IMG/VR virus record: IMGVR_UViG_3300000235_000008
Coordinates: 1-41,254 of that record
Strand: one strand, 5' to 3'
Source of the DNA: a virus
DNA length: 41,254 nt
Below are positions 1-41,254 of the stretch, piece after piece. The position numbers were made by a program, and so were the translations under genes. The first letter of the stretch is position 1, and every line of letters begins with the position of its first letter. Below the pieces are notes generated by a model. The model did not search any database. It had not been told where the DNA came from and saw nothing but the letters and a program-made list of their open reading frames with translations.

Positions 1-1
1 G

Positions 2-313
2 AGTTGTACTGTAACAGGAACGAGTGGAAATGCAGTATGGTCTCCTGTTAGTATGGGGGATTTATCTATCCCTCATGTTTTAAATATAGTAAAGACTTAC
101 CCTGGTGGTACAAATCCTGATGTTAGGATATTTACACATTCAAATCCTGTTGTCGGTGGAGATAATATTTGGGGTAATATTGGAGATATTGTTTTTAATG
201 AACAACCTGCAGTTGGAGAAACGATGGGTTGGATATGTACAGTAACAGGTGGTGCAGGAGCATTTAGTAATCAAGGTGGTAATGCTACATGGTCACCTTT
301 AGCACTTATTTAG
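2..313 (+). CDS. Partial tail/appendage protein (C-terminal part)
   Basis: The reading frame is open from the window edge, so the start lies upstream; the internal ATG at 53 is not the real start. About 103 residues are visible. Two copies of a short pattern can be seen: CTVTGTSG...AVWSP near the left edge and CTVTGGAG...ATWSP at the C-terminus. Repeats of this kind (a Cys-Thr-Val-Thr-Gly strand followed by a W-S-P turn) are common in beta-rich phage appendage proteins. The gene is followed 17 bases later by another Gly-rich small gene. Function as a structural tail-fibre or appendage protein is inferred from composition and position upstream of the lysis and portal genes. Confidence 0.55.
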   Translation, partial: SCTVTGTSGNAVWSPVSMGDLSIPHVLNIVKTYPGGTNPDVRIFTHSNPVVGGDNIWGNIGDIVFNEQPAVGETMGWICTVTGGAGAFSNQGGNATWSPLALI

Positions 314-330
314 TAATTAGGAGTTGAAAT

Positions 331-570
331 ATGCTGATAACAGACTTTAGAAATGGTGGTGGAAGTGGTGGTGGTGGAACTCCTACTGCTTCAGTACAAC
401 AAGCAAGTAGTTATAATACTCTACCAGGAACAGGTCTAGTAGGAATTATTTATGTTACAATGGATACTAGAAAACAATATATGTGGGATACTGCTATTAC
501 TGATTATGTTCAAATAGCGGATATTCATAGCAGTGATGTGTTAGTAAATACTAACTTAGAGTTAATTTAA
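331..570 (+). CDS. Small glycine-rich tail-fibre/appendage protein
   Basis: A 79-residue protein with ribosome-binding site TTAGGAG ahead of the ATG. An N-terminal Gly/Ser linker (residues 8-16, GGGSGGGG type) is followed by a beta-prone segment with aromatic residues (GIIYVTMDTRKQYMWD), a pattern seen in small fibre-associated or receptor-tip modules where a flexible linker precedes a small folded domain. It lies in a run of closely spaced forward genes with similar composition. I recognise no specific family, so the role is inferred from the linker and the neighbours. Confidence 0.5.
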   Translation: MLITDFRNGGGSGGGGTPTASVQQASSYNTLPGTGLVGIIYVTMDTRKQYMWDTAITDYVQIADIHSSDVLVNTNLELI

Positions 571-581
571 GGAGATAACAA

Positions 582-962
582 ATGAAAGAACCAAATTATG
601 CCTCGACACCTACTAATGCAATCAGTCAATTATCAGTAGCTAATACAAATAGAAATGGTACAGGAACATTGGTAACTTTAATAGAGGGTGGTGCTAATGG
701 AGTAAGTGTCCAAGATATTATGCTTCATGCAACAGGGACTACTGCAGCAGGATTTATATTTCTTTACCTTAGTAATGGTACTACTAATAGTTTAATACTA
801 GAGCATCCTGTAACAGCAATTACTCCTAGTGCCACAGTATCTGCATGGAATTCGTTTATTAGCGATTTCTCAGTTGTATTAGCTCCAGGATGGTCATTAA
901 AAGCTTCTACTTATGTAGCCAATACTTTTATGGTCTCTATCCTTAGAGCATCTTATTTTTAA
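582..962 (+). CDS. Hypothetical virion/appendage protein
   Basis: A 126-residue protein preceded by the ribosome-binding site AAGGAGAT. It is rich in Ser, Thr, Ala and Asn and predicted to be mostly beta structure, with no signal peptide or membrane segment. Segments such as HATGTTAAGFIFLYLSNG and a C-terminal VSILRASYF look like a small jelly-roll or decoration-type fold, but I cannot name a family. The 11-base gap to the previous gene and 9-base gap to the next place it in one transcription unit with the putative fibre genes. Confidence 0.5.
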   Translation: MKEPNYASTPTNAISQLSVANTNRNGTGTLVTLIEGGANGVSVQDIMLHATGTTAAGFIFLYLSNGTTNSLILEHPVTAITPSATVSAWNSFISDFSVVLAPGWSLKASTYVANTFMVSILRASYF

Positions 963-971
963 GAGGTAAGT

Positions 972-1949
972 ATGTATTGGGGATTAGTTGATACAGCAGT
1001 TAAGCAAGTAAAGACTGTAAAAAAAGTAGCAGGATATTCTATTCATAATAATAAAGCATCTTTAAATGAAGTATCTGTTATAGGCAATGGTAAACGCTAT
1101 ATGTATAAAACTTATAATGGGATAGGAGGAACAGGATATAAATACCCTACTATGGTGCTTAATGTAGGGGGTTTTATTCAAAATCATAAATATACTGCTT
1201 TATCAAGTTACTATGGTGGGGCATTGTGTCTAGCAGTACCTGATGGAAGACCTAGTGGGGGAAATCAGCGAGGTTATAACAGTGTTGACTTACAGACTGG
1301 AAGAACCTCTCCCGCTCATGTAGCTAGTGGAATGGCTAGTTTTGTAGCAGGGTCATCTAATCTGTGTAGTGGTACATATGGGGTAGCTATTGGATACGCA
1401 AATTCTTCAACTAATACGGGAGCATTTACTTTTGGTTATACCAATACAGCTTCATTTGGATATAGCACTACTTTAGGATACAGAGGTACTTCAAAAGCAC
1501 CTTATTCTGTAACTTTAGGAGCTAGAAGCCATACAAATCTAGGTGCTAAAAACCAAGTTAATTTTATATCATTGGTGAATCAAACTACAACTACAACTTC
1601 TGTAAGATTAACTCCTGATTCAGCAGTATCATCATTAACAAATGCCTATACACCTTCACTAACAGGGGTCTCTTTGAATCAGTTTGTATTAACAGGTATA
1701 AGTTCTACAAACAAGGTAGTGGTATTTGAAGGTAAATTTTGTCTTAAAAAAGAGGCTACAACTGCTAGTACTGCTTTAGTAGGTACAGTTACAAGTACTC
1801 AGACATACTCAGACCCTGAGCTAACATCATGTACATTAAGCATTACTGCTGACACAACTTTAGGAAGTATTAATGCAAGTGTAACAGGTGTAAGTGGCTA
1901 TATTATAAATTGGGCTATGAGAATCACATCCACAGAGCAGATGTACTGA
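972..1949 (+). CDS. Tail-fibre protein with YadA-head-like repeats
   Basis: A 325-residue protein with ribosome-binding site AAGAGGT. Residues of roughly 120-180 contain consecutive short repeats of the form A-x-G-x-x-x-x-x-x-x-A/F-x-x-G (for example YGVAIGYANSSTNTGAFTFG), which resemble the left-handed beta-roll repeats of trimeric autotransporter heads (YadA) and of some phage fibres. The rest is Ser/Thr-rich and beta-prone. Its stop codon overlaps the next start (TGATG). Likely a trimeric receptor-binding fibre on the virion surface. The repeats are seen in the sequence; the receptor-binding role is inferred. Confidence 0.6.
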   Translation: MYWGLVDTAVKQVKTVKKVAGYSIHNNKASLNEVSVIGNGKRYMYKTYNGIGGTGYKYPTMVLNVGGFIQNHKYTALSSYYGGALCLAVPDGRPSGGNQRGYNSVDLQTGRTSPAHVASGMASFVAGSSNLCSGTYGVAIGYANSSTNTGAFTFGYTNTASFGYSTTLGYRGTSKAPYSVTLGARSHTNLGAKNQVNFISLVNQTTTTTSVRLTPDSAVSSLTNAYTPSLTGVSLNQFVLTGISSTNKVVVFEGKFCLKKEATTASTALVGTVTSTQTYSDPELTSCTLSITADTTLGSINASVTGVSGYIINWAMRITSTEQMY

Positions 1950-2278
1950 TGAGTATTGACATAATAGAAAAAAAGTTAGATGTAATTTCTAACAATATGG
2001 AAAAAAAATTTGAAAAGATGGAAATAATTACGGAGAAAATGAATAGTATTCTTGTTGACCAAGTTAGAATATTGGAAAAAATAGCAAATATGGAAAAATT
2101 CAATGAAGCCTATATAAGTAGGGTAGATAGAGAATTACAATTAATGCTTAATACTATTGATAAAGTAGAAAAAAAAGCAGATGATGGGTATAGGGTGTAT
2201 ATAGGGATAATTACTGTTATAGGAATATTAACAGTAGCAATACCTCTAATACAATTTATTTTACAAAATTGGAAATAA
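1949..2278 (+). CDS. Coiled-coil protein with C-terminal membrane segment, holin- or XhlA-like
   Basis: The start chosen is the ATG at 1949, which overlaps the preceding stop (TGATG); the frame extends further upstream only through the previous gene. This gives about 109 residues: a long charged amphipathic helix (residues 1-80, many K/E with spaced I, L and M, predicted coiled coil) and a single hydrophobic segment near the C-terminus (VYIGIITVIGILTVAIPLIQF), ending NWK. This layout resembles XhlA/haemolysin-type phage membrane proteins that assist holins. A lysozyme gene lies two genes downstream, supporting a lysis role, but a virion membrane-interacting protein is also possible. Confidence 0.55.
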   Translation: MSIDIIEKKLDVISNNMEKKFEKMEIITEKMNSILVDQVRILEKIANMEKFNEAYISRVDRELQLMLNTIDKVEKKADDGYRVYIGIITVIGILTVAIPLIQFILQNWK

Positions 2279-2287
2279 GGAGATAAT

Positions 2288-2524
2288 ATGGCTGCTAAAA
2301 CTACAAGTAATTTTTTACTGCTAATAACAGGAGTATGGAATGCTTTACCATTAAATACAATAGCTTTTTCAGGAGAGAATAGTAAAGACATATTCTATAA
2401 GTTTGGAAATGTGCAAACATCAGGACATAAATTAGATGGAATGGTTATGTGCAGTAGTGGTGATGAGATATGGGTTATGACAACAAGCTCTGCCCCTACA
2501 ACACTAACTATTGTGGCTGAGTAG
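2288..2524 (+). CDS. Small hypothetical virion protein
   Basis: A 78-residue protein with ribosome-binding site AAGGAGAT before the ATG. It is beta-prone (GKFGN-, DEIWVMTTSSAPTTLTIVAE-like segments) with a moderately hydrophobic N-terminal stretch (FLLLITGVW) that is too short and too polar-flanked to call a membrane helix with confidence. It lies between a holin-like gene and a lysozyme gene. The C-terminal 'SSAPTTLTIVAE' type ending is common in small phage decoration or fibre-cap proteins. No family recognised. Confidence 0.4.
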   Translation: MAAKTTSNFLLLITGVWNALPLNTIAFSGENSKDIFYKFGNVQTSGHKLDGMVMCSSGDEIWVMTTSSAPTTLTIVAE

Positions 2525-2535
2525 GGTGGACGGTT

Positions 2536-2967
2536 ATGACGATAGAACGATTTATACTTAGAGAAGAGGGATTTAAACCATCCCCTTATCTTTGTTCAGC
2601 AGGTATTCCAACGATAGGTTATGGTACAACAGTATATCCTAATGGAACTTCTGTGAAATTAACAGATAAAGAGATTACTAAAGAGTATGCCTTACAGATA
2701 TTCAAATTTAATTTAATAAAGTATGAAAAAGCAGTTGATAGGTATGTTACAAGTACATTAACTAAGAATCAAAAAATAGCTTTAGTTTCACTTTGCTATA
2801 ATATTGGAATTACAAACTTTAGAAATTCCACATTATTAAAATTGATTAATAAAGCAGAACATACACTAGCTTCACTAGAATTTAAAAAATGGGTTTATGC
2901 TGATGGAAAAATATCAAAAGGCTTAACTAGAAGAAGACTTAGAGAAAGTGAATTATACTTAAAATGA
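2536..2967 (+). CDS. Endolysin, T4-type lysozyme (GH24 muramidase)
   Basis: A 143-residue protein that would cleave the glycan strands of peptidoglycan at the end of infection. The GH24 catalytic triad is visible as E11, C20 and T26 in the segment EEGFKPSPYLCSAGIPTIGYG, matching the E-8aa-D/C-5aa-T spacing of T4 and P22-type lysozymes, with Cys in the Asp position. Further family landmarks are NQKIALVSLCYNIG (helix with conserved N and G) and the C-terminal GLTRRR segment. There is no signal peptide or SAR anchor, so export would need a holin. The next small gene starts inside its stop codon (ATGA). Confidence 0.92.
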   Translation: MTIERFILREEGFKPSPYLCSAGIPTIGYGTTVYPNGTSVKLTDKEITKEYALQIFKFNLIKYEKAVDRYVTSTLTKNQKIALVSLCYNIGITNFRNSTLLKLINKAEHTLASLEFKKWVYADGKISKGLTRRRLRESELYLK

Positions 2968-3107
2968 AACTAAAAATAAAGCATATTGATAATGTGTATA
3001 TTTGTACTATAATTAAAGAAAATGGAGATACTGCATATGGTATAGGAGTATCCAAAAAACAAGCATTAATAAACAGTAAAAGGAAATTAACATGGATAAA
3101 GCATTAG
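2964..3107 (+). CDS. Small hypothetical protein (47 aa)
   Basis: A short open frame beginning at the ATG that overlaps the lysozyme stop as ATGA, an arrangement typical of translational coupling, and ending at TAG 3105-3107 inside the start of the next gene. The product is basic and begins MKLKIKHIDNVYICTI, with no membrane segment. Nothing identifies its function; lysis-associated or simply cotranslated are both possible. Support for a real gene is the coupled start and that it fills an otherwise empty 125-base gap. Confidence 0.5.
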   Translation: MKLKIKHIDNVYICTIIKENGDTAYGIGVSKKQALINSKRKLTWIKH

Positions 3108-3355
3108 ATTATGTTAAAGATATATGGACTAATAAAATTATTTTAACCGTAAATAAAACATTAGATTGTTTTGGTGCTATATGGGATAGTAAGATTGTTA
3201 TAGTAATAGTTAAAATGCTATTATCTAGGTTGATTAGAAGTAAAACATCAGGTATAACTTTAGAAATAGCTGTAATGTTAATGGATTCAATAATAGTATC
3301 TAAAAGCAATAATATTATAGATATTGAGCCTAAATTCAAGGCTAAAGATGAATGA
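3092..3355 (+). CDS. Small hypothetical protein with hydrophobic helices
   Basis: An 87-residue protein with a good ribosome-binding site (AAAAGGAAATTAAC before ATG). Hydrophobic stretches at about residues 34-48 (KIVIVIVKMLLSRLI) and 54-69 (ITLEIAVMLMDSIIV) suggest membrane or amphipathic helices, and the C-terminus is charged (KFKAKDE). Its position directly between lysozyme and portal matches where N4-type phages keep lysis genes, so a holin or accessory lysis role is possible but unproven. It overlaps the portal start by eight bases. Confidence 0.45.
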   Translation: MDKALDYVKDIWTNKIILTVNKTLDCFGAIWDSKIVIVIVKMLLSRLIRSKTSGITLEIAVMLMDSIIVSKSNNIIDIEPKFKAKDE

Positions 3356-5462
3356 GTTATCTCCTGAAATAATAAATGTTATGCAACAGCAAAGTATGCC
3401 ATTAATGCAACCACCACCAATGATACAAAATAATGAAGAATGGGATGAATCAAATTCTTTAGAGAAGCAATGGAAAAATCCCCCTACCATAGCAGAACTA
3501 AAGAATGACCTAGAAGATGCAGATAGATATTTTAAAGCTACTGAATATTCTAGTATTCAAAAAAGAGCAGTTATCATAAGTGGTGGAGAACATATTCCTG
3601 AAAGAAAAGGATATTCAAACTTAAGACCAAAGACCGCTAAAAATTTATTAGGTTGGAGATATCCTGCTTTAACTGAACCTTTTTTTGTAGAAGATAATTT
3701 ATTCACAATAGACAGCAATACAACTAAGGATAAAGATTTAGCTTCAGAACATTCTACAATTCTGAATTATCAATTCAACAACCTGATAAATAAAAGATTT
3801 ACCATAGATAAACTAGGAATGCTAGGAAGCAAATATGGAACTATGATATCTAGGGTAGGTTGGTTATATGATGAAGATTTAGGAATAAACCAACCTGAAA
3901 TTAAAGTATGTAATGTAGGGGATATTCTAATAGACCCATCATGTGGAGATGATATTGATGATGCACAATATATTATTCATAAGCATATTACTACCTTTTC
4001 TAAACTAAAGAAATCAGGGTATAAAGACCTTGATAATATTTTAATGGATAATACTTTAGATGTTATAAATAGTGAGGGGAATATTGCAAAATGTACTTCG
4101 TGTTCTTATAGTAATGGTACATCTTATTTAAAAGACAAACCACGACAAAAAGTAGTAGTATATGAATATTGGGGTTATTGGGATGTTAATGATACAGGAA
4201 AAACTGAAGTAATAGTTGTTAAGTGGGTTGGTAATACTATTTTGAGTATGGATGTAAACCCTTTAGATAAGAATAAATTTCCTTTTGTGATTACTCCATA
4301 CATTCCATCAGATAATTCTGTATATGGAGAAAGTGATACAGATTATTTAAATGACAGTCAAAAGATAATTGGAGCAGTAACAAGAGGTATTATAGATACT
4401 TTAGGTAGAGGATTAGCAGGACAAACGGCTTATAAAAAGAATGCTTTGGATACTGTAAATAGAAAAAAAGCAGATAATGGAGAAGACTTTGAACTAAATA
4501 ATTCAATAAATAATCCTAAAGAAGCTATTTATCAATTCTCATTTCAAGATGTAGGAAGTACTCCTTTTGAGCAACTAGATAGAAGTAAAAAAGAAGCCCA
4601 AGAACTTACAGGTATTGTTCCTTTTGGAACAGGTAAAGATTCTACTATCTCAGCAAATTCTAATTTTTTTAATAAGAATACACCTATGAGTCCTACTGAA
4701 AAAAGAGAAATATCTCTTATCCGTAGAATAGCTTCACATTTAACAGATATTGCTAAAATAATTATAGAGTTGAATAATAAATATTTATCATCATATGAGA
4801 TATTTGCAATTTTAGATACAGAAGAGAGTGTGGTTCTACAAAATGATATTAAAAACAATCCAATATTAAATGTTAATATCAAAATAACTACTCCTGAAAT
4901 GAGGTTAAATAGAGCTAATAACTTAGCATTCCTACTGCAAACATCAGGGGGTAACTTAGATGAAAAAATACAGTTAGCTATGTATGCCGATTTTGCTAAG
5001 TATGGTGAGCTTCATGATACTTATGCTATGTTAAGAGACTATCAACCACAACCTAATCCAATAATGGAAGAAAGAGCTATGTTAGAGAATGAACTACTAA
5101 AAGCTCAAATAGCAAATGAAATGGCTAAAGCTGAGGAAAATAAGGTAGATATGCAATTAAAAGCAGCTAAAGCAAGATTCCTTGATTCTCAAAGTGATTT
5201 AAATGATGCTAAATTTATGGATAATATGCAAAACCCTAACAAAGATATAGAAGATAAATTAGCATTAGCTAGAGATAATCAACAACATCAAAGAGCTATG
5301 AAAGATTCTGATATAGCCCACCAACAACAACAGCAAGGTAAAAAACTAGAACAAGAGTCTAAAAAACAGGTAGTGGATAATCTATTTAAAGAAGAATTAG
5401 AAAATAGAGAGAGAGCTAAAGCAATACAAGAATCATTAAACACAGGGATAAAAGATGAATGA
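3348..5462 (+). CDS. Portal protein (N4 gp59 position)
   Basis: Forms the dodecameric DNA-entry ring of the capsid. I chose the ATG at 3348 (MNELSPEIINV, 704 residues), overlapping the previous gene, over an upstream TTG at 3324. Landmarks typical of large podoviral portals are the wing/clip core (LGSKYGTMISRVGWLYDED), VGDILIDPS, a D-D-A-Q-Y-I-I-H-K helix, and PFVITPYIPSDNSVYGES. The C-terminal 130 residues form a long charged Q/E/K-rich coiled coil (barrel helix). A CTSC pair at 249-252 is unusual. It lies directly upstream of the small gene, scaffold-like gene and capsid gene, the same order as N4 genes 59-56. Confidence 0.85.
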   Translation: MNELSPEIINVMQQQSMPLMQPPPMIQNNEEWDESNSLEKQWKNPPTIAELKNDLEDADRYFKATEYSSIQKRAVIISGGEHIPERKGYSNLRPKTAKNLLGWRYPALTEPFFVEDNLFTIDSNTTKDKDLASEHSTILNYQFNNLINKRFTIDKLGMLGSKYGTMISRVGWLYDEDLGINQPEIKVCNVGDILIDPSCGDDIDDAQYIIHKHITTFSKLKKSGYKDLDNILMDNTLDVINSEGNIAKCTSCSYSNGTSYLKDKPRQKVVVYEYWGYWDVNDTGKTEVIVVKWVGNTILSMDVNPLDKNKFPFVITPYIPSDNSVYGESDTDYLNDSQKIIGAVTRGIIDTLGRGLAGQTAYKKNALDTVNRKKADNGEDFELNNSINNPKEAIYQFSFQDVGSTPFEQLDRSKKEAQELTGIVPFGTGKDSTISANSNFFNKNTPMSPTEKREISLIRRIASHLTDIAKIIIELNNKYLSSYEIFAILDTEESVVLQNDIKNNPILNVNIKITTPEMRLNRANNLAFLLQTSGGNLDEKIQLAMYADFAKYGELHDTYAMLRDYQPQPNPIMEERAMLENELLKAQIANEMAKAEENKVDMQLKAAKARFLDSQSDLNDAKFMDNMQNPNKDIEDKLALARDNQQHQRAMKDSDIAHQQQQQGKKLEQESKKQVVDNLFKEELENRERAKAIQESLNTGIKDE

Positions 5463-5712
5463 AACAGAAGTAAAGCAAAAAATGTATGATATAAAAATAT
5501 ATCATACTTTATTAAGATTAAGAGGTAATGAAGATTTTAAACTCTTATTAAGTGATTTTTATGGTATAAATAGATTAACACTATGTGATGAGCTATTTAA
5601 TAGTGATAAAGATAGATTAGATAAGTATTTGTCTTGTACAAATGAATTTAACCTTTACTTAGAAAATATAGCTATAAAAGGTGAAAAATATCAAGAAGAA
5701 AAAGGAATATAA
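5455..5712 (+). CDS. Small hypothetical protein between portal and scaffold (N4 gp58 position)
   Basis: An 85-residue charged, helical protein whose ATG overlaps the end of the portal gene by eight bases and whose stop abuts the next ATG directly, so expression is probably coupled. No motif is recognisable. By position it corresponds to N4 gp58, a small protein of unknown role. It has one Cys-containing helix pair and no membrane segment. A head-assembly accessory function is an inference from location only. Confidence 0.55.
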   Translation: MNETEVKQKMYDIKIYHTLLRLRGNEDFKLLLSDFYGINRLTLCDELFNSDKDRLDKYLSCTNEFNLYLENIAIKGEKYQEEKGI

Positions 5713-6825
5713 ATGAATGATGGAACAACAGAGAACAATACTAATGAGCAAATAGTATCTGATTCCGTAATTAGTGATAGTGATTTTATAACAGCACTTC
5801 ATAAACGAATTAAAAATAACCAACCCACTGAAGCAAGTGTTGCAGATAAGGTAAGTGGTAATGATAAGATAGTTAATGATGATAATGAAGAAAATCCAAA
5901 TGAACCAAATGAAAACCCTATACAAGAAGACTCTAAACAAAATAGTCAAGGTAATCCTGAAGAGACCACAGAAACTTCGGTAGATGAAGGAACTTCTGAA
6001 AAAGAAAGTATTACTACACATGACTATTCAAAATTATCTGACCCATATAAGAGAAAAGGGCAAGAGATAATAATTGATGATGTTAATGAGATTAGAGAGT
6101 TAGTAAGTAAAGGTTTAGATTACACTAGAAAAACACAAGAATTAGCGAATGAAAGAAAAAAAATAAAAGCTTTTCAAAATCAAGGAATTGAAGAAGCTGA
6201 TATAAATATGCTTATAGATGTGCATAATGGAAATACACAAGCTATAAAAGCATTCGCAAAAAAATTTAATGTAAAAATTGATTCATGGGAACAAGAAAAT
6301 TCTAATGAAGAGAATAATGATACCTATACCCCAAATAATTATATTATGGGGGATACTGAAAATATAATAGATACTAATTTTGAGATGATACAGGATACTT
6401 ATAGTGAAAGTGATTATAACACTGTGGTAGAAGTATTGGGTAACCTTGATAGTAAAAGTTCTACCTATGTTAGAGAAAATCCAAATGCTATGTTAGCAAT
6501 AGCAGAGGATATAAGTAATGGGACTTATGCTGAAGTAATGAAAGTTATAGACAAGCAAAAACTATTAGGAAAGTATAATAGAAACTTCATTGAGACTTAT
6601 GTTCCCTTAGCTGTGAAAATAATGAAGAAGAAAGAAGCTTCTGTGCAAGAAGAAAAAAAACAAATCAAAGATAAAAAAGTAACTACTATAACTCCACCCA
6701 AATCTTTAGCTATAACTAAAAGTAGGGAGATACCTAGTAATAAAGTTACGAAAGATGCCTTAAGCGAAAGTTTAACAGGGAATGAATACTTATTACAGAT
6801 GAAAAATAAGTATAAAATTAAGTAA
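5713..6825 (+). CDS. Scaffold-like head assembly protein (N4 gp57 position)
   Basis: A 370-residue acidic protein located immediately before the capsid gene. Residues about 45-100 are strongly acidic and low in complexity (repeated N-E-E-N-P-N-E-P), followed by helical, charged segments and a basic Lys-rich C-terminus (KKKEASVQEEKKQIKDKK, then MKNKYKIK at the end). Acidic disordered N-terminus, helical body and basic C-terminus is the usual layout of phage scaffolding proteins, whose basic tail docks on the coat protein. It contains no cysteine. Position equals N4 gp57. Scaffolding function is inferred, not demonstrated by a family match. Confidence 0.65.
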   Translation: MNDGTTENNTNEQIVSDSVISDSDFITALHKRIKNNQPTEASVADKVSGNDKIVNDDNEENPNEPNENPIQEDSKQNSQGNPEETTETSVDEGTSEKESITTHDYSKLSDPYKRKGQEIIIDDVNEIRELVSKGLDYTRKTQELANERKKIKAFQNQGIEEADINMLIDVHNGNTQAIKAFAKKFNVKIDSWEQENSNEENNDTYTPNNYIMGDTENIIDTNFEMIQDTYSESDYNTVVEVLGNLDSKSSTYVRENPNAMLAIAEDISNGTYAEVMKVIDKQKLLGKYNRNFIETYVPLAVKIMKKKEASVQEEKKQIKDKKVTTITPPKSLAITKSREIPSNKVTKDALSESLTGNEYLLQMKNKYKIK

Positions 6826-6835
6826 GGAAAAATAA

Positions 6836-8050
6836 ATGCCACATCAATTATATAATACAGGTGGAGCGACAAGTTCCGTAGGTACTCAGGTAAAAGATTT
6901 TGAGTTTAAAAAAGGTGCTATAATTGAAACCTTAGATATTAATATTTTTGGTCAGTTTGGTGAAAGTGTAACTTTATCTAAAAATACAGGTAAAACAATT
7001 AAAAAATATGTTTATTATCCATTGCTAGATGATAGAAACATAAATGACCAAGGGATAGATGCTAATGGTGTTGTAATTGCGGATGGTAATTTATATGGAA
7101 GCTCTAAAGATGCAGGTACAATAGCAGGGAAACTTCCTTTCTTAACTGAAAATGGTGGGCAAGTAAATAGAGTAGGTTATAAGAGAGCTATTATTGAGGG
7201 AACTATACAAAAATTTGGTTTTGCCGATGTCTATACACAGGAATCATTAGATTTTGACAGTGATGATGAGCTTGAATATCATATTATTACAGAGCAACTT
7301 AGAGGTGCTAGACAAGTATCCGAACATTATTTACAACTATCTTTATTGAATAGTATTAATAATATTAGATATGGTGGAACAGCAACATCATTAGGTACAA
7401 TAACAGGAGAACTTGCATCAACTAAATCAGAATTAACTTATAGTATGCTTTTGAAGTTAGCTATGTTTCATGATGATACACATACTCCTGTGGATACAAA
7501 AATATACTCAGGAAGTACTAATACTGATACTAAAACTATTTCTGCAGCAAGATTCTTACTTGTACCATCAGAAGTACTTCCTACACTTAAAAAAATGAAA
7601 GACTTTCATAATGAAAAAGCTTTTATTGAAGTAAAACACTATGCAATGAATGCAACAGATAAATTTGGTGTTAATGCTAGTGGAGTTATTAAAGGAGAAG
7701 TTGGAGCTATTGATAATTGGAGAATTGTTGTTGTTCCTGGTATGTTATATAAAGCAGGAGTCGGAGAAACTGTTACTACAAATGGGGGGTACAGAGCTTC
7801 AGCAGGTAAATATAATGCTTATCCACTAGTTGTACTAGGTAGTGAATCTTTTGCTCATATCAACTTTGATAGTGCAGGTGGGGATAAAAATAAATTTACT
7901 ACAATAAACAAAAAACCAGGGGTAGAAACTGCTCAATTAGGTAGTGATTACTATGGTGAAAAAGGATTCCATTCAATCAAATGGTATCAAGGTATTCTGA
8001 TTATGAGACCTGAAAGATTAAGTATTACTTGGGTAGTAGCAGAACTATAA
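6836..8050 (+). CDS. Major capsid protein, N4-gp56 family
   Basis: A 404-residue coat protein (N4 gp56 is about 400). The N-terminal half carries the family hallmarks: LYNTGGATSS, GKTIKKYVYYPLLDDRNIN, DQGIDANG, DGNLYGSSKD, GKLPFLTENGGQVNRVG, EGTIQKFGFADVYTQESLDFD, together diagnostic of this HK97-fold coat family. The C-terminal half ends WYQGILIMRPERLSITWVVAEL. It has a ribosome-binding site AAGGAAAA and a strong hairpin terminator directly after the stop, which would leave capsid as the most abundant end of its transcripts. No cysteine is present. This is the most secure link of the window to N4-like phages. Confidence 0.95.
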   Translation: MPHQLYNTGGATSSVGTQVKDFEFKKGAIIETLDINIFGQFGESVTLSKNTGKTIKKYVYYPLLDDRNINDQGIDANGVVIADGNLYGSSKDAGTIAGKLPFLTENGGQVNRVGYKRAIIEGTIQKFGFADVYTQESLDFDSDDELEYHIITEQLRGARQVSEHYLQLSLLNSINNIRYGGTATSLGTITGELASTKSELTYSMLLKLAMFHDDTHTPVDTKIYSGSTNTDTKTISAARFLLVPSEVLPTLKKMKDFHNEKAFIEVKHYAMNATDKFGVNASGVIKGEVGAIDNWRIVVVPGMLYKAGVGETVTTNGGYRASAGKYNAYPLVVLGSESFAHINFDSAGGDKNKFTTINKKPGVETAQLGSDYYGEKGFHSIKWYQGILIMRPERLSITWVVAEL

Positions 8051-8055
8051 GACTA

Positions 8056-8086
8056 AACCAACTCTAAGGAGTTGGTTATATTTTAA
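8056..8086 (+). terminator. Hairpin terminator behind capsid gene
   Basis: A perfect 9-bp stem (AACCAACTC at 8056-8064 pairing with GAGTTGGTT at 8069-8077) closes a four-base TAAG loop and is followed by ATATTTT. It starts six bases after the capsid stop codon. The structure fits a factor-independent terminator or attenuator that makes capsid message more abundant than downstream ejection-protein message. The next gene still lies on the same strand, so read-through or a new promoter is expected. Confidence 0.8.
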
Positions 8087-8105
8087 ATAAATAAAAGGAT
8101 AGATA

Positions 8106-8639
8106 ATGGCATCAAACACACTAGAAGAGTTAAAAAGAAGAGCATTACTCTTAGGAATAAAATCTACTGCTAAAGATACTGAAGAAGATATTTATGCAAA
8201 AATTAAGAAAGAATATTCCTTAGACAGTATTTTAGGATTTACGGATGAAGAACTAAAAAAAGTACTAATTGCTAAAAATTTAGAGAATGTTCATAAAAAA
8301 GTTAGAGTTAGTATCAGTTGTAATGATATAGGTAAAGCAGCACTACCTGCTAACGCAGGAGAATTTTATAGCTTTGGGAATGATACAACAGCAGAAACAA
8401 TTTCTGTATTTGTCCCTAATAGCACTGAAAGTTATCATATTCCTGTTTATATTTATGATATTATTAAAAATCAAAAAATTATAATTAATAGGGAAACAGG
8501 TAGAAGAAATGAATTTGGTATTGCTGTTGAAGAAATGGTTGAAAAGCCTAAGTACAATATTACGATACTTCCATCATTGACTACAAAAGAATTAAAGGAT
8601 TTAAAAGATATGCAAACAAAATCCCAAAATTATATTTAA
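8106..8639 (+). CDS. Head-associated hypothetical protein (N4 gp55 position)
   Basis: A 177-residue protein with ribosome-binding site AAAGGATAGATA. The N-terminal 60 residues contain two short helical units resembling SAP or HeH/LEM-type helices (LEELKRRALLLGIKSTAKDTEEDIYAKIKKEY, then FTDEELKKVLIAKNLEN), followed by a beta-rich middle (FYSFGNDTTAETISVFVPNST). It is the first gene after the capsid terminator. By order it corresponds to N4 gp55, so a head or neck component is likely. The HeH-like reading is tentative. Confidence 0.55.
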   Translation: MASNTLEELKRRALLLGIKSTAKDTEEDIYAKIKKEYSLDSILGFTDEELKKVLIAKNLENVHKKVRVSISCNDIGKAALPANAGEFYSFGNDTTAETISVFVPNSTESYHIPVYIYDIIKNQKIIINRETGRRNEFGIAVEEMVEKPKYNITILPSLTTKELKDLKDMQTKSQNYI

Positions 8640-8649
8640 AAGAGATTAA

Positions 8650-9639
8650 ATGGCTTACTGTACTTTACCTACAATTGACATAGATAATGTAACTAGTTCA
8701 TTTCCTAATATACCTATACCTAGTAGTAATCTTGAAAGTTATACAGATATCCTGAATACCTTAAATACAGCAGCTAATCCTATTGATGATAAGTTAGTAT
8801 CTACATTTGATAAAATATATACCTCTGTAGATAATAAAATTAAAGAGTTATTTAGTAGAGGGGTATTCACAGATGGGGATATGTCAAAGGTGTATCCTCA
8901 ACTAATGCAAGTTAGCTTAACCACAGCTTTAGAACAAGTACACAGAGAAGCTAATTTTAAACAGTCAAATATAGTAAAAGCTTATGAGATAGTAAAACTT
9001 CAACTAGAAACTTATCAAGCAGAAGTAACTGCTAAAGTAATTATTCCTTATTCTGCTGAAAAAGTTAAAAACGAATCTTTAAAAATGTTAGTAGATTCAG
9101 AGATTGCAAAAGTAACTCTTGAAAAAGTAATCCCTTATGAAGCACAGCTAAAGTGTAATCAATCTAATCTTATACTAGAACAAGCCATAGGAGAATCTTA
9201 TAAAAATGGTAATGGTATTTATTTGAATAGTATCTATGCTAAAGAAATAAATAAAATTCAAGAAGAAACTTTGAACCTAGAAAGGGCAGGAGTTACTATG
9301 AATATTACCAATGGTAATGGGAATATTTCAGATTCCGTACCTAGAACACAAGCTGAAATAAATAAAAAACAAGCAGAATTATATGCTACACAAAAAAAAT
9401 CTTATATTAATCAAGATAGAGAAAACTTTATGAAAATTGTACAAGGATACTATAATACAGCAGTTGTTGAAGAACCTGCCGCAGAATATCTTCTTCAATG
9501 TTTTCGTAGTGCTACTGCAGCTACTGACTCTCCAAATGGAGTAGATAATATGCTTAGACAATGGGGTTCATCTTTAGGATTCTCAGTAGATATTGGGCAC
9601 TATACTCCTAATTGTACTCCAATGTGTACTACTCCTTAA
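8650..9639 (+). CDS. Probable tail-tube protein (N4 gp54 position)
   Basis: A 329-residue protein, helical through most of its length (about residues 50-265, regular heptad-like hydrophobics with many K, E and Q), ending in a Cys-containing tail (YTPNCTPMCTTP). In N4 the gene two places after capsid, gp54, makes the tail tube of about 30 kDa, so size and place fit. A conserved-looking repeat ('KVIIPYSAEKVKNES' and 'KVIPYEAQLKCNQS', residues about 135-180) suggests an internal duplication. No sequence motif proves the function; assignment is by synteny and shape. Confidence 0.55.
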   Translation: MAYCTLPTIDIDNVTSSFPNIPIPSSNLESYTDILNTLNTAANPIDDKLVSTFDKIYTSVDNKIKELFSRGVFTDGDMSKVYPQLMQVSLTTALEQVHREANFKQSNIVKAYEIVKLQLETYQAEVTAKVIIPYSAEKVKNESLKMLVDSEIAKVTLEKVIPYEAQLKCNQSNLILEQAIGESYKNGNGIYLNSIYAKEINKIQEETLNLERAGVTMNITNGNGNISDSVPRTQAEINKKQAELYATQKKSYINQDRENFMKIVQGYYNTAVVEEPAAEYLLQCFRSATAATDSPNGVDNMLRQWGSSLGFSVDIGHYTPNCTPMCTTP

Positions 9640-9729
9640 AACCCTAATCTTTACGAATGTATGAACTAAAAACAGTTCGTGCTTTGTAGAGCTTCTAGGG
9701 ACTTACTTTTATATTAAAGGAATCAATTA
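9640..9729 (+). promoter_or_regulatory. 90-base leader with small hairpins
   Basis: A non-coding gap in an otherwise tightly packed late block. It holds nested short inverted repeats: ACGAA with TTCGT, and inside them GAACT with AGTTC around an AAAAAC loop (9652-9681), followed by a purine-rich ribosome-binding site (AAAGGAATC) for the gene at 9730. It could be a weak attenuator or an RNA processing site. No clear promoter boxes are visible. Confidence 0.3.
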
Positions 9730-10206
9730 ATGCTAGTCCTTAGAAAAAAGACTGCTCTTAAAAAAGATATCACAAAAGCTATAAGATATATCCTAGATAA
9801 TCACATATGGGATAAAGAGGGTATTGCATTGTATATTAGGAGCATGAGAGTATCAATGAAAAATAACTTAGCTTTTACTTACATAGCTGATAATAAAGCT
9901 GTATATTTTATATATTTAAGAGAAACAACTCCAACAATAATTGAAATAGTATCTTTGATAAAAGTATGCAAAAAAGCACCATTCATGAGTTTATTAAAGA
10001 TTAATTATTTATTACTACAAGAATATACTTATATTAAATATTCCCCACCATTGTTAACAAATAATAAATATGATTTTATAGGAGCTAAGTACTTTACTTC
10101 TGATAGTCTATTTAAGTATAAAAATAATAAGCAAAGGCATATTATAACAAAACCAAATGTCATAAGAGAAATATCTTATCTATTCCCTGAATTAATAGAG
10201 AAATAA
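9730..10206 (+). CDS. Hypothetical protein, possibly acetyltransferase-like fold
   Basis: A 158-residue basic protein. A central beta-alpha pattern (AFTYIADNKAVYFIYLRETTPTIIEIVSLIKVCKKAPFMSLLKIN) is loosely reminiscent of the GNAT fold, but the acetyl-CoA loop (R/Q-x-x-G-x-G/A) is not evident. There is no transmembrane segment. It lies between the tube-like gene and the 812-residue gene and has no obvious N4 counterpart at that position by size, so it looks like an insertion into the conserved late order. Function unknown. Confidence 0.4.
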   Translation: MLVLRKKTALKKDITKAIRYILDNHIWDKEGIALYIRSMRVSMKNNLAFTYIADNKAVYFIYLRETTPTIIEIVSLIKVCKKAPFMSLLKINYLLLQEYTYIKYSPPLLTNNKYDFIGAKYFTSDSLFKYKNNKQRHIITKPNVIREISYLFPELIEK

Positions 10207-10208
10207 AA

Positions 10209-12647
10209 ATGGCAATAGCATTTGGTTTTCTTTGGCAAGTAGTTGTAAATGTGTTTGAAGAAGTATTTAGTTGGTTTGGTATTGAAGATACTTCAGTTGT
10301 GACTAATTATAAATCTGTATCTCAGTTAGGGGCTAATAGGGAGTATCATATATTTAGTGATGGAATTAGAAATATATTAAACGAAAATAAAGATTTAACA
10401 GTTAATCATCTCATAGATTTAGAATTATACCAAAATGTACCCTTTAAAGTAAGAAGATATTTAAAATATTGTGCTAAAAATTTACCTAATGCTTTACCTA
10501 GTGCAGGAATTGAAAAAGTGCTAACAGATGATGATAAAACACAACTTAAAAATTATATACATGATAATTCTATATTAGTACTCCCTAATGATATAAACTC
10601 TGTTAAATTAACCAAAAAGAAGAGAACTTCTTTATCAGTACCAATAATGATGTGTGATAAATATGCAAGACTTACAGGATTAGCAGTCATAGAGAAAATA
10701 TATGGTGCTTCATGGTTCTATATGCAAAACTATAATTTACAAGGGAATCAAGTGATTCCTTATGCTAATCCCCCTACACAAGTACTCTATAATGGTAATA
10801 CTTATCCAGTTCAAAGAGAAGTGTTTGGTGGGGAGTTTTTACTAGACTATGATTATAGCTACGATGCTAATAACAGTAGGTGGGTGGTTTCACTTCGCTT
10901 TCCTGAAATATTTTTTGGGTACTTAGATACACCAATAGAAGAAGAAAAAACTGAAAATTATTTAATTAAAGACACATTAACTCAATTTCAAATGGATACA
11001 TTTTATGATACAGTAGATTATACTAGTACTGAATATTTAGTACTAGAATATACAGTAGTAAAAGAAATTAAAGGTGGGGATAAATATACAAACCATTCTA
11101 TCAATGGGACAACAGGCGAAATAACTTATAATAATGCTACCTATATTTCTTATTTATTAATTCCTTTTACCTCTAGCATGAATACAGGATATAGTGTTTT
11201 AGATAACTTTGAACCACCTACAAGTTATGATAATTTTTTCCCTGTATTACCACTTTACCAAGATAAAATATCTGTTTTATCTATGCTTACAGATAGTAAT
11301 CCACTAGTAGTACAGATAGCTAAAAGATATAAAAAAGCATTGAGAATAATAGATATAGATTTAGCAGATATATCAAATGGAATGTTATCTACTGTCTATA
11401 TAGATAAACAGATAGCCAAGGCTGAAACACAAGCAGAAAGAGATAATTTAGATAAGCAAAAAGAAGCTATACCTGATATAACAAATATTTTTTTACTCTT
11501 TGGATTTAAGTTTGACAAATATACAGAAGTAGTGTCTAATGGTTTATATTGGACTTTTAAAAGCCTAACTAGTAACCTGCAAGAAGATTTAGAATATGTA
11601 TTCTCCACAGGAAGTGAATATAATGTTAGAATGAAAGTAGATAAAATAGAAGCTACACATTTAACAAATATATCCCTTGATGGGGGATTGACTGTAATAG
11701 GACAATTAAAAAGAAAACATTATCATATCATAGATAAAGATGCAAAAACATTAACTGTGTATAAATTCTTATACTTACAACATAGTATATATGATGAATA
11801 CCATGTGGATAGAGTAGTAGTAACTAATCCCCAAATAAAACAACTAATTATAGGTAATCCTGATAAGAATAATAACAATACTTATTTTTTAGAGTATAAC
11901 TTAAAAGATAATCCTGAAGTATTTTATATTCCAATGAATTATCCATGGATGAAAGAAAGTATTTCTTTATTTGATGTAACACAGGCTTTTAACGATACAT
12001 TTCTTATGGAAACAGTTTTCTCACATACAACTTATTTAGCATGGTATCAAACTCCTGAATTTGCTAACTTTATACAAGTGGTAAGCATCATTATACTTAT
12101 AGTAGTTACAATATATACCTTAGGGACTGCAACTACATTTGTTGCAGGATTATTAGAAGTAGCTACTAATTTAGCTATATCTTATGCTATAAGAGAGATA
12201 GTAGCTCTTATAGATAACCCCTTACTTAAAGTATTAGTAGCTATTACTTTAAGTGCAGTTTCAGGGCAAATAGATGCTGAAGCAGTATTAGCAGGGTCAT
12301 TACCTGATATAGCATTACTAGCAACTGAAGCAAGTAAAACATACATGAATGCTAAAACTGAAATTGGATTAAAAAAAATAAATAAAGATTTAGAACAGTA
12401 TAATATTCTTATAACTAAAAAAGAGATGAATGATGCTGTGGTTATGTTACAGAATAATGGATACTTAGCAGACTCTGTATCAACAGACCCTATAAGAATG
12501 CTTACTGCAAGTACTATATACACTCATTTAAAAGATAATGGGTATGAAGATTATGATACCTTTATGAGCAGAACAAAAAGTTTACCGTTACTATTACCTA
12601 TGATAAGTGTTGGAGATATTATTGATACAACCATGATTAAAAAATAG
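10209..12647 (+). CDS. Large virion protein with hydrophobic region (N4 gp53 position)
   Basis: An 812-residue protein beginning three bases after the previous stop. Residues 1-600 are mixed, with many Tyr/Phe/Trp residues and beta-type patterns. Residues about 618-690 form a markedly hydrophobic region (FIQVVSIIILIVVTIYTLG, then FVAGLLEVATNLAISYAI, then LKVLVAITLSAVSGQ), capable of two or three membrane helices. By size and order it matches N4 gp53, a virion protein of about 95 kDa. Unlike the three genes after it, it contains cysteines. A neck, connector or ejection-pore function is inferred from position and the hydrophobic segment. Confidence 0.55.
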   Translation: MAIAFGFLWQVVVNVFEEVFSWFGIEDTSVVTNYKSVSQLGANREYHIFSDGIRNILNENKDLTVNHLIDLELYQNVPFKVRRYLKYCAKNLPNALPSAGIEKVLTDDDKTQLKNYIHDNSILVLPNDINSVKLTKKKRTSLSVPIMMCDKYARLTGLAVIEKIYGASWFYMQNYNLQGNQVIPYANPPTQVLYNGNTYPVQREVFGGEFLLDYDYSYDANNSRWVVSLRFPEIFFGYLDTPIEEEKTENYLIKDTLTQFQMDTFYDTVDYTSTEYLVLEYTVVKEIKGGDKYTNHSINGTTGEITYNNATYISYLLIPFTSSMNTGYSVLDNFEPPTSYDNFFPVLPLYQDKISVLSMLTDSNPLVVQIAKRYKKALRIIDIDLADISNGMLSTVYIDKQIAKAETQAERDNLDKQKEAIPDITNIFLLFGFKFDKYTEVVSNGLYWTFKSLTSNLQEDLEYVFSTGSEYNVRMKVDKIEATHLTNISLDGGLTVIGQLKRKHYHIIDKDAKTLTVYKFLYLQHSIYDEYHVDRVVVTNPQIKQLIIGNPDKNNNNTYFLEYNLKDNPEVFYIPMNYPWMKESISLFDVTQAFNDTFLMETVFSHTTYLAWYQTPEFANFIQVVSIIILIVVTIYTLGTATTFVAGLLEVATNLAISYAIREIVALIDNPLLKVLVAITLSAVSGQIDAEAVLAGSLPDIALLATEASKTYMNAKTEIGLKKINKDLEQYNILITKKEMNDAVVMLQNNGYLADSVSTDPIRMLTASTIYTHLKDNGYEDYDTFMSRTKSLPLLLPMISVGDIIDTTMIKK

Positions 12648-12687
12648 TATAATCTTTTAAATAAATTAAATTTAAAGGAAGTATATT

Positions 12688-13050
12688 ATGGCAGATACAT
12701 CAAATTATAACCCTTGGACAAGCAACGCCATGTTTGGTGGTGGAACAACTGACCCTAAAACAGGAGTAACACAAACAAATAATGGGTGGATGACATCAGG
12801 GTTAGGAGTTCTCTCTGATATTTATGGGATGTGGTTACAAAGAGAAAATATGAGAGCTATGAAACAACAGATAGCTAATCAAACTGCATTAGCAAGAACT
12901 AATCTCTACAACCAAGCAAAACAGATAAATGAGCAAAGAGATAATACTATGAAATCAAGTATGTTCCTTGATGGAAGTACAAGAGAACAAATAGACAATA
13001 AATTGAATAGTAAAGAGTATAACGACAGTAGATATAGAGGTACATTTTAA
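12688..13050 (+). CDS. Small ejection-type internal virion protein (N4 gp52 position)
   Basis: A 120-residue protein with ribosome-binding site AAAGGAAG. The N-terminal 40 residues are Gly/Asn/Thr-rich, followed by an amphipathic helix (residues about 50-100, WLQRENMRAMKQQIANQTAL). N4 gp52, in the same place, is a protein of about 16 kDa ejected with the polymerase. Like the 999-residue and 4,470-residue proteins that follow, it contains no cysteine. Its stop overlaps the next start (TAATG), so it is translationally coupled to the next gene. Confidence 0.6.
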   Translation: MADTSNYNPWTSNAMFGGGTTDPKTGVTQTNNGWMTSGLGVLSDIYGMWLQRENMRAMKQQIANQTALARTNLYNQAKQINEQRDNTMKSSMFLDGSTREQIDNKLNSKEYNDSRYRGTF

Positions 13051-16049
13051 TGGCTAAAAATACAATCACATGGAAAGATGTAGCACTAAATCCTACTGCG
13101 GTAGATATGACTAGTGCTATTAACAGTCAAGGTGTTTTTGGGCAAATGTTAGCAAATGAAGCACAAAAGATTGGTGCTAATAATCTTGCAAATTCAGAGA
13201 GTATTAGAAAAGCATTACATACTTTACAGCAAAAGCAAGTTATAAAAGAAAGCTTACCTCAATATAGTTATAATAATGCCACAGTAGGAGTGATACCAAA
13301 TCCTTATCAAGGTGGGCTGGTTACACAACAATATGCTCAACCAAGTATTCAAACTAGTGCTACTACTCTTAATAATAATCCTTTACCTATAAATGAGCAA
13401 GGACAAACTATCCCTGATGAAGTATGGGCAAAAGCAGGAATATTACCACAAAAAAGTACTAATAGCGCTCCATCAAGATATATGTTAGAAGTAGATGAAA
13501 TAATGCAAAATCCATCTGCAAGAGCTTTTAGCATGAATACAGGAAATGCTATTCCTGAAGATTTCTCAGGGTTAGTAAATAATTTAGTGAATCCATACAG
13601 ACCTGAATTTGAAGCTAATAGTCCCCTAAGCATCACACCAATGAATGATAAAATCACAGGGGGAAATGTAGCTACTTTGAGAAATGGTGAAGGAATATTC
13701 CCTTTAGATAATATGGTACAAAATGGTATTGATAGTGGTGTAGGTAACCGTCCCCCTAGTACTACCACAAATACTTCTACTAATGCTATCTCTCCTACTG
13801 CAAATAGAAACTTGACAAATAAGATTACATCCTTAACAGGAGCTATATCAGGTGGACATATCACAACTAAAAGAGGAAATAAACTTTTCGTAGTTAATAA
13901 TAATATTGGAGCAACTGCAAACAGTACAGTAAAAGAATTAGGAGCAGATGGATTAGCTATGGTATTTCGAGCATTAGAGAATCCTAGTGGTGTTAAAGAA
14001 GGTGCTAACCAAGGTAATAAGCATACTCCACTGCAAGATTATCAGGTACTTGAGAGTACATATAAAGGTATAGAAACACAGTATAATAATAAGCATAAAG
14101 GTCAAACTCCATTTAGAAAACTACCTATTCCTGAACAACTTAAAGTAGCAATAGCTGCTCACGGAATAAAAGATACAGACACAGCAGCTGTATCTTGGAG
14201 TAAGTGGAAAGGTGGAGGAGAAGTAGAGCGATTAGCAAAAACTAATTCCTTATCTTCATCAAGTATTAATGGGATGTTGTACAATATTGGTAAAGAGGAA
14301 ACTGCTAAGTTAAGAAAAAAGTATGGGAGTAAAATTCCTCAAATAGCAATTTATAATGCTGATGTTCAAGTAAGTGCAAGAAAGATAAATAACACTTTAA
14401 AAGCTAAGCCTAGCATACCTGATACTATCTCAGATAATTCAACTACTGAACAAGAAGTATATAACCCTAATCAGCAAGGTGCAATAGGTACTAACAATAT
14501 TGTTCAAGAGGGAAGAATTATTCCATCTAGCCAACAACAACAACTACCTCAACAGCAACAACAACTACCTCAACAGCAACTACAACCTGATTTAGGTGTT
14601 CCTATTAGTAATAACCAACTCCCTCAACAAGAGATGATAGCTCCTTATCAAGCACCTGTATTTGACCGAAGTAATTCTGTGTATGGTGTTCATGCTAACC
14701 CAATAATAGGAACGACTAAAGATGTAAATGGAATAGTACAACCAATAGTAAATACTCCTGATAAAGTATTTCTTCCTAAGTTGATTAGTCCTTATGAAAT
14801 GGCTGAAATATACAAAAGTAAAGGTATAGGTTTAACAGCTGACTCCATAGAAGATTTTGGAAAAACTTACCAAGACTTGTATGATAAACAACATTTAGCC
14901 GCAAGTACAGCAAGTAATACTTTAACTAAAAGTGTTAATGATACAAATATTAATGCTGCTGTGGAAGCTAATAATACTTTAAGAACAAAGGCACAAATAG
15001 CTCCGCAGAATGCACAGAATATTACAAATGATAAAAGAGTAACAGCAGAGATAAAAAGTGATAAACAGGAGTATGACTTTAAGAACAAAGTATATAAGGA
15101 TAATCAAAAAGTAATTAAAGATGCTACAAATAGAACTACTAAAGAATATAATGCAGCTATTGACACTAACAATAGCATTCTTACTGAGACTATAAAAGAA
15201 ATGAAGAATTCTTATATAGCATATAATCAAAAAGCATTTACAGTTAATGCTGAAAGTTTAAGTAAAACGCAAACAGTAAGTACAAAAACAAAAGTATCAG
15301 GAGACCCTTTAATACAATCTAAAGCAATGTTAAATAAAATAGCTGAGGGGATTAAAGCAACAGATACTGTTGATTTAGATTTTCATGAACTAAAAGAATC
15401 TAAAGCAGCATATGATAAATTAGGTAAAGCATTAGGTGTAAATTTAAAATACTTAGATAAAGAGGGTATTCCTAAAGTAGGAGAATCTGACTATACAAAA
15501 GTAGGTAGAATGCTTGGAGTTAAAGGCACATACACAATAGATAAAATAATTAATACCTTTGTAGCAGATGCTACACATGGAAAAGGTAAATATAACACGA
15601 GAGTAATAAGAGATATTACACCTGCTAACCTAAAAATATTATCAGGATTAATAAAATATCAGAATCCTAATTTTAGTTTAGAGCAAGTACAATCAAAATT
15701 AACTTCTCTAATACCCTCTTTATCTTCACGACCTACATCTTTACAAGTTGGTAAATTAAATATAGATAGACTTGATATACTTTTCGGAAAAGGTTCACAA
15801 GGTGTTTACAAATACCTAGATGCAGAAGATAAAACTAGATTTAATTCACTATTTAAAAGTCTTTCTTCAGAATATGAAGAGTATGCAAAAGATATGGCAG
15901 TATATAAAAGAAGTGACAATAAAAATAATGTTAACAATCTTTTAGATAGTTTAAAAGAAATTTTAAATAATAATGCTACTTTTAAAATGAAAGCAAGAAT
16001 AAATAGACATAAAAGTGAAATAAAAACAAATAATAGTTTAAGAAAGTAA
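13050..16049 (+). CDS. Internal (ejected) virion protein, 999 aa (N4 gp51 position)
   Basis: The start overlaps the preceding stop (TAATG). N-terminal 230 residues are Asn/Gln/Pro-rich and low in order. Residues about 255-450 look globular, with a segment of the kind seen in muramidase-like or peptidase cores (ITTKRGNKLFVVN, then LPIPEQLKVAIAAHGI), though no catalytic set is certain. Residues 495-513 are a Gln/Leu/Pro tandem repeat. Residues 620-720 are helical with N, K and T, and the C-terminus is basic. It contains no cysteine. By position it equals N4 gp51, ejected with the virion RNA polymerase, so a role in the ejection channel or polymerase delivery is inferred. Confidence 0.6.
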   Translation: MAKNTITWKDVALNPTAVDMTSAINSQGVFGQMLANEAQKIGANNLANSESIRKALHTLQQKQVIKESLPQYSYNNATVGVIPNPYQGGLVTQQYAQPSIQTSATTLNNNPLPINEQGQTIPDEVWAKAGILPQKSTNSAPSRYMLEVDEIMQNPSARAFSMNTGNAIPEDFSGLVNNLVNPYRPEFEANSPLSITPMNDKITGGNVATLRNGEGIFPLDNMVQNGIDSGVGNRPPSTTTNTSTNAISPTANRNLTNKITSLTGAISGGHITTKRGNKLFVVNNNIGATANSTVKELGADGLAMVFRALENPSGVKEGANQGNKHTPLQDYQVLESTYKGIETQYNNKHKGQTPFRKLPIPEQLKVAIAAHGIKDTDTAAVSWSKWKGGGEVERLAKTNSLSSSSINGMLYNIGKEETAKLRKKYGSKIPQIAIYNADVQVSARKINNTLKAKPSIPDTISDNSTTEQEVYNPNQQGAIGTNNIVQEGRIIPSSQQQQLPQQQQQLPQQQLQPDLGVPISNNQLPQQEMIAPYQAPVFDRSNSVYGVHANPIIGTTKDVNGIVQPIVNTPDKVFLPKLISPYEMAEIYKSKGIGLTADSIEDFGKTYQDLYDKQHLAASTASNTLTKSVNDTNINAAVEANNTLRTKAQIAPQNAQNITNDKRVTAEIKSDKQEYDFKNKVYKDNQKVIKDATNRTTKEYNAAIDTNNSILTETIKEMKNSYIAYNQKAFTVNAESLSKTQTVSTKTKVSGDPLIQSKAMLNKIAEGIKATDTVDLDFHELKESKAAYDKLGKALGVNLKYLDKEGIPKVGESDYTKVGRMLGVKGTYTIDKIINTFVADATHGKGKYNTRVIRDITPANLKILSGLIKYQNPNFSLEQVQSKLTSLIPSLSSRPTSLQVGKLNIDRLDILFGKGSQGVYKYLDAEDKTRFNSLFKSLSSEYEEYAKDMAVYKRSDNKNNVNNLLDSLKEILNNNATFKMKARINRHKSEIKTNNSLRK
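14532..14588 (+). repeat. In-frame tandem repeat coding Gln-rich QQQQLP units
   Basis: Three adjoining units of 18, 21 and 18 bases (CAA/CAG runs ending CTACCT) encode residues 495-513 as QQQQLP, QQQQQLP and QQQLQP inside the 999-residue virion protein. The reading frame is kept by units of multiples of three. Such tracts usually form flexible linkers and vary in copy number between relatives. Confidence 0.85.
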
Positions 16050-16059
16050 AGGATGGATA

Positions 16060-19000
16060 ATGGCAGAAATCACAGAACTAATAACAGATACCCCTAACTT
16101 AGAATTTGATGATAGGCATCTTCAAGTACTAAAACCTGGGCAATCTTTTAAAGCTAATACCTATGAAACTTTACCTAATAGTAACGAATTATTAAGTATA
16201 GAAAATAAAGAATTACGACAGTACCTTTTAGAAAATGGAGTTAGTGAAGCAGAGTTAACTACCCTTAGAGATAAGGCAAGACTTAACTTTATAGATTATG
16301 AGAATAGGGTAGGTGGTACTCTTAATAATGCAGAAGGAATTGCTTCCATAGGGGGAAGTGGTTATTATACATACAAAGGTTCGTACACTAACCCAGCATT
16401 AATAAAAAAGCAAGAAAATCTTTTAAATGCTCTTGAACAAAAGAATGATAGTTTGGGATTAAAGGTTGCTAAATTATCCAAAGAGTATCAACTAAATAAA
16501 GAAGGAGCAAATAAGTATAAAGAGAAAGATACACTACTATATCCTGATGGTGTAGGAAGAGCAGTAAATACTGTTCTATCAGGGGCTGTTAAGCTAGGTG
16601 ATTCTACTTTGAGTACTTTTCTCCCTGATGCTTTATATGCTCAAACACCAACACAAAATATTGATAAATATTTTGGTAGAACTGAAGAAGTTAAACATGA
16701 CGATTATCAACTAAATGTTGCTACAACTAAACTTCTTGATGGGGATATTACAGGAGCTATTAGTTCAGGTACAGGTGCAGCATTAACTACTACAATGCAC
16801 TCATTACCTGATATTGCTTTAATAGGTACAGGAGTAGGAGCATTAACTAAAGTAGGAAGAGCTACACAAATACTAAAAGCTTACAAAGAGGGTAAGTTAT
16901 GGGCAACTTTAGGTATGGCTAATGAAGCTAAGAAAGTACTTGAAACAGCTACTATTGCTAACAAAGTAGCTACAACAGTAGCAAATAATGCAGGGTTACT
17001 AGTGTATGCTACAAAAGATACTGACAGAAAATTAGGTGAAAGACAAGCTAATAATGGCTATGAGAGTATCTCACCGTTAGAAAGAGGGTTGGTTTTTGCA
17101 GAATCTGTATTTTCAGGATATTTAGAAAAGTTTGCCTTTGATAAAGTATTAAGTCCTATGGACTTTAAAGGTATGCACGAACTATTTAATAGTGTACCTG
17201 CTAGTATGAAAGAGGGGTTACTTAAAGAAACACTAAAAACAAATGCTTTATTAGGAAAAGCTTTATTAGAAGTACCTAAAGCAGCAATAGTAGAGGGTGG
17301 ACAAGAAGCATTACAAACATACACAGAACTATTATCAACTAATGCAGGTACTAAAGTTGGTATGCCAACAGATGAAGAATTAAAATTTGAAATAGCTAAA
17401 GGTGCATTAACAGGTGCATTGGGTGGTGGTGCTATGAGATTTGGTGGAAGCCTTGTATCTCAAACATTAGATGGGTTAGATGCTACTGCTAGTAATATTG
17501 TAGGAGGTATAAAAAATGTATTTACTTCTAAAGATAATCAAGAGGATAATGATTTAAATGCTAGTAGCAATATAAACGAAGATATTCAACCTAGTAGTGA
17601 TAGTTATGCAGGGCTTAATAAATATGTTGTAGATGAAGTAGATACAGAGGGTAATAGTAATCAAAAAATAAGTTTACAAAGTATCTATATGCCTGAACAA
17701 GGTACAGAGTTATCTGCTAGAGTAAAATCAGTTGAAAGCATATTAAATGAAGTACATATGTCAGATATGCTTCCAACTGCTGAAGATTCTTTTGCAACTT
17801 TAACTTCTAGTTTAAAGAAAAATAAAGATATTCCTAGAAGTGAAAAACTAGCACAAGTTAATGATTTTATAGACAATACATTACCAATACTTAAAGGAAG
17901 TTCATATATCAATATAACAGATAGACTAAGAAAAGCTATCACAAACTTAACTAATGAGCCAAGTAGTGTAGATTCTATCACTTCTGTTGAGAGCCTTACA
18001 GATTTTAAAAATACAATAGAAAGTATTTATGCTAAAGAAAAAAAGGATATAAAATCACATTCTGAAGTAACAGAATCAGTTAATGTTATCAAAGAAGCTC
18101 TGCAAGAGTTAATAGAGAATGATAAAAAAATTAATAATGAAAATTCTTCTTTTACTAACATTGATACTAATAAATTTTTAACAAGAGCAGAGAGTATCGA
18201 CCGTGAAACATTTGATGATATCTATGGAAATATTGATAATGGGGATAATACTAATACTAATAGTGAAGATGATGAAGTAGCTCCTAGCTTTGATAAGACA
18301 AAGAGTACTATTAAAGAAGATAAATCAAAAGGAAAAAATAAATTTAAATCTTTGCTAGACACTGCTAAAGATATAGTCTATGGAAGTAATGATAAATCTT
18401 TTAAAGGAACTAGAGAGTATTTAAAAGAAGCTAAATTATACAAAGCATTAAAAACTCCTAATAATTCTGACATTAAAAAATTTAATACTACTACAAAAGA
18501 ATTACATAATTTTAGAAATAAAATGAATGAAAAATTAAAGATGTATCAAGCATTGCAAAGTAAAGCTACTGATACAAATAAAATTATTGCTTTTAAATAT
18601 GGTTATGAAAATAATTTAGCTAATATTACCGAAGAAAAAGAAGTAGAAAATACTAAAGAAAATATAGCACAGTTAAGAGAAGAGGGGTATAACTATATTT
18701 TACCTAAGTATAAAAATGGTAATGGTAGCCAAGCCCTTATTGATAGAGTCTCTCGTGAAATAAGCTACTTGGATGGTTTTATAAAGAGATTTAGTGAAGT
18801 TAATAATGTAGAAGTAAAAGATACTAAAGATGAAGTAGAAGATACCATTGCTGAAAGTAAGGTTGATAATAAGGAAGATACTAAAGATACTAAAGATACT
18901 AAAGATACTAAAGATACTAAAGATACTAAAGATACTTCCAATGAGCAAAAAATTATTAAAGATACTAAAGATGAAGTAAAAGATACTAAAGATGAAGTAA

Positions 19001-22000
19001 AAGATACTAAAGATGAAGTAAAAGATACTAAAGATGAAGTAAATGTAAATTCTGAAGATACTAAAGATGAAGTAAATGTAAATTCTGAAGATACTAAAGA
19101 TGAAGTAAAAGATAAAAAAAGTGTTGAAGAGTATTTACTAGAAGCTAGTTCTATTCCTGAAAAAAATAGATACATAGAAAAAGTATCAAAAGGTATTAAA
19201 GATACTTTTGGTTTAATAGCAAGTAAAATACCTCTTAATATCGATATTATACAACCATCTCCCTATATCACAAAGTATGCTTCTAGTCTTGCTAATTACA
19301 CTATACATTCAGGCGGAGCTGTTGGTGCAGATTCCATATGGGGAGCTATTGGTTCAGCATTAGGAGCTAAAGTAAATCATTATTATGCTGATACTAAAAC
19401 ACCTAATGGTAATGTAAAGATAACACAAGAGCAGTATAATGAGGGTTGGTTTAAAGCTAAAGAAGCACATACTAATTTAGGGAAAGATTTTAAAAATAAA
19501 AAACCTGTTAATTTTAGCACATTTGATACAACGACTAAAGAATTTCAAGGGCTTCAAGCAAGGAATTATCAACAAATTAAAAATAGTAGTATCGTATTCG
19601 CAGTAGGAAGCCTTACAAAGCAATATGGGACAAACAGAATAATTGCTAGTGGTGGAACAGCATATGCAATAGAAATGGCTAGTATTGATAATAAACCTAT
19701 ATATTTCTATAATCAAGATACAGTAAATGGTTTTGATATTGGTTGGTACTATAAAGAGGGAGTAGATAGTAGTACATTCATTAAAATAAACTATACTCCA
19801 ACTATCCCTAAAGATAATACTAATTTTGCAGGGATAGGAATTAGGAAAATAACACCTAATGGTGTTCAAGCTATTATTGATGTGTTTGAAAATTCTGTAA
19901 TAGCAGAACCTAAAGATATTATTACAAAAATAGATAAAGAAATCGCTCTTAGTGGATTCATTACAAAAGCATTATTACACAAACCAACAGAATTTAATTT
20001 TACAGAAGAGGATGTCAAAGAATATAATAAACCAACCCTAGTATCCAATACTAATGACTTTAAATACTTAGCAGAAGTATTAGATACAGTAGCATTAAAG
20101 GTGTTATTTGCAAAGGATAATGATAAAACTTCTATTACTGATAACTCCATATATGATTTTATAGTACAAGAATTTAAAGATAAAAATTTACTAGATAAAG
20201 ATATTAGAGATATCACCATAAATAAAATAGCTGAACTAATAAGTAATAATAAATCTTTAGCTTCATTCTTAAGTAACAGTGGAAATAATTCTGTAAGAGA
20301 GGGTATAGAACAGCATTTTAATAAATTTACAACAGACCAAACAGATTTCTTACCTATACTTCTATTCAAAGCTATAAAAAAATATTATGATGATAAAATA
20401 CTTGAAAAGAATGAAGAAGTTGCTAAAGCAGAAAGAGTTAAAAATATTTTTAATAATTATGCTAACAATTCAAATACTGTAAGTAATAACCAACTACAAA
20501 TAGAAACACCTATCCTTAATGCTATTACAACTTATCTAAATAATAGAATATTAGATAGATTAAAAGATATTTATCCAAGTAAAAGTATTAATATCTTAAA
20601 AACAAATGATATAGAATATAATGAAAAAACTACTATTGAAGTAAAAGGTAAAGAGGTAATTGTATCTATCCCTAAGTTTGAGTTAGATATTAATAAAGAT
20701 ATGAAAGATTCTTTTATATCTTTATATAATAATTTTTCAGAATATTATACCCCACTAATGACAAAATTATTAGTAACAACAGATACAAAAAGTATTGAAA
20801 ATAAAGAAAAAATACTTAAAGCAAATATTGCTAGAAAAAATATAGTAATGAGTGATGAACAGATACATAAAACTGTAATTGATGAGATGGTTAAAAGATT
20901 AGTAATTCCATTAACCAACCCTCTATTCATTGTCAATAAACTTGCTGATGGTAATATCCATGCTTACTTAGCTAGTAATAGTAAAGCTAGTTTAGAGATG
21001 AATAATCAGAATAAAGAATCATCCTTGGTAAGTCAAAAACTATATACTTTATTAGCAAAGAATAATGTCACTAAAGAAATCCCCTATACAGAGTATGAAA
21101 AAATAATAAAAAATGAAAGACAAACTACTTATGGGGTGGTTAAACCAAAAGGTGTACTAAACTATTCAAAATTGCTTAATTACAATATAATAGTCTTTAA
21201 ACAAAATTATTCAAAAGCACTTGAATTAGCTAATGAAGTAAATATTCCAATGTTATTAGCTAATAATAGTATTGTAGAAGACTTTGAAAAGATAGGATAT
21301 ACAGCATATAAAATAGTTGGTGAAAACAAAACATACACTACACTAGTTGTACCTCCTAAAAATAGTCCTTTATTAGTTGCTAAAAAAGAAATAGCTATTA
21401 ATATATTTGAAGATTCTTTAAATAGTAAAGCAGTTAAATCAACACTTAAAAACACAGATACTAAGTTGCTTCAAAAAGATTCAGAATCAATTGTTAGTGA
21501 TATAGCAGATGATGTAATAGCTAAGAAAATAAATAATAAAAATGATAAATTAAATAGTCCATTAGAAAAATTATTCTCAACAATAGAAAGTATAAAATTA
21601 GTTGATAGTGTACAGCTAAAAAACTCTGATAAAGTAGAAATGACTAAATCTACTATGCTACTAGTTGATGATAAAAATATTTTAAAACCTGAATTTGCTA
21701 AAGTTGTTAAATATGTAACCTCTAAGTGGTTGTTTGAAAATGGTTCAAAAACTGTTTATAATGAAGATAAAGCATTAAAAAGAATGCTTGGAATATCAGA
21801 AGATGTAAAATTAAGTTACTCTAAATCAACAAATTTTTTTAGAAAAATAGGTCATAGACAACAGTATATGATAGACAATATTTCAAATGAGATAAATAAA
21901 ATAATTAAATTATCTCCTGTGCTACAAGAGGAATTAGGTAGCAATACAGATATTAGTGATTTAAGAATAGTAGATGAATTAGTAAGTACTTTAGCATTGA

Positions 22001-25000
22001 TAGCTATACATTCGATGAGTGTATCAAATATGCTTACTGAAACAGCTTTAAAAACAGGTGAAGTAGCAGGGCATATCATAAATATAAATGGCAGTAGTGA
22101 ATTTACAGAACTACGACCAACTAATATTGAAAATGCAGAATCTTTACAATACTTTTATACTATAAATGATTTAAGAAAAACTAATACTCAATTATGGAAT
22201 GCTAAACAAGCAATTATAGAATTAAAAGAATTTAAAAATACAGCTGATTTATTAATGGGCGATAAAGACTTTGATACTATTGTTTATACTGAACCACCTA
22301 CCACAAATACTTCTATACTCCACTCACCTAGTAATGTTAAAGCTAGTAATAAAATAGCTAAAGCTATTACAAAACTAAATAATACTAAGTATGTAGTATC
22401 AGATGCTTTATCCTCTTTACATGAAATATTTAAAGATACAGGAGGATTAAAATATTTACTTGGCTATACATTAGAGAGTGATATGATTAAGATGACAGAA
22501 GAGAGCAGTAAAGGTAAAAATATTGAGATAGATAGAACAATAGATAGTATTAGAGAATATGCTAAATTAAAAAATATAGGGATATATTTTAATCACAGAG
22601 CAACAGTAACTAAAAGAATGATACAGATGGGTAATGGTGGTAATACTCCACAAGCTAATAAGTTCTTAAGAAATTTCTTAGATGTAGATAATTCTAATGT
22701 CAATATCCCATTTAATTATGAAAAATCACATTATGAGTTTAAAGAAGCAATAGCACAAGCACATGGTGCTAAGCTTAAAAAAATGTATAAGAACGAAATA
22801 GAAGAGTCTTTTGGTACTTATATAGCAGAGTTTGAAAGAGATACTTATAATGATATAGATAGGTTGGTTAATAACAAAGAGCTATCTAAAGAGGATAAAA
22901 TTGATTTACTTATTAAGCTACGAGACTTAATGGAAGATATGGGTGAAGAAACATACTCACTTAGAAGCTTATTTGAAATGTATAATTATATAAATGCTAA
23001 AAATAATAACACACTTGAAGATTATTTAAAGGATACAAAATTTACAATAGAACTAGATAGTACAACCAATGGGTTAGCAATACAAACAATGATGTATTTT
23101 TCTACTAAGTTTTTTAGTATTGCTAAAGGACAATTAGAAAGATTAGGAATATTTCTAAAAAATGGTTCTAATCATATAAGTACCGTAGCAATGTTTAAAA
23201 ATTCAAATGATATTTATCAACATATTATAAGTAAAGCTTTAGAATTCATGAATAAGAATAATACTATATCTAAAGAAGTAAATGAATTTCTAGTAGAGGT
23301 ATATGGAGAATACACAGATGGTAATAAAGGCATAGTAGTGTCAAGTAAGTATAGAGCTTTAGCTAAATTAATAATCATGCCTATACAGTATGGTGCTTCA
23401 GTTAAAGCTTCATTATTATCTCTATCCAAAGGAATGTATTATGATAGCATCAATATGTTAGCAGATACAAGTGTACCATTAGCTAAACGAATAAAAATAG
23501 CTAAAATATTGTTAACTATGTCAGGCAGAAAAAGAGAAGCTAATACTTTAAGTGAGTTAGTAAATGGTATTAAAACATTTGAATTTACACCTCAAGAACA
23601 AAATAAAATAATTGAATCTATTACAGACAGTTTTTTACCAGGTATAAAACATATGTATGATTCAGAATTAGCTATGATAGGGGAATCAAGAAAAGTAGTA
23701 ACAGATTATTTATCTCCTTTACTGACAATTTTTTCTGATGAATTAAAAACTAGACTAGAATTTGAAGTAAGTAAATACACTATACAAACAAAAGAAACAG
23801 ATATAGATAAAATAATAGCTGAAAAGAAAAAATACATCCCAACAGCACTTATTAAAAAAGTACTAGATGAGATGTTAGAAGATGGTTGGTTTCCACAAGT
23901 AGAAACAGCAGATGGAAATATAAATCTTATTGAACCTGAAATGATATACCGTAATTTAGGACAGGGGATGGTTATATCACCTACTATGCCAATATCTACA
24001 AATATTGTAACAGGAAGTAATAATCAAAAAACTATGAGAAGTACTAATATGTTAGGTGTTGGTATGCTTCCCTATGGGATTAATTCAACAGTAGCAGGTG
24101 TACATAGCATAGATGCTGTAATAGCTTCAATAACTATGTTAAATACAGAGTTAAGTATGAACTATATATTTGATGCGTTCATGCTTAAATTAGGTAATAG
24201 TAGTGAAATTGCTAAAGATTATAATGGTAATTTATTTAATATTGCTACTACATATAATTTAGTTACTAGTATTACAAAAGCTATTGATAAAGTACTGAAT
24301 ATGAGTTTTAATACTAATGAAGAATCTCATAGAACATTAAAAGAGAATACTTATAATAAACATTTGGAAAGTATTGAAGGTAGAAAGGTTTTAACTAGCG
24401 AACTATTAGCAGTAAATAATGTTCCTAGTAGTGATGAGACAAGTACTTATAAAGTAAGCCATAAAAATTATGATTTGGATACAAGTTTAGTACATAATAC
24501 AAATCCATTAAATATTAAATTATTAGATAAAAAATCACTAATTAATGCTTATGAAGAAACAGTATATAAGAAAGTTAATGATATTGAAACAATAGAAGAA
24601 ACTACTAGTTATAGAGGTAATTTAGCAGATACCTTTAATATATTTTCTCTTTATAATAACCCTGCCGAAGAATATTATATGTTTGAATATGATGCAAATG
24701 AATTAAATAAATATGAAAAAGGAGACATAGTATCAAACATACCAAATAATGGAGAAGCTTTAACAAGGTACTATAAAATTATAGAAGTAGGTACTATAAA
24801 TTATCAAGAATTTAAATCTTATTATGAGGATATAAAAAATAAGATGTTAAAAGCTTTAACTAAAAATGGTAGAAATGTAATAGATTCATATCTTACAAAA
24901 GTATCTACTTTATTTTACAATGATAGTATAGATGCTACGGATTCAGGTATGTTTGGTACTCTAAGGGGATTTACTACTTATTCTAACCCAAGTAATACTA

Positions 25001-28000
25001 AAAGAATAACATCTTATAAAATACAATTATTAGATGAATATTCTTCTGAAGAAATAATTTCTTCAGAGTATATAGATTACCTGAGTAAAAAATATTCTTA
25101 TTCTAACAAAGATTTAAAAGTAAAAAATAATTATGAAAGACTTAATATTAATAATAAATTATACCTAGATAAAAATCATTTTATAGAAAATAATAAGTAT
25201 GGTTTTGATAGAAAAATAAATAATTATTCGGCAATAGTAAAAGCATTTAATTCAGAAAAGCTTTATGATATAATAAAGGTAAGAGTTTCACTATCACAAA
25301 TACAAAAAAATAAATTAGATAGTAATATTAGTGCATTGAATGCAATTTGGGATAAAGAATATGCTAATGTACATGGAATTCCAACAGATATACAAACAAT
25401 AGAATTTGCTAGTATTGATAATAATAATAATACTCTTAATAAAACATATACAGGAGAAGCTTACTATGAATTATTATCTTTAACTGAAGAAAAATTACTA
25501 GAAGGTATTCCTGAATTACTCACTGAACACTACATAATAGCAAGACCAAAAGAAGATAAAAAAGCAACTGCTTTATTAATAGATAATGGAATGCTATTAA
25601 GTGATAATGCAGTATATCATCCTAAATTAGACTTAACTAAAGGTTTTTCTTCCCTTATTAAACAACATTTGCTCATAACCAACCCCAATACAGAGCTATT
25701 GTATATTCAAGAATCAAATACTTACATTACTTCTGATAAGATTAAATTACTAGCTTTGTACAGAAATTTAATCAACAATAGAAATGAAATTATTGATGAG
25801 CATGGATTAAATACTGTCTCTTTAAACTCATTAAACTCATTGAATAATTTAAGTAAAGATGTTAAGCCTATAATATCTACACAAGAAAATAGTAATGCTG
25901 ACAATACCTATTCTAATATGGATATTAAAAATAATAAGAATTACCATACTATTAAAAAAGTATTTGATAAAGTAATAATTGATAATAGTACCATTAAAGA
26001 AGTTTTAAAGTACCTACAAAGCAAAACTAATGTAGGAGATACAAATCTAGCACTAAAATCATTTAATGAGCTTGTAGTACCTTTTATAGATAAGTATAGT
26101 GGTATCTTATCAGTAGAAGAAACAAATGAAGCATTAACAAGTGGTAGTGTGATACATAAAGTAGATATTGATGAGATAAATATTAAAGTAAGTAATGCAA
26201 CTCCTATCAATAGTAATGAGCAATCCCCTGTACAAGTATATGTACATGAGCTTATACATACCATAGCTGATAGAGCTATTGACTTACCTGCTAATACTTT
26301 TATTCGTTCACAACTATTTAAATTATATACTTTAAGTAGAACTAATGCTACACCTGAAATATTTTTATCCAATGTAGAAGACATTGAATCAGCTAAAGCA
26401 TTAGCAATAGCTCAATACAATACAATTTATAATAATAGTAAGCCATCACATGGACTGAATGAGTTTATAACTTATTCATTAACCAACCCACAATTTGCTG
26501 AGTATTTATCTTCTTTGTCAGATATTTCAGCACCTAATGGTCTTGTCTCTAAAATAGTTTACTATACTAAACAGTTACTTGATTCCTTAGTAAGACGGAT
26601 ACTCGGATACTCTAAAAAAGATAAGGATATTCAAAAAGAAGTTCATACTTTGGTTGCACAACTTAATACAATCACTAAAAGTAAAATAGATATTAAGTAC
26701 CTAGCAGCTATGTACAGCTATTTAGATATGGCAGATAGTAAGATAGCTGAATATAAAGCAAGAGTACTCACTGATAAAATAATGGCAAAAGTAGATACTA
26801 AGAATGAATCTCCTACATGGTCTCTTATTAAACTAATGTATAACTATGGTATTGCATTACTAGCTAAAGAAGATGAAGGTAACAATCCTTGGATTAAAGC
26901 TTATCAAAAAGAAGTTAAAGTTAGTGTTAATAACAGCTATATTAATCATGCTATAAGAGATAGTGTCGGAGTAACTGATAAAGATGCAACTATGTCTAGT
27001 ATGCTCCTAGATACAGCTAAAGGAAACTTAATATACCTGTATGATGAACTTACTAATAAGTCTAAAGATATTCTTGACTATAAACTTATGATAAGAAAGT
27101 TTAAAAATAATATTGATAGAACAAGAGAAGCAATAGAGCTATACTATAAGAAAGAGATAGAACTCATTACAAAAGATTTAGATGATAATGAGCTAAACTT
27201 ACTTACTGATATTATCATGTATGCTGATACAAAATCATTGAATGATATAAAAGTTATAAATGATACTATTAAAATAGATAATTATCTTAGCTTTATAAAA
27301 GATGATAATCAGATAGATTCTGTTATAGATATCTTATCTAAAGAGCAAGACATAAATATTAAAACTGAAAAAATTGCAGAAAATGCTTCATTCATACTCA
27401 ATGGGAGTATTAGTGGTAAAGATTATAATGATAATTCTTTTAAAAGTAAAAGCTTTAGTATTAATGGATTAACTAAAAAGGATATTGGAAGAAGTGTCAT
27501 AACCACCCTCTTAGCATTGAAACAGATACCTCTTAATACTAGAAACAATCTAAAAATATCTTCAACTAATTTTGATAAGTTAATTAATACATCTTTATTG
27601 TATGAGAATGAATTATACGCTTTAAATAGAACTAACACTACTGTTGATAAAGGTGCTAAAGGTAAATACTATGCTAGACAATTTCAAGGACATAAGTTTA
27701 TATACTCCTTGAAAAGCAATACTGATAAGATAAAACAATTAAACAAGTCTAATAAATTTGCAGTTAATAAACACATTAAAACTGTTCCTAATCCATTTGA
27801 ACCTAGTGACCCTATTGAAGTTTATTTAGTACCATATGATGAAACATCCTTCATTCAAGGTATTCTAACCTATGGTAATAAAGATAAATCTAATTCACTT
27901 GGAAGTATATTTAGACAACTATATCCATCTAATGAGGGGATACCTCTTGAAGCATTTACAATAGCTAAAGATAAGGCTAAAAATTTAAGTGAGTTTTCCC

Positions 28001-29472
28001 CTGTGTATAGTAGTAATTATAAAGATATGAGAGTACAAGATTATGAATTGAAAGCATTTACACATAACGAATTAAATGAAATGTTTGGTAAGTCTAAAAA
28101 AATTACAGATGTACTTCCTGAAGCATTTGGTATGTTAAAAGAGATTAAACAATCTTCTGAGAACAATATAAAAGCACTTGAAACAGTAATTAAAGATTCT
28201 TTAAAAAATAAAAATGATAAAGATTATATAGCTGTAAATTTCAAAGAAGATAGATTTAGTTATCTATGGGCTTTATTAACTCCTGAAGTTAAAAACTATT
28301 TAACATCTAAAAATAAAACTACAATTTATATAAAAAAAGAAGTGTTTAGATATTTATTTGGAATGGGTAAAGGATTTAGTATCACAAGAGTAATAGGATT
28401 ACCTGATAAATTTAAATCAACATTAGGATTTGCTGAAGAAGTATATACTAGTTTTATTAAGTTAGTTAAGCATGATATAACCATAAAAACTCCTAGTGTA
28501 TTCATGAATAATATTACTAGTAATTTAAACTTATTGTGGATTAAAGGTGTACCAATGGAATACTTAATGGAGTCAATTCCTATAATAGAGGATTACCTAA
28601 GTAAGACTAAAAGATTAAGAATACTTCAATCTAAAAGATATATTATAGGTAATGATAGTTCAGTAGTAAATGAATACAATACTGTTAAGCATGAGTTAGA
28701 AAAGAATCCTTTGCATAATATGGTAGAACAAGGATTAATTAATTTTATTACTGAAGATAGTAGTATAGGGGATGTACATAAAGATAAAAATATAATTACT
28801 AAAAAGTTTAGTAAGCAAATAGAAAAAGCTAGTAGCTATAAAGCAATTAAAGAGCTGTATGCGTTAGATGGTTCTGAATCCTTAAGAGTTATGCAATCCT
28901 TTGTGCAATATGGAGATGTAATGGCTAGATATGCTTTACAAAAGCATTTATCAATACAAGTAGATAACAGTAAAGTAGATAAGCTAACTATTAATAAAAT
29001 TAATGTTTTATTAGGTAAAGATGGTAAAAAACTAGCACATGGGATAACTATTGAACAATTTAATAAACAAATACCACAGATGATACTAGACAACAGTACG
29101 AATTATGGGTTGGTTACAACTTTAAATTCTTTACATAATAAAGTTGATATCTATATGAATGGTATAAAAGAAGATATAAAGAATGAAGTATTAAGAACAT
29201 TTGTCACTTATGATTTACCTGTAACCAAGACAGCAGAGTTTTTAGATAGATATGGTTTAGCTTTATTTCATAAATTTGCTATTAGAATACAAAGTATTAT
29301 ATTCTCATTATTCAGTGAAGCTCCTGCTAGAACACTTGTAAGTACTATGCTTCAAAACTTAATAGGTAATATATCAGATGTTACTGATTCACAGTTTGAT
29401 ATCTTACCTAATAGTATGAATGCACTAGATGGAATGGAAGTATTGCTTACACCACCTGTATTGGAGTTTTAA
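16060..29472 (+). CDS. Giant virion-associated RNA polymerase with SLOG-like and zincin-like domains (N4 gp50 homologue)
   Basis: A 4,470-residue protein (N4 gp50 has 3,500), ribosome-binding site AAAGGATGG. Domains seen: hydrophobic/Gly-rich N-terminal segments (about 228-265, 405-470, EGGQEALQ and GALTGALGGGA); DTK tandem linker (940-1016); SLOG-like domain (about 1075-1275, HSGGAVGADSIW at 1083-1094, ASGGTA at 1196-1201, FAGIGIRK); single-subunit RNA polymerase core (about 1760-2870): T-x-x-K-R (T2182-R2186), motif A D2333 (ELDSTTNGL), motif B R2432-xxx-K2436 and Y2444-G, motif C H2682-xx-D2685 and D2705 (YIFDAF). Spacings of the catalytic residues (147, 103, 8, 261) closely follow N4 mini-vRNAP (135, 111, 8, 273, from memory). 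A HELIH zincin-type motif is at 3396-3400 with E3468 a possible third ligand. No cysteine found. Packaged and ejected to transcribe early genes (established for N4, inferred here). Confidence 0.9.
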   Translation: MAEITELITDTPNLEFDDRHLQVLKPGQSFKANTYETLPNSNELLSIENKELRQYLLENGVSEAELTTLRDKARLNFIDYENRVGGTLNNAEGIASIGGSGYYTYKGSYTNPALIKKQENLLNALEQKNDSLGLKVAKLSKEYQLNKEGANKYKEKDTLLYPDGVGRAVNTVLSGAVKLGDSTLSTFLPDALYAQTPTQNIDKYFGRTEEVKHDDYQLNVATTKLLDGDITGAISSGTGAALTTTMHSLPDIALIGTGVGALTKVGRATQILKAYKEGKLWATLGMANEAKKVLETATIANKVATTVANNAGLLVYATKDTDRKLGERQANNGYESISPLERGLVFAESVFSGYLEKFAFDKVLSPMDFKGMHELFNSVPASMKEGLLKETLKTNALLGKALLEVPKAAIVEGGQEALQTYTELLSTNAGTKVGMPTDEELKFEIAKGALTGALGGGAMRFGGSLVSQTLDGLDATASNIVGGIKNVFTSKDNQEDNDLNASSNINEDIQPSSDSYAGLNKYVVDEVDTEGNSNQKISLQSIYMPEQGTELSARVKSVESILNEVHMSDMLPTAEDSFATLTSSLKKNKDIPRSEKLAQVNDFIDNTLPILKGSSYINITDRLRKAITNLTNEPSSVDSITSVESLTDFKNTIESIYAKEKKDIKSHSEVTESVNVIKEALQELIENDKKINNENSSFTNIDTNKFLTRAESIDRETFDDIYGNIDNGDNTNTNSEDDEVAPSFDKTKSTIKEDKSKGKNKFKSLLDTAKDIVYGSNDKSFKGTREYLKEAKLYKALKTPNNSDIKKFNTTTKELHNFRNKMNEKLKMYQALQSKATDTNKIIAFKYGYENNLANITEEKEVENTKENIAQLREEGYNYILPKYKNGNGSQALIDRVSREISYLDGFIKRFSEVNNVEVKDTKDEVEDTIAESKVDNKEDTKDTKDTKDTKDTKDTKDTSNEQKIIKDTKDEVKDTKDEVKDTKDEVKDTKDEVNVNSEDTKDEVNVNSEDTKDEVKDKKSVEEYLLEASSIPEKNRYIEKVSKGIKDTFGLIASKIPLNIDIIQPSPYITKYASSLANYTIHSGGAVGADSIWGAIGSALGAKVNHYYADTKTPNGNVKITQEQYNEGWFKAKEAHTNLGKDFKNKKPVNFSTFDTTTKEFQGLQARNYQQIKNSSIVFAVGSLTKQYGTNRIIASGGTAYAIEMASIDNKPIYFYNQDTVNGFDIGWYYKEGVDSSTFIKINYTPTIPKDNTNFAGIGIRKITPNGVQAIIDVFENSVIAEPKDIITKIDKEIALSGFITKALLHKPTEFNFTEEDVKEYNKPTLVSNTNDFKYLAEVLDTVALKVLFAKDNDKTSITDNSIYDFIVQEFKDKNLLDKDIRDITINKIAELISNNKSLASFLSNSGNNSVREGIEQHFNKFTTDQTDFLPILLFKAIKKYYDDKILEKNEEVAKAERVKNIFNNYANNSNTVSNNQLQIETPILNAITTYLNNRILDRLKDIYPSKSINILKTNDIEYNEKTTIEVKGKEVIVSIPKFELDINKDMKDSFISLYNNFSEYYTPLMTKLLVTTDTKSIENKEKILKANIARKNIVMSDEQIHKTVIDEMVKRLVIPLTNPLFIVNKLADGNIHAYLASNSKASLEMNNQNKESSLVSQKLYTLLAKNNVTKEIPYTEYEKIIKNERQTTYGVVKPKGVLNYSKLLNYNIIVFKQNYSKALELANEVNIPMLLANNSIVEDFEKIGYTAYKIVGENKTYTTLVVPPKNSPLLVAKKEIAINIFEDSLNSKAVKSTLKNTDTKLLQKDSESIVSDIADDVIAKKINNKNDKLNSPLEKLFSTIESIKLVDSVQLKNSDKVEMTKSTMLLVDDKNILKPEFAKVVKYVTSKWLFENGSKTVYNEDKALKRMLGISEDVKLSYSKSTNFFRKIGHRQQYMIDNISNEINKIIKLSPVLQEELGSNTDISDLRIVDELVSTLALIAIHSMSVSNMLTETALKTGEVAGHIININGSSEFTELRPTNIENAESLQYFYTINDLRKTNTQLWNAKQAIIELKEFKNTADLLMGDKDFDTIVYTEPPTTNTSILHSPSNVKASNKIAKAITKLNNTKYVVSDALSSLHEIFKDTGGLKYLLGYTLESDMIKMTEESSKGKNIEIDRTIDSIREYAKLKNIGIYFNHRATVTKRMIQMGNGGNTPQANKFLRNFLDVDNSNVNIPFNYEKSHYEFKEAIAQAHGAKLKKMYKNEIEESFGTYIAEFERDTYNDIDRLVNNKELSKEDKIDLLIKLRDLMEDMGEETYSLRSLFEMYNYINAKNNNTLEDYLKDTKFTIELDSTTNGLAIQTMMYFSTKFFSIAKGQLERLGIFLKNGSNHISTVAMFKNSNDIYQHIISKALEFMNKNNTISKEVNEFLVEVYGEYTDGNKGIVVSSKYRALAKLIIMPIQYGASVKASLLSLSKGMYYDSINMLADTSVPLAKRIKIAKILLTMSGRKREANTLSELVNGIKTFEFTPQEQNKIIESITDSFLPGIKHMYDSELAMIGESRKVVTDYLSPLLTIFSDELKTRLEFEVSKYTIQTKETDIDKIIAEKKKYIPTALIKKVLDEMLEDGWFPQVETADGNINLIEPEMIYRNLGQGMVISPTMPISTNIVTGSNNQKTMRSTNMLGVGMLPYGINSTVAGVHSIDAVIASITMLNTELSMNYIFDAFMLKLGNSSEIAKDYNGNLFNIATTYNLVTSITKAIDKVLNMSFNTNEESHRTLKENTYNKHLESIEGRKVLTSELLAVNNVPSSDETSTYKVSHKNYDLDTSLVHNTNPLNIKLLDKKSLINAYEETVYKKVNDIETIEETTSYRGNLADTFNIFSLYNNPAEEYYMFEYDANELNKYEKGDIVSNIPNNGEALTRYYKIIEVGTINYQEFKSYYEDIKNKMLKALTKNGRNVIDSYLTKVSTLFYNDSIDATDSGMFGTLRGFTTYSNPSNTKRITSYKIQLLDEYSSEEIISSEYIDYLSKKYSYSNKDLKVKNNYERLNINNKLYLDKNHFIENNKYGFDRKINNYSAIVKAFNSEKLYDIIKVRVSLSQIQKNKLDSNISALNAIWDKEYANVHGIPTDIQTIEFASIDNNNNTLNKTYTGEAYYELLSLTEEKLLEGIPELLTEHYIIARPKEDKKATALLIDNGMLLSDNAVYHPKLDLTKGFSSLIKQHLLITNPNTELLYIQESNTYITSDKIKLLALYRNLINNRNEIIDEHGLNTVSLNSLNSLNNLSKDVKPIISTQENSNADNTYSNMDIKNNKNYHTIKKVFDKVIIDNSTIKEVLKYLQSKTNVGDTNLALKSFNELVVPFIDKYSGILSVEETNEALTSGSVIHKVDIDEINIKVSNATPINSNEQSPVQVYVHELIHTIADRAIDLPANTFIRSQLFKLYTLSRTNATPEIFLSNVEDIESAKALAIAQYNTIYNNSKPSHGLNEFITYSLTNPQFAEYLSSLSDISAPNGLVSKIVYYTKQLLDSLVRRILGYSKKDKDIQKEVHTLVAQLNTITKSKIDIKYLAAMYSYLDMADSKIAEYKARVLTDKIMAKVDTKNESPTWSLIKLMYNYGIALLAKEDEGNNPWIKAYQKEVKVSVNNSYINHAIRDSVGVTDKDATMSSMLLDTAKGNLIYLYDELTNKSKDILDYKLMIRKFKNNIDRTREAIELYYKKEIELITKDLDDNELNLLTDIIMYADTKSLNDIKVINDTIKIDNYLSFIKDDNQIDSVIDILSKEQDINIKTEKIAENASFILNGSISGKDYNDNSFKSKSFSINGLTKKDIGRSVITTLLALKQIPLNTRNNLKISSTNFDKLINTSLLYENELYALNRTNTTVDKGAKGKYYARQFQGHKFIYSLKSNTDKIKQLNKSNKFAVNKHIKTVPNPFEPSDPIEVYLVPYDETSFIQGILTYGNKDKSNSLGSIFRQLYPSNEGIPLEAFTIAKDKAKNLSEFSPVYSSNYKDMRVQDYELKAFTHNELNEMFGKSKKITDVLPEAFGMLKEIKQSSENNIKALETVIKDSLKNKNDKDYIAVNFKEDRFSYLWALLTPEVKNYLTSKNKTTIYIKKEVFRYLFGMGKGFSITRVIGLPDKFKSTLGFAEEVYTSFIKLVKHDITIKTPSVFMNNITSNLNLLWIKGVPMEYLMESIPIIEDYLSKTKRLRILQSKRYIIGNDSSVVNEYNTVKHELEKNPLHNMVEQGLINFITEDSSIGDVHKDKNIITKKFSKQIEKASSYKAIKELYALDGSESLRVMQSFVQYGDVMARYALQKHLSIQVDNSKVDKLTINKINVLLGKDGKKLAHGITIEQFNKQIPQMILDNSTNYGLVTTLNSLHNKVDIYMNGIKEDIKNEVLRTFVTYDLPVTKTAEFLDRYGLALFHKFAIRIQSIIFSLFSEAPARTLVSTMLQNLIGNISDVTDSQFDILPNSMNALDGMEVLLTPPVLEF
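18877..19107 (+). repeat. Nested in-frame tandem repeats (DTK / DTKDEV linker)
   Basis: Six 9-base units GATACTAAA (18877-18930) encode Asp-Thr-Lys; after a short break come four 21-base units (18961-19041, DTKDEVK) and two 33-base units (19042-19107, NVNSEDTKDEV). All share the DTKDEV core, and a degenerate copy precedes them from about 18811. They encode residues 940-1016 of the giant polymerase, a charged, probably extended linker between the N-terminal part and the SLOG-like domain. Not a CRISPR array: units abut without spacers and keep frame. Confidence 0.9.
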
Positions 29473-29478
29473 GCTGTG

Positions 29479-29576
29479 TAGAACAAAGAGTTTTGTACTA
29501 GATGATAGTTAGTATGTGGTGGTTATTATATAAGCTTATTTAAGAGCTTAGCATTGAACCACCTACCACACTAACT
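29479..29576. terminator. Bidirectional terminator/structured region between converging blocks
   Basis: Two nested structures lie between the giant gene's stop and the last reverse gene. First, TAGAACAAA (29479-29487) pairs with TTTGTACTA (29492-29500) with one mismatch and a GAGT loop. Second, ATAGTTAGT...GTGGT...GGTT (29505-29524) pairs with AACC...ACCAC...ACTAACTAT (29557-29578) with bulges, enclosing an inner TAAGCT/AGCTTA hairpin (29531-29550). No gene is present here. Separation of head-on transcription is the simplest role. The right arm belongs to a repeat also found near 30478-30550. Confidence 0.55.
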
Positions 29577-29590
29577 ATACTTCTTATAAA

Positions 29591-29782
29591 CTAGTCTTTT
29601 ATTTTCTTTTGTGAATTAAGTTCTAGTTTATCTAAAAGCTTTACTATATATTTATCAAGTGCAGTTACTTCTATTGGAGTATCACTGCTTCCATAATCTT
29701 CACCATAATTTTCATAAAATCTTAAATAATATTTTCCTGTTACATTTGATTTATGTAAAGATATGCTCATTATTGCTTCCAT
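29591..29782 (-). CDS. Small hypothetical protein (63 aa)
   Basis: A reverse-strand gene with ribosome-binding site AGAGGAAT seven bases before the ATG at 29782. The product (starting MEAIMSISLHKSNVTGKYYLRFYENYGEDYG) has an N-terminal beta-type half and a C-terminal helix (ALDKYIVKLLDKLEL) with a basic end. No membrane segment or known motif. It is the last gene of the reverse block and sits inside the region bounded by inverted copies of a repeat. Function unknown. Confidence 0.55.
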   Translation of the reverse strand: MEAIMSISLHKSNVTGKYYLRFYENYGEDYGSSDTPIEVTALDKYIVKLLDKLELNSQKKIKD

Positions 29783-29859
29783 TTTTTATTCCTCTTTTAA
29801 TTATTATTCTTTATTTTTATCATATTCTTTATACATCGTTCTAAACCTATTTCTAATAT

Positions 29860-30186
29860 TCATGATTTTATAGAGTATATTGGTGGGGGTACACTCTCAT
29901 CTTCCATAAAATCGGTAGGAGTATGTGTTATGAACTCTTGAACAGAGTCTTTACCTATGAAATATACATCTACTTCACCTCTTTGGATTAACAAATATCC
30001 ATTATCTATTAATTCTTTTCGATACTTTTTAACCATTCTTTCTGTACTATCAATAGCTTTAGCTATTTCACTATCTTTGAATATCCATCCATCATTTCTA
30101 CTATAATAGTACATGAGTAATTTAAAGGCACTTGATGATAATTCTTTCATAGAGTGTACTATTTCTTTTTGTGATATTCTAGCCAT
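29860..30186 (-). CDS. Winged-helix DNA-binding protein, replication-initiator-like
   Basis: I chose the ATG at 30186 (MARISQKEIVHSMKELSSSAFKLLMYY, 108 residues) because AAGGAG lies about nine bases upstream; longer readings from 30270 (GTG) lack a suitable site. The core resembles HTH_36-type winged helices of phage replisome organisers and plasmid Rep proteins: LSSSAFKLLMYYYSRNDGW, then DSEIAKAIDSTERMVKKYRKEL (the helix-turn-helix), then DNGYLLIQRGEVDVYFIG (wing). Directly upstream lies a set of palindromic iteron-like repeats, likely its binding sites. It could be an autoregulated repressor or a replication initiator. The family resemblance is seen; the role is inferred. Confidence 0.65.
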   Translation of the reverse strand: MARISQKEIVHSMKELSSSAFKLLMYYYSRNDGWIFKDSEIAKAIDSTERMVKKYRKELIDNGYLLIQRGEVDVYFIGKDSVQEFITHTPTDFMEDESVPPPIYSIKS

Positions 30187-30251
30187 GTATTTATACTCCT
30201 TTTTCTTCATTATTGCTTTAACTTGTAAGATTTTACACTCCTTATGTCTAT

Positions 30252-30280
30252 TTCTACTAGAATTATACACTTTTATTGTT
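30252..30280 (-). promoter_or_regulatory. Possible promoter upstream of winged-helix gene
   Basis: On the reverse strand a perfect TATAAT (30267-30262) lies about 75 bases ahead of the chosen start codon. Upstream there is an A/T-rich tract but no good -35 box at 16-18 bases, as is common for sigma-70 promoters of low-GC epsilon-type hosts. An iteron-like GTGTA overlaps its upstream edge, so a protein bound there could repress it. Confidence 0.35.
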
Positions 30281-30289
30281 AAATAATAC

Positions 30290-30371
30290 CTTACACTTTT
30301 TGTGTAAATAACATAATATATACACTCAAAAAGTGCTAATACCCCTATACTATTTACACAAAAAGTGTAAG
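30290..30371. repeat. Perfect 21-bp inverted repeat built from iteron-like hairpins
   Basis: Positions 30290-30310 and 30351-30371 are exact reverse complements (21 bp) separated by 40 bases. Each arm is itself palindromic: TTACAC and GTGTAA around a run of five T (left) or five A (right). A degenerate copy (CACTCAAAAAGTG) sits at about 30323-30335, and further partial TACACT motifs occur at about 30230 and 30265. The set lies 100-185 bases upstream of a winged-helix gene. Most likely operator or origin iterons; in RNA or single-stranded DNA it could also form a long hairpin or cruciform. Confidence 0.85.
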
Positions 30372-30391
30372 CCTAAAACTACTAGCAAATG

Positions 30392-30404
30392 CCCATAGTA
30401 TGGG
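30392..30404 (-). promoter_or_regulatory. Candidate hairpin promoter for the virion RNA polymerase
   Basis: On the + strand CCCAT (30392-30396) and ATGGG (30400-30404) form a 5-bp stem closing a three-base AGT loop with a purine at its centre (G30398). N4 virion polymerase promoters are single-stranded template hairpins with a 5-7 bp stem, three-base loop and central purine at -11. If the + strand is template, the start would lie at about 30386-30387 (C or A after an AAAT tract) and transcription would run leftward into the winged-helix gene. Only one clear example was found, so this is a suggestion. Confidence 0.3.
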
Positions 30405-30477
30405 ATGTACAAGAAGATTCTGACCTGTATATATAATATATAAGAGAATCTACATAGAGAGTATATAAGACTTTGTA

Positions 30478-30550
30478 TTGAACCGCCTGCCACTGCATGG
30501 GTATTAACATTAACGATATGATATTGGTTGGCGGTTCAATGCTAAGCTCA
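30478..30550. repeat. GC-rich inverted repeat shared with 29545-29569
   Basis: TTGAACCGCC (30478-30487) and GGCGGTTCAA (30530-30539) are exact inverted arms around 42 bases. The right arm with its flank, GGTTCAATGCTAAGCTC (30534-30550), is the reverse complement of 29545-29561, and the left arm (GAACCGCCTGCCAC) matches 29556-29569 (GAACCACCTACCAC) with two changes. The two sites therefore carry related sequence in inverted orientation and enclose two small genes. Confidence 0.8.
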
Positions 30551-30579
30551 TTACTAATCATATAATTGTAAGTATCCTC

Positions 30580-30939
30580 TTACTCTTTATTTAGCTCTAA
30601 CCATTCTGTTTGAAGTCTTAGACCATCTGCCTTATAAGGTAGGTACATAAAAGGATTTAATCTATACTGATTTGTAGCTATTTTAAATAATAACTTATTA
30701 TCACACATAGCTTTTAATAGTTGTGTAGCAGTTTTTCTATGGATACCTCTTACTTTACCAAGAGTTATTGCTGATAATATTATTTCTTCTTTTTTATAAG
30801 TAAATAAATCTCTTATATAAACAACATTAGATAACTCTTTGCTACTATTTATAATATTTATAACTACTTCATCATAATCTTTATATATCATTCTAAATCC
30901 ACTCCTTATTGTTTTTATTTTAATTTTATCTAGTATCAT
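30580..30939 (-). CDS. Winged-helix-like hypothetical protein, RepL-like
   Basis: A 119-residue protein. A helical body (SSKELSNVVYIRDLFTYKK, then EEIILSAITLGKVRGIHRKTATQLLKAMCDNKLLF) with a wing-like end (KIATNQYRLNPFMYLPYKAD) resembles the winged helix of RepL/replication-initiator type plasmid proteins, where the 'Y-R-L/V-N-P' wing is typical. The likeness is modest. It is the second small winged-helix gene in this part, on the other side of the repeat-rich region, which strengthens the impression of a replication or regulatory module. Could equally be a transcription regulator. Confidence 0.5.
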   Translation of the reverse strand: MILDKIKIKTIRSGFRMIYKDYDEVVINIINSSKELSNVVYIRDLFTYKKEEIILSAITLGKVRGIHRKTATQLLKAMCDNKLLFKIATNQYRLNPFMYLPYKADGLRLQTEWLELNKE

Positions 30940-30962
30940 ATTTTATTTTCTTAATATACTCA

Positions 30963-31009
30963 TTAAAAGCATTTTAAAGCACTTACAAGGCAAAGTTATA
31001 GCTTTGCCT
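30963..31009. other. Intergenic hairpins between two reverse genes
   Basis: A perfect 8-bp stem (AGGCAAAG at 30988-30995 with CTTTGCCT at 31002-31009, six-base loop) follows the gene ending at 31020. A second 6-bp stem with three-base loop (TTAAAA, GCA, TTTTAA; 30963-30977) lies beside it. There is no U-run after the stem on the reverse strand, so an RNA-processing or attenuating hairpin is more likely than a full terminator. Confidence 0.5.
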
Positions 31010-31019
31010 ATGACTTACT

Positions 31020-31346
31020 TTATTCCACTAGTACTTTATCTTTAAATAAGAGATTATACACTTCTCTTAAAATTGGTAATTCAGCATTATTTATATCTCT
31101 TGAATCAAACAGATTTTCTATTTTAGATAAAATCTGTTTCTTTTCTGTAAAATCAGATATTTCTTTTTCTGTTGCTATCTTTACATAAATAGTATCTTCT
31201 TTTACCTTACCTCTTTTTTTTGATATTTCTAATGATGAGCAATTTTTTCTATCTGCGATAAAATAGTTTTCATACTCTCTGCTTACGGTATAAATATTAT
31301 TATATACAATAATTTTATCTCCAACTTCTACATTACTACAATTCAT
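31020..31346 (-). CDS. Hypothetical protein with N-terminal beta-barrel-like segment
   Basis: A 108-residue protein whose start overlaps the preceding stop (TAATG). The first 55 residues form a run of short beta strands with conserved-looking turns (VGDKIIVYNNIYTVSREYENYFIADR), like small SH3-type barrels, and the remainder is helical and charged (ISDFTEKKQILSKIENLFDSRD). No motif gives a function. It is coupled to the zinc-ribbon gene upstream and may act with it. Confidence 0.5.
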   Translation of the reverse strand: MNCSNVEVGDKIIVYNNIYTVSREYENYFIADRKNCSSLEISKKRGKVKEDTIYVKIATEKEISDFTEKKQILSKIENLFDSRDINNAELPILREVYNLLFKDKVLVE

Positions 31347-32035
31347 TAGTAAACCATCCCTAATTTTTCTATTTCTATTTTTAATTGTGGTAATACTGCC
31401 TTTGCTAAATTATTATTAAGAGCTTCTGTATCTCTTAGTTGTTCTTCAGTAGCATCTTCCCACACAGCATACTCTCTAGCATCTTCTAATGAATATTTTT
31501 CAGGATTATTAAGCATATATTCAATATTACCTATACAAAAATACCCATCACTAGTTAACATATGATATTTAATTAAATGGGCATACTCAGGAAAATGTTT
31601 AATTAAATCTCGACTACAAACATAGTTATCATCAGAACTGAAAAAATTATCTTCTAGCGAAGATTTTAATCCTTTTTCTACCATAATACCAAAAGAATTA
31701 TGTCCATTATTAAGGTTATCATCCCATCTAATAGTAAGTTTTGTTACATTAAATTTTTTATTTGTTTTTCTTTTTGCTACAATAGTTACTTCTATTTGTT
31801 GTTTTTTAAGAGTTGGAATAGATATTGGAAAGATAGCTCTTAGTTTATCTCTCTTTGCTATTTTTTCTGCATACACTAACTTTCCCTCTTCAGTTTGTTG
31901 CACACGATATGCCCCATAAACAGTACATTTATAACACCCTCTAAAAGGTGTAGCACGGTTAGTTTCTATTTGAGTAATGTTTCCACATTCGGTACACATA
32001 TAATCTCTTAACATCATTTTTTGTAGATGGTTCAT
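31346..32035 (-). CDS. Zinc-ribbon-containing hypothetical protein
   Basis: A 229-residue protein. An N-terminal CxxC...CxxC set (C14, C17, C34, C37 in YMCTECGNITQIE and GCYKC) forms a treble-clef or ribbon-type zinc site, typical of nucleic-acid-binding or recruiting domains. The rest (about residues 60-229) is mixed, with several acidic helices near the C-terminus, and has no recognised family. Its stop overlaps the next start, and it lies after the Rha-type gene. A regulatory or DNA-processing accessory role is plausible but unproven. Confidence 0.55.
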   Translation of the reverse strand: MNHLQKMMLRDYMCTECGNITQIETNRATPFRGCYKCTVYGAYRVQQTEEGKLVYAEKIAKRDKLRAIFPISIPTLKKQQIEVTIVAKRKTNKKFNVTKLTIRWDDNLNNGHNSFGIMVEKGLKSSLEDNFFSSDDNYVCSRDLIKHFPEYAHLIKYHMLTSDGYFCIGNIEYMLNNPEKYSLEDAREYAVWEDATEEQLRDTEALNNNLAKAVLPQLKIEIEKLGMVY

Positions 32036-32044
32036 CTTTTACTC

Positions 32045-32728
32045 CTATTCTTCATTTCTAATTCTTATAATATCTTCTAATATAGGGATTAACATTTCTT
32101 CATCCCATATGATACTATCAATTTCTTGTTCACCATAACTATCATCCAATAATATTTTCATGTGGGTTGTTCTAGGGACATATTTAACCAACCCTATATT
32201 AACAAGATACTGCCACACTTCTTTTTCTCCTAGTATATTTGCATAATGCTCTTTAAGTATTTTTCTTAAAGATTTATTTCCATTTACATAAGTTACTAAT
32301 TGATGTTTTTGTCGGTCGGCTATTAACATATCTTTTTGTTCAATAGTATTTTTTAGAAGTTGTATTTCTAAATTAGAATCTACTAATATTTTATCTTGAA
32401 TGTATTTTTCCATAGCATTAAATGCTTGAATATAAGGTAATTTCCATTGAAAAGCTTTTTCACTTGTAAAACTCATTACTAAAATAGAAAAAGCATCTTT
32501 ATCAAGGTTATACATAGGTTGTACTTTATTCTGCTTATTTACATAAGAAGACAATTCTATTTTTAGAAGTCCACTTTTATCTTTCAGTTGTATAGCTCTT
32601 AAATCTCTAAGTATATTATCATGTCTTTTATCAAATACTTTTGCAATATCCTTAGTATTAGCAAATATTTGCTCACCTCTTATTTCCATGTTTATTTGTA
32701 CATCATTTATTGTAATGAATTTATTCAT
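32045..32728 (-). CDS. Rha-family phage regulatory protein
   Basis: A 227-residue protein. Residues 1-115 match the pRha pattern: a beta hairpin (ITINDVQINMEIRGEQIFANTKDIAKVFDKRHDNILRDLRAI), then YVNKQNKVQPMYNLDKDAFSILVMSFTSEKAFQWKLPYIQAFNAME, which is the hallmark 'K.h..hhRdi' and 'Y.l..dgf..L.m.f.g..A...K..yi.aFn.ME' of this family. The C-terminal 100 residues form a separate domain (NKSLRKILKEHYANILGEKEVWQYLVNIGLVKY), reminiscent of the DNA-binding C-terminal domains of antirepressors. Rha proteins were first described in phi80-type phages; in a lytic N4-like phage the target is unclear. Confidence 0.85.
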   Translation of the reverse strand: MNKFITINDVQINMEIRGEQIFANTKDIAKVFDKRHDNILRDLRAIQLKDKSGLLKIELSSYVNKQNKVQPMYNLDKDAFSILVMSFTSEKAFQWKLPYIQAFNAMEKYIQDKILVDSNLEIQLLKNTIEQKDMLIADRQKHQLVTYVNGNKSLRKILKEHYANILGEKEVWQYLVNIGLVKYVPRTTHMKILLDDSYGEQEIDSIIWDEEMLIPILEDIIRIRNEE

Positions 32729-32763
32729 ACTATTTCCTTTATTGTTTTAGGTTAAATTGATTT

Positions 32764-32851
32764 TGGTTGAGGATGAATAGGATTTGCACCTATATCTCTG
32801 TCATGCTATTAGTTACTATTCAACAGTTCTTTACTTTTAAGTTATCATCAT
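32764..32851 (-). tRNA. tRNA-like element with enlarged anticodon loop (possible degenerate tRNA)
   Basis: Reading the reverse strand: acceptor ATGATGA (32851-32845) with TCATCCT (one mismatch); D-arm ACTT/AAGA; stem CTGTT with GACAG; four-base variable loop; T-arm ATAGG, TGCAAAT, CCTAT; CCA occurs at 32766-32764 two bases beyond the expected place. The would-be anticodon loop is 19 rather than 7 bases, and position 55 of the T-loop is G. A normal anticodon cannot be read, so this is either a decayed tRNA, an insertion-bearing tRNA or a tRNA mimic. It lies 16 bases from a good tRNA. Confidence 0.4.
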
Positions 32852-32867
32852 CACTGAATTGGGTAGA

Positions 32868-32942
32868 TGGTTGGTTAGAATAGATTTGAACTATCATCTG
32901 CACAGTTATGAGCTGAGAGCTTTACCATTAAGCTACTAACCA
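32868..32942 (-). tRNA. tRNA with CAU anticodon (Met, or Ile2 reading AUA)
   Basis: On the reverse strand a 75-base cloverleaf: acceptor TGGTTAG pairs perfectly with CTAACCA, then discriminator A and encoded CCA; D-arm GCTT/AAGC; anticodon stem CTCAG/CTGTG (one U-U mismatch) with loop CTCATAA giving anticodon CAU; five-base variable loop; T-arm GATAG/CTATT with loop TTCAAAT. The paired first base pair excludes a typical initiator tRNA. Because AUA is very frequent in this phage, modification to an Ile2 tRNA is an alternative to elongator Met. Confidence 0.85.
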
Positions 32943-32979
32943 TTTAAAGTTTTTTATGTGGTGGGTAATGAAAGGGAGA

Positions 32980-33016
32980 AATAAATAGCTCATATAAGAG
33001 TAAAGAGCTATTTATT
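32980..33016 (-). terminator. 12-bp hairpin after reverse gene, before tRNA
   Basis: AATAAATAGCTC (32980-32991) and GAGCTATTTATT (33005-33016) pair perfectly around 13 bases, six bases past the stop of the gene ending at 33022, and the reverse strand continues TCTCCC then TTTC. It could terminate or, more likely, protect or mark a processing point between the mRNA and the tRNA-containing part of the transcript. Confidence 0.55.
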
Positions 33017-33021
33017 CAATA

Positions 33022-33465
33022 TTATACTACATCAATAATTAATTTTAATTTATCTATATCATTAGATACCAATAATCTTTGAGCTTTTGTAAGTTTTTTA
33101 TCTTTATTATAGTAAGTATCTTCAGCATAACTAAATGACTGTTTTAATAGCCTAGTATAAGAATATTCACTAGTAAATAATTCAGTAACTTTAAATATAT
33201 CAAAAGGTTGTATCATTCCATTAGCTACATTTTTAATCATACCAAGAATTTTACTTGTTGTTGGGGAATAGTAAGTATCATCTATGAATATTGTTTTATT
33301 GTAGTTGTCTATAATAGTGATTACTGTTTCGTAATGAAAAATATAAAATACATCTCCACTATTGAGATTAATACCTGTAACTACTCCTCTTCCAATTCTC
33401 TCTTTATTATTAAGTATAATATCCTCAATAATTTCTTTCGTTGTTTGTCTTTTAATTCTTTCCAT
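33022..33465 (-). CDS. Hypothetical protein (147 aa)
   Basis: The start overlaps the stop of the tiny gene before it (TAATG). The first half holds beta strands (GRGVVTGINLNSGDVFYIFHYETVITIIDNYNKTIFIDDTYYSPTTSK) and the second half is helical (GMIQPFDIFKVTELFTSEYSYTRLLKQSFSYAEDTYY). The N-terminal helix is basic (ERIKRQTTKEIIEDI). The pattern 'YYSPTTSKILGMI' resembles small phage proteins of unknown function next to SSB genes, but I cannot assign a family. A hairpin follows its stop. Confidence 0.5.
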   Translation of the reverse strand: MERIKRQTTKEIIEDIILNNKERIGRGVVTGINLNSGDVFYIFHYETVITIIDNYNKTIFIDDTYYSPTTSKILGMIKNVANGMIQPFDIFKVTELFTSEYSYTRLLKQSFSYAEDTYYNKDKKLTKAQRLLVSNDIDKLKLIIDVV

Positions 33466-33599
33466 TATTTATCCTTATCGTTGTTATATAAATCTTTTGT
33501 ATTTGCTAAATAAGCTAGAATAAAAACCACCCCAAATAAGGGGTAAGATATTAGTATAGCTATCGCCATTGCTATGAATAATGATTTTAATACTATCAT
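33465..33599 (-). CDS. Tiny membrane protein (44 aa)
   Basis: An ATG three bases after the SSB stop opens a 44-residue frame that ends in TAA overlapping the next ATG (TAATG). The product starts MIVLKSLFIAMAIAILIS and continues YPLFGVVFILAYLANTKDLY, giving two closely spaced hydrophobic segments (residues about 2-18 and 19-32) and a hydrophilic acidic/basic end (YNNDKDK). The coupling on both sides and the coherent hydrophobic pattern argue for a real membrane peptide. Function unknown. Confidence 0.55.
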   Translation of the reverse strand: MIVLKSLFIAMAIAILISYPLFGVVFILAYLANTKDLYNNDKDK

Positions 33600-33602
33600 C
33601 TA

Positions 33603-34304
33603 TTAATCAGGGATATCTTCAGTATCTATATTATTATAGACTGTTCCAATCCCATTACTAGATGAATCAGAAGTATCTTTAGATTCTTTTTTAGCATATT
33701 TAGCAATATGCTCTTCTTGGTCTTTAGTAGCCTCTTCTAAAGCTTTAACATACATGATGCTATCTACTTTTTTAGCTATCTCTAATCCTGTTTTTTTGTC
33801 ACTAGTTCTAAAAACTCCTGTGATTTCCATTTTTTTAGCATCATAGCTACTTTTGATAAGTCTTATAGTTAATGGTTTACCCTCAACAGATGGGAATATT
33901 GTTTTTTGAACACTATTTCCATTGTAATCAGTAACCATAGCAACTGTTGGTTTAAATATTTCATCAGGGATTCCTGTACAAGCTTTTATCGCTTTAAGTA
34001 CATCAATCCCCATACTGTTTGGCACTCTATTGTTACTGCCCTTAGGTACTGCTTTAGTAAGGTAGATGGTTACACCTACTGTATTTGTAGGGTCGTTTTC
34101 TTTTTCTAATTGAATGTAAATAGTCTTATTCCCAACAAAAGATTTACCCTCTTTAATACCATTACCATCTCCATAAGTAAGCCTAGTAACTTTCACATCA
34201 TACATCCCAGGGATATTGAACATTCCTGTTTTTGCTCCACCACCTACTTCTTTATCTTTACTTGTATCATAATTAAGGTCTAACCCTTGTAAAAAATCAT
34301 CCAT
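33603..34304 (-). CDS. Single-stranded DNA-binding protein (N4 gp45 position)
   Basis: A 233-residue protein. The N-terminal 160 residues contain OB-fold-like strands (GMYDVKVTRLTYGD, then TIYIQLEKENDPTNTVGVTIYL, then LTIRLIKSSYDAKKMEITGVF), and the C-terminus is Lys/Glu-rich then acidic (DTEDIPD), a layout shared by phage SSBs whose acidic tail recruits partners. It is in the place where N4 keeps its SSB (gp45), near the end of the replication block. N4 SSB also activates host polymerase on late promoters, so the same dual role is possible here. Confidence 0.7.
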   Translation of the reverse strand: MDDFLQGLDLNYDTSKDKEVGGGAKTGMFNIPGMYDVKVTRLTYGDGNGIKEGKSFVGNKTIYIQLEKENDPTNTVGVTIYLTKAVPKGSNNRVPNSMGIDVLKAIKACTGIPDEIFKPTVAMVTDYNGNSVQKTIFPSVEGKPLTIRLIKSSYDAKKMEITGVFRTSDKKTGLEIAKKVDSIMYVKALEEATKDQEEHIAKYAKKESKDTSDSSSNGIGTVYNNIDTEDIPD

Positions 34305-34332
34305 TATTATTTCCTATTGTTTTTAATTTTTT

Positions 34333-34357
34333 GCTAGTATGTTATAGACTTACTAGC
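34333..34357 (-). promoter_or_regulatory. Hairpin in SSB leader
   Basis: GCTAGTA (34333-34339) and TACTAGC (34351-34357) pair perfectly around 11 bases, between the gene ending at 34375 and the SSB start. No T-run follows on the reverse strand; instead an A-rich tract and AATAGGAAAT ribosome-binding site come next. This could be an mRNA-stabilising or processing hairpin that sets SSB expression. Confidence 0.4.
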
Positions 34358-34374
34358 TACTATGTCTATTTTAA

Positions 34375-34689
34375 TTAAGATATAAAGATTTGTTCTAAAC
34401 AAGTATCCCATCTATTATTTGAATTAAAGAGTGCTACTAGCGGATAGTTTTTTTCAAAATCCTCTATAAGGTAAATTTTACCCTTATTGTTTCGTGCTTT
34501 AGTTTCATTCTTTGACACAATGCCTACAAGAATATTCTTAACCATCTCACCTTTTTTATCATCAGTTGTTATTGCTATTGCTCTGTAATAGAGATAGTTA
34601 TTCTCTACTAAGTATCTTTGTTTAAGTTGCATTTGTTTAACACATTGTGCTGTATTTTGAATATTACTTATTAATGCTATTTTAGTCAT
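34375..34689 (-). CDS. Hypothetical protein (104 aa)
   Basis: Beginning MTKIALISNIQNTAQCVKQMQLKQRYLVEN, it has ribosome-binding site AAAGGAAAAC. The body alternates beta (YLYYRAIAITTDDKKGEMVKNILVGIVSK) and helix, with no membrane segment or zinc motif. It lies between the 162-residue gene and the SSB gene in the reverse replication operon. No family recognised. A role close to DNA metabolism is guessed only from its neighbours. Confidence 0.5.
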   Translation of the reverse strand: MTKIALISNIQNTAQCVKQMQLKQRYLVENNYLYYRAIAITTDDKKGEMVKNILVGIVSKNETKARNNKGKIYLIEDFEKNYPLVALFNSNNRWDTCLEQIFIS

Positions 34690-34702
34690 TTTGTTTTCCT
34701 TT

Positions 34703-35191
34703 TTAATTTAATGAAGGGAAAGCTACCCTTAACATTCTTGATGGTTTTACTCTACTAATTTTATTATTTTTATTAGTTTCATTAGCCAATAATTTTCTTA
34801 CTAAAGCTTCATATTTAAAAGTAAGTAAAGATTCACAATCCTTACTTACTCTAATCCTTAATTCATAAGTAGTATAAGATGAATTTACCTTTGCACTACC
34901 AAAATTTAAATAGTACTCATTTTCTTCTCCATAATAGGATATTATAATTTGTTTTCTCAGGATAGGGATATATGTGTATCTTCTAACAAAGCCTAATTCT
35001 TTTAATTGCTTAATGACTTTATTACTTAATCTATTAACATTCTTATAAAATAAGTTATAAGCTAGAATAATTTTTACCATATCTTCTGAACTAACAAGAT
35101 TAAGTAGTTTATCTGTTGTATCTACTCTTTCATAAACCCTCCTACTTTTTCTATAATCCCCTATCATAGGTGGGTATTTTTTCATACCCAA
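34703..35191 (-). CDS. Hypothetical protein in replication block (162 aa)
   Basis: A basic protein that starts MGMKKYPPMIGDYRKSRRVYERVDTTDKLL and overlaps the preceding small gene by ten bases. A helical, Lys/Arg-rich core (YKNVNRLSNKVIKQLKELGFVRR) is followed by beta strands (KQIIISYYGEENEYYLNFGSAKVNSSYTTYELRIRV) and a basic C-terminus. Charge suggests nucleic-acid contact. No known family. Coupled to the RecA-fold ATPase gene through the 61-residue gene between them. Confidence 0.45.
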   Translation of the reverse strand: MGMKKYPPMIGDYRKSRRVYERVDTTDKLLNLVSSEDMVKIILAYNLFYKNVNRLSNKVIKQLKELGFVRRYTYIPILRKQIIISYYGEENEYYLNFGSAKVNSSYTTYELRIRVSKDCESLLTFKYEALVRKLLANETNKNNKISRVKPSRMLRVAFPSLN

Positions 35192-35367
35192 CCATTATCT
35201 TCAAATTCTTGCATTAATTTCGACGCTAAAGTATAGTTTATCTCTATACTAAGTGAAAATCTTTCGTCATCAATATCTTCTGCGGTATAAGAATTAATTC
35301 TATATTCTTTAAGTAAAGTAATTACTTCATCTTTGAATTCAATTAGTAGTTCCCACTCATAAGTCAT
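35182..35367 (-). CDS. Small acidic hypothetical protein (61 aa)
   Basis: The start overlaps the ATPase stop by four bases (ATGA), and its stop lies inside the following gene, so it is tightly coupled on both sides. The sequence (MTYEWELLIEFKDEVITLLKEYRI, ending LMQEFEDNGWV) forms two acidic helices separated by a short loop. No motif. Possibly a small regulator or partner of the adjacent ATPase or nuclease, inferred from the coupling only. Confidence 0.5.
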   Translation of the reverse strand: MTYEWELLIEFKDEVITLLKEYRINSYTAEDIDDERFSLSIEINYTLASKLMQEFEDNGWV

Positions 35368-36137
35368 AGCTCTATCTCCTCTAAATTATTTTGTGGTTGA
35401 ATCATACTTAACCATGTATCACAATTAAATTCTTTAAAATTGATATCTGTTGTATAATATTGTTCTAACTCAGGAGTTAATGTTCGACACAGTAATGTCC
35501 CTCTAGTCATGATTGTTATAGTATCCATGTTCTTAGTTAGGTGTATAGCTTCATTAGTTTTAGCTAATAAACCACCTGCTTTTCTATCATCACTTCCATT
35601 AGATGGTAGCTCCCATTGCCCTGTTTTATCATTTAATATACTATGTGATACAAGTATAACATTTATATTTTTTTGTAGGCGTGAATTTAAATAAGTAAAT
35701 AAATCGTCTGTTTCTCCGCTTTTTCTCATTGATATAGCAAAAGATGTTTCTTTTTTTGTATCAATGTAATGTTTCACTGCTAGAGTATTTTGCAGCATTT
35801 CTAAGCTAGTTATTGTATCAATAACTAAGAGTTCTAGTTTTTGACCCTTACTAGCAAAGTATTTATAAGCATTTACTACTGCTTTTTTTATCACCGACAA
35901 TACTTCTTCAGGTTTTAGAAAAGTAGCACTCTCTATGTCTCTAGCTTTTGGTGATAAAGCTAGAAATTCTTTATTAGTGTACAAATCTTTTCTAGTGCCT
36001 GTTATAACTTTTGCTAAGTGTTTTCCTACATATTGTTTTTTATCGGTATGTATGACAAGGGTATTCATTGTACATCCTTGTACGAATTTTGTTTTTCCAC
36101 ATCCTGCTTGTCCTACTACCACTCCTAATGTTGCCAT
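35364..36137 (-). CDS. RecA-fold ATPase, Sak4-like recombinase/replication accessory
   Basis: A 257-residue ATPase. Walker A is GQAGCGKTKF (residues 9-18, K14), Walker B is LLVIDTITS (D107), and RecA-type sensor region is around INVILVSHSILN, with arginine/lysine loop in MTRGTLLCRTL near residue 225. Small RecA-core phage proteins of this size (Sak4 group, AAA_24) promote strand annealing or exchange together with SSB. Here it sits between a PD-(D/E)XK nuclease and SSB, consistent with a recombination-coupled replication set. N4 gp44, a nearby ATP-binding protein, is the likely counterpart. Confidence 0.75.
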   Translation of the reverse strand: MATLGVVVGQAGCGKTKFVQGCTMNTLVIHTDKKQYVGKHLAKVITGTRKDLYTNKEFLALSPKARDIESATFLKPEEVLSVIKKAVVNAYKYFASKGQKLELLVIDTITSLEMLQNTLAVKHYIDTKKETSFAISMRKSGETDDLFTYLNSRLQKNINVILVSHSILNDKTGQWELPSNGSDDRKAGGLLAKTNEAIHLTKNMDTITIMTRGTLLCRTLTPELEQYYTTDINFKEFNCDTWLSMIQPQNNLEEIEL

Positions 36138-36139
36138 TT

Positions 36140-37072
36140 TTACTCCTTATTTATTTTATAGTGCATTAGATTCTCTCTAAATGCTATTTCTTTAGATATC
36201 ACACCATCCTTAACTAATTTGACTAACTGTATAGTATCATGTAATTGCTGAGTTAGTTTTTCCATTAATGTAGCATCTATTTCTTCCCTGTAACTAATTA
36301 TTCTACAAGGTAAAGTTTTAGTAGGTTTGATTATATAAACTACTTCTATTATAGTATTATCAATGTCTGCTTCCCATATTTTATGAAACATTAGGTTAGC
36401 ATACACATAAAGCTGTAATCTATGGTGTGGTTGAATGCTACTATATTTGACATTAGATGTCTTATAATCTGTTACAATCAGTCTGTTACCTTCAATGCTA
36501 ACCTTATCAATAGTTCCTCCTATTTGATAAGAAGTATTTCCTACTGTTAAGTTTTGATAGAACTGTTCTTCATATCTATCAGAGCATTTTCTAGTTTTAA
36601 CTGCATACTCCATTACAGTATCAATACATTGGTCAAAGATTTTGATTGCTTTTTCTGTATCATCACATAGTGTAAGAAATTTATAAATTGATTTAGCATC
36701 AATATCTAAAAATTTTGTAATCATTTCCATAACATAATGTATTGCTGTACCTATCATAGTATTATCATTACCATTAAATGATTTATTACCATTTACATTT
36801 GACTCATACCATTCATAAGGATTCTCATACAATGTATATAGAGAAGATGGGGATATATTCATTAAATTATCCTCTTCTAAGGGAGTTGGTTTATACAAAA
36901 ATTGTTCAGGGGTAAATTTCCATTTAAGATACTCCCATTGTAATGAACCGTCCTCTATACTGAGTCTATCTGCAATATTCTTAGCATTAGGTTCTATTAA
37001 TTCATTTTCTATTTTTATTTCACTATCAATTAATTCTCTTTGTAATTGGTTTAGTTCATCAAATTTACTCAT
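36140..37072 (-). CDS. PD-(D/E)XK nuclease, Cas4/RecB-like exonuclease
   Basis: A 310-residue protein with the full RecB-type motif set: SPSSLYTLYENPYEWYE (residues 74-90), MIGTAIHYVMEM with H112, GGTIDKV with D189, VTDYKTS with D202 and K204, and the helix HHRLQLYVYANL (Q220, Y222). Unlike Cas4 no iron-sulphur cysteine cluster is evident. Overlaps the helicase gene by four bases. It probably processes DNA ends for replication or recombination together with the adjacent helicase and RecA-fold ATPase. Whether it is an exonuclease or an endonuclease cannot be told from sequence. Confidence 0.85.
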   Translation of the reverse strand: MSKFDELNQLQRELIDSEIKIENELIEPNAKNIADRLSIEDGSLQWEYLKWKFTPEQFLYKPTPLEEDNLMNISPSSLYTLYENPYEWYESNVNGNKSFNGNDNTMIGTAIHYVMEMITKFLDIDAKSIYKFLTLCDDTEKAIKIFDQCIDTVMEYAVKTRKCSDRYEEQFYQNLTVGNTSYQIGGTIDKVSIEGNRLIVTDYKTSNVKYSSIQPHHRLQLYVYANLMFHKIWEADIDNTIIEVVYIIKPTKTLPCRIISYREEIDATLMEKLTQQLHDTIQLVKLVKDGVISKEIAFRENLMHYKINKE

Positions 37073-38346
37073 TTTTTATCCTTTCTTATTGGGGAATAGC
37101 TAAAAGTAACAACTCCATTACCAATGTATATTATTGCTTTTTTTCTCATCCTACTAATAGCTACATAGTATAGTTTTAAAAAATGCACAAATGATATTGG
37201 ATTATTATAATCATTTTTTTTCTGCTTATAAGCATTCCATAAATCCGTAGCATTGATATAGACATTATTAATGCTACTTCCCTGAGCTTTGTTAATGGTC
37301 ATAACCTGACTATCATAAATATTGGAACTGTTATTAAAAACATCCCAATAATTTTTCTCATCAAGTTCTTCTTGATATTTGGTTAATAATTCATCTCTAT
37401 CCTTTTTATATTTTAATTTAAATAATAGTGCAGTAGGTTTATCTTCTGCTCCAATAGTAAGCTCTACTGCTTCCTTTTCATGGAATTCAGAATTTTGCAC
37501 TACATTCAGCACTGTTACTTTTTCATTATTCTTATAAATTCCTTCAAGCATAGGGGAAGATAGCACTAACTCTTGTCCAATATAAAAATTACTTCTGTTA
37601 TTATTACTATAAGCAGATATCCATTTACTCACTTTTTCAATATAACTATTTCTGTAAGATAGTAGTAATTTTTCATCTTTATCATCATAGTACTTTTGTA
37701 AAAATTCATTATGGTCATGAATAAACTCTATACTAAAATCACTTTTACAGATTGGAAGAGTACAGTTCAATGTTGAACCATCTAATGCTTCTGTAATTGT
37801 ATTTCTTAGATATTTCATAAGTTTAATAGCTTGTGAGTTTTTAGCTTCCATTCTTAGTATTTCTGTAAGCTCATGTATTTCAGGATTTAGAGTTTCTTCT
37901 ATTGATGCTTCTTCTCCAACAGCAGGTAATTGAAGCATATCCCCCACAAAGAGTATTTTTTTAAACTTGTTTTCTTTAAGTAATAGATATGTTAATAGAG
38001 TACTATCTATCATACTCATCTCATCAATCACTAATAAAGATTTAAACATTAAGTTCTTAGTACTACCTTGTATTAGTTCTTGTCTAAACTTTACTTGAGC
38101 AAGTCTAAGAGATAATAATGAATGAATTGTCTTAACTTCCCTTCTACTATACTCTTGAAGAATTTTAGTACTTGCATTTGTGGTTGTAGTTAACTGAACT
38201 GTCATTCCTCTTGCTAATGCAGACTGTGTTAAATGTTGTATAGTAAAACTTTTTCCTGTACCCCCTGCTCCTTTGAGTATGTGATATTTATTCTTACTAT
38301 TTAAGATATTATCAATAATAATTTGTTGATTTTGTGTTGGTTTCAT
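37069..38346 (-). CDS. Dda/RecD-like SF1 DNA helicase
   Basis: A 425-residue 5'-3' type helicase. Walker A KGAGGTGKSFT (K32), Walker B VIDEMSM (D108, E109), motif III GDMLQLPAV (135-143), and near the C-terminus the UvrD_C_2-like motif VI with the SFVHFLKLYYVAISRMRKKA segment. The length and order resemble T4 Dda. It starts 35 bases inside the primase gene's end and overlaps the nuclease, so all three are made together. In N4 a Dda-like helicase lies in the same block. Function in fork opening or origin remodelling is inferred from family. Confidence 0.9.
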   Translation of the reverse strand: MKPTQNQQIIIDNILNSKNKYHILKGAGGTGKSFTIQHLTQSALARGMTVQLTTTTNASTKILQEYSRREVKTIHSLLSLRLAQVKFRQELIQGSTKNLMFKSLLVIDEMSMIDSTLLTYLLLKENKFKKILFVGDMLQLPAVGEEASIEETLNPEIHELTEILRMEAKNSQAIKLMKYLRNTITEALDGSTLNCTLPICKSDFSIEFIHDHNEFLQKYYDDKDEKLLLSYRNSYIEKVSKWISAYSNNNRSNFYIGQELVLSSPMLEGIYKNNEKVTVLNVVQNSEFHEKEAVELTIGAEDKPTALLFKLKYKKDRDELLTKYQEELDEKNYWDVFNNSSNIYDSQVMTINKAQGSSINNVYINATDLWNAYKQKKNDYNNPISFVHFLKLYYVAISRMRKKAIIYIGNGVVTFSYSPIRKDKK

Positions 38347-40618
38347 TTTTCTCCTTTATCTTTTTTGGTTTTAATTCTCTTGTCGTTACATTTTCAATTA
38401 TAGAATTTACTTCTTTATCAGAATAACTCTTAGTAAAGTTACTATTTATAAGAGTAAATAGCTCTGTAATATACTCTTTATCTGCTCCAAGGTCTCTAGC
38501 ATACATCCCTGCATTGAATAGAGTCATATTTCTACTATTAGGTTGCTGTTGAAAAAAAGAATTAAAGGTAGTAAGTTTAGAATCTAATAAATTACTTTTC
38601 TCTTGCTCAGTATATCTTTCTATTGCATTAGTTGGTTCTTTTATTAGCATAGCTTGTTTTACAATCTCTGACATTGGGAATAATGTAGCATTGCTTTTTA
38701 ATACTTCACTTCCTTTAAAGCCGAAAAACTTTTGGCTTTGAGGTAACTTATCAGTAACCACACCTAATTCTTTATCAATACACTCTAAAATGTATTTATA
38801 TTGAATATTTGGTAGAATAGGTATTTGTGTATCTGTGTGAAGTAATATTCTATACTTGTAGTCATTAGTTTTATCCGTAGTTCTAGCCATACTATGATAG
38901 TACTCTATTAACTTTTCATGACATTCTTGAATAGATACATCAGTAATATCTATATCTAATACTATTATATTTGATGTTCCATACAATCCATTTTTATCGT
39001 TTATGCCTTGTTTATACAAGTACATATTAAACATACAATCTGTGGATAAAAGATTACTTACATTTTTTGGTAGATTCTTATATGCCATCATTTTTTCAAT
39101 TTGACACATAGCATCTACCTTATTTTTATCTTTTTTAACTTTATTATCTACACATTCTTCCCAAGGATACTTATATTTCACAAGAGATACGGAATAGGTT
39201 ACTTCATCATCTTCTTTTATAGGTGGACTATAAACCAACCCACTATCAGATTGTGTAAAGATGCCTTTCAATCCCTCAAAGGCATTCATAAGAGTTACTA
39301 CTTCCGTAACTTTTATCTTGCTAAAAGGTGCTATGATATACCCTTTTTTAACCATCTCATTATTTCGTATAAGTATTTTTATATTTGATTTATTAGCTTT
39401 ATCCATCAATAGTTCAAATACATTTTTATTTAGTCTTTTTTCAAGCTCCATAGTATCCTTTATGGTGTATTCGCAATACCAAATAGCCTCTTTAAAATCT
39501 TGTAATGATATAGTATCTCTACAATTTAGCATAGCTATCGCCCCTGCTAATTTCAATGCTTTCCATTGTAAATGGGTTACTGTTAATATTGTTAATGGGA
39601 AATCTGTACTTATTTTTGATGCTCTATATTTGTTATACTCTAAATAAACATGATATAGAGACTTACCACCGCATTGCCATATTTCTGAGGATATAGTAAT
39701 ATGTGAAGAATCATTATTAATCCAATATTTAGCTACATTTTCTAGGTTATCAATAAGTATGTTAGAATTATTTCTAATATTCTCTTCTATCTTACCTCTA
39801 TGTTTATAATAGTCATCTATATCTTTAAACTCTAAATTTTCTTCTTCTGCTTGTAAAAAGCTTATAAAACTTCTTCTAGCAAGTTTAGAAGTGAATTCAG
39901 ATATAAATTTTTCTTTTATTTTTGCAATGTTAATAACATTATCCCAACTTCCCATCATTAAGCAATTTATAGGCATACCTTTTATACTTGGTGTTTGGTT
40001 AGTAGAATCTTTTATTTTTACAGGTTTTTTATTACCTATATCATATAATTCTCCAATATCTTGCAGTAAGGTATTTAAATAGCTATTACTAGCTAGTTCT
40101 GTACCTAATTCAGAAAGTATAATACAACCACTCCCTACACTACTTTGTTGCAAGTTACTTAAATGAGATAAAAATCCTTGTGGTGTAGAAGTTGTTAGAA
40201 ACATCTCAAATGGTTCGATATATTTCTTTTCAATATCTTTTTCTAATGTGCTAGGAAATGCTTTATTTATAGCATTCTCCATAGCTATTTTTTTTCTATG
40301 TGCTTCGATTACATCATAAGCATTTCCAAATAACCGCATAAAATCATTATTAGTACTATCTTTCTTAGTTCCTGATGGAGCTAATATGAAAGATATACTA
40401 CTAATAGGTACTTTAACTTGTTTTTTAACTTCATCAGGTAGGAGTATATTTTTTTGAAACATACTCGTAAATATCATCATATTACTTACCGCTAAAGTAT
40501 AAGCTATTGTTTTTGGTACATTAGCCACAGCATTTGTTAAACTCTCTAGTGTTTCACTTGAATTAATTATTAAATTTTCTTTGACTTCTTCTTCAAAAAT
40601 ATTTTTTTTTAATGACAT
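38312..40618 (-). CDS. Helicase-like / AEP-type primase fusion protein
   Basis: I chose the ATG at 40618 (MSLKKNIFEEE, 768 residues) over a TTG at 40627. N-terminal half resembles DUF3987-type helicase-like cores: P-loop-like APSGTKKDS (residues 80-88, no canonical GKS) and later GSGCIILSELGTEL and GMPINCLMMGSWDNV. The C-terminal part looks like an archaeo-eukaryotic-type primase: VLDIDITD (catalytic D545, D547), KYRILLHTDTQ, and SQKFFGFKGSE, followed by a PriCT-like helical domain (residues about 695-745, FNAGMYARDLGADKEYITEL). It starts inside the polymerase gene's end. Likely the replicative primase-helicase. Confidence 0.7.
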   Translation of the reverse strand: MSLKKNIFEEEVKENLIINSSETLESLTNAVANVPKTIAYTLAVSNMMIFTSMFQKNILLPDEVKKQVKVPISSISFILAPSGTKKDSTNNDFMRLFGNAYDVIEAHRKKIAMENAINKAFPSTLEKDIEKKYIEPFEMFLTTSTPQGFLSHLSNLQQSSVGSGCIILSELGTELASNSYLNTLLQDIGELYDIGNKKPVKIKDSTNQTPSIKGMPINCLMMGSWDNVINIAKIKEKFISEFTSKLARRSFISFLQAEEENLEFKDIDDYYKHRGKIEENIRNNSNILIDNLENVAKYWINNDSSHITISSEIWQCGGKSLYHVYLEYNKYRASKISTDFPLTILTVTHLQWKALKLAGAIAMLNCRDTISLQDFKEAIWYCEYTIKDTMELEKRLNKNVFELLMDKANKSNIKILIRNNEMVKKGYIIAPFSKIKVTEVVTLMNAFEGLKGIFTQSDSGLVYSPPIKEDDEVTYSVSLVKYKYPWEECVDNKVKKDKNKVDAMCQIEKMMAYKNLPKNVSNLLSTDCMFNMYLYKQGINDKNGLYGTSNIIVLDIDITDVSIQECHEKLIEYYHSMARTTDKTNDYKYRILLHTDTQIPILPNIQYKYILECIDKELGVVTDKLPQSQKFFGFKGSEVLKSNATLFPMSEIVKQAMLIKEPTNAIERYTEQEKSNLLDSKLTTFNSFFQQQPNSRNMTLFNAGMYARDLGADKEYITELFTLINSNFTKSYSDKEVNSIIENVTTRELKPKKIKEKNETNTKSTNYY

Positions 40619-41254
40619 TCCCACCAATTACTCCCTACTTTAATATCTATGTCTATTGGGATATTTAAATTTAATATCTTTTGAACATCTTTACTACCTT
40701 TTAAAAGGCAATCTTTTAAATCAGGTATGTACTCATCTTTACATACAAATTGTGATTCATCGTGGAAAAATCCCCATTGATATAGGTCGATGCCATATGT
40801 AATACCTAGTTCCTTAGTATGGTGGTTGGTTCTATCCATCCATACTTTAGCACATACACTACCCCCATTTTGGAGTACTGTATTTAGAGCCTTATGAGGG
40901 CTTCTAACAAAGAGTTTTCTCCCATCTAACCCAACTATCCAATTTGTTACAGAATTGCTCTGTACTTTATTTATAAGCTGTTTAAGACCTATTGTTTTTT
41001 CTAAGAAAGAGTTAGATGCTCTCATACCAAAAATATAGGCATATACTAGTTTATCACTGTATGGTATCCATGTATCCTTTTTTAGGGGAAACATATTGTT
41101 TATCATTCTTGTATATACTTTATCTTTAGCTCCATTAAAGAGTTCAGGTGTACATTCTACTACTGTATCTTTTGTCATTAATGACATACCAAGTACAACA
41201 TAACCACCACCATATAACCATTGGTAGATAAAAGTTTTTGCACTATTTCTTGTT
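40609..41254 (-). CDS. Family A DNA polymerase, C-terminal part (partial, continues beyond window)
   Basis: The frame is open to the right edge, so the gene begins outside the window; the ATG at 41187 is internal. About 214 residues of the palm and fingers are visible. Landmarks: RNSAKTFIYQWLYGGG at the edge, equal to motif B of T7-type DNA polymerases (K-x-x-x-Y-G); DGRKLFVRSPHKALNTVLQNGG; motif C FHDESQF (catalytic D and E); and the typical C-terminus VGSNWWECH. It leads the visible replication block and matches N4 gp39 in place. It is the replicative polymerase. Confidence 0.95.
   Translation of the reverse strand, partial: TRNSAKTFIYQWLYGGGYVVLGMSLMTKDTVVECTPELFNGAKDKVYTRMINNMFPLKKDTWIPYSDKLVYAYIFGMRASNSFLEKTIGLKQLINKVQSNSVTNWIVGLDGRKLFVRSPHKALNTVLQNGGSVCAKVWMDRTNHHTKELGITYGIDLYQWGFFHDESQFVCKDEYIPDLKDCLLKGSKDVQKILNLNIPIDIDIKVGSNWWECH

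Follow-up and report, generated by a model that had tools for sequence, protein, structure and literature searches.

SLOG domains bind or process nucleotides. In ThsA the SLOG domain is a sensor of cADPR (PMC10022894), and viral SLOG domains, which typically occur as standalone proteins, have been proposed to target host immune signals derived from ADP-ribose (ADPr) (PMC9503650). The virion RNA polymerase (vRNAP) of phage N4 is present at 4 ± 1 copies per virion, has flexible linkers at residues 907–1007 and 2102–2123, and carries an HExxH motif in its zincin-like C1 domain (PMC12633501). A survey of polyvalent proteins lists ART, lysozyme and PBECR domains as partners of N4-type RNA polymerases (RNAPs), with no mention of SLOG (PMC5512222); the main text of a genome analysis of crAss phages names neither SLOG nor DprA (PMC7886860). 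In the open-access literature we found no description of a SLOG domain fused to a virion RNAP, and the available part of a jumbo-phage paper contains no such fusion. This agrees with a preliminary description of the present locus, which knew of no published SLOG domain in an N4 vRNAP; an earlier description elsewhere is possible.

Results

We analysed a 41,254-nucleotide stretch of viral DNA (the window; positions 1 to 41,254 of IMG/VR record IMGVR_UViG_3300000235_000008), which by its gene content comes from the genome of a Schitoviridae-like phage. Genes for a portal protein (PHROG_1216), a tape-measure-like protein (PHROG_2120) and the major head protein (PHROG_1357) precede a giant open reading frame (ORF), and convergent replication genes, including an exonuclease, a Dda-like helicase and a primase, lie 3′ of it. 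The major capsid protein is at most 50% identical to its counterparts in N4-like phages of Salmonella, Erwinia and Klebsiella. Judged by its sequence, the giant ORF is an N4-type vRNAP, as it retains RNAP homology, the residues of motifs A, B and C, and the HExxH motif of the C-terminal domain (CTD). Its main features outside the SLOG domain are as follows.

16060..29472, + strand: ORF of the N4-type vRNAP, 4470 aa (open frame; PHROG_2206, E 8.1e-112)
16060..18800, + strand: N-terminal region equivalent to the NTD, aa 1 to ~914 (by position only)
18811..19109, + strand: charged tandem-repeat linker of KDTKDEV type, directly 5′ of the SLOG domain (Tandem Repeats Finder, 21-nt and 33-nt periods)
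21427..24516, + strand: single-subunit RNAP domain, aa 1790–2819 (PHROG_2206 match; alignment A4)
23050..23076, + strand: RNAP motif A, ELDSTTNGL, with D2333 (alignment A4)
23350..23397, + strand: RNAP motif B, with R2432, K2436 and YGA (alignment A4)
24157..24180, + strand: RNAP motif C, NYIFDAF, with D2705 (alignment A4)
26242..26259, + strand: HExxH motif (VHELIH; HELIH at aa 3396), zincin-like CTD motif as in N4 C1

The window RNAP gave no tblastn match among phages at 1e-5, alignment A4 was too divergent to serve as a scan seed, and single-sequence scans of viral contigs with either the window SLOG or the window RNAP returned nothing. Residues 1–1060 have no Pfam match, and the N-terminal region matches no family. 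Between the RNAP and the HExxH domain lies an extra segment of ~500 residues (aa ~2830–3330; 24547–26049), which has no Pfam or PHROG match and takes the place of a 23-aa linker in N4. By analogy with N4, and with B2 and Moo19 as analysed by mass spectrometry (PMC11654681), the window vRNAP is probably packaged in the virion and ejected. With an RNAP, a SLOG domain and an HExxH motif in one polypeptide, the ORF is a polyvalent protein of the presumptively ejected class.

The preliminary description placed a SLOG-like domain within this vRNAP at 19261–19860 on the strength of three motifs. All three are present in the ORF, PHROG_768 identifies the SLOG domain, and PHROG_2206 together with motifs A, B and C identifies its host protein. 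That span cuts off the last helix; the elements of an AlphaFold2 (AF2) model place the domain at 19291–19905.

19291..19905, + strand: predicted circularly permuted SLOG domain, aa ~1078–1282 (PHROG_768; alignment A3; AF2 model; model of the relative L058 against PDB 3IMK)
19306..19341, + strand: HSGGAVGADSIW motif, aa 1083–1094; S1084, G1085, G1086, G1089 and D1091 invariant
19561..19575, + strand: R1168-N-Y-Q-Q1172, invariant Arg and Gln ahead of the central strand
19645..19662, + strand: ASGGTA motif, aa 1196–1201; G1198, G1199 and T1200 invariant
19825..19848, + strand: FAGIGIRK motif, aa 1256–1263, the C-terminal GxGxR element; A1257, G1258, G1260 and R1262 invariant

PHROG_768, labelled "DprA-like", matches the 200-aa SLOG segment alone (E 3.8e-7), and tblastn with the window SLOG finds the vRNAP of Klebsiella phage Pylas (E 9e-23). 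Eighteen positions are invariant over 60 SLOG relatives (alignment A3) and the window retains all 18, among them the predicted pocket motifs SGGxxGxD, GGT and GxGxR. These three results rule out a chance motif match, and the presence of the same architecture in Pylas and in two further loci (L017 and L018) rules out an assembly chimera. In five pairs of SLOG relatives dN/dS ranges from 0.02 to 0.34, indicative of purifying selection. Residue 1205, taken to be the position of the catalytic Glu of LOG enzymes (PGGxGTxxE), is Glu in the window and Gln, Glu or Ala in 33, 14 and 13 of the 60 members, respectively. Because this position varies, a LOG-type hydrolase is unsupported and no catalytic mechanism is indicated.

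The AF2 model of the window domain (pLDDT 90.2, pTM 0.88) has a strand–helix order that fits a permuted form of the Rossmannoid alpha/beta SLOG fold with its five core strands. A Foldseek search of the PDB with this model gave no significant match, phmmer with the window SLOG found nothing in the PDB, and the SLOG profile found only weak PDB matches (best E 1.4). For L058, a compact relative, the model reached pLDDT 96.9, and the best PDB match of this model is 3IMK, annotated as a putative molybdenum carrier (probability 1.00, E 1.5e-3, TM 0.50/0.54), which we take to be a member of the cpYpsA family PF12694. The motif order is consistent with this match. In 20 cpYpsA proteins SGGxxGxD comes first, followed by R, GGT and finally AGxR, and the window SLOG is co-linear with them; its GxGxR element stands last, whereas in DprA and YpsA it stands first. 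Segments of the DprA profile match in swapped order in Pylas and in locus L056, and the Pylas segment that matches FAGIGIRK aligns with DprA profile positions 45–70. The Pfam models most often touched by the 60 members, all below threshold, are cpYpsA (15), nucleoside deoxyribosyltransferase (14), DprA (11) and LDcluster4 (9). A PF12694 search of the window record gave no match and the relatives score ~16 bits, against a gathering cut-off of 26.2 bits; one hhalign comparison of the SLOG family with cpYpsA gave a probability of only 41%, with E 2.9e-4. Since the motif order matches that of cpYpsA proteins and the DprA segments are swapped, the assignment of the window domain as a circularly permuted SLOG, close to PF12694 but at most a candidate member of it, is well supported by sequence and model.

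The permuted order also bears on whether the domain handles DNA in the manner of DprA, binding single-stranded DNA of the incoming genome and aiding the loading of the polymerase or of host proteins. The PHROG_768 label, and the contact of some members with the DprA Pfam model, would fit such a role, as would the use of single-stranded templates by the N4 vRNAP (PMC12633501); with one genome per cell, a low copy number would suffice. However, the SLOG domain of DprA has an N-terminal GSR and the order here is permuted relative to it, the best fold match of L058 is the cpYpsA-type 3IMK rather than DprA, and most vRNAPs of both the N4 and crAss types have no SLOG domain. We therefore consider DNA handling of this kind unlikely.

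The comparison of N4-type vRNAPs identifies the domain as an accessory insertion. In Pylas the SLOG lies at ~958–1171, in the linker between the NTD and the RNAP. Salmonella phage FSL SP-076, a close relative (89% identical over the RNAP query), has the flanking linker and lacks exactly the SLOG block. Among 417 phage records that match the Pylas RNAP, a SLOG match within the vRNAP occurs only in Pylas (two records) and Alteromonas phage PT15-A5, and in an RNAP-seeded IMG/VR scan 41 of 43 N4-type loci have no SLOG, the two that carry it being seed loci. SLOG is thus not a normal part of all gp50 proteins. The preliminary description would have been undone by the absence of a SLOG match or by the presence of the segment, as a non-Rossmann fold, in all gp50 relatives; a match was obtained and most relatives lack the segment.

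The window, Pylas, L017, L018 and PT15-A5 carry the SLOG ahead of the RNAP, whereas L060 and L067 carry it behind, in the RNAP–CTD linker. Each site corresponds to one of the flexible linkers of the N4 vRNAP. In L067 the N4-type RNAP and the SLOG plus CTD occupy consecutive in-frame ORFs (1208–9814 and 9818–15430) separated by one stop codon; the split may reflect an error in the sequence or an arrangement as two genes. The PT15-A5 copy (L010, 12890–13468) is degenerate, lacking the SGGA and GGT motifs while still matching the profile at E 2e-28; the pocket can therefore be lost.

An IMG/VR scan seeded with the SLOG alignment alone extended the family beyond N4-type proteins. The best 80 of 251 relatives were kept; because similarity to the window domain set the ranking, its closest kin are over-represented. 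The non-redundant set has 59 loci: 33 in polypeptides of at least 1000 aa, 24 standalone and 2 in between. The 33 giant polypeptides comprise 21 crAss-type RNAPs, 4 N4-type RNAPs and 8 others, so that within this best-80 sample 25 of the 59 loci fuse a SLOG to a detectable virion RNAP (L067 being counted as an N4-type fusion via its adjacent split ORF). The cr113_1 protein matches 6VR4, the crAss-type polymerase of phi14:2 (E 5e-30), and the other loci were assigned by a local profile (E <1e-27), with a DFDxD motif in most; by tblastn the crAss-type segment matches records annotated as RNA polymerase. In this group the SLOG lies on either side of the polymerase. Two further loci, L052 and L047, carry it within proteins that match internal-virion and virion-structural families.

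Several annotations and smaller architectures accompany these loci. RefSeq labels the whole giant proteins of cr113_1, cr109_1 and cr130_1 "DprA-like", hiding the polymerase. Two proteins annotated as "DprA-like DNA recombination-mediator protein" (NC_055896.1, 31391–44377, L012; NC_055901.1, 13777–31182, L013) both match the crAss-type RNAP profile and owe that label to the SLOG domain alone. SLOG is fused to the A1S_2505_Nterm phage domain in L038 (9545–10513), L045 and L089 (9455–10522); the NF049995 model, applied to L038 and L089, gives E 3e-29. A search of 84,980 species genomes yielded only 18 SLOG loci, most of them standalone copies in Flavobacteriia, along with contigs that encode giant proteins. 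On the chromosome of Flavobacterium sp. xlx-214 (L112) a standalone SLOG of this family (8007–8567) is immediately followed by a WYL-domain regulator (8574–9503), and in the Flavobacteriia loci L102 (7989–9041) and L105 (7944–9062) the SLOG frame runs on into a UPF0227-like hydrolase (Pfam, L102).

In a SLOG tree the window falls with L017 and L018 (SH-aLRT 88), L067 joins crAss-type members (95) and Pylas the internal-virion group (81); the branch to the window is long, and support at several forks is weak. This separation of the window, Pylas and L067 suggests that N4-type vRNAPs acquired the domain more than once. It also bears on whether the SLOG is a neutral or structural bead, meaning a mobile domain that the linker tolerates and that serves no ligand-related function. 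The domain sits in a low-complexity linker, the PT15-A5 copy has decayed and most relatives do without the domain. Against this stand the 18 pocket-type residues that do not vary among 60 divergent relatives, the purifying selection in relative pairs and the repeated acquisition by unrelated ejected proteins, and we consider a neutral bead quite improbable. Neither the circular permutation nor the recurrence in crAss-type RNAPs featured in the preliminary description. We have high confidence in the fold class and the motifs of the domain, in its being an insertion and in its recurrence in unrelated ejected proteins.

Discussion

We favour, at a probability of roughly 0.4, a reading in which the SLOG is an extra bead in the NTD–RNAP linker that would be ejected with the polymerase and act in trans, very early, on a host nucleotide ligand as counter-defence or host take-over cargo. 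On this reading the permuted SLOG folds independently and occupies the flexible linker that joins the N-terminal region to the polymerase. It would come into the cell together with the polymerase, as N4 suggests, and reside in the cytoplasm at the membrane-bound ejectosome. There it may act on a NAD-, ADP-ribose- or other nucleotide-derived host molecule. With about four copies entering, such action would be catalytic or directed at a scarce target. By our own arithmetic four copies in a 1-fL cell correspond to ~7 nM, too little relative to a micromolar signal, which makes a stoichiometric sponge unlikely. The ADPr prediction for viral SLOGs (PMC9503650) used a YpsA-like clade, which may differ from that of the window SLOG, and no neighbouring gene for NAD or ADPr processing was identified in the window. 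The role suggested in the preliminary description, in which the domain would bind or cleave a host signalling nucleotide as counter-defence, is plausible.

The domain could instead work in cis, binding a host nucleotide and thereby switching vRNAP activity, ejectosome opening or CTD autoinhibition. The sensor function of SLOG in ThsA (PMC10022894) and the location of the domain in linkers that are flexible in N4 (PMC12633501) are in keeping with such a switch, which is also compatible with a low copy number and a LOG-type Glu that is not conserved. Nevertheless, the family occurs before and after the RNAP, alongside RNAPs of two unrelated folds, inside internal virion proteins that have no RNAP and in standalone genes. 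Because its carriers are so varied in kind and in the position of the domain, trans-acting cargo is favoured over a regulator of one enzyme, and we regard a cis sensor as an improbable account.

A broader and somewhat more tentative proposal than trans-acting cargo in the window protein is that the permuted SLOG family is recurrent cargo of ejected virion RNAPs, spanning two unrelated polymerase types as well as internal virion proteins, and that before phage gene expression it may deliver counter-defence aimed at nucleotide signals, or may sense nucleotides and couple this to early transcription. Most known phage anti-defence proteins act only after transcription and translation of their genes; a nucleotide-binding domain on the entering polymerase would act at time zero. 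The presence of the same permuted family in N4-type and crAss-type RNAPs, whose polymerase folds are unrelated, points to selection for delivery by ejection and raises the interest of the domain; crAss-like phages dominate the human gut virome. Pylas and FSL SP-076, one with and one without the SLOG, offer a clean cassette difference in otherwise similar proteins and thus a direct test object.

Ejected polyvalent proteins are a known class; what appears new is the combination of a SLOG with a virion RNAP. Like those proteins (PMC5512222), the window ORF is multidomain and joins an N4 RNAP and a zincin to an additional enzyme-like domain. It shares with N4 gp50 of the Schitoviridae the succession of NTD, linker, single-subunit RNAP motifs A, B and C and HExxH-bearing CTD, as well as a neighbourhood of portal, major capsid protein, vRNAP and convergent replication genes; it differs in the permuted SLOG within the NTD–RNAP linker, in the added segment before the HExxH motif and in length (4470 versus 3500 aa). 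The Pylas vRNAP (gp65) has a SLOG at the same linker, 36% identical to that of the window, and its record names no SLOG; because the Pylas domain branches with SLOGs of internal virion proteins and not with the window, it is probably a separate acquisition. The crAss-type polymerase of phi14:2 (gp66; PDB 6VR4) is likewise an ejected virion RNAP, but has an unrelated, two-double-psi-beta-barrel fold, and the same SLOG family is carried by several of its relatives and is not known from 6VR4 itself. The domain itself most resembles cpYpsA (PF12694; 3IMK), its best fold match via the L058 model, with which it shares the permuted order SGGxxGxD ... GGT ... AGxR.

Follow-up and report, generated by a model that had tools for sequence, protein, structure and literature searches.

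An N4-like virion RNA polymerase with a predicted zincin-type endopeptidase in the second of two tandem modules, the copy whose site coliphage N4 has lost

The window analyzed here is a 41,254-nucleotide stretch of viral DNA (positions 1 to 41,254 of IMG/VR record IMGVR_UViG_3300000235_000008) that encodes a giant RNA polymerase (Table 1). This open reading frame is confirmed as an N4-like virion RNA polymerase (vRNAP), with residues D2333 of motif A, K2436 of motif B and D2685 of motif C lining up with N4 and 24 other phage vRNAPs in our alignment. The neighborhood is also N4-like, with portal and major head protein genes upstream of the vRNAP and an N4-type replication set on the minus strand comprising SSB, Sak4 (Sak4-like protein), exonuclease, helicase and primase genes. 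The virus record spans only about 41 kb, so the genome is probably incomplete. By analogy with N4, the polymerase is probably packaged and injected into the host with the genome. At 4470 residues it is larger than the reference vRNAPs, which range from 2842 to 3820 residues (PMC10654107), and single-sequence queries of IMG/VR with the zincin, the polymerase and the region at residues 2850-3290 found no close relatives of the window. Motif A (23050-23073) reads ELDSTTNG and deviates from ExDGxxxG, as it does in the IMG/VR relatives L045 and L050. ExDGxxxG is a screening filter for N4-like viruses and not a defining trait (PMC10654107), and a filter based on it would miss the phage of the window along with relatives like these two.

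Table 1. Features of the vRNAP gene in the window. Modules 1 and 2 are the first and second of the tandem zincin modules described in the text.
Feature	Residues	Position in window	Strand	Basis
N4-like virion RNA polymerase (vRNAP), 4470 aa		16060..29472	+	PHROG 2206 E 8e-112; T7-type motifs A/B/C
KDTKDEV tandem repeats, low-complexity linker from N-terminal domain to polymerase		18811..19109	+	Tandem Repeats Finder
DprA/SLOG-like domain	1076-1219	19285..19716	+	PHROG 768 E 7e-7
Single-subunit (T7-like) RNA polymerase domain	1790-2819	21427..24516	+	Best PHROG 2206 stretch; motifs A, B, C
~440-residue region without detectable relatives	2850-3290	24607..25929	+	Directly before zincin, where other vRNAPs have module 1
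Predicted zincin metallopeptidase module 2, active site intact	3291-3534	25930..26661	+	HMM bits; tree; AlphaFold2 model; structural matches
HELIH, predicted zinc ligands H3396, H3400 and general base E3397	3396-3400	26245..26259	+	Invariant in alignment A3; model helix 121-137
E3468, predicted third zinc ligand in NEF....TN motif	3468	26461..26463	+	Invariant in alignment A3; model helix 193-206
C-terminal region, remainder of N4 C2	3535-4470	26662..29469	+	PHROG 2206 second match E 5e-31; high occupancy in full-length alignment

Several parts of the protein surround the polymerase and the zincin. The KDTKDEV repeats occupy the position of the N4 linker between the N-terminal domain and the polymerase, a low-complexity segment of about 100 residues at 907-1006 (PMC12633501). 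The DprA/SLOG-like domain is inserted between the N-terminal part of the vRNAP and the polymerase. BLAST matched it to residues 1143-1247 of the Alteromonas phage A5 vRNAP (E 1e-7), the sole SLOG-like match among the vRNAPs compared in this way, and the domain is possibly a nucleotide-sensing or DNA-binding cargo. The region at residues 2850-3290 adds to the unusual size of the protein, and searches of Pfam, PHROGs, IMG/VR and the vRNAP set gave no convincing match to it. Its AlphaFold2 model from the single sequence is uninformative (pLDDT 30), and neither HMM nor BLAST searches matched a hidden zincin module 1 within it.

The C-terminal half of the polymerase carries a HELIH motif (H3396, E3397, H3400) followed about 70 residues later by E3468, as the original prediction had noted, and our analysis confirms both elements. 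The sole HExxH in the protein is VYVHELIHTIADRA, and the downstream stretch NEFITYSLTNPQF carries E3468, 72 residues past H3396. The codons of the helix residues lie at 26245-26247 (H3396), 26248-26250 (E3397) and 26257-26259 (H3400), and an antisense open reading frame at 25941-26384 overlaps the motif. Conservation in related phages, which had been put forward as a check, was borne out, with HExxH present downstream of the polymerase in 26/26 vRNAPs compared. When the zincin region was searched with tblastn, schitovirus vRNAPs were matched weakly at 20-30% identity, and the first eight vRNAPs fetched all keep HExxH at the homologous position, followed by EF.....TN. A scan of IMG/VR gave 24 loci, 23 of which were aligned with the window (alignment A3, 24 sequences); the scan patterns were built on the zincin motifs themselves, so the sampling of A3 is biased. 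The invariant columns of A3 are H127, E128, H131, A180, E199 and F200, with H127/E128/H131/E199 corresponding to H3396/E3397/H3400/E3468 of the window. The aligned sequences are only about 20% identical to the window, yet these four residues are invariant in all 24. Pfam gave no match above the cut-off for the whole protein or for the zincin domain, and NCBIfam returned nothing for the domain. No curated family model reached its cut-off for the window zincin, whose likeness to M34 is at the level of the fold only.

Our AlphaFold2 model of the domain, built on A3, is confident (pLDDT 80.9, pTM 0.79). It places in order a helix (60-74), three strands (79-86, 92-97 and 102-109), the HExxH helix (121-137) and a helix (193-206) that carries E199. 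The model thereby contains the three-stranded sheet with one N-terminal and two C-terminal helices that is described as the zincin core (Iyer et al. 2017, PMC5512222). The two expected helices carry H3396/H3400 and E3468. Convergence of the ligands, which the original prediction had named as a test, was examined indirectly through co-variation of the site residues across the family, and this shows that they are kept or lost together. In VIA-align the best match of the model was residues 2374-2591 of the N4 vRNAP (9pnt, Z 9.3), and the protease domain of anthrax lethal factor (Z 6.9) and PPEP-3 (Z 5.5) were also matched. Foldseek alone found weak PDB matches, headed by the N4 vRNAP (best E 0.019), and the A3 profile searched against the PDB found N4 2394-2592 with an E of 3e-11. 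In BFVD other vRNAPs ranked highest; further down came proteins named 'large polyvalent protein associated' and an endopeptidase annotated as M34. Conservation, model, fold matches and literature (Iyer et al., PMC5512222) together back the predicted HExxH...E zincin assignment and its proposed link to polyvalent proteins.

Both the model and the A3 profile align to N4 residues 2374-2592, away from the HELVH of N4 at 2228. Profiles show a tandem pair of zincin modules in N4-like vRNAPs. N4 module 1 (~2112-2376) is predicted to be active and holds the HELVH in the C1 domain, and N4 module 2 (~2371-2603) reads F, Q, T and T at the four site positions, as expected of a lost site. By these profiles and the model, the dead zincin module of N4 is residues ~2374-2600, at the beginning of its C2 region. 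With HMMs built without the window, the window domain scored 60 bits against module 2 and 27 bits against module 1. Profile-profile comparison gave an E of 5e-33 between degenerate and active module 2, and of 2e-16 between active module 2 and module 1. In a maximum-likelihood tree modules 1 and 2 separate (99/98) and all degenerate module 2 copies form one clade (97/95), so that a single loss is the simplest account of the dead site in these copies. The window branch is long and its exact position within module 2 is unsure. The zincin of the window is module 2, the copy whose site N4 has lost.

To survey the integrity of the site, 130 proteins were examined, near-copies included, with site counts taken from HMM-fitted alignments. 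Module 1 is active and module 2 degenerate in 88 of these; 28, the window among them, have an active module 2 and no module 1; seven have two active modules, and one has an active module 1 with module 2 not found. The other six are without a complete site, namely four cut contigs and the loci L112 and L132. Across the 220 modules in which all four positions are aligned, the His pair and the distal Glu are kept in 131 and neither is kept in 89, with no mixed cases. Both modules are intact in Vibrio phages phi 1, PG11 and 1.238.B, and in L042 and L050, two of the seven proteins with two active modules, the domain resembling module 1 is found a long way upstream of module 2. An unbiased survey, in which loci were retrieved by the polymerase core alone and blind to the zincin, gave 80 loci (59 clusters at 70% identity), 76 of which extend far enough downstream. 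The H-E-H...E of module 1 is intact in 74/76, the two exceptions being L112 and L132, and no intact site was present among the module 2 copies of this survey. Nearly every related polymerase keeps at least one intact zincin module.

Extra HExxH motifs occur upstream of the polymerase in L026 (Roseovarius phage 1, residue 1291), L132 (1012), L030 (1177), L042 (1483) and L050 (1070), and in L042 and L050 the motif falls in a domain that scores as zincin module 1-like. In L132, where the module 1 site is lost, the upstream motif is HELMH, and its region is collinear with one in Roseovarius phage 1 that holds a second HExxH. The 5′-truncated contig L112 has a clean in-frame deletion of about 290 residues spanning module 1 (open reading frame residues ~1062-1087), and its module 2 is dead. 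This locus represents a natural test of zincin dispensability; having lost module 1 without an active module 2, it indicates that some phages may do without the peptidase.

We consider it quite likely that an ancestor with two tandem zincin modules gave rise to lineages that kept one or the other active, and occasionally both, with selection acting on the delivered protease site and not on a particular module. The zincin of the window would be the second of these inherited modules. In the N4 lineage module 1 would have stayed active and module 2 would have lost its zinc site, most simply in a single event, leaving the start of C2 as a structural pseudo-zincin. The lineage of the window would have kept the opposite copy, with module 1 now absent or unrecognizable. 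That nearly every lineage has retained one complete protease site, in either of two homologous modules, is an argument for proteolysis during early infection by a widespread phage family.

On this basis we propose that residues ~3291-3534, located C-terminally in the virion RNA polymerase, would form a zinc-dependent zincin-type endopeptidase; the polymerase itself would be packaged and ejected into the host. H3396, H3400 and E3468 would bind zinc and E3397 would activate water. We infer zinc binding and proteolysis by the domain, and selection appears to maintain catalysis because the water-activating Glu, dispensable for zinc binding alone, is kept in every intact module. With less certainty, the enzyme may act after ejection, and more likely in trans, on a host protein or on a partner such as an ejectosome protein, than by constitutive self-cleavage. 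Action in trans is slightly favored over a fixed cut in cis because the intact site is kept while its position in the chain varies between lineages. Against this reading, the papers cited here report no activity for any vRNAP zincin, and no cleavage is seen in the N4 vRNAP. As a whole, a catalytically selected endopeptidase that is delivered with the polymerase and acts after ejection is the best explanation, and in our judgment a reasonably probable one.

The same domain could instead process its own chain, cutting the vRNAP after refolding in the host, for example at linkers, and so releasing the polymerase from an inhibitory C-terminal domain. Autoproteolysis has been proposed for polyvalent proteins, and P1 DdrB is processed before packaging (Iyer et al., PMC5512222). 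In addition, the C-terminal domain of N4 inhibits transcription and is joined via a 23-residue flexible linker (PMC12633501), and the zincin module lies near the polymerase in the chain. However, full-length N4 vRNAP has been isolated intact and transcribes (PMC12633501), and a fixed cut in cis would not predict an intact module that lies at module 1, at module 2 or upstream of the polymerase depending on the lineage; we regard such processing as rather unlikely. The interpretation in the original prediction is supported in part, for its zincin and polyvalent assignment; maturation of the polymerase, one of the functions it suggested, is disfavored as an automatic step. The N4 vRNAP is packaged unprocessed at full length (PMC5512222) and remains undegraded when purified (PMC12633501), so folding by itself does not trigger self-cleavage. 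By analogy, constitutive self-cleavage is unlikely in the window. An envelope-opening role was not supported by any evidence in our analysis, and a phage lysozyme is encoded separately in the window, at 2536-2967.

Less likely still is a structural or regulatory module that binds zinc, holds the C-terminal region on the polymerase and cuts nothing. N4 C1 does contact the polymerase through a 725 Å2 interface with a salt-bridge clasp (PMC12633501), and N4 keeps the zincin fold of module 2 without a zinc site, which points to a structural use of the fold as such. Against a module of this kind stand the retention of the water-activating Glu next to the three ligands wherever a module is intact, and the all-or-none loss of the site, which is expected for an enzyme. 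A chance HExxH without zincin homology was rejected as scarcely credible. A chain of 4470 residues allows some probability of such a motif, but only 0.046 occurrences are expected from the protein's own composition, and the motif is invariant in distant vRNAPs within a homologous domain.

The proposed delivered endopeptidase belongs to a domain type that is known in N4-like vRNAPs. Zincin peptidases (zincin-like MPTase) were described there by Iyer et al. in 2017 (PMC5512222) and restated for Cbunavirus in a 2021 review (PMC8472413). A 2025 cryo-EM preprint reported the HExxH in the N4 C1 domain and raised the question of what the large C-terminal domain does in N4-type vRNAPs (PMC12633501). 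In the text of these three papers we found neither the tandem pair of zincin modules, nor a dead second zincin in N4, nor the alternating use of modules. The zincin-like MPTase of polyvalent proteins shares with the window the HExxH helix, the later Glu helix, the three-stranded core and a location C-terminal to an N4-like polymerase (PMC5512222). The MPTase domain of N4 was given as residues 2130-2448 (PMC5512222), a range whose HExxH is that of module 1, whereas the intact copy in the window is module 2. The M34-type zincins, namely PPEP and the protease domain of anthrax lethal factor, resemble the window domain in fold, but are about 10% identical to it and have no other parts in common.

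The vRNAPs of Vibrio, Alteromonas and Pseudoalteromonas schitoviruses (BUCT194, pVco-5, pVa5, pYD6-A and others) share with the window an active module 2 with EF.....TN. Unlike the window protein, they are ~3070-3650 residues long and are without a relative of its 440-residue region. Coliphage N4 gp50 (PDB 9pnr, 9pnt; PMC12633501) is the same kind of polymerase, has its zincins in the same tandem place after the polymerase and provides the best structural match. It differs in that its predicted active site is the HELVH of module 1, in which E2229 can be named as the exact residue for mutation, and its module 2 site is degenerate. Although C2 of N4 was reported without a structural homologue (PMC12633501), its first ~220 residues match the zincin of the window, and the two-module reading would explain them as a dead zincin.
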